Source: Escallonia rubra | Taxonomy: Eukaryota > Streptophyta > Magnoliopsida > Escalloniales > Escalloniaceae | Direction: 5' to 3' | Assembly (NCBI GenBank): GCA_033065855.1 | Contig: JAVXUO010001315.1 | Coordinates: 149,249-213,248, forward strand | DNA: 64,000 bases | Shown: one piece after another, positions 1 through 64,000 of the stretch | Layout of the letters: the number at the start of each line of letters is the position of its first letter | Numbering within the stretch: the stretch's first letter is position 1 | Made by a program: the position numbers and the translations under genes | The notes under the pieces: model-generated | What the model saw: only the letters and a program-made list of their open reading frames with translations | What the model was told of the DNA's origin: nothing | The model's database searches: none

Positions 1-90
1 GAACCATTACAAGGCACTGGTGATAAGTCCAAGGGGTTTACAAGACGAGGAAGAAGATGATGCCGAAGAAGATGCAGTGGACCTTTAGTC
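1..90 (+). pseudogene. C-terminal tail of a FAR1-type transposase (left-arm copy, cut by window start)
   Basis: Plus-strand translation ends in an acidic tail (ISPRGLQDEEEDDAEED...VDL, stop TAG near 89). It matches the tail of the minus-strand FAR1-like copy that ends at 10587, with a few substitutions. It is therefore the mirror copy of that gene; the body lies outside the window. The acidic end has no known function here. Confidence 0.7.
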
Positions 91-274
91 TAAAAATTTA
101 TTGTAATAATCTTTTATGAGCCATCAAGTCTATTGGCGTTGTATTTGAATTATAGACTTTGTAATAATCCTAGATGTGTATTCATACTAAAATTTTACCG
201 TACCATTTGGTTATTCTCGAATTGTGTTTCTTGACCATCTGAATTTTAATGTACTCTTGTAGAAACATTGCATC

Positions 275-1200
275 CAATGCTAAGATTTTTTTTTTGTTTT
301 GATCGTCCACTACACTATGTAGCGGATAGCCAAGCCGAAACACTGACCTCCAACACTTAGAATTTTTTTTTGGTGTTATGCCATCCGCTACACTATGTAA
401 CGGACGACCAAGTAGAAACATTGGCCTCCAACACTTAGAATTTTTTTGGGCGTTTAAGCCGTTCGCTACACTATGTAGTAGACGGCCAGGCAGAACCATT
501 GGCCTCCAACACTTAAAAGAATTTTGTGTGTTTAGACCATCCGCTACAGTTGCGGACGACCAAATAGAAACATTGGCCTCCAACACTTACAATTGTTTTG
601 GTGTTTAAGTCGTTGGCTACAATATGTAACGGACGGCCAAGCAGAAAAATTTGCCTCCAACACTTAGATTTTTTTGGTGTTGAGAACGTCCGTTATACTA
701 TGTAGCGGACGGCCAAGCAGAAATATTTGCCTCCAACAATTAGATTTTTTTTGGTGTTTAGGCCGTCTGCTACACTATGTAGCGGACGGCTAAGCAGAAA
801 CATTGGCCTCCAATACTTAGAATTTTTTTGGTGTTTAGACCGTTTGCTACACTATGTATGTTTTGGTGTTTAGACCGTCTGCTACACTATGTAGCGGACG
901 GCCAAGTAGAAACATTGACCTCCAACACTTAGAATTTTTTTTGGCGTTTAAGGTCATCCGCTACACCATGTAGCGAACGGCCAAGCGGAAACATTTTTTG
1001 GTGTTTAGACCGTTCGCTACACTATGTAGCGGACGACCAAGGAGAAGCATTGGCCTCCAACACTTAGAATTTTTTGGTGTTTAGATCGTCCGCTGCACTA
1101 TGTTGGACGGCCAAGCCGAAATATTAGCCTCCAACTTAGAATTTTTTTGGTGTTTAAGCCTTCTGCTACACTATGTAGCGGATGACCAAGCAGACTAATG
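275..1200. repeat. About 77-bp minisatellite with an internal hairpin core (left arm)
   Basis: About 13 degenerate tandem units. Each has a dyad core of the form GTCCGCTACA-CTA-TGTAGCGGAC, then a spacer related to GGCCAAGCAGAAACATTGG, CCTCCAACACTTAG and a T-rich run ending in GGTGTTTA. Core spacing is about 74-79 bp. Several units show compensating-looking changes on both sides of the dyad, while others break it. Open frames crossing this array are by-products of the repeat. Confidence 0.85.
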
Positions 1201-1439
1201 TAAAGCCCTTTTCCCTCATTTTCTTACCCACCATCAACCTGTCTCAAGAAGTTCAAAAAAACCGCAACACATAAAATTCTTAAAAGAAATACTCAACCGC
1301 AACACGAAACCATAAAAAGATTGCCTTTCATAAACAAACGAGATCAAATTTCATAAACATAAGCAACTCAAGTGACAATGCTATTACATAACAATAAAAA
1401 TTTACAATGTTATTCGGTCTCATCCTGAGCCGGATTTAC

Positions 1440-4367
1440 AATATTCCTAACTAGTCTAGGCCGTCCTCTATGAATTTGTCAAGCTATCCTATATCTAAAG
1501 TTTTCTACGTCTGCTTCGCTCCAGACGGCCGCCTTGAGGCTCTACATCAAGATGAAGACGCCGCAGTCTGAATGATTAGCTCGTATGGGCCTCCGTTTCT
1601 TCAATCGAACTACAAGATTCGGCTTCGTCGGTACTCTTTGTCCATGGAGAGAGTGGCCATGGCACAAAGCAGATCCCGTGGACAAATAAAATCGGCGTAA
1701 GCTACGAGATAACAATTACAATAAGCAAATTAAGAAATAGAAAATCCTAACAACAATCGAAAGATTACCATAGCATCCAATTGTTCTTTGAAAAGTTTCT
1801 TCACGGGCATCATTTTGGCATCGTTGTGGAAAATGTCGAGGATTGATATGACCATATTTTTTGGTTTATAGCAAACCAAGTACCAGTGGGACTGATCCAA
1901 GAAGGGTAATATGAAGGCGTCTGCATCACGGACGTTCACCAATGGAGCAAGCATGCAGTGAGCGAACTAGGATGACGCCAATGGAGCAAGCTTCTCCTCC
2001 CCCTCACAAATTTACACTATTGCCATTCTCCACAAAGCATGCCATGAAAAAGCGCATCCATCATAAAAACGCGGGGATACGCATTGCCCCTATCCCTTTC
2101 CCGACGCATCAAAAGTTTGGTGCAGGTAGACATCACAGTATCTTCCAACCAACGACATCAGAGAATCCACCACAAGACATAGTAATCCATATTATTGGGG
2201 CAATTCACACCACTTTCTGGTTGTAGCTGGGAGGGGGGGGGGACTCGTTGAAGTAACGTTGGTGGATTATGGCACATTGTTTCTGGCTTTAGAGGCTTCA
2301 ACGGATGCACTTTGGGATAAGCAGGGTCGACCGGGGGATATTGTCCTCCTTGAGGCTCTTCGGGTATCCTAAGGTCGTAAGGTCCCGCCCACGGGGTGAC
2401 GAGTGGCAGTGACTCGGAAAGATTGAAGTTTGCAAAGTTGAAGTCTTGTGTGACTTGACTCCGAGAGATTGGTGTAACTTCCGGGTCCCCAAGCAAAGCA
2501 AACGAGGGACCATTGAACTTATCCCTCGCTCACATGGGGAGGCTGCCACCCAGGATAATCCATTCCCAAGCTCACGCCCGAAGGCTATACCGTATAACAG
2601 CTCACAAACTCCCCGCAGTCATGCTCCAATATCTCAGCATGGGAGCGAAGATTCGCTCTCATGGCATCCAGCAGATCCTTTCGCCCACTCAACTTCTTTA
2701 AGAAGACGGGCGAGGCATCAACCTACATCCAAGTAGATAATAAGTAACTTCAAACACGAATGAGATTGAATGCAAAACTACGAGATCTAATTTAATTAAA
2801 AGCATTAGGAAACTTACGAGCTCAAATGCCCTACGCTCATCGATTTGACCCTTAAGGTGGTACTTCTGGCCTCTTGTCCACCTTATTGGGGCTATTCTCT
2901 TCTGGGTGATGCAGTATTACCACTCGAGATACTGCTCAATGCTGACCACGGGGTCAAGCTCCGACACAATGCCCATCGACGTGTCTTTCCAAGAACCCCA
3001 CATTTCAATTTCGGTAGCGTACAATTCGATCGCATTCACCTGGCCAAACCGTTGGACACCCGGTGTGTTCCTATTAACCCTCATATCTGGGGCGTCAACT
3101 GGCAACCCCTGCAGGTAGTCAAAATGGCGCATTGCACGATCTGGTAGTTGCCACTCCGTGATCTCGAAGTGGATCAGTGGTGTGCGTTGTAACCCGGAGA
3201 GCGTGAAGACGAACGACTCTGCCACCCGTCCCGTCAAACGTTTGTACGGCGCCCAACACATTGGCCCAGAGATAGCAAGTCGAACTCTCCCCGATAGAAT
3301 ACGATGTTGTGATGGGGATCATCTTTCCTCGGATAGTGGCTCTCCCTCCGACTGTACTCCCAAGCGCACAACCGAGGCCACACATTATTGGTTCCCTTCC
3401 TACGGTTGGGTGCGCCGACAGTAATGTGTTCATAAGACCACACCTAAGAACAAAGACAAATTAGGGTTGTATCGTCAAAATTTATTATGCACTGACTAAT
3501 AAAAAAATATCGAAAACGTAATTACAAAGAGATATGATATACCTGCAACAATGAAAGACATGCACATATAGCTTTGAAGTCGGGCCTCGTACGCGTTGCC
3601 TTGTGCAATGCTCGATACAAGTATGCAAGAGTTGCTGCACCCCAGGCATACTCCCCAACCTCTTGCAAGTTGCCCAACAATGCTAAATATTTGGTTTGAA
3701 CCGTATTCTTCGGCGTCGTTAGGAATATAATTGCCTCCATCACCCATAGCAGGAAGGCCTTTGTGTGCAGCACAAGCATCTCCTCCGTGTAGTACTCCGG
3801 CAAAACCCCAAAATTTTCTACCAACCACCTCAACTTTATGCCACCACTGTTAAATTCATTCTCAAGTATCGAAGTAAAGAAGCCCTTAATAGCTCTTTTA
3901 GATGTTGCGGAAGACCGAGAAGCAATTATCGGATGCCCCGTCACCGGTAACCCTAAGATGAACCCTACATCTTCTAAGGTTATTGTCATCTCTCCAAGAG
4001 GGAAGTGAAACGTATTCGTTTCACTTCTCTATCGTTCACAAGGGCACCTATTAAGTTTCGGTTAATTTTGTTGAAAGATATCCCCATGAGTAAAAACCCC
4101 AATACCAATTCCCCGCAGCAATTTTTTCTGAAATTTATTCAATCTCTAGTTTTGGAATTGTTTGGTTTTTTCTGTTGTGATGAGTGGTGCTCTTTCCTAC
4201 GAATTAACAAAGACTATTTAAGCAAAGCAAAAGGTGTACAATGTTTGTGAGAATAAGAAAATAAACAGAAATTAAGTATCTTACTGTCCATTCTAGATAG
4301 ATGTACTAATATGGTTTTCTTGGTCGTATAATACGGATGGATCTTTTAGTCCAGGGATAAAGGCCAT
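1440..4367 (-). pseudogene. Plant mobile domain (PMD) protein with Ulp1/C48 protease-like C-terminal region, left-arm copy
   Basis: Minus strand. The probable start is the ATG at 4367-4365 (MAFIPGLKDPSVLYDQ...), followed by a stop in place of W in the conserved IWNGQ end of exon 1 and a donor GTAAGATAC near 4288. The PMD core at 3522-3989 reads ITLEDVGFILGLPVTGHP then LRWLVENFGVLPEYYTEEML. An intron of about 100 bp (donor GTATATCAT, acceptor TTCTTAG) precedes VWSYEHITVGAP. After that the frame shifts at least twice (pieces at 3119-3433 and 2917-3261). A linker (2158-2496) holds SRSQVTQDFNFANFNLSE. The Ulp1-like part has FILPFLDQSHWYLVCY (catalytic His, 1730-1954) and HSDCGVFIL (catalytic Cys, near 1550-1575). 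PMD proteins are known from Mutator-like and gypsy-type elements and from host MAIN/MAIL1. Frameshifts and stops make this copy non-coding. Confidence 0.75.
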
Positions 4368-4457
4368 TTTTGCGACTGAAATTATGAAAAAACGTCAAGT
4401 TTGGAAGTTTTTATCAAACGCTGACAAATTACCAACGCTATACATACAACGCTAGTA

Positions 4458-5556
4458 TAGAGATGTCAAACGGGTCGGGCGGCCCGCGGCCCAGCCCGAC
4501 CTGGCCCGAAAAAAGCCTCGGCTGGCCCAGCCCTTTTATGAACAGTGCAGGCTCGAAGGAATAGGGCCTTGGACCGGGCCAAGGTTTCAGGAAAAATGGC
4601 CCGGGCTAGGCCCAGCCCTAAAAAAGCCCAAAAAAGCCCGGCCCGATTTTGGCCCGGATTCGGCCTTAAATTTGGCCCAAATTCTGGGCTGGCCCACTTT
4701 TCTTTTTAACTTTTTCTTTCAACCAACTATTTTGGTAATTTTTTTAACAAAACAGTTAACTTTTTCTAATGTGTATCTTACTAAAATAAAACTCTTTCTT
4801 TCAACCTACTATTTTGTTAATTTTTTTGGCAGTTATAAACTTTTAATGGCGCCATGTAGCAAAATATGGAACATTTATTTAATGATAAAAGTGAGTTCAA
4901 GTATATCTTCCCCTTCCCCTTGTCTATATGTTTTGCCAAATTAAAATCCTAGTTGCGGCCATGATTTGAAAAGAGGCCCCGTCTGACAAATGACAATGGC
5001 TCGATGACTAGACAAAATGTCAGTGATAATAAAAATAAAAAAACATGATGTTAATATTGTTGATAATAATGTTTCGAGATTTTTAATATGAGTTAATGAT
5101 TCCGACGATTGCAACCTCTTTGCCGTGGTCATGGTTTTACAATAAAGATAAGGATGTGTATAGAAAAGGAGGAAGTAGACAAACTAATGAGAGAGTCACC
5201 CATGTTTAGCTGCTAGTGCCCCTCTCGTGTAACAGGAACCATACTACAATGTCAGTGGGGACCTCTTACACTAGTTTCAGTTGGCGATTGAGACTTGTGA
5301 TGTTGCTCCAAGTCTCCAACCATTTAATTTATAGATGTGAATAACAAGGAGTTAAGAACAGGAAGAAAAAAAATATTGGGCCCGGGCTCGGCCCTAAATA
5401 TTGGGCCTAGGGCCAGGGCTTGGACTGGGCCCAAATATCCCAGATTTCAGGCCCGGCCCGGTTTCTTTTCTTTTGGCCCGGCCCCGACTCTTTTTGTTGG
5501 AAGCCCGCTGGGCCCGGGCTGGGACGGCCCGAACCCGGCCCATTGACATATCTGGA
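4458..5556. mobile_element. Non-autonomous hAT-like element with GC-rich inverted ends
   Basis: The left end reads TAGAGATGTCAA then CGGGTCGGGCGGCC. The right end, reverse-complemented, reads CAGATATGTCAA then TGGGCCGGGTTCGGGCC. Both ends are packed with GGCCCGGGC/CCCGGCC motifs over 150-200 bp, while the middle (4690-5330) is AT-rich with no coding signal. The end form is typical of plant hAT elements. A clean 8-bp target duplication could not be read. No counterpart exists in the right arm of the surrounding inverted duplication, which supports a later insertion. Confidence 0.6.
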
Positions 5557-5569
5557 TAGCACATGCATA

Positions 5570-5595
5570 ACACACACACACACACACACACACAC
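5570..5595. repeat. (AC)n microsatellite
   Basis: A pure AC run followed by GTAATCTAG. Its mirror partner is the GT run at 6213-6236 in the right arm; both sit next to a CTAGCACATGC / GCATGTGCTAG sequence. Confidence 0.9.
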
Positions 5596-5829
5596 GTAAT
5601 CTAGAAATTGTCAACGCTAGCACATGCATAATACATAATCAAAATCATGCGCAATACTCACAAACTCTAGATTATACACAAATAAATGATTGATTTGTGA
5701 ACTTACGTGATTAATTAGACGATTAAAGGAATTCTTGGGAAGAAATTACACAGATCTATTTGCCAACGTAGCTGGGAAGATAGGGAAGAAGAAAGAAAGG
5801 ATGACTTTCGAAGTTAGAGTTTGTTGTAT

Positions 5830-6180
5830 ATATATGGGTTGTCCGCTACATTATGTAGCAGACGGAGTCCCCGTCTGCCACAATATCTAACGGACGGTGT
5901 GGGGGGACATGATGTGACACTTGTCAGCCAAAAGTCATTCGTCACACAGTGTGGCGGACGACTTTTTGACTGATAAGGGTCAGGGTCAAAAAGTCATCCG
6001 CTACACTGTGTAGTGGACGGTTAGGGCGGGATATTTTGGTCAAAAAGACCGTCTGCCACAAAATATGGCAGATGATTTTTTTTTTTCAAAAAAAAAAAAT
6101 AGACCTGGGTAAGAATGGACGGCCACATCGCGCGGGCAACTTAGCCTAAGTTGCCCGCGCGGTCAATGGATTAGCTCTCG
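5830..6180. repeat. Hairpin cores and palindromic end motif near the centre of the inverted duplication
   Basis: Contains five diverged copies of the hairpin core (near 5838, 5869, 5937, 5995 and 6050) with AT/GC changes in the stem. Next comes a 6120-6170 segment built around the palindrome GGCAACTTAGCCTAAGTTGCC. Similar segments lie at 12130-12170 and 12490-12530, so this may be a terminal or subterminal segment of the Mutator-like element. No gene is seen. Confidence 0.55.
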
Positions 6181-6236
6181 TATATATATATATAGATATA
6201 TATATATATATACACGTGTGTGTGTGTGTGTGTGTG
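6181..6236. repeat. (TA)n-(GT)n compound microsatellite
   Basis: TA steps interrupted by GATA, then ACACG and a pure GT run. It lies upstream of the right-arm PMD gene and mirrors the AC run at 5570-5595. Confidence 0.9.
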
Positions 6237-6425
6237 CATGTGCTAGTGTTGGCAAAGCTAGATTTGCCAATGTTTTATAGCAATTTACGAATTTGATGAA
6301 TTATGTATGTGTAGATGTGTATATAGATGATGTATTATGCATGTGCTAGTGTTGGCAAAGCTATATTTGTCAAGGTCTGGAGCAATTTACGAACTTGATG
6401 TATTTGCTTAATTTCAGTAAAAAAA

Positions 6426-9400
6426 ATGACATTTAATCCCGGACCCGAAAATCCCTCCGTCTTGTATGACCAAGTAAACCATATGAGTACAACAATTTGG
6501 AATGGACAAGTAAGATACTAATTTTTGTGATTATTCTTTTTAATTTCAATTGTGAACATTGTATATTTTCCTTAAAGACGCTTTGTTAATTCATAGGAAA
6601 GAGATTTACTAAAGAATCCACTTGAATTGTGGAGGTTACACCCGCTTTATAAGCGTTTGTTGCGTAGGATGGGGTTTGGGGATATTTTTTCCTCAACATG
6701 ACTGGACTTTAATATGGGCCATCGTTGAACGGTATTTTCACTTCCCTCTTAGAGAGATAACAATAACTTTAGAAGATGTAGAGTACATCTTAGGATTACC
6801 CATGACTGGACGGCCAGTTTGTTTTGGTAAGATTGATAGGCAACATAAAGGATTTGCAAGGGACAAATTTGGAGCGATACCCCAAGACTAGTTTGGGCAG
6901 AGTAGAATAAAGTTGAAGTGGTTGGTAGAGTCGTTCGCGGTTTTATCAGAACCTTTCACGGATGAGATGCTGGTTATGCACACAAAGGCTTTCATGCTCT
7001 ATGTGATGGGGGCCATTTTGTTCCCAACGATGATGAAGAACACAGTCTACGTGAAGTATTTATCTCTGTTGGATAACTTGCAAGAGGTAGGCAAGTATGC
7101 GTGGGGTGCAACCACACTTGCATACTTGTCTGCACAAAGCAACAAGGATCGAGTGCAAAGCTATATGTTCATGTCTCTCATTGTTGCAGATGTATCATAT
7201 CACCCCTTTTTTAATTTTTAGTGATAAATTTTTATTAGTCACTGCACAATTAGTTTTTACCATACTTCACCTATTTGTCTTTATTATTTTTTTCTAGGTG
7301 TGGTTTTATGAACACCTCGGTGTCGGGCGCCCCAACTTAGGCCCAAAACCCAAAATATATGGCCTTAGTTACGCTCTTGGGAGTACAATCGGAGGGAGAG
7401 CCACTACCGGAGAAGAGATAAACCCCATCACAAGATTGTCTTCTATATGTTGGGCGTTGTACGAGAGATTGAAAGACATGTGGAAAAGTCATACGTTTTT
7501 ACATTCTCTGGTATGCAGCCCACTCCATTGATCCATTGGGAGATTACAGAATGGCAACTACCTGATCGTGCCATGTGATAGTTGGAATGCATGCAAGGGT
7601 TGCCAGCAGATGCTCCAGACATGATACCTAATGGGAACCCATCAATTGTGATGTTCGGGCATGTAGATGCCCTCGAACTGTGCTTAGAGGAGATTGGACT
7701 GTGGGAATCCTAGCAGGACACACTGAAAGCTATGATTTCCGAGCCTGACCCTGTGATCAGCATCCAGTACAATCTGCAGTGGAATGATCACATTACTCGG
7801 AGGAGAATACACCCAGTGTCGTGGGCAATAGGCGAGAAATACCAGCCTAGGGGTATAATTGAATAGCGAGTTGCATTTGATCTCGCAAGTTTCCTATTTA
7901 AGTTCATGTAGCATTCGATCTCATAAATATCCTATTTAAGTTCATGTAGTGTTTAAGATTTACAAATGATCTAACTTCATGTAAGTTGATGCCTTGCTCG
8001 CGTTCTTCTAAAAATTGAATTAATAGAGAGATCTTTTAGGTGCCATGGGAGCGAATCTTCACTTCTAGGCTTAGACCTTGGAGCATAGCTACGGGGAGTT
8101 TGTGAAGGGCTATAGGGGACAACCTTTGGGCATGAGCCTAAGAATGGGTCATCCCTCGGGGCAGCCTTAGGGTGTGAGCGACAGAATAGGTAGCCCTCGG
8201 GGAAGTCTTCGACCATGAGCGAAGGAATGGGTGATGTTTGGGGGCAATGTTTGGCTGTGAGCAAGGGAATGGGTAGTCCCTCGAGGAAGTCTTCAACCAT
8301 GAGCGAGGGAATAAGTGATGCTTGAGGGCACTATTCGGCCGTGAGTGAGGGAATGGGTCGGCCCTGGGTGCAGCCTTTGGCTAGGAGCCAGGGAATGGCT
8401 CATTGGGACCAATGGAGTCGACGCTCATTTGAGTTTCTTAGGGACTCGTATGTTACAGAAGATCCCCGAAGTCAAGTCACACAAGATTTGGACTTCGCGA
8501 ACCTGTCTTTCTCCAAGGCAATGCAACTCGTCCCGTGGTCAGGAACTTCCACTTCTGGCCTTGGGATACCCGAAGAGCCTCAAGGAGCAAGTAGGAAAAA
8601 AATATCCCCCATGTCGATCCCATCCCTCCTATGTCAAAAGTCATCCGTTGAAGCCCTTGAAGCCAAAAAAACATGCCTCAGTCTACGAACGTTGCTTAGT
8701 GAGCCCCCCAACTATGCTCTCAAGTTCGTGTTCAATATACGGATTATGATGTCCCATCGATAGTATGTCCTCCCTCGGACTAGATGCTTCATTGGATAAT
8801 ACAGTGATAAATACATATATCCAGCTTCTGATCCGTAGAGAGAGGGATAGGGGAGATGCGTATCCTCGATTTTTTATGTTCAATACGCTTTTTAGTTCTT
8901 TACTCTATGGACATTGCGACCAATGGTGTAAGGCAAAAAAAAGGCAGACATTGAGTAGCTATCGTCCCGATTCCGCGCTCACTAAAAAAATCACTAATAG
9001 TACGAATTCAGTGAGTTACTTGGATGTGGATGTCTTTCTACTACCCGTCGTAGACCACATCCACTGGTAGCTATGTCTGTTTCAATCGTTGACAGTCTCT
9101 GGAACGATATAGTGGATGCCTCTTAAGCAACCTTACAGCGGACCCTTGGGAGCTATGGTGAGAATATTATTTGTCTTTATAGTTTATCTATGTCTTAATT
9201 TAATTTCTTAATTCGACTCTCATAGCTTAAGTGTCTTTTATTATTCTGCAAGATTTGTTTTGTTCCATTCTTTGCAACCTCTAAGGGCTTAAAGCACCGG
9301 CAAGATTGAAGCTCAATATTTAGGTGAAGAAAAGTAGGCCCATGCAAGTTAACGGATCAGATTGCGGTGTCTGGTGATGTACATGGACTTCATTTGTCAG

Positions 9401-9480
9401 TCTGAGAGCCTCAAGAAGCACAACTGAAGCCAAGACGATGTAAACAACTGTAGATTTAGGATAGCTTGACAAATTCAAAA
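6426..9480 (+). pseudogene. PMD protein with Ulp1/C48 protease-like C-terminal region, right-arm copy
   Basis: Exon 1 is 6426-6509 (ATG, 28 codons, MTFNPGPENPSVLYDQ... ending IWNGQ) with donor GTAAGATAC. Exon 2 starts at 6597 after TTCATAG with ERDLLKNPLELWRLHPLY. The PMD core follows: ITLEDVEYILGLPMTGRPV, then a TAG near 6889, then LKWLVESFAVLSEPFTDEML and GKYAWGATTLAYL. The next exon starts at 7299 (VWFYEHLGVGRPN). Stops and frame changes continue to about 7890. The linker near 8460-8600 matches the left copy (SQVTQDLDFANLSFS). The protease-like part has DVFLLPVVDHIHW followed directly by a stop (9070) and a separate GSDCGVW near 9356-9375. The His and Cys motifs survive but in broken frames. 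PMD is plant-specific; C48 proteases cleave SUMO-type conjugates, but activity cannot be claimed here. Confidence 0.75.
8180..8350 (+). repeat. Short tandem repeat inside the PMD-Ulp1 linker
   Basis: Units of about 60 bp with a GTGAGC..AGGGAATGGG core and CCCTCGAGGAAGTCTTC recur at least three times. The left arm has a shorter form, so the repeat expanded in the right arm after duplication. It creates a long opposite-strand frame with no domain. Confidence 0.55.
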
Positions 9481-9779
9481 TTGCAAATCTAGCGAAGTTA
9501 GGGATATTGTATTTTTGGCTAAACCAAAGGGTAATATTTGACGTATCTTTTTGATGTAATAAAATACCATTTTATGTGATAATTGAGCACTTCTTTCTAG
9601 TATTGATTGTGTGATGTGATTTGAAAATGTCATGTATGTATAGTTTGAGTATTGATTTATGAATGTGGTGCGTTATAGTTGAGTATCGCTTTGAGAATGT
9701 GGTGTGTGTGTGGTTGCTTTGAGAATGATTAAAACATGTTGGTGGTGGGTTAAAATAAGGCAAAATGGGTTTTAAGGGC

Positions 9780-10400
9780 TGCTCTACCGTCCGCCACATT
9801 ATGTAGCGGACGCCAGGGCAGTGTGCCAAGTCTCTGTTCCAGACAGTGAAACATAATGCTTTTTTGGGGGGTCTTTTTTCTGCTGAAGTTTTGGGACTAA
9901 GAACCCGAATTCTAAGTGTTGGGACCAAGAACCCGAATGTTTTCTAAGTGTTAGAGTGGGTGGTTTCTATCCCATTGTTCACTACACTATGTAGCGGTCG
10001 GTAGGACAAAATGCTTAATTGGGAGTCTTTTTTCTGCCTAAGTGTTGGGACCAAGAACCCCGAATGTTTTCTAAGTGTTGGAGTGGGTGGTTTCTGTCCC
10101 CTCGTCCGCTACACTATGTAGCGGTCGGTGGGACAAAATGCTTTTTGGGGGTCTTTTTTCTGTCTAAATGTTAGGACCAAGAACCCCAAATTTTTTCTAA
10201 GCGTTGGAGTGTGTAGTTTATGTCCTTTCATTCGCTACATTATGTAGTGAACAGTGAAATATAATCCTTTTTTGGGGGTCCTTTTTATGTTTAAGTGTTG
10301 TGACCAAGAACCTCAAATTTTTTCCCAAGTGTTGGAATGCGTAATTTCTGTCCCCTCGTCCGCTACATTATGTAGCGGACGGTGGGACAAAAACTTTTTG
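9780..10400. repeat. About 128-bp minisatellite with the same hairpin core (right arm)
   Basis: Hairpin cores near 9788, 9968, 10104, 10230 and 10357 are separated by about 128 bp for most units. The spacers share GGACCAAGAACCCCAAA, TTTTCTAAG and GTGTTGGAGTGGGTGG. The core matches the left-arm array but the spacer and period differ, so each arm expanded its own unit around a shared dyad. Confidence 0.8.
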
Positions 10401-10586
10401 TTTAAGCTCGGCAGTTTAGCATGGTTAGTTAACTTGCTAATACACAACTCTTACCAAAAATACCAAAAATTGTTCACTACAAGAGTACATTAAAATTCAG
10501 AAGGTAAAAAGAAAATTTGTGAATAACCCAATGTTATATCTAAATTAATTATGAACACAAGAAAATATTATTACAAAGTCCATAGA

Positions 10587-12049
10587 CTAAAGGTCCACTT
10601 CATCTTCTTCGGCATCATCTTCTACCTCATCTTGCAAACCCCTTGGACTTATCCCCAGTGCCTTGTAATGGTTCTGCTTGTCATGGTTGGTCATTTTGTT
10701 GCAGGATGCACACTTTCTCAGTATCTTAGGTTCGATTGCTTGTTCAATAGAGATCTTCACCCATGCAGATCTCTTGCGGCCTTTCATTTATGATATAATT
10801 GGATCCAAAGGTTGGATAACATTGTCTTCTTCCTCAACCGACTCATCTTATTATGATCCATGTGTAGGAATGCCTTCAGCTTCAGCCGCATCGCTAGCTG
10901 AACCTACTTCAAACTGGTCGACAATGGGATCTTGCTCTAGCGTTGGATCGCGAAGATATTTATATCTGGCTATTGTAGCAGAACCCTTTACAGACAAACG
11001 TGTGAACATTGTCACCAGATGATTATAGCGCAACGTCTCTGATTCTTCAAAATCAGTAAATGGATGCTCTGGAAAGGTAATGGTATCATGCAACGTGTTT
11101 TCAACCTTAGACCACCACGGCAAGACGTATTTATCGGGGATTGCCGATATTCTTTTGAGTGAAAAAACGCAGAATGTGTCGACACAACATGCCGGAGAAC
11201 TCAAACTTCTTGCAAACACATGTCACCATATCCGTCTATGTGTCATGATTTACCATATACAGTCTATGCATTTTCTCAGGGACAAGGTCGCTCATCAACA
11301 AATAAACCTTGTATTCACGTGTAGACTTTTCTGCCACCTTGTTTATACTGTATCGTCCCAATTTTTGCAGCTCTACTTGGTTTTGTATGAACATCTCCTA
11401 CGTATAGACTTTTGGACATTCACCTCTAGAGGGGTCTCAAGCAGCCTTCTTCTTTATTTATACATGCTTGCAAAATCCGCAGCCCTTTCTTTCATGAATA
11501 TCTGTGCAACTGTTTTTTGGGTATTTATGATAAAACTCTTCAAATTCATAGATTCACTTCTGCCCAACGTTTTCATGCCCGCAGAAAAATACCTTCTGGT
11601 GTTAATGCCAGTCCATTGTTTTTTGAGCTCATACAAGTGTTGGAGCCACTTGTGGCCTTGCAATGAATAATCCTCAAGAAGTTTTTCCCACATCTCTTCA
11701 AATTCCTCAATCATAACAACTTGTTAACGCACCTGTCAAAATCTTATTTAAAGTCTGGATACTTTGCATACACATGATGTAAACGTTTAAAGTATTTGTT
11801 GCTATTGTGCCAAGTGCACAAGTTGTGTCAAGTCTCTAGGAAGACTGTAGCAATAGCCTTCTTCATTGCCAAATCTTTATCCGTGATGATTACTTTGGGT
11901 GCTTTGTTGTTTATGGCTTCCAACCACGTCTTAAACAACCATACAAAAGAACTTTCGCTCTCATCTCTTAACAATGTGAACCCTAATAGGATGGAGGGAA
12001 CGAGCACTGTTCCACAAAAAGGACGGGGATCTGGGGGCATTTTGGACAA
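10587..12049 (-). pseudogene. FAR1/FHY3-type Mutator transposase remnant
   Basis: Minus strand, read from 12049 to the stop at 10587. First comes the MULE transposase core: RPFCGTVLVPSILLGFTLL, SFVWLFKTWLEA and KVIITDKDLAMKKAI (the TD step carries a catalytic Asp). Then 11454-11714: FEEMWEKLLEDYSLQ, WLQHLYELKKQW, then AGMKTLGRSESMN, a signature block of the FAR1 family. Near 11150-11200 a SWIM zinc finger is readable as CVCKKFEFSGMLCRH, followed by a frame change before IPDKYVLPWWSK. The tail is acidic. The N-terminal part, including the FAR1 DNA-binding domain and probably the first catalytic Asp, is missing, replaced by hairpin-repeat sequence from 12050. Frame breaks between blocks show it is not functional. 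It converges on the PMD gene of the same arm. Confidence 0.75.
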
Positions 12050-12560
12050 AATGTCCGTCCGTTACATAATGTAGTGGACAATTTTTTTCTTTGAAGGAAC
12101 TAGATCTAGTCCATCTGTCCTTTAAGGATTGACGGTCAGATGGCACTGACAACTTAACCTAGGTTGCCAACTTCATCTGGATTTGTGGATGGTTCAAATT
12201 TGTTTTTCGCGCTTTTTTAAGTACGTCCGCTATATAATGTTGCAGACGATTTTTTGACAAAAATGTCCATCACCCACACAATCGAATGTGCAACAAAAGT
12301 GTCTGTGTGCTACATAATGTAGCGAACGATTTTTTGACAAAAATATCACTCACCCACGCAATCGAATGTGCAACAAAAATGTCTGTGTGGTACGTAATGT
12401 AGCGGACGACCCAAACCCATTTATGTCATATAAGGAAGTAGGCAATTAAGGATCTAGGAACAAGAGCACTGGACCATCCACAAATCGCAGATGGACAGTC
12501 AGATAGCGTTGACAACTTAACCTAAGTTGTCTGCGCGCACGCGTGTGCACAGAAACACGC
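12050..12560. repeat. Right end of the Mutator-like element: hairpin cores and palindromic end motifs
   Basis: Hairpin cores near 12056, 12226, 12306 and 12386; the last two lie in 80-bp units starting GACAAAAATRTC. Two segments (12130-12170 and 12490-12530) carry GACAACTTAACCTA(A/G)GTTG, matching the central segment at 6120-6170. The exact end and target duplication could not be fixed. Confidence 0.5.
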
Positions 12561-12813
12561 ATGCTAACTCATTCCATTCATTTTGATAGTTGCATGTTTG
12601 AAAAACTAACGTAGAGCTCCTTAAACAATTTGAAATGGTAGCAAAAATATGGTTTCTTTTGTGAAAAAAATTGATATTCTTATATTCTTAAAAACATGAA
12701 AAGAAATATGAAAAATTGGTGACCAAACAAAGAAGGGAATATACGACTCAAAGGCTTAGACAAGCTGCGTTTCTCAGTAATTATAACTTAACTTTTGCGG
12801 GCGGCTCCAAACC

Positions 12814-13260
12814 TGCTAGAATATTGATCGGGAACCACAGCCGGGAAATGGACCTGCAAAATAGAACACAGAATGACTGTTGGGGATGTTCCGGTGGAGG
12901 AAGTTCCGATGCTAAAGTCAGAACGTTGTTACAGGGGTGGAGCTCTGAATAGCAGAAATGTACTAGGTGTGCGTGTGTGTGAACCTGTCTGCGTACCTGG
13001 GATAGTCCCTTTTATATAGGCATAGACCGAAGAGTCCCGGTTGGCTTGCATCTCTTAACAGATAGGCCTTGGACTTGATCAGTTGGGGTTGTGTTAGGAT
13101 CCTTAGGGATCACGTCACAATCCCTTCTTGATAAAGTTAGTGCCCTTCTAGGACGCTAACTCTATCAGTAGGACAACCCTCAAATCCGAGTCAATCGTTA
13201 ACTATGAGTCAATCTCGCCACATGTCATCATCTGATTGGGCGAGTATTTTTAGCCATACA
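12814..13260 (-). repeat. 3' LTR of retrotransposon 1
   Basis: Matches the LTR ending at 18826 over its whole length with scattered substitutions. It contains the minus-strand TATA-type stretch seen on plus as CCCTTTTATATAGGC. Its outer end lacks the TGTTGC present in the other LTR, so the terminus is damaged or truncated. Confidence 0.85.
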
Positions 13261-13280
13261 TAATGCCCCCCACTTTCTTA
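13261..13280 (-). other. Polypurine tract of retrotransposon 1
   Basis: The minus strand reads AAGAAAGTGGGGGGCATTA immediately before the 3' LTR, the expected place for plus-strand DNA priming. Confidence 0.6.
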
Positions 13281-13479
13281 GCAAAGAGGCTTGTCTGAGA
13301 CACGCATCAAAACATTTACGAACTTTTTCTCCTTTTTGTAAGCACAAATAATATTTTCTTCAATATTTTTGCAGACCAAATATTGCCCAAAGACCAAGAT
13401 AACCAATTTTTGTTGCGTAAATAGCATTTTGGAATTTTTCGGAAATTTCTTGTATGTTTTCGATTTTTTTTTCTTTTTT

Positions 13480-15720
13480 TTCTGCTCGGACCAAGGCTTG
13501 CTCGGGAAGCGGGCTCGGACCTGCTATCCGGGAAGCCTGCTCAGATCTGCTGCTCGAGAAGTAGGCTCGGACCAGCTGTCCGGGAAGCCTGCTCGGATCC
13601 GCTGCTCGGGAGGTGGGCTCAGACCAGCTGTTCGGGAAACGGGCTCGGACTTGTTGCCAAGGAAGCCTGTGCGGGGCTGCTGCGCGGACGGCCTCCCTTA
13701 GACGCGGGCCTTGTGGCTGAAAGGCCCATCTTTGTTGAAGTCCAAAGCCTTATAAAAAGAATAGAGCTTCCAGGCGCGGCTACGGAGAATCGAACACTTG
13801 ATAGCGTTCGTGTAAGGCGCATGAAATACCACTGGGCTGGTCGGCCAGTTGTTGTTAAATCTGAGCACCAAATATATTTAAACACTTACTTGGAAACTTA
13901 GAAAATTCATAACTTCTGTCCAGGAAGCTTGCTCGGACTTGCTATCCGGGAAGCCTGCTCAGGAAGAGGGCTCAGACTCGCTGTCCGGGAAGCCTGCTCC
14001 GAAAGCGGGCTCGTACCTGCTGTCTGAGAAGCTTGTTCAGGCTTGAAGGCTAGAAAGGCCCATTTTCTACTTCTTTTTTTTTCTTCTGTTCGGTCATGCT
14101 GTGCGGGCTTGCTGCGCGGACAGCCCAATTTCGCTAATTAGGCTTGGAATTATGTTGTGGCTTGTTTCCTTGCAAAAAACGGAACTTTTCTAAAGTTGCT
14201 GGGAAGTCTTAAACTCCTAACCACGCGCACGCAAGAGGCATGGCATTCCGTTGGGCTGCTCGACCCCTTTTGGTACTTCCGAGCAGAAAACTTATTTAAA
14301 CTATCACTTCAAATTTTGAAAGGACCATAACTTCTTGCTCGGACCTCCGTTTAAGGTGATTTTTTTTCCAGGTAGTTTTTTGAGCTCTATCCATAGAAAA
14401 TCATCTTTTCTTCAAAAGAGTTCAGATGCAAGCTCTACTCAAGAAAACTTCTTCGACTTCTGTACAAGAGCTTTCCTTAATCAAACTCCCTAGAGCTCTG
14501 CTCATAGGGTTTGCTCGAAAAAAAAGGCCTTGGAGCTTGACGCGTGAACTTGACTCTCCTAGACTACTCGGGAACTCTGCACGGCCATGCTGCTCGGGTG
14601 TTCTACTCGAGTAAGATGCTCGAGTGTCTTGCTCGGACAGGCTGCTCGGGGAACCTATTCGGACACGATGTGCGGGCATCCTACTCTGGCATCATGTTCG
14701 GGTACGCTGTGCGACATCTTGCTCAGGCATCCTGTACGGGTGCCGCTGTGCGCGGATAGGTGCTAGAATCTTAAGCTGTTGGAAGTTTTAGTCCACAAAG
14801 GTGTCTGCTCGGGCACTCTGTTCGGACGGCATCGTGCTCGGACGGGTGCCAAAAACTTAAGCTCTTGAGAGCTTTAGGATGTGAAATTCGACAAAATTGT
14901 ATGCTCGGGCACTCTGTTCAGACGGCATCATGCCTAGACACTCTATAGGGCCATGCTGTTTGGGCGACGAGCTCTACCATCTTTCTGCTCAGGCAGACAT
15001 TAACCTTTAGGATCTTGAGAGCACAAAGGGAATGAAGTTAGGCTGGCTGCTCGGGTGACGTGCTCGGTTGGCATCATGCTTAGGTAGACGCCATAACTTG
15101 GGCTCTTGAGAGCTCAAAGGTCATCAGACAAGGTGATCTGCTCGGGCGACGTGCTTGGCTGGCATCGTGCTCATGCAGACACTAGAGACTTAAGCTCTTG
15201 AAAGCTTTAGAATCTAGAATTTCACTGTCATAATTTTTCTAAGCAGTTTGATGCCCCCTAGAGGGGTTTGACCTGTGTGTTTTTCACCTCTCCTTGGGAG
15301 GGTGCTTATGCAATTGTGTTTTTAAGCTTGTGCTACCCACATCTTGCATTATGTTTTACTTTCGCACGAACCATTATCGTCAGCCAAGGGTTGGCAAAGA
15401 AGCCTCGCACTCCCACTCGGCTAAGTTTTGAATTAGCAAAGTATGATGGGGCGACGAACTCCCACAAGGACTTTGTCGTTTCACGGGTTAGAACTATAGC
15501 TAAACCGTTCTAGATAAGACTTGAGTCCTTCCTTACTACCTTATGTACACTTTTTCTTGGGAAGAGTGTATGGAAAAGGCGTCTGCACTCTTGGGAGCCA
15601 AGTTAATCTACAAGAGGTCGTGGATGAGCAGCCTGCTTGGGCAAGCTGCTCGGGTGACGTATTCGGGCGACGCACTCGGGCGCTTTGTCGGATTGGCCTG
15701 TATTTACTAGTTCTTGAGAA
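13480..15720. repeat. Internal TGCTCGGG-type minisatellites of retrotransposon 1
   Basis: Three diffuse arrays. 13480-13720 and 13915-14040 have GCTCGGACCTGCTGTCCGGGAAGCC units; 14570-15200 has GCTCGGGCACTCTGTTCGGACGGC units; 15620-15700 has CTGCTCGGGCGACG units. Between them lie two related non-repeat segments (13700-13900 and 14040-14310) that share GGCATG..ATTCC..TGGGCTG. No gene. The array corresponds in position and motif to the TTCTGCTCGGGCAGAATTC array of retrotransposon 2. Confidence 0.65.
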
Positions 15721-15999
15721 CTTTGAAACAATAAGAAGAGGTTTACTTGATCACTCTGGTTGGGCAAGAGTTTACAATCATTACAATTATGCTAAAAAAA
15801 GACTTTATTGCTTGGTCAAAATACTAAAAGTGCATTGGGGACTAATGTTATCCCGTTTTATTCATCTAACTGTCTAAGTACTAGTTAAATATATTCGAAA
15901 AAAATCCTAAGTCTTACTTCGGAATAGGCAAAGTTTGAGCCTCCTGCCCTTCAAAAAAGGAGTATTTTGCCTTGGGGCAAGGTGCTACTGATAGTAGCG
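15268..15999 (-). other. Post-pol spacer of retrotransposon 1
   Basis: No gene. The stretch around 15380-15515 (GGCAAAGAAGCC..CCTCGGCTAA..GTTTCACGG) and the run GCCTTGGGGCAAGGTGCTACTGATAGTA (15970-15994) correspond to 41810-42320 of retrotransposon 2. The match stops at about 15994, exactly where that element's integrase end begins. Confidence 0.55.
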
Positions 16000-17732
16000 T
16001 CAAAGGTTCTCTTTTGTGCCGTCCTGGAGGTCATCGATGATTAGGGCTTCTTTATTTTTGGCTTGGCATGATGCCATGTAGCATTGTCGGGCCACTATTT
16101 GGTCGCATTTGACTTCCCCTACTCCATGCTCCGTAGGGAACTTCATCTTCAGATGATACGTGGACACCACTACCTTTAACTGGTTCAAGGTTGTTCTCCC
16201 GAGTATGGCATTATAAGCTGAAGGGACACGAACAACCACAAAATCTAGTATCAATTTGGCTTGAGCCGGAGGGGTGCCGATGGCGACTGGTAACGCAATG
16301 ATCCCTTTGACTGCATTAGGGTGGTTAGAGAAGCTGTAGAGGGGTGTATCCATCTTGCGCAGCCGATCAGATGGGATGTTCATCTTCTGGAAAGCTTCAT
16401 AAAAAAATACCTCGGCTGAACTCCCGTTATCGACTAAAATCCTTTTGACATCAAAATTACCCACTCGAAGTGTGACAACCAACGAGTCATCATGGGGTGT
16501 TTTTATATCCTTTATGTCATCCTTCGAAAAGGAAATTGTGGGCACCAATTTCGTCTTCTGTTTTCCTACTTGGGGATTGACTTGTGATGCACACTTCATT
16601 TGCATAGGCCTTGCGACCCCATCCGAAATAACCTCCTGCTGCAATACCCCCAGAGATTGTATTGATGGTGCCCACATTCTCTTGCCTCTCTTCTCTTCCC
16701 TCTACAATCAGAATCGCTTCTCTTCTATCATCTCTGCGTGTGATGTACTTCTTCAAGTGCCCATGCTTGATGAGGGCCTCAATTTCACGCTTAAGCAATT
16801 CGCAATTGTTGGTAGTATGGCCATGATCGTTGTGGAATTGGCACCATAGACTCTTGTCTCTCTTACCTGGAGCTAATCTCATTCTTTCTGGCTGGTCAAG
16901 AATCTCCTTGCCTCTTATCTCATGAAGGATTTGCGATGGTTGGGCATTCAGGGGCGTCAAGTTCTTCATGTCGAGTGGCTCTCTAAGATGCCGCTCATCG
17001 CGCTTCGAGCGCTTGGAATTCTTTTGGCCTCCAGGACTGTCCTCACGGGAACATTCCCTTGCTCTTGATCATTGTCATTTTGATGCCCCTTATGCATTTC
17101 CAAGTATTCCTCGGCTTGGATATACTTGTTGGCCTTATCTAATAACACGATCATGCTTCCGGGGGGACTTTTGTTGACATCAAATGCATATTTGGATGTA
17201 GGTCAGAGACCACGCAGAAAGGCCCTGTATTTAACCGACTCATCCAAATTGTCGATCTCTAGCGTCGCTGCGCTGAATTGCCCTAAATAATGTGACAGGG
17301 ATTCATTCTTTTCCTGCACCACGTTGAGAAGGCTCGTGGAGTTTTTTCTTCTGGTGCGGCTGCTCACAAAATGCTTCTGGAAAATATCAGAGAGTTGAGC
17401 AAATGAGTGAATGGACCTTGGCTGCAAGGACTTGAACCATGCATGTGTGGCCTTCCTCAAGGTGGTTGGAAAAGCGCGGCACATGACCGCGTCAGAGACC
17501 TGGAGGAGCAGCATGTTTGTCTGGAACTAATAGACGTGTTCTCCGGGGTCGCCACTCCTATCATAGAGGTAGCACTGGGGCATCCTAAAATTGGGAGGCA
17601 ACTTTGCCCTCTCAATGGCTTCTGACAGAGGATATCCGGAGTCCCCCCTTGGGGCAGAAAGTTGTTGTGGGCAAGGCTCGGAGATAACTTTCTGAGAAGT
17701 CCGCCCTTGAGGGCGATGCTCTCGTGTCCCAT
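16000..17732 (-). pseudogene. Gag-protease polyprotein of retrotransposon 1
   Basis: Order on minus: the retrotransposon gag domain (17203-17514: FPTTLRKATHAWFKSL, FAQLSDIFQKHFVSS, NESLSHYLGQFSAATLEI) ends in a stop after FLRGL. A KANKYIQAEEYLE block follows at 16966-17154. A CQFHNDHGHTTNNC zinc-knuckle-like motif lies at 16517-16969. The retropepsin is at 16000-16677, with catalytic LVDNGSSAEVFFYEAF and the downstream SAYNAILGRTTLNQL. Gag packages element RNA and the protease cuts the polyprotein. At least one stop and frame changes interrupt gag. The frame ends after DLQDGTKENL with no pol following. Confidence 0.8.
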
Positions 17733-18350
17733 GATGAATCCGTCTTTGGGGACGTCTTGCCTCTGAATGGCGTCGGCCTCGAGGTTTGTCGATCGAAATA
17801 TGAGACGAGTCTGTGCTACCCTCGATTGAAGGGTCCCTACGATAACACGAACCTCTCCTTGTAACGTGCTCCTCGGTCTCCTCTTTTGGTTGATAACTTG
17901 GATCGGCTTCTGATCTATAGCTTGATCCCGAGGTAAGTCTTAGACGAAGATCGTTAGGATCAAGGTGGGGTTAGTTGGTAGAAGCGGACGGAGCGACGAA
18001 TTCAAGTGTCCTCTGCAAAGTGTTTACCACATCTTTGAGCTCATGAATTTCCCTCGTCAGATCCGCGTTCGGCGTCTTAAAAAGTTTGCGATTGAGGCAA
18101 TGCCGAAGGTCACCTCTTTTCAATGTGGTGGTGGTTGGGGAATGGTTTTTGCTAGAACCATTGTCCGATTGAGGGGTAACAGAGGTTACATTGATGTGGG
18201 TGTCTTTGGCGTGATGGCGAGACGGGATCGAACGTTGATCATGAGAACGGCCCTCTCGGCGAGTGCCACTAGATCGTGCTCGCCGATTTTCTAGTTAAGC
18301 GACTGAGTGGAGATGTGTTGGAAGACGATTGTCTGGCCATGTTCCCTGTT
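17733..18350 (-). pseudogene. Degenerate gag N-terminal and leader region of retrotransposon 1
   Basis: The sequence aligns in order with 47120-47880 of retrotransposon 2, for example the stretch near 18030-18110 (CTCGTCAGATCCGCGTTCGG) against CTCGTAAGGTCAGCATGGGG at 47580. No frame stays open long enough to give a protein. Confidence 0.5.
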
Positions 18351-18370
18351 GGTCCCACGGATGACGCCAA
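18351..18370 (-). other. Primer binding site of retrotransposon 1
   Basis: The minus strand next to the 5' LTR reads TTGGCGTCATCCGTGGGACC. Retrotransposon 2 has TTGGCGCCATCCATGGGACC at the same place. The shared TGGCGYCATCC is the likely tRNA-3'-end match; the tRNA is not assigned. Confidence 0.65.
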
Positions 18371-18372
18371 AA

Positions 18373-18826
18373 TGTTGCTGTTAGAATATTGATCGGGAAC
18401 CACAGCCGGGAAATAGACCTGCAAAATAGAGCACGGAGTGACCGCCGGGGGTGTTCCGGCGGAGGAAGCTCCGATGTTAAAGTCAGAACGTTGCTACAGG
18501 GGTAGAGCTCTGAATAGCATAAATACACTAGGTGTGCGTGTGTGTGAACCTGTCTGCGTACCTGGGATAGTCCCCTTTATATAGGCATAGACCAAAGAGT
18601 CCCGGTTGACTTGCATCCCTTGACAAATGGGCCTTGGACCTGATCAGTTGGGGTTGTGTTAGGATCCTTAGGGATCACGTCACAATCCCTTCTTGATAAC
18701 GTTAGTGCCCTTCTAAGATTCTAACTCTATCAGCAGAACAACCGTCAAATCCGGTTCAATCGTTAACTATGAGTCAATCTCCCCACGTGTCATCATCTGA
18801 TTGGGTGAGTATTTTTAGCCATATCA
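18373..18826 (-). repeat. 5' LTR of retrotransposon 1
   Basis: On plus it runs TGTTGCTGTTAG...CCATATCA. It pairs with 12814-13260. The TG/CA ends and the adjacent primer binding site set the borders. Confidence 0.85.
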
Positions 18827-19602
18827 ACTAGTAAGACTCCACGTACGTATACTAGTATTTTATGCGCATGGTTTGTACAATATACCATCCGGTGCAGAAC
18901 TGTCATTAGCAATTTGAATACTGCCGATAGAGATTTTCAGTCACTTTGCAAAGAAATTAATAGCGAATGGTTGTCAATTTTCATGTCAAAACAACCTTTT
19001 AGGCAAACTCCATTCACCTCCCATTGGGTAACTCACTATCAAGGTAAATCAGTGCTTATATAGATCCCTGTTAGACTACATTGACTAACAAAACCAAAAT
19101 CACACTTGAGAACAAAGAGAATTTAAAGACAGGAGCATTACATAATATGAAAATTTAAAGAAAGGAGCATTACATATTTTGCCCCTCCCGCTTATCCCCT
19201 GAAAAAAATAAGAACAAAACTATTCCCTTCTCTCTCTCGTCCCTCCGGTTTCTACTCAACCACCTAACTACAACCACCCTAACTGTATGAACTGAAGTAA
19301 TGTTAACCCATCAGCCATCAAAAGCCGCTGCCATCCTGCTAGAGCGAAGCCAAACATCGTCGCTACCATAAACATATCGGTTCTGCAGTCGGCACCAAAG
19401 CCACCAGGCATCAATATTTGGTATGTATGTGTTGCTGCCTCATATGAAACTGGTTAAGAATTGAGGTTGTCCGGGTGTGCCGATGCATGATGGCGGTGGG
19501 GGTTGATGTTTGGTGATGGTGGTGTTTTGCCGGGGAGATGAGAGGGAGAAAAGTATTAGCATTCTGTTTACCTTTGGCATGCAATCTTGACTTCTTGAGC
19601 TC
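18827..19602. other. Intergenic stretch and possible 3' end of the unidentified minus-strand gene
   Basis: No repeat or gene recognised. The part next to 19603 would be the 3' untranslated region of the minus-strand ORF, if that is a gene. Confidence 0.4.
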
Positions 19603-20136
19603 TTAGCATGAGTAGCGTTGAGTTTGAGGACAATGAAGAGCGGACTTTTGAAGGAACTTTTCGACATTTGAGGCCCTTATTTGTTCGGCTTTCTTCATCA
19701 GTCCGGCCATGTATGTTTCTTCAGCGATCCTCAAGAACTCAAGTTTAGGAGGGGGCGAGGACCTCCACATGTCCAGCTCTTCCCGTAGCGACAGCATTCC
19801 AAAGGGATCGGAATTATATCTGTGGAGGCGCCTGCAAGAGCGGGATAGTAAAGCCGCTATCTCCTTGTCCCTTTCCTCTTTGATAGGGTAGATAGATCTT
19901 GTTGGCTGAGGAAGAAGCTCTTCTGAGATAGCATCACCTTCTTCAGGATGCACGGTGGAAGAAGTGGGCAAGTCTGATTTGTTGCTTCGGCTGGTATCAT
20001 CCTTGTCTTTCTTGCAACCACACAAGATACACAAGATCCTCGTGCCACAAAATGTTCCCATCTTTGACCTCAAATATCTCAATCTGTCAGTACTGGAATT
20101 AGAAACCACATTTCCATCAAGCAAAACGGGAGCCAT
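19603..20136 (-). CDS. Unidentified 177-residue protein or 3'-terminal exon
   Basis: An ATG at 20136 opens 177 codons ending at 19603. I do not recognise the protein. Visible features: a Cys-rich stretch near residues 30-42 (CGTRILCILCGCKKDKDD), a Ser/Thr- and acid-rich middle, then a charged C-terminal half with RSCRRLHRYNSDPFGMLSLRE and KKAEQIRASNVEKFLQ that looks helical. There is no signal peptide or clear membrane segment. Codon use is unlike the surrounding transposons and no transposon motif is present. Upstream on minus, 20967-21081 could be a coding exon, but I could not connect it in frame, so the true start may be elsewhere. Confidence 0.4.
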   Translation of the reverse strand: MAPVLLDGNVVSNSSTDRLRYLRSKMGTFCGTRILCILCGCKKDKDDTSRSNKSDLPTSSTVHPEEGDAISEELLPQPTRSIYPIKEERDKEIAALLSRSCRRLHRYNSDPFGMLSLREELDMWRSSPPPKLEFLRIAEETYMAGLMKKAEQIRASNVEKFLQKSALHCPQTQRYSC

Positions 20137-20966
20137 TAAAGCGCTACAGGATCTAAAGAGCTACGACTAAAAACTCCAGCCAAGATAATCGAGGCGGAGG
20201 GACGAGAGTTTGGGAACACTAGCCCACTGGTACCCTCAAGGATTCTCAATATGCTAAGCCAACAACGTCTAAGCGATCAATGGATCGGGTTAAGGCAGAG
20301 GTTTGGACTAAGGAAACTACAAAGCCAACCAAAGTGACTATGCATAAAAATAAGTCCATCCTAATACCTTTTGAGATCTGCTTGGTTTCGTGATACATGC
20401 AACGAATCATGTCTACAACTCGGCAAAACGTTTTCAGACAGCAAATAACCGATGAAAACTTAAAAAGCAGATTATATCATATCGATTTAAGAACAAAGCA
20501 AGCAGACCAGGATATCAAAATCGCATCCACACATATTGAACTCTGCACTATTCCACTATCTAAACATATATTAGCCTAGTTGACATATAAAAGCAAAGCA
20601 TCAAGCTTAAATCAATCAAAGAATGAAATTATTTTAATTAAATCTTATTAAGTCAAACACCAAGAGACTACTGCAATTGAAATCAATACAAAGCTGCTAT
20701 GATCATCAACAACCGGCATTCGATAAAGATACGTATATGGCTATCTATGGTTTAAACTGAGATGAGATCTAGTTTCATGCATGAGAGCAGCAATACCTTC
20801 TTTTACCTTTCAAGTTTTCTCCGTATCTTTCTTCTGGTGTAGGGTTCCTAAGTATAGCGAAAGAGCAAAACAATCAAAACCCAAATACCAACATGCTTGA
20901 AACACACGGTAGAATGCCATAAAATTACAGTGGACTAAAGGGAAAGCTAAATTGAAAGCAGTATAC

Positions 20967-21081
20967 CTTTCGAGCCTGAAAAGGATGTAGAAGCTTTTCT
21001 TTTTGCCCCCTCTTGCTCTCCCTTCTCTGCTTGTTGTGTAGTCTGAATCAGTCTAGGATCATCTTGTAATACTTGCCTTAA
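20967..21081 (-). other. Candidate exon upstream of the unidentified gene
   Basis: 115 bp open in one frame (QVLQDDPRLIQTTQQAEKGE...), bounded by a CACAG acceptor and a G|GTATAC donor. Joining it to the next plausible exon (20805-20845) gives a stop, so the model is unresolved. It could be an untranslated exon. Confidence 0.25.
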
Positions 21082-21670
21082 CTGTGAACTATATCAAATT
21101 TACAAAACGCGTAAGCATACAATTTAAGATTGCATTCTTTTTTTGGTAAGATTTCTTTCCCTCACTGGGAAAAATTATTACTCCGATGATATAGTGGCAT
21201 CCCTGAAAATACTTTTGCGACAATTGCCAACCGCGTGACAGCCGAGAAATGCCACAAATATGCTTTTACAACTATTTTCGTCGCTGAATGGGTGAGTGAA
21301 GGAACATACCACGTGTTCTGTGTGCAAAACAAATAGCCAATAAGTTCTGCAATTGTCAAGCGAAATCTTTGGTGATTTTATTGAACTTTTGTTAATAGCA
21401 AATCTCGTACACCTTGAACTTCACAGCTTGCGTTGGTGATAACCTTATTTCTTTTCTTTTGGTGGTGGTGTCTATTACTTAAAGATTTGATTTAATCCAT
21501 TCCTGCCAAGGATCAACTTTTTATTTTGATTGCGTATAGCAAGGATGCATTGCCAAAAGATAAAAATGTCTAAATTTATAACCGAAGTAAAATTTACTAT
21601 CTTCGTGCTCAAAAAAGAAAAAGGAAAAAAAAAAAGAAAATTCAAAATGAGCTAACCCCGCCTGAAGTTA

Positions 21671-22496
21671 GGGTGTGTTTGATAGCGCAATTAAGTACTT
21701 AAAATTTAATATTTTTAATTAAGTGCGTTTGATAACGCTTAACGTCGCACCACTTAAAAAATTAATTCCTACAAAAAAATAGACTAAATTTAAAGTCAGG
21801 GTTGACTTATTTAATGTTTGTCTCTTAATTCTAAATGAGATAGTTAGAAGTTATTTAACACAGTTTTACATAAAAAGAATAATTACCACGATGATGTCGC
21901 CTCAATTAATTTGCTGGCAATAGTGCCTCCACCACACTACAACCACCACCACAACTATTATTCCCTTTTGCTACCACCATGCATCACAATTACCACGACA
22001 TATCCACTACCAACACCACCACAAGGAAACCGCCATATCCACCACACTATCACCACCGTCACCGCTTCTATGTCCGCCAAAACTATCTAAATACTCACCG
22101 CACTACAACTACAGTCATGACCGGCATGTTGTTGTCTGTCGCTACCACCACAATTAATAACACCACATCTTCACGCACCACTATTGCTACCATTGATACC
22201 TTTCTGCTGCCGCTACCACCACCACTATCATTATTACTCCATCACCATTGCCACCACCACCACCACCACCAACATGATTATAGCCAAAAACAAAAGTTAT
22301 AAAGTACATAAGTAAATGCATAGTTTTATAAAATGGATAAATTTGTAAATAGAATAATTTTCAGACACTTGCTTTTGATTTGCAAAACATGTTAACTTAT
22401 TTTTCAGTGAAAATTCAGTCGCTTAAAGTTTTCAGTTTTACGAATTCAGTACTTAACTTTTTCAGAACTTAAATTTCAGTTTTATCAAACAGCCCC
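21671..22496. mobile_element. PIF/Harbinger-type MITE (TTA target duplication)
   Basis: The left end GGGTGTGTTTGATA and the right end TATCAAACAGCCCC form an inverted pair. Both are flanked by TTA (21668-21670 and 22497-22499), the PIF/Harbinger target. The interior has an ACC/CCACCAT-rich low-complexity stretch (21920-22280) that creates a His/Thr-rich open frame, and no transposase. Confidence 0.75.
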
Positions 22497-22525
22497 TTAC
22501 ACTTTTTTGTGAGAGATAAATTGTT

Positions 22526-23369
22526 GGATTAAATGCACATAAAGTCCTATACTTTGGTGTCGTTTATGCGGAACACCCCAAAGTTTATTATTTAATTTGG
22601 TTTCCAACACCCCAAATTTTCTCTTTTGTACCTCAGACACCAATTGATAGAAAAGACTTGAACTTTTTGGATGTTTGTTTAATCTCGACGGGCAAGTTTG
22701 ACAATTTGCAACAAAAGCCTATGTGATAGCCATATGTGGTAGCCACATCATCAGTGTCAAACTCTGTGGCAGCCACATCTTCTTATTTCCCACTATCTTC
22801 TTTTGTTTGAACTTAGGTTTCCGCCTCCGATCCCTGCAGCATCAACCACCGTCACCATCAATCACAAATGAAAGTACTGAACCCTTCATTTTTTAATTTT
22901 CACCCATCACCCAATGTAGAAGAGATTTCTAATTAGGTATTGACCCAATTGCTCAGTAAAAATTTAAAGATAACTCTAAATCAAAACCAAACTGTCGATC
23001 CCAAATTTAGCAATTGCAAAAATTCAACTCACACGAAGATGGTGATTGTCACGTAGGAAAGGAGGCGACAGCAATAGGGTGGTTAGATATGGGGAAAGAG
23101 GTTGGCGGCGGTGAGGTGGTTGAGACATGGTGGTGGGTGAGCTTGAAGAATGGGGGCAGCAACTGGTTTAGGGAAAAGGGTGATTTTGGTTAGAGAAAGG
23201 AGGCGAACTCCTCGTTTTACCCTCAAAATTTTAACTGACATTCAGGTTTTTTCAATTAATTGGTGTCTCGAGCATAAAATTAATGATCCCAATGTTAAGA
23301 GTTGGGTGTGAACCAAACTCTTAACATGTAAATGATCCCAAAATATTGGGTTTTATGTGTATTTAACCC
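22526..23369. mobile_element. Non-autonomous MULE with 9-bp target duplication
   Basis: Inverted ends GGATTAAATGCACATAAA and (right end, reversed) GGGTTAAATACACATAAAA continue as about 130-bp similar arms containing CCAACACCCCAAA-type steps. A perfect 9-bp duplication TAAATTGTT flanks it (22517-22525 and 23370-23378). The middle is purine-rich near 23050-23200 and has no gene. Confidence 0.8.
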
Positions 23370-23378
23370 TAAATTGTT

Positions 23379-24550
23379 TTGATGTACTGAAGAATCACTT
23401 TTTCAGTCAAAAGAGTCAATACACAGTAAGCATTCATTTTTCAACACTAATAATTTTATTTGCTACACTTCAAAATCTCAAGGGTGGTATGAGATTGGAG
23501 CTCCTTCTCAAGACCTCAAGTGCTTATGGAACTCTAAAGAGAAAAAGTACAAGAGCGCGAGTCACATATCAGACTTCAGAGCCACAACTCAAAATCACGC
23601 TCAACCCATTTGCGTCCTTATGCACCCACTTGATAAAAGAACATTTTTACATCTATATCTATACTATATAAAGTTAACTACTCGGTTGATGGCTGTACTA
23701 TAACCCAAATTTAGCTTTAGTCACTGGACTTTGTTTTATGTCAAAATGGTCATTGGACTCGTTAATTTGTTCAATTAAGTCATTATGTTAGGTTCAATTA
23801 CCCAAAGACCCGTTAAGTGCCCATGTGTGAGGCACGTGAGCCTTAAATTGGGGGCAAAATTGTCAAAACACATAAGCTTAATATTTTTATATTTTTCTTC
23901 TTTTCTTTTTCTTTTCATCTTCTTCTTCCTCCATTGCCCACTTATCCACCACCACCACACCCGACCTAACTATAGGCTTCGCTTCCTGAAAGAAAAAGGG
24001 TACTTGTTTAAAGCATAAAGGAGCTTCTGTTGTTGTGGTTAGCAACTATGATGAGGCATAGCATCAGCAGTATCACTAACGTTGAGCAGTTAAAGCACTC
24101 CCAAATAATTTTTTCTGCAGTATTATCTTTTTCAGGAAAGCTTGCTCGACCAATTTTAGGTCAGGGTGGGTATTTTCTGACCACTTTTCCTACAACATCG
24201 GGTTCTACATTCAATCTTGGTCTAAAGGCCCATTTCAACCCCGTAATAAGATAACTGAGTACTTGCAAATGCATTCGCTGTTTTTGGTTGCCACACATCC
24301 TGCTCTTGGTCACTTGCTATTCAAATAAACTCCACCAGATTTAAATATTCTGCGTCATTGATATCCAGTAGACATGACAAAAACTTTTGTAGCTTGAACC
24401 ACAGGCAACTTTGTACAACTGTCTCGGTCAGCGGATCTGTAAGATAAAACCATCAGACGGTGGTTCCAACCTGACAAGCTAGGAGAAAGCAACGAACTAC
24501 ATTCAAGGAAACCTCATAGATCTGTTCATTTTAGGATAAGTGACGCGCAA
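23379..24550. other. No recognised gene
   Basis: The stretch 23690-23790 (GTCACTGGACTTTG..ATTGGACTCGTTAA) resembles the end of another Mutator-like MITE, but its partner end was not found. A CT-rich run lies at 23885-23935. The rest is AT-rich without recognisable motifs. Confidence 0.3.
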
Positions 24551-24552
24551 AA

Positions 24553-24870
24553 CTTCTAGACATCTCACTAGTACTTCCAGTTTCTCGCCCCGAGGACATC
24601 TTATTACACATACAAGAATAAAAATAAGGCATTAACACTATCTTGTAAGGAACCTTAACTGATGTAGTATTGCAAGATCAGCATTACCAAGTAAAAGGCA
24701 ACTTGAAAGCTTTCAATACTAGACAGCTCACTAGTAGTTACAGTTTGAGGATATCTCTTATATAAAGAGAGAAGAATAGACATAAGGCACTAAGACTAGG
24801 ATGTAAAGAACCTAAACTGATGTAGTATTACAGGATCAGCATTGCCAAGTAAAAGGAAACTTGAAAACTT
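24553..24870. repeat. Tandem duplication of an about 160-170-bp unit
   Basis: Two diverged copies, roughly 24553-24715 and 24716-24870. They share CACTAGTA, CTTTACAGG/CCTTAACTGATGTAGTATT, CAGCATT(A/G)CCAAGTAAAAGG and AACTTGAAA. No gene. Confidence 0.6.
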
Positions 24871-25900
24871 TCCACCCGACGGGCTAAGGTAGTGTCCAGG
24901 AGGAGTCCCCTACCTGGCGGGAGAGGAGTTCTCAAGTCGGAGCACTTGGAGCTCCCTGAGATAGTGTCCTGGAGGAGTCGCCTTCCCTGAGGATGCTGCA
25001 CACTCCGGAGAGTAGGTCGCAGCATGTTCCATGACTAAGGCAAGGTTCGAATGGTGTGGTGAAGGGATGGACCACCGCTGGGGCGTGGCAGTGCAATAGA
25101 TTGCTGGGGGCATAGTTATATAAGTAGCACAACACATATTGATATGTGTGAGGTGTTGGGTTGCAGTCGCTAACTTTTATCTGGAAGCGCATGATCGACA
25201 GTGCATAGGCGCAACGATGAGTGTTATGGAGACGGGCATTGTGCTAAGGGCAGGAGACACGGAGACAGCGCTCTAGCACGGTCGTACATCGCGGCAATTT
25301 GGAAAAAGAACGGAAGTCATAGAGCATGGAGTTCCCAAGGGGAGGATAGAAGAAAGGGTAAGCGAAGAGTCCCCAAGGAAAAGGGAAACCAAAAGGGAAG
25401 GCAAGGGAGACCTTAAGGAGAGGGAGCCCCCAAAGGATGAAGCTTGGGATCCCTCAAGGGTTGAAGCAGGGGAGCCCCCATGGAGTGAAGAAAGAAGTCC
25501 CCTAGGAGAGGAGACCAAGGATGGGGAGCCCCCAAGGGTAGGAAGGCCGCCAAGGGCTGAAGCAAGGGAAACCCCAGTGAGAGGGAGGCCCCAAGTTATG
25601 AAGCAAGAGAGACCCCAAGGAGCTAGAAGGGGGAGCTTGGGCTGATCTCTTGTGGGGAAGGCCTAAGGCTGACCCCTTTAGAGGAAGACGTGGGCCGACC
25701 TCTTTGGGGGAAGGCATGCCCTCGATTCCAACACTTGGAATATTTTTGTTTTGGGGGTGCATCGTTTGACGACAATTCCAACAGTTAGAGTATTTTTGTG
25801 CTAGAGGTGCAAGACGTGACGTCAATTCCAACACTTGGAACAATTTTGTACCAGAGCCACGACACGTGACTTAAGCGTGTGCCTTTGTAGCGTTGAACTT
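24871..25900. repeat. Retroelement-like non-coding cassette (related to 52.1-53.1 kb)
   Basis: Starts with units of the form GGTAGTGTCC(A/T)GGAGGAGTC, then GCAGCATGTTCCATGACTAAGG, which also occurs as GAAGCATGCTCCACGACTAAG near 52950. 25270-25640 is a purine-rich minisatellite around GGGAGCCCCCAAGG. 25690-25860 holds three units of AATTCCAACACTTGGAA plus TTTTTGT. The same order in two places suggests untranslated sequence of one retroelement family; no protein remains. Confidence 0.5.
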
Positions 25901-26014
25901 TGACCGTTAAATACTCATTAATGTGTCGCGAGAGCGGGACTCAAAAGCGATTAAAAGTGCTTAATCAGGATGGGCTAGCAAGAATACTTTTGCCACCAAA
26001 TGTTGTGTAGCTAA

Positions 26015-28780
26015 CAGTATATCATCCTTCCAAGGGAGAGCTAGTGTTTTGCGCTCGTAGACAAACTCTCAACTAATTAACAAGTCTTTTGTGTCTCTTG
26101 CTGAGGACATCTATGAAGACAGAAAATTAAACTAAAAATAGAAAGATTTTGTACCCAAAGAAGAAAAAGAAAGCTTTTAAATAATCGTAAGTGTTTACAC
26201 AGTACAATGTTCCTAGGTCAGAACTGAGAATCTATATTGATAGACGGCAAAGCATCTAAAAGGTAAAGAAAAATAAGAAAAAAAAGACTTGAAATCAAGT
26301 CATGATTTGTTTGATAGTTAAGTTGTTGTTCTTCCTTTCTCTAATTTCCTCCTGTTACCCTTTTCCAAATGTCACTGCTCTCAACTGCCAAAAATTGCTT
26401 TGCTTGAATTTTTGTTATAACTGTTGAAATCTTATATGTTCATATCTTTTCTAATTGCTATGGGTTACTTCTTTAGACAGCTATCCAAAACTGCTACCAA
26501 TGTTCTTCAAAGCAGGCTCCATATTCTATAAGCCTTAGCTACCTTACTCACCATTAGTAGCCACCTGTCATTAAGAATTATAACAAGCCTTGAATAGAAT
26601 GACATGTAACTTAAACATTCATCTTCTTTGTCATGTAAATGTGTCCATAGCTTATTGACCACGTAATACTTTTCATTTTATGTGCCAAAATTGCCTCCCA
26701 GGCCCAAGCAAATAAGTACTTTTGCAAAGAGTCATATCTTTCAAAAGGAAATCATTTCTTTTACGATCGATAGGCTTCCACTCTTCACAATGAAAGCATT
26801 TCTTACTAGCGATTAGCCAATGATTGGCTCTAGCTGCCCCATCTTCATTTTGCATATACCATTATCAAGATAACCTTGGAGTGAATTAAAAGAAAGCATT
26901 TTTTACTATCGATAACCTCGAATTCTTCAAAGTGAAAGCATTTTTTCACCATTGATAGCCTTACATTCTTCAAAATAAAAGTATTTCTCACTATCGATTA
27001 GTTGTCGATTGCTTTAACTGCACCATCTTGATTTTGCATATACAACATCAAGATAACATTCATTATTGATAGGCTTGCACTGTTCAAAATGAAATCATTT
27101 TCACTATCGATTAGCTATTGATTGGCTTTAACTCCACCATCTTGATTTGTCATACACTAATTTCAAGATAACATTAGAGTGTCTTAAGATTTGCTAGTCA
27201 CTTCTTCTTGTTTGATCATCAGATATAATGCAACAACATAAATCAACCAATGACCATAGTTGGCCAAGCCATTAAACAAACCATGACCATGTTTGGCCAA
27301 GATACTAACCAAATCAAGATATAAAATAGCTCCTGATATGCCAATCGATTGAACAGTTTTATTTCAACATGCATGGAGAAAAAAGAAAACAAAGAATTTT
27401 TAACTATATTTGCACTTTTAGACAACCATTATCAAAACTCTACCTTGGTTTGCTCCACATTCCCAATAGGGTATCCTTTTCCAAAAACATAACACCGATT
27501 AGCTCCCAAAGTATATGTTTTTCATTAGATTTTATGGTGTCAAAAGCTTCAGACTCACTTACATCAGGGAACTTTGAATCAACAGCCATAGTTGGCTCGC
27601 TATACACCACATGAAAAGGGCTCTATCTCGCTTTTAACCATAATAAGATTCCAAACTTGCCCCCAGCTGACTATACCCTTTTTTAACTTATCGATCTTTA
27701 TATAAGAATGTCCATGGCTGCTCAATTTCTTCTGCCATTTTTGGCACTATATCACGTTTTTTAACATACTGACTAGCGTCAAGTTCAAATCTATCCATTC
27801 CGTTTAGTAATAAGTCGTATGGTCTAACATATTTGACTATCTCCGAAATAAATCGTGCCCCCCAATTATGTCACTCCTTTCATCAGTTTTCTAAACCAAG
27901 TCTATTGATAAAATGGGGTGTGCACTATGTTCATTTTCAAAAGTTTTTGCCACAGATGGCAAAAAAGCTTGTTCTTCGACAATTTGACTTTCATTAACTT
28001 GGGACTCATCTGTATATAATGATTGCGTATAGTCAAAAGGTTCAGCCATTATTAGCCTACCAATCATGACAACCGATGAAAGGAGTCGTTCGACCTCCTT
28101 TTTCATCGATCTAATTTTTTCAAAAATCATTTTCAAACATTCCACTACTCCATTTGGAGTATTTCCAAACAAAGTTGATGAAAATTATAGATCTACCACT
28201 CTTGATTTCATCTTCTGTAGTTCATTAGAAGTTACTATCAAAACAATTGATAGAATAACAATGTTATAACAATGTTTGCGCTTGTAGGCAAACTCTGAAT
28301 TAATGTTCAAGTTCTTTTGTGAAGACTTGAAAGCAACTCGGGCCTAAAATTCTAAAGAATGACTTGGAAAAAAAATATTTGAAATCAAGTCATAATTTGT
28401 TTGAGAGTTGAGTTATTGTTCTTTCTTTCTCTCATTTCCTCCTTCTACCTTTTCCAAATTTCGCTTCTTTGCTAATGCCAAAAACTGCTTTGCTTGAATT
28501 CTTTATAACTGCTAAGAAACTGTCCATACACATGTTTTGTGAATGCTCTCGATTGCTTCTCTAGACAGCTATCCAAAATTGTTACTAATCTCCTTGAAAA
28601 CAGGCTCCACATTCTATAAGCCTTAACTGCTTAATAACCATCAATAGTCACTTGTCATTAATAATCGTAACCAGCCTTGAATCAGAATGACATGTGACTT
28701 AAATTTATATCTTCTTTATCATGCACATATGTCCATAGCTTATTGGCCACATTATACTTTTCATTTTATGTACCAATGGC
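26015..28780. mobile_element. Direct-repeat pair flanking about 1.5 kb (retroelement derivative or segmental repeat)
   Basis: 26015-26690 and 28255-28780 are diverged direct copies, sharing TTTGCGCTTGTAGGCAAACTC-type starts, GACTTGAAATCAAGTCAT, AGACAGCTATCCAAAA and CATTCTATAAGCCTTA. Between them, 26850-27190 has repeats of CATCTTGATTTTGCATA and CACTATCGATTAG. No clear TG/CA borders, primer site or protein could be read, so an LTR pair is not proven. Confidence 0.45.
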
Positions 28781-29010
28781 TAGCCCTGCAATCAACATTC
28801 AATTTCCCAATAATAGGTTGCCAAATTGCCTGAAAACCAACACATTTAAATAATATATACTCTTGGTTTTCCTAATGGTTGTGACAAAATACACACTCAT
28901 CATTCATTGGCTAAGACATTTCGTTATTTGCATTGTGTCCATGGTTTGTTATTCTCTTCAGAGAGGCCACAAAATTAATACACGTGATTTTTTTTTCTTT
29001 TGGTATGGTT
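28760..29010 (-). pseudogene. LINE-type reverse transcriptase zinc-binding remnant
   Basis: Minus-strand translation gives ECVFCHNH...ENQEYILFKCVGFQAIW, matching the C..C...E...HLF..C....W pattern of the zinc-binding domain (zf-RVT) at the end of plant non-LTR reverse transcriptases. The frame has stops and the catalytic domain is not found upstream. Confidence 0.45.
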
Positions 29011-29712
29011 AGAATTGCGATTTCCTATGACTCGTCGCTATGGGGATGGGAATCAACGACTTTGATGTTATCTCTTAGAGCCTTTGCCATTTGTCTCACC
29101 TCTTGGGATTTAATACACATGGTTGGTTATAACTATTTTACGCTAGCCAAAACCCTACATATAGTCGTTGGAATATCTGTCATTATGGTGTTCCTTCTTT
29201 CTTTTCCTTCCTTTCATGTTCGTTCTTTAATGATTTGGGTTTTGGCATCTATTTATGTTTACTTGACACCTTACAAGCTGTGTAGCCGCTGCTTTGATGT
29301 ATACCTGAGCTAACATATCGACCATTAGTGGTACAAGTCATCTCCATTATCCGGAAGCATGCCTGAGTAGCACTGGTAGCCCTAGCAAAAAAGAAGAGAT
29401 ATGATAGAAGAAAAAGAACTTAAATTGGTCATCAGGGGATAGCTTTAAGCACTTCCGGTAGGTTTCTCAGCAACTACTTGCCCAAGGCTCGGCCATCAGG
29501 AAGTCGTTCATACCACAATCTTTTCTGTTGATATTACTTTTACTGTCTGTGTTAGTTTCCGTCTTATAGTAACGAAACGTATAGATCAATAAAAAATTTG
29601 AATATAGGGTAAATTGCACTAAACTTTTTGAGGCTTACATTGGTTTCTCACCTAAGACCCTGAAGTTTCAATTTAAACACATATCACCCTACGATTGAGG
29701 ATTGGTTTCAAT

Positions 29713-30265
29713 TAGGAGTGTATACGAACCGAGTTCGAGCCAAATATGGGTATGTTCAAACTCGTTTGTTTAGTTTCACGCCATCTTCGTGTTCGTGTTC
29801 ATGTTCCTATTCGTTTAATCTTCAAAATTTTGTTTGAACTCGTTTGTGGTTCGGTTAACAAAACTCGTGTTTGACTCAAGTTCGTGGACTTATTTATACA
29901 GACCAAACTCGAACTTAAAAACTCGTGTTCTTGTTCAAAATAATTATTTCCAAATCATAATTACACCTTACTTGATCCAATTGTGTAACTCATTTTAGGG
30001 CTTTCAAGTTTAAACTTAATTAATATTATTATTAAGTTATATAGCCTTTCGATTTTGAACATATTATAATTAAATTATTATTCAGAAATCCGTTCATGAA
30101 CACATTCGTGAACACTTTAAAATGTTCATGGGCGACTCGTTTAATAAACGAGTTCTAAAACTTTGTTCATGTTCGGTTCGTGTAATATACAAACGAACAT
30201 GAACGAGTTCTTTGGGGAACGAACCACGAGCAGTTCATGAACAGCTCGGTTCATTTACAGCCCTA
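29713..30265. mobile_element. hAT-type MITE inside the left end of the Pack-MULE
   Basis: Ends TAGGAGTGTATACGAACCGAG and (reversed) TAGGGCTGTAAATGAACCGAG. The 8-bp flanks are GTTTCAAT (29705-29712) and GTTCCAAT (30266-30273). It is filled with ACTCG(T/A)GTT and GTTCATGAAC motifs and has no gene. Removing it restores the Pack-MULE inverted repeat, which confirms the borders. Confidence 0.8.
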
Positions 30266-30472
30266 GTTCCAATTAGACCCAAAATTATTTTATCGTTCAA
30301 AGAAGTGGATGGGCGCGCACCTTGAGGGGTTATTCGGGTAACAAACATTTGGAGGAAATTTTGTTGGTTCCTCTCTCTCACAACAATACAGACCCACCCA
30401 CACACAGTGGTGCCCCTCTCCCCCACCATTCCCTGTAATCACGCACATAAACACATTACAAATAACCCACCT

Positions 30473-30757
30473 CTAAGTGCCTATAAGTGAGCCAAATAAT
30501 GGGCCGAAAGCACGATGAGCCCATATGACGAAGTCGCCGTTGTTGGGGAAGGTAGTAGAGAGCTCGGCAGTGATTGAGGCATCCGACTTGCTCCAGATAA
30601 AGGGGAAGATAAGGAAGTCGAGGATGGTGATCAGGGCGGCAGCAGCCTTGATGACTTGCTCCTCTTAGTAAGGGGCCTCGACGGCCTCAAAGTAGATCAA
30701 GAAGATGAAGGGGAAAAGGGAGAGTTTTTTTGTTATTGGAGGTTGTTAGTGGAGGTA
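30473..30757 (-). pseudogene. Captured fragment of a polyamine/amino-acid transporter gene (PUT/LAT type)
   Basis: Minus-strand translation gives ITKKLSLFPFIFLIYFE, an in-frame TAA after EAPY, then [20 protein letters not shown] and [18 protein letters not shown], and a stop at 30473. This fits the first two membrane segments and loop of plant polyamine uptake transporters (amino acid/polyamine permease family): FPFIWS, TAEL.T.FP and G.VIW...AFGP. Only about 85 codons are present. No promoter or remaining exons are seen. It lies within the Pack-MULE, next to its left inverted repeat, the usual place for acquired gene pieces. The stop and some unusual residues show it no longer encodes a transporter. 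Confidence 0.65.
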
Positions 30758-31119
30758 GGGGTGGGGAGGGGTTGGTTATTTGGAGAAGGTAGGGTGTGTC
30801 ACCGATGGTGGTGAGATGTGGTAGTCTTTATTTGCACAATGTACAAACCAGAAACACACACACACAGAAAGACAGATTGCCCCATCTTCATCGAAATAGG
30901 TTAAGATGGCGAGGGCGGCAGGCTTCGTGTCTGGGTTTTGTTTGGTTTTTTTTGTATGTAACACCGCGTACTTATAAAGGCGTCCAAAATACCTATTGGT
31001 TGGTAAGAGCAAAAAGACGGATGATTTCTAGTGACATTTGGAAATTAGTATATTATAATAAAGGTTAAAATTCTTTTCTGGCCAAAATATAATTATGTGA
31101 ACTTTTTGGGGTTAGTTTG

Positions 31120-31594
31120 TGTTGCAGCTAAAAACTGGATCAGGAACCACACCAGAAAATAGGCTTGCAAAAGAGATAACAAAGTGACCGCCGGGTGAGG
31201 TTCTGGCAGAGGAACACTCCGATGCTTAAGTCAGAGAGAGCTAATAATGTAGAACTCTGAAAAGCAATAGAACACAATGTATATGTGTGTGAAGTTGTCC
31301 ATACCTGGGGGGTTAGACCCATTTATATAATAGTAGGAAGAATAGCCCTAGTAGGACTGGGCTATGAACAAATCTAATCAGGATTGTCATGGGATCCTAG
31401 AGGATCACATGTCTATCTCTAATGATAGAGTTATAGCCCTTTTAGGATTCTGTTTGATGATCAATATGGCAAGTGCCAAATAAACAGTATCCTAGTGGAA
31501 GACTACGTATCCAAACTGCCACGTGTCATAACGGCCACGTGTCATGACTGCCACGTGTCACCTACATATTGGAGGCGTATTTTTAGCTATATCA
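31120..31594 (-). repeat. 3' LTR of retrotransposon 2
   Basis: TGTTGCAGCTAAAAAC...TAGCTATATCA on plus; same length as its partner and highly similar. The minus strand carries a TATA-type stretch (plus CCATTTATATAATAG). Confidence 0.9.
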
Positions 31595-31620
31595 TAATGC
31601 CTCCTGCTTTTGCCAGCGTT
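31595..31620 (-). other. Polypurine tract of retrotransposon 2
   Basis: The minus strand reads GGCAAAAGCAGGAGGCATTA directly before the 3' LTR. It is related in position and in the ending GGCATTA to that of retrotransposon 1. Confidence 0.6.
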
Positions 31621-31659
31621 AACAAAGCAGGAGGAAGCACATTTTTCCCACTGAAGATA

Positions 31660-31818
31660 GCTAAGCACACAGAGAGAATTCTGCTTGGACAGGATTCTGC
31701 TAGGGCAGAATTCTGTTCGGCCCAAAAGTCACTCTGCTTGGGCAGAGTGCTCAGACGGGATTCTGCTCGGGCAAAATTATGTTCGGCCAAAAGTCACCCT
31801 ACTTTGGCAGAGTATTCG
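31660..31818. repeat. Minisatellite of retrotransposon 2, part left of the CACTA insertion
   Basis: Units of about 64 bp with GGACAGGATTCTGCTCGGGC, AGAATTCTGTTCGGCC and AAAGTCACCCTGC. The same array resumes at 38507 after the insertion. Confidence 0.8.
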
Positions 31819-31829
31819 CACTACAAGAA

Positions 31830-32170
31830 AACAGGCTTTTAGCGACGGGGAAATCCGTCGCTAAAAGCCCAAAATCCGTCGCTAAAAGAATTAGCGACGG
31901 ATTCACCGTCGCTAAAAATCCCTCGTATAAAAGCCCGTCACTAATAGTTTAGCGACGGAATTTTTAAATCCGTCGCTAAATATGTGATTTTTACCGACGG
32001 ATTTATTTTTCATTAGCGACGGATATTCCGTCGCTAATTATATTTTTAGAATTTTAATTTATTTTCTTTTTTGTCCAATTAGCGACGGATTAAATATTTA
32101 GCGACGGAATATTCCGTCGCTAAATAACCTATTGAAAGGAATACTTTAGCGACGGAATAAATCCGTCGCC
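31830..32170. promoter_or_regulatory. Subterminal repeat cluster, left end of CACTA 1
   Basis: About a dozen TTAGCGACGG or inverse motifs, many paired as short hairpins around AATCCGTCGCTAAA. These are probable transposase-binding sites. Confidence 0.75.
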
Positions 32171-32416
32171 AAAAGTCAAATTTTTTTTTGATTTTTCAAT
32201 TACCTAAACCTGTACAGAAATACAATTTTCAATTCTCAACAACAACGCGCAATAAGCGAAATACAGAAAGAAATATATATAATCAATTATAAAAAATATT
32301 TATTATAAAAGAAACTAATACATGTACAAGCCGGGAACCGGAGATAGCCGGTTAGGAGAGGGGAGAAGAGTACAAGCCGGGGGGGGAAGCTAGGAACGGG
32401 CACGGGAAGGGGCTCA

Positions 32417-34155
32417 TCAGGGGTTCCCGAGTCCCGGATCTGGATCCTGCTGAACCGGGGCCGGGGCGGCTGGTCCAGCAGTGCCCTGCTCCCTCATCAT
32501 CCGGCACACCACTGTAGCAATGCGCTGGATATCCTCCTCGTTCAACTGAGGCCGAGGAGCCGGTGTCTGTGGAGGGGCAGCAGGGGGTGAGGACGCTCCT
32601 ATCACGGCACGAGGAGTCGTGCTAGGCAGGCCGCGTATGCGGCCTTTCGGCCGATTCACGACCTCCGGCGTATCCAGCCATCGCTTCAACCCCCCAGTAC
32701 TCGCAGCCGTACTAGTGGACGCTGATGGCTGTCCGGACTGCTGCTCGGACCCCCTTAGCTGTTCATACGAGGCCTGCAAAAATAGTGGTTTAACGATATG
32801 TTAGGGCATTAATTAACGAAACAGACATTGAGGATAGAAAGAAAAAACATTAACTTAAATAAATTGACTCACATCGATCCGCCGGGCAATATCTGAAATA
32901 TAGTCGCCCGCCTGGTGCGTCTCGTCCTTGTCCTTCTTCCGCACGTGCGTCTGAGTATAGGTCAGAGCTATGACCTCATCCTCCTCTAGATCCGGGTGCT
33001 CGACCGCGTTCATGTGTCGGACGATGTCGTGTGGCACCGACCCCCCCATGTGCGTCGGATCTCTGTTCTGTCTGTTCTCAGCCCCGCTCTTACTCTTGGC
33101 GTCCCAACCTGGATCCGCAGCCCACCGATCTATCATCTCCCCCCATACACCGTGAGATATCCAATGTGGGGGATATTTCGTCATGTCCGTCATCGGGGCA
33201 CCCGCGGGCAGCGCCTTCTTCGCCCGGTCCCGTGCATCGTGGAGCCATCGGCGGTAATTCTTGCCGATGTAGGCAAAGAAAGCCTGCTGCCCCAGTCCCT
33301 GCTGCTCAGGCGTATCAAACGTGAACCCCTCCTGTAAGGCATTCAATAACACAAATTAACAACATAAAACAGACAGTAATTTAACATTTACCAACGCTGA
33401 AAAAAATACTTCACCGTACCAGCCACTCCTCCCATAGGGCCTCCCTCGCAGCGGCATCCCAGTCCTTCCAGTACAGGCGTGGCTCGAAGAATCGGCCCTT
33501 CACAAGAACGCCGATCTTCGTCCTCGCCATATTCTCCAGGATCCTGCCAAAGAAGTTTCCTCATCATATTCTTCGCGTCATAGTACGACGGCGGTAGCTT
33601 TTCACTTTCGGGCAGTATTTCTTTGATGAAGGTAACAAACTCGTTAAAACCTTTCTCACTCAGCCCGTGGTCTGATTTCAACTGTAATAACCTACTAACC
33701 GCAGACAGCCGTGTGTGTTTCGGAGCTCCATCCCACATCGGCTCTTCCGCAGCTCTCAACAACTCATAAAACTGATGAGCCCCCTCGTTCGGCGGCTGTG
33801 GCCTGTCGTTACCCCAGTCAACATTAGCATGCCCAGCATCCATAATCATATCTCGGAAATCATATCGTGCCTCCTCCCTAACTTCAGTTTGACTAGCCAG
33901 GTTGGACGACAATACTATCGTTTCCCCGTGCTGCGTCCACCTTGTGTATCCACCCATAAAACCGTACCGACGAAGATGCCATTTTACTTCAATTCTTTTT
34001 CTCCAGTGCAACAACTCACATCTACCGCACGGGCACCTTATCTTAGCAAGGTCAACATGTGCAGGATGCGCATAAGCGAAGTCGAGAAATTCGTCAACGC
34101 GACACTCAAAATCTTCAGCATTCTTCCTTTTCATCCAACTTCGATCGACTGACAT
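32417..34155 (-). pseudogene. CACTA 1 protein: TNP2 N-terminal region joined to a Ptta/En/Spm (TNP1-like) region
   Basis: Three exons on minus. Exon 1, 33420-34155, starts with ATG and MSVDRSWMKRKNAEDFECRV, the transposase-associated domain (DRSWM, then RCPCGRCELLHWR), and runs to LPPSYYDAKNMMRKLL, where TNP2 normally continues to its catalytic part. At about 33545 the frame changes into ILENMARTKIGVLVKGRFFE and LYWKDWDAAAREALWEEWL. Intron 33332-33419 (donor GTACGG, acceptor TTACAG). Exon 2, 32873-33331, starts EGFTFDTPEQQGLG and is a Ptta/En/Spm-type region. Donor GTGAGT, then exon 3, 32417-32773, after TTGCAG: ASYEQLRGSEQQ, Pro/Ala-rich, stop at 32417. Exons 2 and 3 join in phase. The frame break and the lost TNP2 core mark a deletion fusing two genes. 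Confidence 0.75.
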
Positions 34156-34199
34156 GACGACTGAATTATCGTACTGTATATCACCTTCAATAATGACCA

Positions 34200-34800
34200 G
34201 TGTTTAGGCATTGCCGATGTAAATATCAATGCATGAATGTTACAACATGTCTACATATTTCCCCTCCACTCTTGAACAGGTAGTGGTCCTATCCCATTCA
34301 GAAAAGCACATGTTTATAAAACAGTGAATAACTCATGCTTAGTCCGATGTCTGTGGAAAATTCGGCAGCACCTCCCCGCATTTCTCCAAGTACACCACAT
34401 CGATTAGGTGTTCTAACATTCATCTAACCTTGCTCAGGAAGGTTTGACGGATGTTAGAACACCAGATCTGTATGCACCGGAGAAACACACGAGAACGTGT
34501 ACCAAATATCCACGACATTCATTACAAGGCATTACTTTGTAATGAGTACCTTTGAACGGGAACTAAGGGTTTCTATGCATGCATGTGTTCAGAAATTGAT
34601 AAGATATGCAAGAATCTTTCCGAAATATCAAAACTGCAGAATGATCGTTGCATATGTTATCAATTCCACATTAAATAGAACTCGTTGACAACGAGTTGAA
34701 CCATCTCGTTGCCAATGGACTTCTCAAAACAACAATTAATATAAAGAAGGCAGGGTTTGTAAACAACGAGTAATTGAACCATCTCTGGGCAACATGGAGT
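34200..34800. other. Non-coding part of CACTA 1
   Basis: Upstream of the transposase start. A short inverted pair near 34405-34460 (GGTGTTCTAACAT ... ATGTTAGAACACC) is visible; no gene or motif otherwise. Confidence 0.4.
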
Positions 34801-35650
34801 AATTATGGGATGTACAAGGGCTAATTAGGGCTAACTGGGTTATTAGGGTTAATTACGATTATTAATTATAGCTGATTAGAGTTGATTAGGACTAATTAGG
34901 GTTATTTAGTCCTAATTAGGGTTTAATTGTGCCGAGTAGTGATGATTAGTCCTAATTAGGGCTAATTGGGCTTAATTGGGTTATGTTAGGGCTAATTAAT
35001 GTTAATGAGGGATAGTTTCGGATGATTATAGCTGACTAGGGTTGATTAGGACTAATTAGAGTTATGTAGTCCTAATTAGGGTTTAATTGTGCCGAGTAGT
35101 GCTGATTAGTCCTAATTAGGGCTAATTAGGCTTAATTGGGTTATGTTATGGCTAATTAATGTTAATGAGGGCTAGTTTCGGATAATTATAGCTAATTAGG
35201 GTTGATTATGACTAATTAGGGTTTAATTGTGCCGAGTAGTGATGATTAGTCCTAATTAGGGCTAATTAGGCTTAATTGGGTTATGTTAGAGCTAATTAAT
35301 GTTAATGAGGGCTAGTTTCGAATAATTATAGCTAATTAGGGTTGATTAGGACTAATTAGGGTTATTTAGTCCTAATTAGGGTTTTGATGGTGCCGAGTAG
35401 TGTTGATTAGTCCTAACTAGCGCTAATTAGGCGTAATTGGGTTATGTTAGTGCAAATTATGACTAATTAGGCTAACTACAATCAATATGCGCATAATTGG
35501 GTTCATTTGGGCTAATTTGAGGTAATTACAGCTAATTTGAATTTCATCAGGTTCTTAGGGTTAATTAAAACTAATTAGGCTCGTTAGAGCTAATTAGGGT
35601 TAATTGATTTACTAAAATATTGTTAATCAGGACTAATTAGGGCTAATTAT
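34800..35650. repeat. About 180-bp tandem repeat of CTAATTAGG motifs in CACTA 1
   Basis: Four to five higher-order units, each with GACTAATTAGGGTTATTTAG, TGTGCCGAGTAGTG(A/C)TGATTAG and TTAATGTTAATGAGGGCTAG. Within each, an about 10-bp CTAATTAGGG step repeats. No gene. Confidence 0.85.
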
Positions 35651-35769
35651 AGCCAGCGCTGGAGCCACGATTAGATTCCAGGGGGTGCATGCTAAAAATG
35701 TCGCATTAACCTAACTAACCTAAATTTAATGCACATTCAACAACCTCAATTCCGACACCTCATATAGGG

Positions 35770-35915
35770 TGTCGATATGGTGTCCGATACGTGTCTGACA
35801 CCTCCGGACACGTGTCCGACACATACCGACACGTGTCCGACGCCTTTGGACACGTGTCCGACGCCTCCGGACACGTGTCCGACGCCCACCGACACGCACC
35901 TCCAGACACATCGGC
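35770..35915. repeat. GACACGTGTCCGAC short tandem array in CACTA 1
   Basis: Six or so units of about 25 bp, most containing the palindrome GACACGTGTC with a CACGTG core. All three frames are open because the unit lacks stops; this is not a gene. Confidence 0.8.
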
Positions 35916-36339
35916 ATACGTTAATTTATTTTCTAAATGTCGGACACCGTCGATCAGACGTGGTGTCCGTGTCTGCGCTAACTAACAGGTATCTCAATCC
36001 AATTGGGTCCCATCCTCCGTCAACATTCTCAATTCTCAAATGCTCAATGCAATAAAAATTAACAAAAATCACACATTCAATCCAATTGGGTCCCATCCTC
36101 CGTCAATAATCTCAATATCTCAAATGCTCAATGCACAATTAACAATCTAAAATCATTAATTAACAACCTAAAATCATCAATTCATAATCGCAATTACTTC
36201 AAATACACAGCTAATAACCTAAAATCATCGATCAATAATCACAATTCTAAAACGCACAATTAACAACCTAAAATTATCAAACAAATGATCAATGTTCAAA
36301 TGGGAAAAAAATGTTCAAAATTCACATATCCGATGCGCT

Positions 36340-36990
36340 TGAATTATTTCAATTTAGGGTTCGATTGTATTAGGGCATTCAATTTAGGGTTCAATTAGTT
36401 TCATTTAGGGTTCGGTTCAATTTAGGGTTCAATTACTTCAATTTAGGGTTCAATTAGGGGGTTCTATTGATTCAATTTAGGGTTCAGTTGATTTGAGGCA
36501 TTAAATTTAGGATTCAATTAGTTCAATTTAGGGTTCGGTTCAATTAGGGGGTTCTATTGATTCAATTTAGGGTTCAGTTGATTTGAGGCATTAAATTTAG
36601 GGTTCAATTAGTTCAATTTAGGGTTCGGTTGGATTAGGGCATTCAATTTGGGGTTCAATTAGGGTTCGGTTAGATTGGGGCAATCAATTTAGGGTTTAAT
36701 TAGGGGTTCAATTAGTATAATTTAGGATTCGATTCAATTAGGGCATTCAATTTAGGGTTCAATTACTTCAATTTAGGGTTTAATTATGGGGTTCTATTGA
36801 TTCAATTTAGGGTTCGGTTGATTTGAGGTATTCAATTTAGGGTTCGGTTGATTTGAGGCATTCAATTTAGGGTTCAATTAGTTCGATTTAGGGTTCGGTT
36901 GGATTAGGGCATTCAATTTGGGGTTCAATTAGGGTTCGGTTGGATTGGGGTTTGGGGTTTAGGGTTTGGGGTTTAGGGTTTAGGGTTCGC
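36340..36990. repeat. TTCAATTTAGGG tandem array ending in telomere-like TTTAGGG
   Basis: Irregular units of TTCAATTTAGGGTTCAATTA, with a longer unit around GGGGGTTCTATTGATTCAAT. At 36948-36986 the array becomes GGGTTTGGGGTTTAGGGTTT, close to plant telomere repeat TTTAGGG. Only about five such units occur, so this is a degenerate repeat, not a telomere. Confidence 0.8.
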
Positions 36991-36999
36991 ATCTATGAT

Positions 37000-37960
37000 A
37001 ACCTACCCGAAACAATCCTTGTTTTAACCTAAATGGAATAGTTCAAAGATTAGAATGTAGCGTACAATATTGTATTATAACTCACTATTAACTCACGCAC
37101 AGTCCCAGAACGACCCCCTCACTAGATGCGTAAAATTACCAAATTGTCCTTGGGGTTTTCGGCACTAGAAAAATCCCAAAATATCTGAAAATACTATTTT
37201 AAGTATCCTGAAGTCATTTTTGGGCTAAAAAGTATTTTAAAAAAAAATTGCCCGTAAATCTCGAACTAGTGTCCAGACCGAGCGCTAAAAGGTCAGTTTC
37301 GAAAAAACTACCTATTGGCCTCAGAATGGCACGAAATTTTAGAATATGAATCATATCAGTAAAATAAGATTTTCAGATTAAAATAACTTAGTTTACTAGG
37401 TTAAATAATTTGTTAACTTTGATTAATCGATGCCATAATTTAGCACCCCTTACGGACACCGAAAATTCTCAAAACATTCCGGAGCCTACATCTCGTAAAA
37501 CTATTGGGGGTTATAGTTTTGCACTTTGTCCAATTCTGATCCTAGATATTTATAAAAAATCATTGAAAACTGCCTAATTTAATTTTAACCTTTAGTGACC
37601 ATTACCTTTACTATTCAGATTAAGCACACCTAGTATTTCACCTAAATGCACACACATCTCCTTCTACCTTCAGCCGAGATGTTCATCCCACACCCACTTC
37701 ACAACCACACATTACCTCACTTCCAACCCACTTTAAATCATAGAAACCTCATTACACCATTCTAACTCACTACAACATACACTTAAACACTCAATTTAAC
37801 ACATTTACACACCTATAATACACACACCATCAAGAACACACACACACACAATCACGAACACACACTACACCTACAAAACACGCACTTAACTCCTCGAAAG
37901 CCACTTACATGTTAATAAAAACCAAAGAGAAATTAATGACAGGACACGGGAAGCAAACCA
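37000..37960 (-). repeat. Segment of CACTA 1 related to 48.5-49.6 kb
   Basis: Minus-strand blocks TTACGAGATGTAGGCTCCGGAA and TTTCGGTGTCCG (near 37440-37510) match TTACGAGATATACACTATGGAA and TTTCAGTGTCCG (49120-49170). CAATTTGGTAATTTTACGC (near 37135) parallels GTTTTGGTAATCTTCC near 49520. A TG-rich run (37800-37870) matches the TG-rich tract at 48710-48930. Both may derive from the same gypsy-type LTR or leader. No protein. Confidence 0.5.
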
Positions 37961-37975
37961 GAATACCTTCACCGG

Positions 37976-38193
37976 TAGTGGTGGCGGCGCGACAGTGGTG
38001 GCAGCGCGGCAGCGGTGGCGGCGCGACAGTGGTGGCAGCGCGGCAGCGGTGGCGGCGCGACAGTGGTGGCAGATCGGCAGTAGTGGCGGCGCGACAGTGG
38101 TGGCGGCGCGGTAGTGGTGGCGGCGGTCCTTCGGTTTTGAAGATGGGCGGCAGTGGCAGTGGCGGTGGCAGGCTCTATCGCCGGTGAGAGAGA

Positions 38194-38231
<38 letters not shown>

Positions 38232-38285
38232 AACGGGAGAAAGAAAGAGAGAGAGAGAGAGAGCAACGGGAGAAAGAAAAGAAAG
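37976..38285. repeat. GGTGGCGGCGCGACAGT minisatellite and (GA)n tract
   Basis: 37976-38130: units of about 33 bp (GGTGGCGGCGCGACAGTGGT plus GGCAGCGCGGCAGC). 38186-38275: nearly pure GA with CAACGGGAGAAAGAAAG interruptions. On minus this would be a CT-rich leader of the CACTA transcript. The long open frames here are low complexity. Confidence 0.8.
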
Positions 38286-38299
38286 GGGGATCTGATATT

Positions 38300-38503
38300 T
38301 TTAAGTCCTTTACCGACGGAACACAACCGTCGGTTAAAGTCCGTCGGGAAAACCCTACTTTCACCGACGGAATTATTCCGTCGTTAAATAGTTTTACCGA
38401 CCGACTTTTACCGACTGTTATTTCCGTCTCTGAAACGACTTTTAGCGACGGAATTTAGTCCGTCGCTAAAAGTCCGTCGCTAATTCCCTCTTTTCTTGTA
38501 GTG
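38300..38503. promoter_or_regulatory. Subterminal repeat cluster, right end of CACTA 1
   Basis: Repeated ACCGACGG, CCGTCGG and GCGACGG motifs in both orientations up to the terminal TTTTCTTGTAGTG. They match the left cluster and the second CACTA at 62024. Confidence 0.75.
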
Positions 38504-38506
38504 TCG

Positions 38507-39290
38507 AACAGGATTCTGCTCAGGCAGAAATCTATTCGGCCAAAAGTCACTCTGCTCAGGCAGAGTGCTTGGACAGGATTCTGCTCTGGCAAAGTTCTGT
38601 TCGGCCAAAGTCACCCTGCTTTGGCAGAGTGTTCGGACAGGATTCTGTTTGGGCAGAATTCTGTTCGGCCAAAAGTCACTCTGCTCGTACAGAGTGCTCG
38701 GATAGGATTCTGCTCGGGTAGAATTCCGTTCGGCCAAAGTTACCCTATTTTGGCAGAGTGCTCAGACAAGATTTTGCTCGGGCAGAATTATGTTCGGCCC
38801 AAAATCACCCTGCTCAGGCAGAGTGCTCGGACAGGATTCTGTTCGGGCAGAATTATGTTTGGCCAAAGTCAGCTTGCGGGCAGAGTGATCGGACAGGATT
38901 CTGCTCTAGCAGAATTATGTTCGGCCAAAGTCACCCTGCTTTGGCAGAGTGTTCCGACAAGATTCTACTCGGGCGGAATTCTGTTCAGCCAAAGTCACCC
39001 TGCTCGGGCGGAGTGCTCTGACAAGATTCTGCTCGGGCAGAATTCTGTTCAGCCAAAGTCACCCTACTTTGGCAGAGTGTTCGGACAGGATTCTGCTCAG
39101 GCAGAATTCTGTTCAGCCTAAAGTTACCCTACTCGGGTAGAATTATGTTCGGCCAAAAGTCACTCTGCTCGGGCAGAGTGCTCGAATAGGATTCTGCTCG
39201 GGCAGAACTCTGTTCAACCAAAGTCACCCTGCTTTGGTAGAGTGCTCGGACGGGATTCTGCTCGGGTAGAATTCTATTTGGTTCAATATA
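38507..39290. repeat. About 64-bp minisatellite of retrotransposon 2, part right of the CACTA insertion
   Basis: A dozen units of GGACAGGATTCTGCTCGGGC + AGAATTCTGTTCGGCC + AAAGTCACCCTGCTTTGGCA. The unit contains an imperfect inverted pair GATTCTGC...GCAGAATTC. Its 206-codon open frame is a product of the repeat. Confidence 0.85.
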
Positions 39291-39552
39291 CACGTGTCTT
39301 CTTTGCAATTAATGCCCTTGAGCGGGAAATTTCAAATTTTAAACTCCGCTTCTCTTAGGTTGTGACACGTAATGGGGTAAATAAACCGTTGGGTTCCCCA
39401 AGAGACAGTTACTTGGAGTTTCTCTATAAAAATTTTACCTCACTCAAATCATTTGGAAGCACTTCTTTTTTCAACAAGTAAGTCCATTTTCTCTCCTCTT
39501 TCTGTTAAGTGGTTCTACTTTCATAGTTTCAAATTTGCGAGTAGTAGCAACT

Positions 39553-41572
39553 ATGTCTGAATCTTCAGATAGTTTATCCTCTTCCGAAGAGGTTGTAAGA
39601 AGTAGTTCATCTTCATCTTCGGAACGAGTTCCAACGTCCGAAAGTTAAGTAAGAACTTCAAATCCTCAACCACCACAGCCTTCAACTTCCCAACCATTAC
39701 AGCCTCCAACTTCCCAACCATTACAGCCTTCAACTTCTCAACCCTTGCGGCCTTTACCGCCAAAAAATCCTTTAGGAGATTTAAAGGATCAAGCCGAAGA
39801 TAAAGAGAATCCAAAATCTTGGTTTACTGCTGATGAGAAATCGAACAAAATGACCAAGGAAGAGTTGACGGCGTTGATTCATGAGTATTCCCTTCCTGAA
39901 GGTTGGTATGCTCGAGTTCCAAGTTTACAAGAGCCAGCTAACTACGGAACAAAGTTTGAAACGGGGATTTATGAGGTACAAATGAAGTCTGGATATAGAC
40001 TTCCTCTTCATCCTTTGGCTCTTGAGTTCTTTAAACATTATTGCATGGCTCCAGGGCAACTTGTTCCGAATGGTTGGAGAAAGTTGATTGGACTTGTTTA
40101 TCTGGTCGAGACTTCAGGTTACAAAGAAAATCCTATTGACTTTATGAGAGTGTTCTTCAAAATCTGCTTTGTTAAAGGAGTTGCCAACTGTCCTGGGTGG
40201 TATTACCTTCACAGCAGGCAACGACTTCTGATGGGGGGTCCAAAGTCTAACAAAGGGTGGCATTCCAGATACTTCTTCGTCTGTCGCGAAGACAAGGAGG
40301 AGTTACCCTTTGACAAAGATTGGAACCCTTTATTGTAAAGATTATGAAAACACGGGCAAGCCTACTCCCAATAACTTTACAAAGCATATCATTAGCCATA
40401 TAAAGCTTTGAGGTGGTCTTTCCATTGATGAACCTCTTTCAGAGCAACGGTTAGAGTATGGGAAGATTATTCCTCGCAAGTCCATTCCAGCTGGTCTTTC
40501 AGTTCTTCCTCCCAGCCCTGTTGCCCTTAGCACACCTTCTACTGAAACCGCACCTCTAGGTTTGCTTCATATATTTGTGATCCTTGTTCTAATATTGATT
40601 TTGGTCTTTGTTCTAATATTGGTTTCGTACTCTGTGCATAAATGGCTAGTGGAAGCGGGAAATCACCCCAAGGAAGCTTTTTGGGTGTGCTTCAAAAAGC
40701 TAAGGGTAAAAGGAAGGAGAAGCAGCCAAGTGCAGAGTTACCCCCTTTTCCGAAGAGGATGAAGGTCAGCTTTCCTGAGCACTCCCCACGTATCGTTGAA
40801 GGGGTGTCTATTGAAGAGGACCCCATTTTTTGCCCTAGATAGACTATCATGCGCGACGACATAGGGACGTCGAACAGTTAAATCTCCGAGCAGCATCTTC
40901 GTCACGGTATTCTTCCTAGAGACAAGGAGGTTTTCCAAGATCAGACGCATGAGTCCTTCGCTTGCTCTTTTTCCCAGGCTGTGTATGCGGTAAGATTTTG
41001 CTTATTTTCCTCTTTACTTTTGCCTTGTTCTTCATTTAGCTGACTATTCCCCACTTTGCTTTTTCAGATGTATGCCTCTGGAGCAGAGATGCTATCGCGC
41101 TTTGAAATGGCAAGAGATGTAGTGGCCGATGAAGCTCAGTAGAAGAGAGATGCCATCAAAGAAGCAGAGGAGGCCACCCGTCGTGTCAAAGAGTTGAGTA
41201 AGCGTGAGGCTGACTATATTGCTCACATCGAAGCATTGGAGAGGAGATTGGAACGGGCAAAGAAGAAGATAGCAGAAGAAGCGAAGAAGATAGCTGAGGC
41301 CCGAGATCAAGGCATCCGCGACTTTCTTGACGGGAATGCGGGGGAGGAATGGTTGAAGAAGTGAACGGATGATGGCCTGGAGATCTACGAGATGGGCTTC
41401 AGGAAGGCCAAGGAGATGTTTGCTGAGCATTTTCGACATTCCTTTGGACAATTTTGTCATGCCTCCAGTAGTGTCTCCATCTGGGGAGACTGCTGCGCCT
41501 TCGGAGGCAAGGGATGCTGCAGCTTCTCAACCTCCAATGGATGGTCCCTCAGGCGATGACCCCGAGCCTTAG
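39553..41572 (+). pseudogene. Opposite-strand extra gene of retrotransposon 2 (gypsy-type putative transposon protein)
   Basis: Plus strand, opposite to gag-pol. A TATA-type CTCTATAAAAATTTT lies at about 39421. ATG at 39553 (MSESSDSLSSSEEVVRSS...) then an in-frame TAA near 39643, a Pro/Gln/Ser repeat (QPLQPPTSQPLQPSTSQPL), and the domain at 39745-40338: LPEGWYARVPSLQEPANY, LPLHPLALEFFKHYCMAPGQ, PNGWRKLIGLVYLVE, DFMRVFFKICFVKG. This fits the 'putative gypsy type transposon' family (PF04195), a gene found in antisense orientation in Tat-like elements. Later parts: a basic region (40642-40842), a probable intron (GTAAGATTTTG to TTTTCAG, about 40990-41068), a charged coiled coil near 41070-41340, and a C-terminus ending at 41572. 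Several stops make it a pseudogene. Function unknown. Confidence 0.75.
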
Positions 41573-42310
41573 ATTTAGTCTTCATCTTCTAGGCTTATTT
41601 TATTCGTTTGTAAGACTTGTTCTCTTGACGCCTTTTAAAGGCTTTGCATGAACTTTTCTGTTGGAACAGATCACTCGTTTCCAAGGGTGTTTAATTCATG
41701 GTGTTGGTTCTTGCTCACTATGTGTTTATTTGGTTTATGGTACCATTCACACAGCGTTATTTACTTTTACTTTGACTCGAACTCTTTATTCGTCACTTAA
41801 AGAGCTGGTAAAGAAGTCGGCACCCTCGCTCAGCTAATTAGTTTCGAAGAGACAAAAGTTGGGTGGAGTGACGATGCCCCCATTAACTTTTATCAGTTCA
41901 CGGATTTAGATCTATAGCCAAACCGTTTGACCTTTTATTTAAGTAAAGGGCCTTTTCTTACTTGTGCTTTTTCAAAGAAGCAAGAACTCGACACTCTGCT
42001 AGGGCAGAGTGCTCGGCCATTATTCTCTTCGGCCAGAATGTTTGGCTAAGTTTGTCACTCTTCTCGGGTAGAGTGTTCGGCCAACATTCTGCTCAAGCAG
42101 AATATTTTGATCGTTTGTCCCACATTACAACAATGCTTAGAAAAATAACTTTATTGCCCGGGCAAAAGATAAAGTTTACACTGGATTGTTTAACAACTCA
42201 TTTATTCAAAAGATCTGCTACAGACTATTCTAGAAAAGATGGTTGGGGTTTGACAATGTTTGAGCCCCTTATCCCCCAAAAAAAGAAATGTCTTGCCTCG
42301 GGGCAAGATG
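41573..42310. other. Spacer between the extra gene and the pol end in retrotransposon 2
   Basis: No gene. Shares blocks with 15268-15999 of retrotransposon 1 and contains two or three CTCGGGCAGAGTG-type units (41985-42100). Confidence 0.6.
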
Positions 42311-43300
42311 CTACTGATAATACTTTTGTAAGTTCTCAGCATTCCAAGTACGAGGGATTAGATCTCCAGAAAGTGTTCCTAGTGCATAGGCACCTGGTTT
42401 GAGTACCTTTATAACACGATAAGGTCCTTCCCAATTCGGAGATAACTTTCCCAGTGCTGCCTTTAGATCAGATACTTCTAACTTGCGAAGAACCAAATAT
42501 CCCTCTTGAAACTGCTTGGATCGAACCCTTTGGTGGTAATATCAGGCAACTCATTATTTTATGACAACAGATTGTTCATGGGCTTGAGTCCGAACTTCTT
42601 CTACCAGATTAAGATTCGATCGGAGTCCAACTTCATTGTTTTCTTCATTGAAGTGTAAAGCTCGTATTGTTGGAACTCTCACCTCGACTGGTAACATCAC
42701 TTATGTGCCATAGAAGAGTAAGAAAGGCGTTTCTCCTGTAATCGAATGCGGAGTCGTTCGATAAGCCCATAACACTTTTGAGAGCTCGTCAACCCATCCG
42801 CCTTTAGCCTCATCTAATTTCTTCTTCAATCCTTGCAGGATGCTTTGATTCATGTTTTCGGTTTGTCCATTGGATTGTGGATGGGTGACAGAAGTGAATC
42901 GTAAATCGATTGAAAGATTTTTGCAGAAGGTTCAGAAGTTGCTGTTGTCAAATTGTTTCACGTTGTCCACAACAAGAGCTTTGGGTACTCCAAAATGGCA
43001 GATGACATTCTTCCAAAAGAAATCTTCACATTTGGCCAAAGTAATATTTGTTAGAGCATCTACTTCGGTCCATTTTATGAAGTAATCTATCGCCACTATC
43101 ACGAATCGTCGTTGACCAGATGCCAAAGGAAACGGTCCTAGCAGATCCATTCCTCATATGGCAAAAGGGATCGGAGAAACAACTGAAGTCAAAAGAGCGA
43201 CTGGTGCATCTGATACTGGAGCAAACTTCTGACACTTGTCTTACCTCTGTGTGAACTTGATGTCGTCCTTCTACATCGCAGGCCAATAATATCCTTGCCT
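42311..43300 (-). pseudogene. Integrase region of retrotransposon 2
   Basis: Minus strand. The core begins with MDLLGPFPLASGQRRFVIVA and DYFIKWTEVDAL (first catalytic Asp), then FGVPKALVVDN (second Asp; the usual G after DN is replaced). HPQSNGQTENM near 42845-42880 carries the catalytic Glu. The C-terminal domain at 42311-42496 has LGKLSPNWEGPYRV and ends at 42311. Upstream, 43150-43290 holds the frame-shifted zinc-binding part. Stops separate these pieces. Integrase inserts the element's DNA copy; here it is broken. Confidence 0.8.
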
Positions 43301-43578
43301 TAAGATTTTATGTGCCAATGTCCTTCCTCCAAGATGTTGACCACATATCATTTCATGTGCTTCTTGTAATGCATACAAGGATTCTGATGGGTGCAAACAT
43401 CTGAGATAAGGAAGGCTGAAGAATCTTTTATACAACACTCATTCCACTAAAGCATACCTAGCAGCTTTGACAATGAGATTCCTTGCTTCGTGTCTTCCAC
43501 CTAGTAATTCTCCATAGACAGATATATGACGATCGGGTCCATCCAACATGGTTCTTGATCTATCATTCCAATTTCAGT

Positions 43579-44110
43579 TTAAGAACTGATACTACGCTCC
43601 TTGAGAAATTCAAGGTAGACCGAGCGTCGGACCTCTGTGACTTCTGCGAATGCAAGCCTTGATAATGTATCTTCCTGAATATTCTGATCTAGGCGGATTT
43701 GACGAATGGTAAAGTTCTTGAACTTTGATGCCAAAGTCTTAACTAGTTTGAGGTATTGAGCCATTCATTCATCTCTGGCCTCGTACTCTCCTAAAACATG
43801 GTTGACCACCAATTGGGAATCACTATGTACTGATAGTGAATCCACTTTTAAAGCATGTGCTAGTCTTATTCCCGCGAGAAGGGCCTCATATTCTGCTTTG
43901 TTGTTTGAGGCCTGAAATCCAAACCGGAGTGCATACACAACAACAAAACCTTCTGGGCTAATAAGGATAATTCATGCACCGCTGCTACCGACGGCTGAAG
44001 AGCCGTCCAAGTAAAGATTCCAAGGATCTTGGACTTCAGTAATCACCAAATGAGGGGGGTCTTCAGATAAAGAACATTCAACAATAAAATCTGCCAAGGC
44101 TTGAGCCTTG
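43579..44110 (-). pseudogene. Second RNase H-like region of retrotransposon 2
   Basis: Minus-strand translation across 43770-43990 gives ISPEGFVVVYALRFGF, NNKAEYEALLAGIRLAH and HSDSQLVVNHVLGEYEARD, then a stop and MAQYLKLVKTLASKF...LSRLAFAE. The NKAEYEAL and SDSQ blocks are RNase H active-site regions. An additional RNase H domain after the usual RT-RNase H is a hallmark of the Tat lineage. Confidence 0.7.
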
Positions 44111-44213
44111 ATTGTAGTTCGAGGTTTGTACTAGATATCGAACTCCCCTAATTCTACCGACTAATTCAGTAGTTTTCCTGATGCCTCGGGGCTTAGCAAG
44201 AGCCCTCATCACA

Positions 44214-45240
44214 TCACATTAGCACCACTATGGTATGAGACTGAAAATATGGTCGGAGACGCCTAGCCGATGTGATGAGGGCTACTGCTATCTTATCCAT
44301 CTTCAGATATCTCGTCTCTGCCTCTTGTAAGATATTGCTGACATAATAGATTGGTCTTTGGATTCCGTTCTCCTCCTTGACCAAAACGGCGCTGACCTCA
44401 ACTTCGGTAAAGGAGAGATACAGAAATAGGTCCTCTCCTATAAGCGGTTTAGAAAGTAGAGGAGGAGAACTTAAGTATGTCTTAAGTTCTTCGAATGACT
44501 TCTGACAATCTTCTGTCCAAGCAAAGTCTTTTGCTTTCCTGATGGCTTTGAAGAATGGTAAACATCGTTCGGCTGAACGAGCCATGAACCTTCCCAAGGC
44601 TGCAACCCATCCCGTTAACTCTTGCACTTGTTTGATTGTTTTGTGGGATGACATGGTTTGGATGGCCTTTATCTTCTCTGGATTTATTTCTATTCCTCGT
44701 TGAGAGACCATGAAGCCCAAAAACTTCCCTGACGTAACCCCAAAAGCGCACTTGAGTGGGTTCAACTTCATCTTATACTTCCTAAGTATGTCGAAGGTTT
44801 CTTTCAAGTCTTTGGCATGGAATTCAACCTTGATACTCTTGACGAGCATATCGTCAATGTACACATCCATGTTCTTCCCGATCAAGTCTCAGAATATCAT
44901 GTTCACCAGGCGTTGATAAGTTGCCCATGCGTTCTTAAGTCCAAAGGGCATTACTTTGTAACAGTATAGCCCTCTCTCAGTGATGAACAAAGTTTTTGAA
45001 ACATCGTACAGATGCATCATGATCAGGTTATAACCAGAATAGGCATCCATAAAGCTCAGCAGTTTGTGGCCCGAAGAAGCATCAATTAGAAGATCAATCC
45101 TTGGGAGAGGGTAGCTATCTTTTAGGCATGCTTTGTTAAGATCTGTATAATCGATACATATTCGCCACCTACCGCCCGGTTTTCGAACCATGACAACATT
45201 GGCGATCCAATAAGGATAGTAGATCTCTTCGATGAAGTTG
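44214..45240 (-). pseudogene. Reverse transcriptase and first RNase H of retrotransposon 2
   Basis: The first block (44889-45191) has VRKPGGRWRICIDYTDLNKA, LPRID and LSFMDAYSGYN (first catalytic Asp). A stop follows near 44886. The second block (44214-44885) begins with DVYIDDMLVKS, the YIDD active site, and continues through FLGFMVSQRGIEINPEKI to RNase H (FLYLSFTEVEVSAVLV, RPIYYVSNIL). These enzymes copy element RNA into DNA. Lengths fit Ty3/gypsy RT. Confidence 0.85.
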
Positions 45241-45659
45241 GCGGTTAAGAGTTTATCGGCCTCTTCTTCAATCTTTTCCTATCTCTCAGGTGCAAAAGTT
45301 CTCTTTTTCTGCTTGACAAGTTTTTTGGATGGATCAACATTCAGCCTGTGTGTGATGACTTCGGGATCAATCCCAGGCATGTTCGCGGCTATCTAAGCAA
45401 AGATATATGCATAGGTTTGCAATAGGTTCACTAGCTCGAGCTTAGTGTTTTCCTTGAGATTTGAACCTATCCGAATTATCTTATCTTTTTCTCCAGGATG
45501 TACTTCAATGTTTACGAGATCTTCTACTGGTTCGCCCCTTTGCATCTTTGTATCTTCCCGAAGATCCTCAATGATAAGTGCTTCTTTGTTCTTCGATCGA
45601 CATGAGGTTACATATCACTGGCGAGTCACGGTCTGATCTCCTTTAACTTCTCACATCAC

Positions 45660-47526
45660 ATATTCTATTGGGAACTTCATCTTGAGATGGTAAGTCGATA
45701 CGACAGCTTATAATTGATTAAGTGATGGTCGTCCAATTATGGCATTGTATGCAGAAGGTACCCTCATCACCACAAAATCAAGCATCAAGTTTGCTTGTGT
45801 CGGGGGTGTACTTATCGCAACTGGGAGTGTGATAACACCTTCGACTGTGACTGGATGGTTAGAAAATCCATATAATGGTGTGTCCATCTTCCGAAGACGA
45901 ACCGTAGGGATGGTCATTTTCTTGAATGCCTCATAAAACAAAACTTCGATTGAACTCCCATTATCGACGAGTACACGTTTCACATCAAAATTCCCAGCCT
46001 TGATGGTGATGACTAGTGGATCATTGTGAGGAAGCTTCACATCTTTTAGGTCTTCGTCAGAAAAAGAGATGATAAATAAGGATACAGTCTTCTGTTTCTT
46101 GCTTGGGGTTTGGCTCGTTATGCACACTTCCCTGGCATACGTTTTTCGAGCTTGTCCTGATGAGCCTCCTGCGGCTAATCCCCCAGAGATAGTGTTTATT
46201 GTCCCTGCATTTTTCTCCATTTATTCTCTTTCTTCAATGGCAATGGGATGTCTGTTGTCGCCCTTCCTTCTGTCCTACAAACTTTCCCAACTGGCCACGT
46301 TTAATGAGAGCTTTTATTGCTCGCTTGAGTGATCCGCAATCATTAGTTGTATGGCCATGGTCGTTGTGAATGTGGCACCACAAGTCTTTGTTCCTTTTGT
46401 TCGCCTGAGATCTCATCTTTTCTGGCCATTTGAGAGCTTTATTGTCCTCGATTTCGTGTAGTATCTGTGATGGTCTGGCATTGAGAGGGGTCAAATTTTA
46501 CAGGGCAAATGGGTCTTTGGGACGCCGTTCATCATGTTTGGAACGTTTCATTTTCTTTCCTTCTTAGAGAGTCAACTCCCGTGACCATTTCTTTTGTTCT
46601 TCTTTGTGTTCTCCACGTCGTCCTTTGTGGGTCTCTAGGTATTCTTCAGCTTTGATATACTTGTTAGCCTTCTCAAGAAGGGCTTTCATATTACCTGGAG
46701 GGCTCTTGTTGACGGAGAATGCAAACTTAGAAGTGGGTCGGAGTTCTCGAACGAATGTTATATACTTCACATATTTGTCCAAATTATCGACTTCCAAAGT
46801 GGCCGCATTGAATCGTCCGAGATAACAAGCCAAAGACTCATTCTTCTCTTGCACTATGTTAAGCAGGCTTGCCGAGTTCTTCCTTCGAGAGTGACTGCTT
46901 ACAAAGTGTTTTTGAAAGAGATTGGTCAGTTGGGCGAATGAGTGTATTGACTTTGGTTGTAGAGATTTAAACCATGCATGTGCAGCCTTTCGTAAAGTGG
47001 TAGGGAAGGCTCTGCATATGACAACGTCGGATACCTGAAGGAGCAACATGTTTGTTTTGAATTGATAAAGATGTTCTCCCAGATCTCCAGTACCATCATA
47101 GGTGTCGCACTGAGGCATTCAAAAGTTGGGAGGTAATTTGGCTTTCTCGATTGCCTTAGATAATGGATATCCAGATTCTTCCTTCGGGGGATATTGTTCT
47201 CGAGAATGGTACCTGGGGACAACCTTCCAAGAGTCTCATTCTCGGGAACGGTACTCAGGCGTCCTTTCTCTATAGATTCATCTTCGAGGGTTGTTAGACC
47301 TGGCAACCTTTTCAGGAAAGGAATTGGTACTGCCTTCGACTGACGGATCGTGGCGGTAGAAGGGTCCACTTCTTGATGTATGCTCTCCACTCTTCTTCTT
47401 GGGATCATATGTCGGATTAGCTTGTGGTTTGTATTTGTGACCATAACTTGACCTGGAAGTGAGACGAAGATGAAGGTCGTTTGGGTCCAGGTGAGAATAC
47501 TGGGTGGATGGAGGTACCACTGCCAT
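45660..47526 (-). pseudogene. Gag-protease of retrotransposon 2
   Basis: Gag domain at 46564-47118 (CDTYDGTGDLGEHLYQFKTN, FPTTLRKAAHAWFKSLQ, LFQKHFVSS). Zinc-knuckle-like CHIHNDHGHTTNDC at 46234-46494. Retropepsin at 45708-46220 with RVLVDNGSSIEVLFYEAF and SAYNAIIGRPSLNQL, followed by a stop. It is clearly homologous, block for block, to the gag-protease of retrotransposon 1. Frame changes near 46230, 46500 and 47118 and a weak N-terminal part (47118-47526) show decay. Confidence 0.8.
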
Positions 47527-47880
47527 GTCGAGTTTCTGTTAGAGAGTGTTCACGACATTTTTTAATTCTTGAATTTCTCTCGTAAGGTCAGCATGGGGTG
47601 TTTTGAATAGCTGACGGTTTATACGATGACGAAGGTCACCGTTCTTCAGAGTGGATGTCGAAGATTGGTTTCTCCGAGATCGGCTTTTTGATTCCGGAGT
47701 AACAGATGTTAGATTAACATAAACATCTTCTGTAGAACCGACACAACATCACGAAGGTGTCGAGCTTTGTCATGAGAATGACCGAGTCGACGAGGGTTGT
47801 TGGTTCCTATGTGACAATTTTGAGAACGACTCCGTGAAGAGTCGCTGGAAAAAGAATGATTGACCATGTTCCCTATCGTG
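47527..47880 (-). other. Leader/gag N-terminal remnant of retrotransposon 2
   Basis: Matches 17950-18350 of retrotransposon 1 in order but has no lasting open frame. Confidence 0.45.
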
Positions 47881-47900
47881 GTCCCATGGATGGCGCCAAT
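47881..47900 (-). other. Primer binding site of retrotransposon 2
   Basis: The minus strand reads TTGGCGCCATCCATGGGAC two bases from the 5' LTR. Confidence 0.65.
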
Positions 47901-47901
47901 A

Positions 47902-48376
47902 TGTTGCAGCTAAAAACTAGATTGGGAACCACACCAGAAAATAGGCCTGCAAAAGAGAACACGGGGTGACCGCCGGGTGGGGTTCCAGCCGAGGAACGCT
48001 TCAATGCTTAAGTCAAAGAGAGCTAACAATGTAGAACTTTGAAAATCAATAGAACACAATGTATATGTGTGTGAAGTTGTCCATACCTGGGGGGTTAGAC
48101 CCCTTTATATAGTAGTAGGAAGAAGAGCCCTGGTAGGACTGGGTTGTGAACAAATCTAATCAGGATTGTCATGGGATCCTAGAGGATCACATGTCTATCT
48201 CTAATGATAGAGTTATAGCCCTTTTAGGATTCTGTTTGATGATCAATATGGCAAGTGCCAAATCAACAGTATCCTAGTGGAAGACTACGTATCATAACTG
48301 TCACGTGTCATAACGGCCACAATTCATGACTGCAACGTGTCACCTACATATTGGATACGTATTTTTAGCTACATCA
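47902..48376 (-). repeat. 5' LTR of retrotransposon 2
   Basis: 475 bp, TGTTGCAGC...AGCTACATCA on plus, paired with 31120-31594. A TATA-type stretch lies near 48111 (CCCTTTATATAGTAG on plus). Confidence 0.9.
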
Positions 48377-48489
48377 GTTCGTAATTATAAAAAAGTTTTG
48401 GGGCCATTTTGTAATTCTAGAAAGCTGGTTATATTAGCGGCAGCCATGTGTTAGAATTTGATAAAGAATTCCATGTTATTTATCCACCT

Positions 48490-50960
48490 CCTACTTGGGG
48501 GTGACTTATCAAAAAAGAGAGAAAGAGAATTATAGAATTATAGACAGAACGGTAGGGGGAATAAATAGAATTAGAGAAAAAAAGAAAGGAGAAGGAAAAA
48601 AAACAGGAAGAAGAAATAGGGAGCTCAGCAGAAAACGTGGGAGGAAGAGACGTGGAGAGAGAGAGAGAGAGATTGGAAGCAATTTCTGAAAGGTAATTTC
48701 TTTTTATTGTGTGTGTGCGTGTGTGCACGCCCGCGCGCGTGTGTGTGCGTGTGTACCGTGGGTGTGGGTGTTTGCACTGTGTGTAGCTCGTGTATGTGTC
48801 TGTTATAGGAATTACAGCGTGTGTGTTTATATGTGTTTGTGCATGAGTAAGTGTTTTAGTGTGCGTATACCATGTATTTGTGTGGGTATTAATGCGTGTG
48901 AAGTAGGTGTGTGTGTGTGTGTGTGTGTGTGTTAGACAGTAGGTAAGAAAAGGTGTTTGTGTTTCAGGGTTAAAGAGTGTGTGCGTTGATTTGTATAAAT
49001 AGGAATAGTAAGTGTAGTTGTCACTATAGATGGTTAGGTTTAAGATGTCCCAAACTCCATTTATTGAAATAGTTTCTACTTAGATTTTGGCCATGTGCAA
49101 AAAGGAGACCCCGGTTATTCTTACGAGATATACACTATGGAAGTTTTTAGGATTTTCAGTGTCCGCGAAGGATGCCAAATAATTTTATATGTAAAAGGGG
49201 TTCTCGATTTATTAAATATATTAAATCAGGTTAATTTTATCTGAAAATTGTAGGGGGGGACTTTTATGTTAGTGAGACACTTCGGTGTCTAAAGTTTCTT
49301 GGCATTTCAGTGTCGATTACTATTTTTAGTGATGTTCATTTAGCGCCCATTTAAATATCGGGTAAAGATTTTTTAGCATAGAATCCCCGAAAGATTTTTT
49401 AATCTGAAAAACTAGTTTAGTTTGCTTATAAAGAAGTTTTGAACTGTTTTTGGAACTTTACTGGTGCGATGGCCGTTAGGAGTTATTTTGGTGATTTTAC
49501 ATAAGTTAGGGGATGTTTTGGTAATCTTCCACAACCGGTGACAATTTAGTTGACATGCATATTTAAGCTTAGAGAATGCTAGAAATTAAGAGATGGTGTC
49601 TATACACTTCCAGAACTGAGATATTCGTGGTATAAGTGCACGTTCGGAGGCTAGGGAAAAATTCTAATGTTGGGTTAAGATAGCTAACCGCAGCAAGATG
49701 TTATCTATCTAATAAGTGGGAAGGGTAGAAATCGAGATATTTTCTTGGGCTATAACTTAATGATACGCTACAGGATCTAATTTATCGCCAATTCATCTAT
49801 TCAGATTCTGTAGAAGGCGACTGAGGTCAGACTAAAAGGAAAACTTCCGGATTCAGTTAGCGGTTCGTGTAAGTGACATGTCTGATTCAACTACTATTTC
49901 TATAAAGCGTAAAAGTTATCTACTTTTGAAGAGTATTGTTTATCAGCACTGAACTGTTTTAACTATGTTTATCTGTTTTGCCTTGGAGAAAGGAATTTTG
50001 CCAAAAAGTCTGTAGCGACATTGTTTTTTGTTAAAACCGGACCAGCTTGCAAATGATAATTTGTTAGAAGTTATAATGGATTTCAGATTTGAAATGCTTG
50101 GTGCAAGTGAGATGTTTTGTTGTGGACTTTATTGTGAATATGAAATGTTTCGGAAAACTATCAAAAAGTTATGAGATGGTTTGACCATCAGTGATTCAAG
50201 GATTTTATTTGTAATAGATGAAAATGTGGTTTTTGCTTACTCAATTGATGTGCCTCATATCTAACAGGAAAAGTTAGATTTCGGGTTCTTGTTAACTGGA
50301 CAAATGTTGACGTACGTAGCACTGTTGCTTGTGGTCACCCCTACTTCCACAATGATTATTATCCAATGTGGGATTCCGGTCCAAGTCAGTGGGACCAAAC
50401 GCGGATCGCAACATATCGTTTGAGTTGGTTTTGGGTTGGAATAGTCTTGTGGTGACGTTTTATGCTAAATAATTTTTATGCCCTCAGATTTGTTCCTTTT
50501 ACTCTAGTACGTTTTACAAAATGATGTCTTACAGTAATGATTATTTACTCCCATATTTTATCTCGTAAAGTTGTTTAATTATAAAATGAGTTATCATTTT
50601 TGACATGTTACGGTCCACTCAGTTGAAAACTGGTTACTTACTGAGCACGTGGAAGCTCATTAGATCTCATGTTGAAAAGTAAAACAATGATGACGAGTGT
50701 GGGATTTGAATTTAGAGTGAAACTCCAAAGACTGTACTAGATGACTTTGAGTCATACCCTGGGTGTTACCATAAGAAGGATTGTAATGCATTTGGATATA
50801 CATTTTTATATGAAGTGGTAGTTTTAAGTTTTCGTTGTAGTTGTATCGGTTTAAGCTAGTAAAGCCTGTCGCAGCCCTTGGCGAGAGTCCAATGGCATGC
50901 GGCCGGTCACATATCTAACTCACAGACCCAGTTATGGGTTCGAGTCGTTACAATGTGTGT
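48490..50960 (+). repeat. Long LTR-like or leader-like sequence inside the Pack-MULE
   Basis: Begins with a purine-rich tract (48510-48690), then a TG-rich tract with GCGCGCG (48700-48930), then AT-rich sequence. It ends near 50960 with CTCACAGACCCAGTTATGGGTTCGAGTCGTTACA style sequence, which looks like a gypsy-type LTR end. A piece of the same family lies inverted in CACTA 1. No gene or second copy in direct orientation was found, so it may be a solo LTR; the 5' border is uncertain. Confidence 0.4.
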
Positions 50961-50989
50961 TGGTGAGTGACTAAGGAGGATTGGGGGGA

Positions 50990-51110
50990 TCACCATGTGT
51001 GGGTGGGTTTGTGTTTATGTGTGTACGCGCGCGCGCGTGTGTGTGTGTGAGAGAGAGAGAGAGAAAGAAAGAAAATCCAACATAATTTTCTTCCATATGT
51101 TTGTTACCCA
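50990..51110. repeat. GT/GC/GA microsatellite cluster
   Basis: GTGTGTACGCGCGCGCGCGT, then GT, then GA steps, within the right inverted repeat of the Pack-MULE. Confidence 0.8.
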
Positions 51111-51589
51111 AATTGCCCCTCAAGGTGGACGACCATCATCCTTTTTTTTAAACAGATAAATAATTTTGGATCTAATTGAAACCAATCCTCAACCCTAAGT
51201 GTTATGAGTTTAAATTGAAGCTTCAAGCTCTTAGGTGAGATACCAATGAAACCTCAGCGAGTTTGGTGCAATTTACCCTTGAATTTATAACTATAAGCTT
51301 TCTTGAATGGCTTTTTACGTCGTCTAATATGTCCTTTCACTTTTTCAGTGGTTCGTAATTTCTAAGTTTATGGTTTTGGTACGGCACATAATGCCCTTTG
51401 ATGCCAAGGAAAGTGGGTTCGCAGTCGACGTAGAGGTGTCACAAGAAATGCAGTTCGAGTCAGATGCTAAGTATGCTGATGTGGGGCACAGTAAGGATAG
51501 AGCAAGGGCAGAGACCAAGGGCTTCTCAGAGAAAGCCTGAGGATGGCAGTACTGGGAGGGCGATGGCATAGTATGAATACACAACGACA

Positions 51590-52100
51590 GTCACAGTCCG
51601 ATGCTTAGGTCCATAGTCAAAGTCATGTATGTTTCTCTCTCTAGAATTCTATAGCAAGAAAGTGAATGTGAGAATGAATTCTGAAAATGGGAAGTCCTGA
51701 AAATGAATTCTCAAGGCCCCTATTTATAGAGGTTGAGATGATGATGTCATCAACCGACACGTGGCACTCTCCGGAAGTGACACATCACCGAGGGGTCCAC
51801 AGGTGTCGGTGCTCCACGGACTGTTGAATCGCATATTCACCCGGACTGTCCCGCAGTGCGTCGCTCTGTCTGTCTTGAAAGATTGGCCCACATAGCACTA
51901 GTATGGCCAAAGAGCCACCAGTCCAAAACCCTTATAGAATCCCACTGAGCATCGAGAGATGTCGAGGACCTGGTAGCAGTGGGGAAGACCCGATGCCCAA
52001 CTGCCAGGCAGACTAGGCGAGATGCCGTTCAGATACCTGCTCCCATCTCGGAGTGACCCGTGGGTGATAGTCCATCTGGGTGCCAGTGAAAGCCCCCAGT
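51590..52100 (-). mobile_element. LTR-like fragment in minus orientation
   Basis: The minus strand has CCTCTATAAATAGGGGCCTTG (about 51710-51735), a strong TATA box, and GC-rich sequence downstream. Followed by the tandem cassette at 52.1 kb. Neither a partner LTR nor TG/CA borders were established. Confidence 0.35.
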
Positions 52101-53450
52101 GCTGAAGAATGTAGGCTAGTCACGCAGACACCCTAGTGGAGATAGTATCCCGGAGGAGTCGGCTATCCCGCGGGTGAGTCCTTGTGTCAGAGCACTCGAA
52201 AAGTGCCAAGGTAGTGTTCCGGGGGAGTCGCCTACCTGACGGGCCGAGGTAGTGTCCGGAAGGAGTCGGCTGCCCGACTAGCCGAGGCAACATCCTAAAT
52301 GAGTCGTCTACCTGGCGGAAGGGGAGTTAGAGCTTCCTGGCGGAGATAATGTCTCAGAGGAGTCGTCTATCCCCGCGGGTGAGTCCTTGTGCTGGAGCAC
52401 TCAGAGCGCTACAAGGTAGTGTCCCGGAGGAGTTGCCTACCCGATGAGTGGGGATAGCATCTCGGAGGATCTACCTGGCGGAAGGGGAGTCTTCACGCAT
52501 GAGCACTTGGAGCTCCATGGCGAAGATAGTGTCCCGAAGGAGTTGCATATCACCGCGAGTCCTTATGCCGGAACACTCGGAGCGTGCCAAGGTAGTGTCC
52601 CGGAAGAGTCGCCTAACCGACGGGCTAAAGTAGCATCCTCGAGGAGACGTCTACTTGGCGGAATAGGAGTCTTCATGCCGGAACACTTAGAGCTACCCCT
52701 GGTGGAGATAGTGTCCCGGAGGAGCCATTTATCCCCTCGGGTGAGTCCTTGTGCCGGAGCTCTCGGAGCGCGCAATGTAGTGTCCCGCAGAAATAGCCTA
52801 CCAACGGGTCACGGTAGCATCCCGGAGGAGCCATCTACCTGGCGGAAAGGGAGTGAGTCTTCATGCCGGAGCACTTAGAGCTCCCTGGTGGAGATAGTGT
52901 CCCGGAGGAATTGCTTATCCCCACGGAATGCTGCACATTCCAGGAAGTGGGTCGAAGCATGCTCCACGACTAAGACAAGGTGTGCATGGTATGGTGAAAG
53001 AATGGACCAACGCGAGGGCGTGGTAGTGTGATAGAGTGTCGGGGCGCGACTGTAAAACCGGTACGGCGCATGGGCGCAACAGAATGTGTGCAGTGCCTGC
53101 GGCACGATAGTGTGACAGAGAGCCATGAGACACGATTGTATCAGCGGCACGGTGCATGAACGCGACAGAATGTGTGGGGTGCCAAGGGCCAGTGATGCGA
53201 GAATGGCGCATGGGCGCGGCGACGGGTGTAGCGGAGGTGGCGCTCAGGCGCGGACGACGGCGGTCGCAGAGTCGGCGCGAAGGTGCTGGCAATGGGTGTC
53301 GTGGAATTGATACGCGGATGCGGCGGTCCAAATGTGTGCAGCCGTCCAACCAGGGTCGGTCGATCGAGGCAGCCTACCAAGCGGGGCCAGTTGACTGAGG
53401 CAGGCCGACCGATGCAGCCGGCAGACCAGGGTCATCAGACGGGATAACAT
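52100..53450. repeat. GTGTCCCGGAGGAGTCG tandem cassette and GC-rich non-coding sequence
   Basis: Higher-order units of about 140 bp: GGAGATAGTGTCCCGGAGGA, TCGCCTACCCGACGGGC and CGGAGCACTTGGAGCTCCCTGG, about six copies to 52920. Then GAAGCATGCTCCACGACTAAG and a GC-rich stretch with short repeats (AGCGGCACGGTGCATGAACG). The same order in shorter form lies at 24.87-25.2 kb. Long frames here arise from base composition. Confidence 0.65.
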
Positions 53451-53608
53451 AAGTCCGAGTGTGCATAGCCAAGATGGGATAGCAACACCCTTATATTGTT
53501 AGTTCTTGTTACGTACCCCCACAAAAAGGAAGTCATATCCAGTACCAGCTATTTGCCTACCCGGATTATGTACCTTCCCATTAGATGGAAATGAGAGAAG
53601 GGGGAGAG

Positions 53609-53632
53609 AGAGAGAGAGAGAGAGAGAGATTT
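53609..53632. repeat. (GA)n microsatellite 3' of PSY
   Basis: An AG run about 110 bp beyond the PSY stop codon, probably in or just past the 3' untranslated region. Confidence 0.85.
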
Positions 53633-53741
53633 TCATTAATCAATGTGGAAACTACATCTTTAAACTTTCGATACTAACTAAATTTACAGTCTTGCAACAT
53701 GTTACATTGACAAATTCTTTTGTAAGCCAAAAGTTTCTAAT

Positions 53742-56700
53742 TTATCTTCCTGTCAAACTAGAAGAAGGGGCCATAAGCGCTCTTCCATAGGCCACAGGTA
53801 GAGAGACCAATTTCTTTGCTTTCCCAACGTAAGCCCGCTTGGTAAAGTTGTTATAATCATTGGCTTCAATCACGTCCAGGATCTGCCTATATAACAATAA
53901 TGATGCCCACACAGGCCATCTACTAGCCACGCTCAACTCTGCAACACCCTTCTCAGCTTCATCAAAGAACATCCTCGCTCGTTCTATTTGTACTTTCATG
54001 AAACTCCTCCACTTGTCGGTAACCTTCCCTCTAGAGATATCGTCAGCTGATAAACCGGCAAGCTCAAGCTCGTCTAGTGGAAGATATATCCTTCCCCTCC
54101 TAGCACTAGTCAAGTCAAGCAAAGATGTAAGTTCCTCACTAAAAGAAACTTTAGCTTATGGGGTGATTAAGACGCAGAAGTGCAAAATCAAATGTTATTT
54201 TTAAGTGTTTCAAGTCAACGAATTCATCATAGATCATAACTAGCACATGCACTCTTCTTGAAACAGGCAATTCCATCATCAAAACCAATAACTAGCATGG
54301 CAGAAAATGAGGTCAAGTATTGGTGATATATATGAACATTAAGCGGTATGATTCTCAAGTCTTCACTGCTGTAAACTACTGGTAGGAGTTGCTCACAAGG
54401 CTTAAAGTCATGGAAGAAAAGGAAAAGGTTGTCAAATACCATTCAATGCCGATCAATGAAAGTGATATCAGAAGATGTAGGGATCCGGCTAGAAAATAGT
54501 AGTCTCACTACATCAGTACTGGGTCTATATATGCTTCGTGAGAAAGTATTTTATGGTAGTAATGTTATGGCTTGTCACCAACTCTCATTGGATAAAACAG
54601 TTGCTGGGCCAGTGTTTTACGATCCAACTACTGTTTCATCCCGGTGAAACTGTAAGGTGGTAACATGTACCATTATGCTCTGTTAGAGCGAATGCTCTCT
54701 CCTGGGGCTAAATCCAATAAATTCGGTCAAGGATGGGCAAATACTTTGAGAAATTATCCGAAATTCGCAGGAAGCATGTTTTGTCGAAATCGATCTGTTT
54801 TTCCAGTTTCAGCATTCTATATCTATACCGTTTAGGTTTTTGAGCAGTTTAGGAACCTTACTCTTCGCCGACATCTCTTAGTATGTTTGTAAGCTGATTA
54901 GCAATCCCAAGAGCTAAAGCTGCATTGTAAACGCTCTCGGTTGAGGCCTTGGACTCTGGTGCAATCCCCATAACAGGAACGCTCATTAGTCCTACTGTCC
55001 CCGCAACATAATAGCAGTAGAGGTAAAGCTCGTCGAAGGTCTGGTATCTCGACTTTTTCAAGTCCAACCTCATTCCTTCTATCATGTCCCTGAATGGCTG
55101 CCCAAACACAAATTCTTATATTAAAAGCATTGTCATTGTTGCAGGCCAGAAAAATAAAAATGTACTATAATACTTCGGACATTACGTAAACATAGAAGTT
55201 TATGCATAAATTAAATTGAATAAAAGGGGTGGGTAGTCATGTTTGATCTCAAATGGTGGTACCTGTATGTCAACAGGGTATTTGTTGACGGTATCAGAGA
55301 GAGCAGCATCATACATATCATAGGGGCGGCCTTCAAAGAGGTCACTTAGCCTTTTCTCCCATCTGTCCAAAGCCTTGGGTGTGATATGCGAGGCATTAGG
55401 TCCATCGACCAGTTCATCAGTCCTTCTGCACCACACTGCGTAAATCAAAAACCTTGTTGCGTTCATTCTCAGAGATCTTTTGAAACCGAGCATGCTATAA
55501 TGCAGAACTCCAACAATGGGAATTACAATAATAGATGACCCGCTGAAGAAGGTCTATATGAACTTACAACTACTAAGCACTTACAGCATTGACACATTTC
55601 CACGTTATAATTCTGCTTTGAAATAGATGCTTTTTTACGGAAAAAAGTTCTGTTGGATTGGGGGTTGTGGGATATTTGTAATAGCTTGGGTAAATTTGCC
55701 TTGATCACCAAACTGAAAATAGAAAATCCGAAGATCAAATGAAAAGTGCAAAGCCTTTCACCAGTTTTTATCAAGTGGCAGTCCGCATGAAGTAGACCGC
55801 TTAATTTTGTCTGCTATGTCTGCTTGCCCCCTCCCCCTACTCACAAGTCTCAATCACAGGCACTAAGGATAGATTAATTCAAAAACACTTTAATTTGGAA
55901 CAAGCAAACTAAACTGCAGGTTGAAGTAGAGGGTTTGGAAGGGAAGGCCTTCAGAGCTAAATTGAAAGAAAAGACAGATCAGATCAAGTGAAACTAAACA
56001 TACCATATATTGCCCATACAGCTCTTCGTCGCTCTGGAGTCATCAGTAAGGTTCCTGAAAATAAGAAGAGAAAAGTTTATTCTCTAGGAATTGATTAATG
56101 TGAGCTCTAGGCGGGGTAAACCCAAATCTTTGGTTGTCACGTTACCAACAAGACAAAAATACAAGTAATAATGACCAAAACAGGATCTCAACCATATTTG
56201 CTTTCTCTCTATTCCATAACATGAACTCTCAACTGAATTGAAGATCAGACTAATTGTGCTTCCTCTAAGGTGATTAAAACCTGTATACATACACGCCTCC
56301 CTATGTTTCTAAAAATGTTTGTCCATGTTTTGCATTGCAAACTGTTGCGTACTCTTTCCTAATCTTGAAAATGCCCATACTTGTTACTATTGTGGGTGGT
56401 CGCTTTTAACAACAGTCAAACTCCCTTCACAATCAATCTCCGGAGGTGAACCAGGGCCTTCGTTAAGCAATTAATTGAGTTAGTGTTTCGCGAATGTTGT
56501 CACGGTCATTTATTGAGTTTGAAAAAAGTTCATTGGCTTTTCATAAGAGGAAAAAAAAGATACACTAGCAAGTGCACTCATATTTTGGATCCAGAGATTG
56601 AGAATCATGTCCTTATAACCAAAGCAAGAAAGTGGATGATTGTTCCACGTGACAGCAATAGTTGTATATTGTACGTCGTGACAACATTCTTTTGGCGTTA

Positions 56701-57137
56701 CATTTTGGTCGAATGACCAGTATCAATGGAGAGATGTTAACAAAAATGGCCATTGACACCAGGGAGAAAATGGAAGAGAGGGAGAGAGTAGTACCCAAAT
56801 AGAAGGTCTTGGCGTACTCAGCACAGACCTCACCACATCTATCATAAGCTTCACTCAACAGGTCCCAACTCCTCTCAGCCGGCTTCACATCAAGAGCCAA
56901 CTCTGGTCTCCTCTGTTCTCTTACCAGAGCTGCTTGCTTCAGCACCACTTCGTACACTCTCTCTTCAGACGATCTCGACGGGCTGGCCACCGCCGCCGAA
57001 GCAGCCGACACCCCGTGGGTTGAGAACTTCACCCTAGCAGTGCGCAGCTTGGACCTTCCTCCCCTCGCATTCCCGGCAATGAAACTAATCAGAGGAGAAG
57101 TCACATTCTCTTTGGCGTGGTAGACAACACAAGACAT
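53742..57137 (-). CDS. PSY: Phytoene synthase, five coding exons, 388 residues
   Basis: Condenses two geranylgeranyl diphosphates to phytoene in plastids, the committed carotenoid step. Exons on minus: 56795-57137, 56004-56054 (51 bp), 55263-55435 (173 bp), 54862-55097 (236 bp) and 53742-54105. All introns are GT-AG and the sum (1167 bp) is in frame. The start is the ATG at 57137 ([12 protein letters not shown]...); the codons upstream in frame begin with TTG, not ATG. Residues 1 to about 75 are Ser/Ala/Arg-rich, fitting a transit peptide. Then [40 protein letters not shown] (first DxxxD), [20 protein letters not shown], and [11 protein letters not shown] (second DxxxD, across the last intron). 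The sequence ends SSSLTGR. The length is close to family members. All motifs are intact and no internal stop is seen. ASRWP and VWASLL, often in separate exons in this family, are continuous here. Confidence 0.97.
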
Positions 57138-57159
57138 CTCAACGACAAGAGATGGCAAG

Positions 57160-57355
57160 TTTAACCACTAAAAAATCACTCCTCTGCGGCTAGTTATGGG
57201 GGTGTTCTTGAAGGTTTTATTGGACAGTTTCTGCTTCGGAGATTTATGGAAGAGAAAGGTGCGGTTGAGGGGATGATTCCAAAGCTCAAAGATACCTATG
57301 CCAAGTTTATGAAGGGCTTTGGAATATGCTAAGGCCTTCGTTCCTCTTATCTGAC
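57160..57355 (-). promoter_or_regulatory. Probable PSY 5' untranslated region
   Basis: Lies between the TATA-like box and the ATG at 57137. No upstream ATG is seen in this stretch, so translation should begin at 57137. Confidence 0.45.
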
Positions 57356-57381
57356 AGAGGGGCAATGTGGGTGGTGAGCAT

Positions 57382-57389
57382 CTTATAAG
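57382..57389 (-). promoter_or_regulatory. TATA-like box of PSY
   Basis: The minus strand reads GCTTATAAGATG about 245 bp upstream of the ATG. Start of transcription would fall near 57355 (inference). Confidence 0.45.
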
Positions 57390-57453
57390 CAACACACGCT
57401 GCTGATCAGGTGAGGTGAGTGAACAGTGGTCGTCCAACCAAACAATTTAGTGT

Positions 57454-57459
57454 CACGTG
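57454..57459. promoter_or_regulatory. G-box upstream of PSY
   Basis: CACGTG in TGTCACGTGCC, about 320 bp from the PSY start codon. In Arabidopsis, light-signalling factors of the PIF and HY5 type act on PSY through G-boxes; use of this site is inferred. Confidence 0.5.
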
Positions 57460-57499
57460 CCGTGCATGTGAGGGATCTTGATGCCGAGCCGACCTTGGT

Positions 57500-59560
57500 A
57501 TCTTTGAAGCGGACGGCTGTAAGTATACAGGACGTACAAATGACTGTTGGTGGGCTTTGTTTGTGGGGCTCACCTCTTTAACCAATCAAAGTTTTCCATT
57601 TTTGTGCAAAGGTGATTACTCAATTGCTTTAATCAGATATTGTGAAAAATTAGACTTTATTTTCAAAATATTGGTAGGTTCCAGACAAATGATCTCGATT
57701 ATTTAAGACTGCTGAATGCATCATGCAATAATTCTAAGCATATGAAGTCTTATAAAACAAGATTATAATCTAGATGTTAAGATCTGATTTAACCCATCCA
57801 AAGTTTATCTAAATATCTTCATTTCAAGTACTGATCCAGTTAAGTTCAACCCATCACAATTCGTAATCTGCTTAATGGTCAACCAACTAAAATCTGGTTC
57901 AATGATCAGCAAACCTCTGGCCTTGGAAGTCGCCAAAAGTTAATTTTTGCATGAATGGATCTGTCAAAATATGAATCGAGTTTTTGTAGGTACGTAGTGG
58001 TGTTGCATCATTTATGATTCGAGTCCAATTAGTATCTAATCCGAGACGGACGCAATAGATATCAATGATTTGGTGGAAACGCCAAGGAGCGACAAATTTA
58101 GGGTCAAAGTTCGTTAATCCAAGATTAGTTGACAAAAAATATTGGGCAGTCAGGAATCAATAGTCCCAACCATCTAGAACAGTTGGATTTATAGCATAAT
58201 AATAACTTTGTCTCTCTTAATCTCTTCTCCATTTGTATCAGCTCACTTTCATTCAACGATCCAGACCAATAATTTGGAACCAAGTAATAGTTAGTTCTAG
58301 ATTAGCGATATCAAAAAGAATTGATACCCTCGTTCGAAGTAGCTTACTCAATGAAATCTTCGTCCGTAGTGAAGAAAGTAACAAAAAACGAACCTAATCA
58401 AATTAAATAAGCCGTGCGTCTACAAAATACTAGTAAGTTATATATGTGTCTAGCAACTCCAATTTGTACTAGCCGACCAATTGGGTACATGGCTGAATAC
58501 TACTAGGCAAACATAAAGAGGGGTGATGTGTTATTGTACTTTTTTATGAAATTCTAAATTTGGTGGAGAAAACATCACAATGTCTTCCTTTTTCTGCTTT
58601 TCTTTTCCTTTCTGTGATTAGTGATCTGTTCATTTTAGCGTTTAGCAACGACGTGACTTCAAAATTTTTGTTTGGAATCCTAAAATTGATGGAATTATAT
58701 TTTAAAAATATAGAAATATTAGTTGTTTGAGAATTAAAAAATAGAAACAAAATTAGATTTCAAAGAATTTGACTGGATTCATGTGAAATCCGATTCAGTC
58801 GAATTTAATGAGATGTAAATTTGCTTAAACTAAAAAAAACTATTTATCGTATTTTACTCTTCCTTTATTCTATACAACCCATAAACCCAACGGCCCCACC
58901 ACCACCTCTTTACCTCCTCGCCACCGCTTTTATCGCAGGAGCAAACCCAAGATGTCACATTGAAAGGTGCAAAAAGTTGCATGTGAAAATTTAGTCGCTA
59001 GTATAATAAAATTGATCTAATATAAATATATGTGGTGCAGCAAGTGACACCAAATAAGTTTAAAACATATCTAGCCTTTAATTTCATGGGATGTGCAAAA
59101 AGAATTATATGTTATGTTGTACTAGTATCATATTTATACTGAGACTATATACACTTATCCTACTAACTTTTTATTTGTAAACATGCACGATAGTTTAGAA
59201 ATAATTAGATTAAATGCTACTCATTGTATAGGACTACTGAGTATATCAATTATATGTATATGAAAAAAATGTACATTTGAGATTAAGTAGCAAGAAAAAG
59301 CATTAGTCAAACTTTTGAGTTTTTGTGTGTACACACACACACACAAGAATAATTAGAATTTTCTTTTCTTGTGAATCGGAACTAAAACAACAAAACATGG
59401 GAAACTAATACCGAAAACCAGATGGTTTTTAGTGGAAGTTGTTAATCAAACAATCTTAACCTTTGCAAACAAAAACGAAGTGGAAGAGTTCAAATCCCAA
59501 AATATGTACTAGAAATTTCTAACTTGTCAACTATAATGCTTTAAACAAATGTAATTTAGT
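57500..59560. other. AT-rich intergenic stretch, no recognised gene
   Basis: No domain, long frame or paired inverted ends could be supported. A short AC run lies at 59331-59344. Confidence 0.4.
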
Positions 59561-59570
59561 AATTCAAAAA

Positions 59571-60260
59571 ATCCCCCCCCCCCCCCCACCCCCACCCCGC
59601 GTTGTAGGTATTCCATTTGATTCGTCATTGTTGACGCCACTACACGACCTTCGCTGCCACCGCCACTATCAGAACCACCACTGCTACCATCACTACAACC
59701 ATTACTAGACTGTTAGAGCCACAACTACCGTCAAAATACTACATAACGGTATCACCACAACCACTATGATATTGCGACATCACCACACCATAGTTAGACC
59801 TCCATTGTCGTTGACGCTGTCATCTCCACCGTCAGTGATGTCACCACCTTAATTGTTTCTATATCTACCCTAATGCCATTTATCACCACTGCCATGTCCA
59901 ACATAACTGTCAAAACCACCACCATACCAACACTATGACCACTATCATCGTTGTTATAGCCAAGACAACTACAATAACCGCACCCTACTACGACCACCAT
60001 CACCACTGTTATTATCACTAGACTACCCCACCACTGCCACCGTTGTCGATGCCATATTGTTGGCGCCACAACCCCGATACCATCGTTTCTGTTTTTGGCA
60101 CCATCATTACTGTCATTAAACACTAGCACGCCTTAATATCACCACCATCAATGTTACTATCAGGAGACCACCCCACTATCCTGCTGCAGAAGCCACACAA
60201 CCACCACCACACTCACAGCTTCCACCATCATTGTCGCTACACCGCTACTTACCCCATTAG
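59571..60260. repeat. Poly-C tract and ACC/CCATCA-rich low-complexity region
   Basis: A C run at 59571-59587 is followed by about 650 bp of ACCACC, ACTACC and CCATCACC-type sequence. Composition resembles the interior of the PIF/Harbinger MITE at 21.7 kb, so it may be part of another MITE; ends were not found. Confidence 0.5.
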
Positions 60261-60269
60261 CTGGGCATA

Positions 60270-62020
60270 TAATCGAATGAGAACATGTTACCTTCTATCT
60301 TCTCTATTCTCCAAACACTAGATGAGAATTGTGTGATTTGATTCCTTTTATGTTCCAAACAAAGAAAAATGAACTGAATATCAAACCAAATTTCTATTCT
60401 GAATTCAAATTCTTAGAAAAATTAGTTCCAAAGAGAGTGTAAAGGGCTCTCTTGACGCCCAACTTTCTTACAAAGTTGCTATTTATTTAGGATAAGAAAG
60501 GGTAGGAATGCCACTCAAACTGAGCAGAAACTATGGCTTTGTCCTCCAAATTGCCGTGTATATGTTGAGCTGTCAGCTGAGCCCCCCACCGAAGCTCCCC
60601 GAGTATAGCTGTCGTTACTCTCAACTTGAGTATGCCATGTCATTGTGAACTTTTCGGAATCAAATAGGCACAGCACTTTAACCGGGCAAACCCCATAATA
60701 ATCATCCAAGAAACACCAAAAAGGGTTGGTCCGAAAGAATATTACCCACAAAAAGGGTTTTACAGATTGTTTGCGTGGAAGATGCTTTCCTTAATAAATG
60801 GAGGTTTAGACCATCAAACGTTTGGCACAGCTGTCGATGTGAACGTTTTCCTCCGGTGGGGAGCGACGAAATTTGTTCAGTGGGGTCACTGGAATTCATT
60901 ACCAAGTTTGTATTAAACTGTAGAATCAACACTTTTTTTAGTGACAAATAAAATTTGAGCAAGTACAAGTAGTAGTAAATTTAGATTCTCCAGGTTGCTT
61001 ATGCATTAAAATGTTGACCCGGCTAGCTCTAGCCTCATCTTTTACAATTCTGCTGGTGTTTTTCAAAACACTGTATCCCAATTTGTTTTTTTTTTTTTTT
61101 GGTTCATTTTGTGCGTCAAAATAATGGTATGAAAAGAAGGTAAAGAGACAAAGAGCAAGGAGAATCCCACAAGGAAGAGAAATGACAGTAAGTGGCTATG
61201 TTAAGGTGTATATAAGTGCACTGAATCACCATACAAGAAATGATCACACGCGCGCATTTGCTTTAGCATGGCAGAGACCTGTGAGACGTAACGTGGTGAT
61301 GTTGGACGCGATTGAACACCTTAAAGTTTTCATGATCGAATCTGAACTGTCAGATTAGGTTGTGTGTGATAACCCAGTCGTATCGGTACGAACAATACCC
61401 AACCGTTGGCAGCAAGGTGGTTATTCTTGCATCGGTTTGGGCTGACCCAACTATAGGGAGTTGGGTGGTTAATAGTCCAAAAATCTAAACTGTTGATCTT
61501 AACAGTTTTTATTCCAACAGTCCAACCTGAATGGGTGCATGATAAAAGGGTGTAACCCAACTCGAACAGCCACCAGTGCTCTATAAATAGAGCAGAACCG
61601 TCACTATTTTTGATATACTAAAACTTTGTACTTTTCTCTATTCACCTCTTTTTTTTATTTTACATATCTTCTATAATAACGAAGTTCTGTCATGTAGAAA
61701 TTTCATCCATTTTTTATATTGGTTGGTATCCTTGCCAATATGCAAGAGGTCAATACAGGTATTCTCCCAAAAAAATGGTAGAACACTAATATAGTCCGGG
61801 TATGTGGTTTCTCTCTCAACGCTAGTGTAAAGTCACTCCCTTGGCTCGACTTGTACAATATGTCTCTCAACCGTGACTCAGGTAGTTAATAATGGATGAT
61901 CACCGGTACGTGTACAAGTCGTTTAATATACTAAGAAATCAGAAAGTCCCTTTAGTACGAGGCCTTAGAACTGAGAGTACGGTCGAATTCGCCTCACAAC
62001 TAGGAAGTTCAAGGGCATGA
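60270..62020. other. Intergenic stretch, no recognised gene
   Basis: Two overlapping minus-strand frames at 60515-60968 show no known motif. A symmetric TATA box (CTCTATAAATAGAG, about 61580-61593) could serve a promoter on either strand, but no coding sequence follows clearly. Confidence 0.35.
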
Positions 62021-62023
62021 ACT

Positions 62024-64000
62024 CACTACAAGAAAACACGTTTTTAGCGACGGAGTTTTACCGACGGATAACAATCCGTCAGTAAAAACGAGTTTAACCG
62101 ACGGATACCACCGTCAGTAAAATTCCGTCGTTAAAAACTTATTACCGACGAAGTTACCGTCGGCGAAAGTTGTTGCCGACAATTTTTTTGCGGCGGTCTT
62201 TTAGCGACGGAATTACCGTCGCCAAAACGTTTTTATAAAATTTATTTTTTCGAGGGTTTTATAAAATTGTTTTAGGGACGGAAGGAATCCGTTGCCAAAA
62301 CTACCGTCGATAGATATCGTGATTTACCGACGGACTTTTAGCGACGGGCCCAATCCGTCGCTAAAAGTCCTCGATTAAATCAACCAGATCTACCTTTCTT
62401 TCTCTTCCCCCGTTTCTCTCTCTGAAAATTCTCCCACCGCTGTTCTGCTCCGGCGACCAACCTCCACGGTGACCCACTTCCGGCGATCCCCCTACACGGT
62501 GACCCACTTCCGGCGATCCCCCTACACGGTGACCCACCTCCGGCAATCCCGCTCCACGGTGACCCCTCCCTCCACTGCCGCCGCGTGAAAAGACTACCAC
62601 CGTCGTCGCGCCACTGACGCCGCCGCCCTCCACTGCCGCCGGCTATTGTGCCTTAAGGTAAGTTCCCAATGCCAGTTTTTAGGTTTTCCTTGTTAAAGAC
62701 TATTGCCATGTAAACGTTGATGGGTTCCTGAAAAGTTTTGGCGGTTGGATTGAATTGGAATTGGCAGGGAAAATTTCAGAGCTTTGGTATTAGCTTAAGT
62801 GTTGAGCGGATGTGTTTTGTTTCTACTATAGAAATTTACTTGAATGACTAGGTTTCTAATTCGTTAGATCATGTTCCAGCTGTGTTTGACGCAGAATGAG
62901 GTAGTTTCTATGAATATAGAAACACCAGGCTCATTTGTGCTGAGTTTTTAGGTAGTTTCTATGAATGAGGTAGTTTCTAGGTAGTTAATTTACGAATCAC
63001 GTTATCCATTCTCCATCTGTCAACCAGCATCGCATAATTTGAATCACGTTACCATTGGAATTAATGCAACCATAAGCCACATAATATCCTACTTGTGAGT
63101 CCATATTGTCTCAAGCCCCAACTCTGTGCAAACTATATATGGTCCCCTAAATAGACCAATTGGTTGGCATACTTGGGGATGTATACATGCCCTGATACTG
63201 ACATTTTTGGCTCCGGGCGAACAAGGGGTGTAGAAAGAAAGTCGTAGTTTGCATTCTGATATATATCTTTTACGTTTCTTGTACCTGAAAGAGTAATACT
63301 GCGTTTACTAGTAAAAGAACATAGTAAGTTCTTGGATAAACCAACGAAGATGTGAATATAAGCTTTTCGAAAAGTGTGATGGTGAGTATATACGAATGAT
63401 ATGACCAAGCACAGTTGTGTAGCGAGTGTAGGTGATGATGTATGCAGTGTATAAGTAGGACGACACTACCTCACTTAGACATGTGTCTATGTATATGTAA
63501 GGATGTGTGTATTTACGTTAGAGCGTATTAATTCAAATGTGTGCATCTGTATTTGTTGTTTATTTGCATATGATAGTATCTTCACATGAAAGAAGTTCCT
63601 TTAGAGGAACCATATCTACACATTTTGCTAATTGTGATTGTCCTTAATTTGTCCCTTGAACATGAAATTAGTAGTGAGTTTAAACCGTGAGATGTTCGAA
63701 TCCATTCTTCATCTGTTGTGTGGCATTCATCAGATGTTCAAAGCTCCCTTTGTTTGTTCCTTTTGTATGGAATACTAAATAATGTATGCCTTTGTGTAGG
63801 TAGTAGTAAAGATACAAGATCTGAATATTTGAGCGTTCATTTGTCAATAGTGATCTGGATATAGTTATTAGATTTGTTGGTGGTTTTATTAGATAGATGG
63901 TCATCTCCTGGTTTTAGAGTCAATGCTCATGTAGTCCCCCACCATGTAAGCTACCATATGTAAGCTAGAGAAAGGGAAAGAGTAGAATTTGAACTATGCA
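62024..64000 (+). mobile_element. 5' part of CACTA element 2, continuing past the window
   Basis: Starts CACTACAAGAAAACACG (62024), preceded by ACT, the expected 3-bp target. 62040-62370 is filled with TTAGCGACGG, ACCGACGG and CCGTCGC motifs as in CACTA 1. Then a CT-rich leader (62390-62430), a 36-bp tandem repeat (ACGGTGACCCACTTCCGGCG, about four copies, 62455-62570), and a splice-donor-like TTAAG|GTAAGTT at 62655. The remaining 1.3 kb looks like an intron or upstream region with no protein. The right end and transposase are outside the window. Confidence 0.8.
62040..62370. promoter_or_regulatory. Subterminal repeat cluster, left end of CACTA 2
   Basis: Dense GCGACGG/CCGTCGC and ACCGACGG motifs in both orientations. 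The motif core is the same as in CACTA 1, so both probably use the same transposase family. Confidence 0.7.

Follow-up and report, generated by a model that had tools for sequence, protein, structure and literature searches.

Two decayed insertions of a Mutator-like family with PMD-Ulp1 and FAR1-type transposase genes lie head to head in Escallonia rubra

Two copies of one element, joined at a microsatellite

The window, by which we mean the whole stretch of 64,000 nucleotides of Escallonia rubra DNA analysed here, opens with two copies of one element family, called L (left) and R (right). L occupies 1..6180 on the forward strand and continues to the left, outside the window, to about −3005; its limits follow from a TIR pair, from an order of parts (TIR, FAR1, array, PMD-Ulp1, TIR) that agrees with the sampled copies, and from termini placed by eye. 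When the sequence was extended leftward, as the preliminary description of this locus had suggested, the remainder of the left FAR1 copy was recovered: tblastn with the open frame of a related copy, L025, places the FAR1-MULE transposase gene at −2192..43 on the forward strand, with its 3′ end at 1..43 of the window and five stops, so that it is decayed. A tandem array follows at 259..1194 (TRF and dyad scan), with units of ~77 bp, each built around the dyad GTCCGC-N11-GCGGAC. The PMD-Ulp1 gene lies at 1416..4367 on the reverse strand, contains six stops, and was delimited exon by exon with tblastn (exons at about 4367-4287, 4196-3543, 3443-2812, 2722-1835 and 1634-1416; PMD E-value 1.5e-40 on one piece). 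Beyond it lies a 1.1-kb insertion with GGGCC-rich foldback ends (~4456..5550, ends by eye), which may be hAT-like; it is missing from other copies, which run directly from 4407-4459 to 5599-5663. The right TIR of L is at 5871..6180, and the inverted match that defines the pair joins −3038..−2760 to 6212..5871 at 75-81%. The hairpins that had been read as a loop of symmetry near 5.9 kb are those of this TIR.

R occupies 6216..12571 on the reverse strand, its right edge having been placed by eye. Its PMD-Ulp1 gene (6426..9508, forward strand, tblastn) contains 15 stops, with exons at about 6426-6518, 6667-7186, 7327-7890, 7985-9094 and 9297-9508, and the Ulp1 cysteine motif NGSDCGVW can be read from the sequence at approximately 9346-9369. 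The R array (9789..10400) has units of ~127 bp containing the same dyad as the L array; TRF reports 9911-10400, and an extra dyad lies at 9789. The FAR1-MULE transposase is internally deleted, leaving a remnant at 10632..11995 on the reverse strand with eight stops (tblastn); because this covers residues 299-765 of 783 only, the R copy is without the FAR1 DNA-binding domain. The FAR1-side terminal region, 12000..12571, includes a stretch matching the terminal region of another relative, L032 (12000-12155), a dyad at 12057 and an 80-bp tandem repeat at 12229-12409. The left, PMD-side end of R is missing, and a search for a left TIR of R found none. L and R meet head to head at a (TA)n and then (TG)n microsatellite (6181..6245). 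L032 has the same microsatellite inside its PMD promoter, followed by the distal promoter and TIR that R has lost.

PMD-Ulp1 and the FAR1 transposase belong to one family

Intact copies elsewhere in the genome have a common layout: a TIR, a FAR1-MULE-SWIM transposase gene, a tandem array of the 23-bp dyad, a convergent PMD-Ulp1 gene and a second TIR. TIRs of 223-373 bp, 89-96% identical, were found in 11 of the 14 sampled intervals, and PMD and FAR1 occur together in 13. An open frame of 782-783 aa is present in 5 of the 11 loci listed; that of L025 (783 aa) matches MULE (3.9e-33), FAR1 (3.6e-13) and SWIM (5.4e-5) in Pfam, all above curated cut-offs. On the transposase domains, the TIRs and target duplications within the 8-11 bp range (L025 and L030), the family is a FAR1-type MULE. 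It does not belong with the VANDALs, non-TIR or degenerate-TIR MULEs with VANA, VANB and VANC, since its TIRs are long and its transposase is of the FAR1 type. From the 13 intervals with both PMD and FAR1, the TIRs, and the 9-bp target duplications of two copies, it follows that these parts do occur together in genome copies, and the earlier proposal that PMD, protease and FAR1 transposase form one composite Mutator-like family is supported by the sequences.

That proposal also described PMD and protease as accessory genes, which can be refined. Judged from sequence, the two are a single gene, convergent with the transposase and under purifying selection, and the PMD is predicted to have the fold of VANC21. 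The FAR1 transposase gene is likewise under purifying selection. MULEs often carry captured gene pieces, Ulp1 among them, according to the available portions of PMC2528002 and PMC13317346, and PMD-Ulp1 might accordingly be a captured passenger with no role in the element, and the array a neutral satellite. We consider this improbable. PMD-Ulp1 would hardly be expected in 13 of 14 sampled intervals on that account, nor its dN/dS be well below 1 between lineages, and the pairing of PMD with FAR1 seems to recur on two contigs that come from other sources (P0005 with P0121, 7,311 long; P0012 with P0134, 11,583 long).

The predicted PMD structure matches the VANC21 fold in Foldseek with modest scores (TM-scores 0.29 query and 0.44 target; 0.59 and 0.41) at a sequence identity of 10-13%, and a search of the PDB by sequence with the PMD profile did not find VANC21. 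On the modelled structure, then, PMD-Ulp1 resembles a VANC-like protein in having the fold of the DNA-binding portion of VANC21; likeness of fold does not in itself establish function. Pfam assigns PMD, not DUF1985, to the domain. Cross-matches to DUF1985 occur in several PMDs (E 0.0046-0.24), all far below the Pfam cut-off of 35.1 bits, and Pfam lists none for P0009, for P0012 or for the pieces of L025. The Pfam C48 match (E 0.0011) comes from a single exon, in which the domain is incomplete, and at 19.3 bits is just short of the 20.7 required. The Ulp1/C48 motifs GQSHW, VIDN and NTSDCGVF were read by eye in L025, and the second part of the protein is thus assigned to the Ulp1/C48 family, with His-Asp-Cys.

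L and R are separate insertions

A reverse-complement diagonal between 1-4450 and 6240-10700, anticipated in the preliminary description, is present: 1437..4429 matches 9511..6365 in six pieces of 66-75% identity, and −1340..115 matches 11995..10562 at 82% identity. The diagonal is colinear, and both arms carry PMD, C48/Ulp1 and FAR1-type transposase sequences, as had been stated. It had been explained as a three-part element duplicated in inverted orientation around a centre close to 5.9 kb, and contig C293, where two members of the family form a genuine close head-to-head pair (7.3-kb arms, 93.3% identical), indicates that such products arise. Nevertheless, we regard this origin for the window pair as very improbable. 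L has a full TIR pair of its own, one member of which is the supposed centre. R breaks off at a microsatellite in its interior. The arrays, thought to be of the same kind, have units of 77 bp (259-1194) and 127 bp (9911-10400) and do not align with each other at length along the diagonal. In the FAR1 tree, which leaves out L012 and L019 (51% coverage) and in which the base composition of L032, L033 and R is deviant, the nearest sampled relative of R is not L but L032, on another contig, and a sister pairing of L and R is rejected (AU p 2.87e-5). A PMD tree was set aside for ancestry because the near relative of R is missing from it: L032 (73% coverage) was below the cut, L033 and L015 were unmatched, and R formed a long branch. 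Inverted duplication was therefore rejected on the tree and the AU test. The mirror-image diagonal represents two decayed insertions of one MULE family, from different lineages, without duplication.

We also considered whether the lost end of R lies beyond L. A 285-bp stretch at −3363..−3078 has family-like termini, but is unlike the promoter or TIR that R has lost, and this candidate was rejected; the 10 kb on the left side yielded no further match.

Microsatellites account for the present arrangement of the two copies. Genome-wide, two termini of the family are joined outward over 4-34 bp at 95 places, compared with none in the control, and such joins are thus routine for the family in this genome. 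Element ends lie in (TA)n or another microsatellite at 12 of 14 loci, judged by eye; the other two, L025 and L030, have a 9-bp target site duplication, also seen by eye. This is the pattern of a microsatellite-targeted MULE of the MuTAnT/SaTar kind. The family would thus target (TA)n microsatellites, and the right end of L would have joined the (TA)n inside the PMD promoter of R, the distal end of R being lost. L and R are stacked head to head because the family repeatedly inserts beside its own ends.

The dyad array

The hairpin palindromes reported earlier are real: with up to three mismatches, dyad palindromes appear in 19 rows at 16 distinct places in the window, with none expected. Across the family the 23-bp dyad occurs in both TIRs and in the array, which lies in non-coding sequence apart from the element ends and can contain as many as tens of copies. 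Being in the TIRs also, it could be a site for the transposase. The dyad is no better conserved than the spacers in two of six arrays (a tie in L033, worse in the decayed L032).

It is conceivable that the dyads matter as hairpins, in cruciform DNA or in RNA, or that the head-to-head pair supplies silencing with long dsRNA, as the preliminary description had suggested for transcription across the centre. We give this very little credence. The dyad symmetry is strong and the arms face each other, but covariation at the variable centre pair 9-15 did not rise above that of shuffles (0.37 versus 0.40 over 334 units; 0.45 versus 0.40 over 121 distinct units, a value reached by 229 of 2000 shuffles), the outer arms of the dyad varying too little to be informative. 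An apparent compensated change in L033 was not upheld over the 334 units, and hairpin or RNA structure was rejected. The two arms have only 12 exact runs of at least 21 bp in common, the longest 31 bp, and are too diverged for long dsRNA. The C293 pair, with 91 such runs, the longest 361, would be a far better case.

Discussion

Taken as a whole, our preferred reading is that the window holds two independent MULE insertions, both now dead and stacked at a (TA)n microsatellite, of a family whose PMD-Ulp1 acts as a VANC-like anti-silencing factor; we give this a probability of about 0.6. A VANC-like role is, by inference, the most likely function of PMD-Ulp1. Each intact element carries a transposase gene and a convergent PMD-Ulp1 gene, with the dyad array between them and the dyad in both TIRs. 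PMD-Ulp1 would bind the dyad in array and TIRs and strip silencing marks from its own family, presumably with loss of methylation; the SUMO-protease-like domain, if active, may assist mark removal. Silencing being lifted, the transposase could be expressed.

The family and its stacking might be as described with the dyads instead serving as sites for the FAR1 transposase, or for both proteins, and with PMD-Ulp1 as an accessory transposition factor in the place that mudrB holds, or as one that interferes with MAIN/MAIL1, acting without VANC-like DNA recognition. Dyads in both TIRs as well as the array are as expected for sites of the transposase; the second gene of MuDR has, by the part of PMC4486113 available, a poorly defined function; and PMC5418596 and PMC8616336, in the portions consulted, speculate on TE-encoded PMDs in counter-silencing that does not involve DNA binding. 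We nevertheless think this somewhat unlikely, as it leaves unexplained both the non-coding array, with as many as tens of dyads lying apart from the ends, and the specific match of the modelled PMD to the DNA-binding VANC21 fold.

More tentatively, at a little short of even odds, we suggest that the PMD binds DNA and is homologous to the anti-silencing domain of VANC, that the PMD-Ulp1 of MULEs is a second, TIR-MULE version of VANC/KIU directed at the array of 23-bp dyads, and that MAIN/MAIL1, in transposon silencing, put this fold to use for the opposing side. It counts against the preferred reading that the host PMDs MAIN and MAIL1 act in silencing, not against it, according to the portion of PMC5418596 available. 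In the literature searched we found no paper linking the PMD fold to VANC; the VANC21 crystal paper, outside that scope, may do so. The predicted fold match makes PMD-Ulp1 a concrete candidate DNA-binding protein. Its candidate target is GTCCGC-N11-GCGGAC, present in both TIRs and in the array, and related copies retain intact transposase genes. PMD function, in transposons and in MAIN/MAIL1, thereby becomes testable by a simple binding assay.

Comparison with known systems

The closest parallels combine different features of this family. The VANDAL/VANC system of Arabidopsis, which includes KIU, likewise consists of MULEs that encode another protein besides the transposase, in the Escallonia family one predicted to share the VANC21 fold; its motifs also form tandem arrays in non-coding DNA, and KIU, a VANC with Ulp1, has an Ulp1 domain, as does the Escallonia PMD-Ulp1. 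VANDALs, however, have degenerate or no TIRs where this family has long ones, and they differ from it in transposase, which here is of the FAR1 type, and in motif, a 9-bp site as against a 23-bp dyad. Anti-silencing is known for VANC, and predicted by likeness for PMD-Ulp1. MULEs of grasses and Amborella also carry a plant mobile domain, fused to the transposase as far as PMC5418596 was available, whereas here it is joined to Ulp1 in a convergent gene of its own, which a dyad array accompanies. Ulp1-carrying MULEs of Arabidopsis, melon, rice and grapevine share the Ulp1 domain, and KI-MULEs its reverse orientation to the transposase (PMC2528002, PMC13317346); the term 'mobile domain' has no occurrence in the available text of either source, so that no PMD is mentioned there for those elements, in contrast to the PMD-Ulp1 fusion found here. 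As to insertion, the accessible parts of PMC4486113 (MuTAnT) and PMC5907723 (SaTar/AgS-MULE) describe the same preference for (TA)n, 9-11 bp duplications elsewhere, and end-to-end stacks joined by microsatellites. The autonomous MuTAnT element is described with a single transposase gene, in the portion of PMC4486113 available, where the Escallonia family has two genes, and 'Ulp1' and 'FAR1' are absent from the SaTar text to the extent available. The window pair departs from the stacks of both, in that the join to one partner falls at a microsatellite inside it and that partner's end is lost.

Two elements of different ancestry meet in the window

The left end of the window, plant DNA at C2753:149249-213248 of a 566-Mb assembly, had been described as an inverted duplication of a single element. 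The reverse-complement diagonal on which this description relied was borne out by self-comparison of the window; with 10 kb added on the left, it pairs -1340..4429 with 11995..6365 (negative positions lie left of the window). Arm identity along it is 82% in the part encoding the FAR1 transposase and 66–75% in the PMD-Ulp1 part (plant mobile domain plus C48/Ulp1 region). The preliminary description also assigned like arrays to both arms. Dyads (GTCCGC-N11-GCGGAC, 23 bp) are present in each, but the array unit is 77 bp in the left element, L, and 127 bp in the right element, R, and self-comparison gave no long alignment between the two arrays across the diagonal. Dyads like GTCCGCTACACTATGTAGCGGAC occupy 16 distinct places in the window at ≤ 3 mismatches, with 0 expected.

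The supposed centre of symmetry near 5.9 kb is instead the right TIR of L, because the left TIR at -3038..-2760, in the added 10 kb, matches 6212..5871 in inverted orientation. L, which contains the left arm, is complete, spanning about -3005 to 6180 in the order TIR, FAR1 (-2192..43), array (259-1194), PMD-Ulp1 (4367-1416, opposite strand) and TIR. A 1.1 kb GGGCC-rich foldback insertion lies inside it at about 4456–5550. Adjoining L on the left, a 285-bp stretch (L009:6637-6922, window about -3363 to -3078) is flanked by two (TA)n tracts. Both of its edges resemble family termini, and it may be a very small third element in the stack.

R is reversed relative to L and damaged, retaining only residues 299–765 of FAR1 and lacking its PMD-side end. 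The lost part can be seen by comparison with L032, a family copy on contig C56, whose PMD promoter has an internal (TA)n followed by further promoter and a TIR; R ends at this promoter-internal microsatellite, and the right end of L comes next. Both elements are dead, since stop codons interrupt FAR1 and PMD-Ulp1 in each (five and six in L, eight and 15 in R, in the parts compared).

In a FAR1 tree of 17 rows, from which L012 and L019 were left out for coverage, R is sister to L032 (100/99), followed by L033 on C1016 (97/96) and then L. Forcing L and R together, as duplication of one element would have it, loses 51 log-likelihood units (AU p 2.87e-5), with the caveat that base composition is deviant in L032, L033 and R. 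FAR1 identity with R is 84% for L032, 83% for L033 and 82% for L; PMD identity is 74% for L032 vs 69% for L. Among the best 40 candidates scored, loci on C56, C1016, C911, C173, C408, C1588, C2976 and C2347 reach 83–84%. Duplication is rejected on these grounds, and the sequence relationships indicate that L and R are two insertions.

Elsewhere in the window, direct repeats at 12813-13258 and 18378-18823 (446 bp, 91.7%, about 5.6 kb apart) have the appearance of an LTR pair. A second pair, 31120-31594 and 47902-48376 (475 bp, 92.2%, nearly 17 kb apart), encloses a reverse-transcriptase-like frame recognized by eye (44217-44888, minus strand) and resembles a long LTR retrotransposon. A 271-aa open frame at 33391-34203 (minus strand) looks by eye like a CACTA transposase N-terminal domain, and a GC-rich tandem repeat with a 26-bp unit at 13499-13650 is unrelated to the MULE element.

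The family carries both genes between TIRs

Exact matches to the 25-bp palindrome number 188 (forward) and 191 (reverse) genome-wide (control 0). From the first 100 places listed we picked by eye 14 pairs with mates 6–11 kb apart on one contig, nominally in opposite orientation in 12 and in the same orientation in two, and retrieved 10 kb around each. PMD and FAR1 homology occur together in 13 of these intervals, the exception, L015, having two FAR1 arms; 11 of the 14 have a TIR pair (223–373 bp, 89–96% identity, 6.5–9.9 kb apart). FAR1 is an open frame of 782–783 aa in five of 11 loci listed. Seven of the first eight palindromes listed lie inside sequence matching a reference element, and the eighth is about 0.24 kb from such sequence. 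PMD protein P0005 and FAR1 protein P0121 both trace to an ENA contig 7,311 bases long, as P0012 and P0134 do to one of 11,583 bases; from equal size and source, we infer that each pair shares one contig.

The 783-aa frame of locus L025 contains FAR1, MULE, ZSWIM RNaseH-like and SWIM domains (Pfam). We read its PMD-Ulp1 gene as five putative exons, with PMD split between exon 2 (E 3.6e-34) and exon 3 (E 3.9e-17). A repetitive linker separates PMD from the Ulp1 domain, in which GQSHW, VIDN and NTSDCGVF are present. Exon 4 scores 19.3 bits for Pfam C48, slightly below the cut-off of 20.7; exon 2 carries a frameshift, and the exon 4/5 junction is approximate. For the six copies most diverged from L025 (L012, L014, L032, L033, L and R), dN/dS is 0.26–0.41 in FAR1 and 0.30–0.49 in PMD-Ulp1. 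Values for close copies (0.05–0.42 and 0.35–0.70 respectively) rest on few changes.

Family members stack head to head at microsatellites

By eye, 9-bp target duplications flank two of the 14 loci (ATTAAACAA in L025, TAGTATATA in L030), and the remaining 12 are bordered on one or both sides by (TA)n or (TG)n. A genome pattern search found outward-facing family termini paired over 4–34 bp at 95 places (control 0); the spacers, inspected by eye, were TA-rich in 46 of 50 places listed. Microsatellite stacking of this kind is described for SaTar elements of guayule and rice (PMC5907723), and MuTAnT, as described in PMC4486113, also fits.

On C293, two copies of one subfamily stand head to head at 3811-11082 and 19069-11713 (intervals L034, L015 and L035). 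Their 7.3 kb arms share 93.3% identity and exact stretches as long as 361 bp, and the spacer of about 0.6 kb has (TA)n close to each side. The pair is much younger than that in the window and is the better candidate for dsRNA.

A putative anti-silencing module

Among 334 dyad units from 17 copies, selected via their outer arms, the variable centre showed no covariation above shuffles, a result that speaks against selected hairpin formation and suits a site bound by a dimer. When the L array unit was compared with six other arrays, the dyad window beat the best spacer window in four (R, L025, L014 and L012), tied with it in L033, and was worse in L032, a decayed copy. Dyads occur in the TIRs as well as in the array, and the main rival explanation is that they serve the transposase.

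By analogy with VANC, we infer that PMD-Ulp1 and the dyad array form an anti-silencing module, in which the protein would bind the dyad and lift silencing and its Ulp1 part may be active. Arabidopsis VANC21 is described as binding a 9-base motif, tandemly repeated in non-coding parts of its own element, and as causing methylation loss (PMC5735166); some VANC genes, KIU, are described as carrying Ulp1 (PMC13317346). Here, similarly, a VANC21-fold protein with Ulp1 is encoded beside a tandem dyad array.
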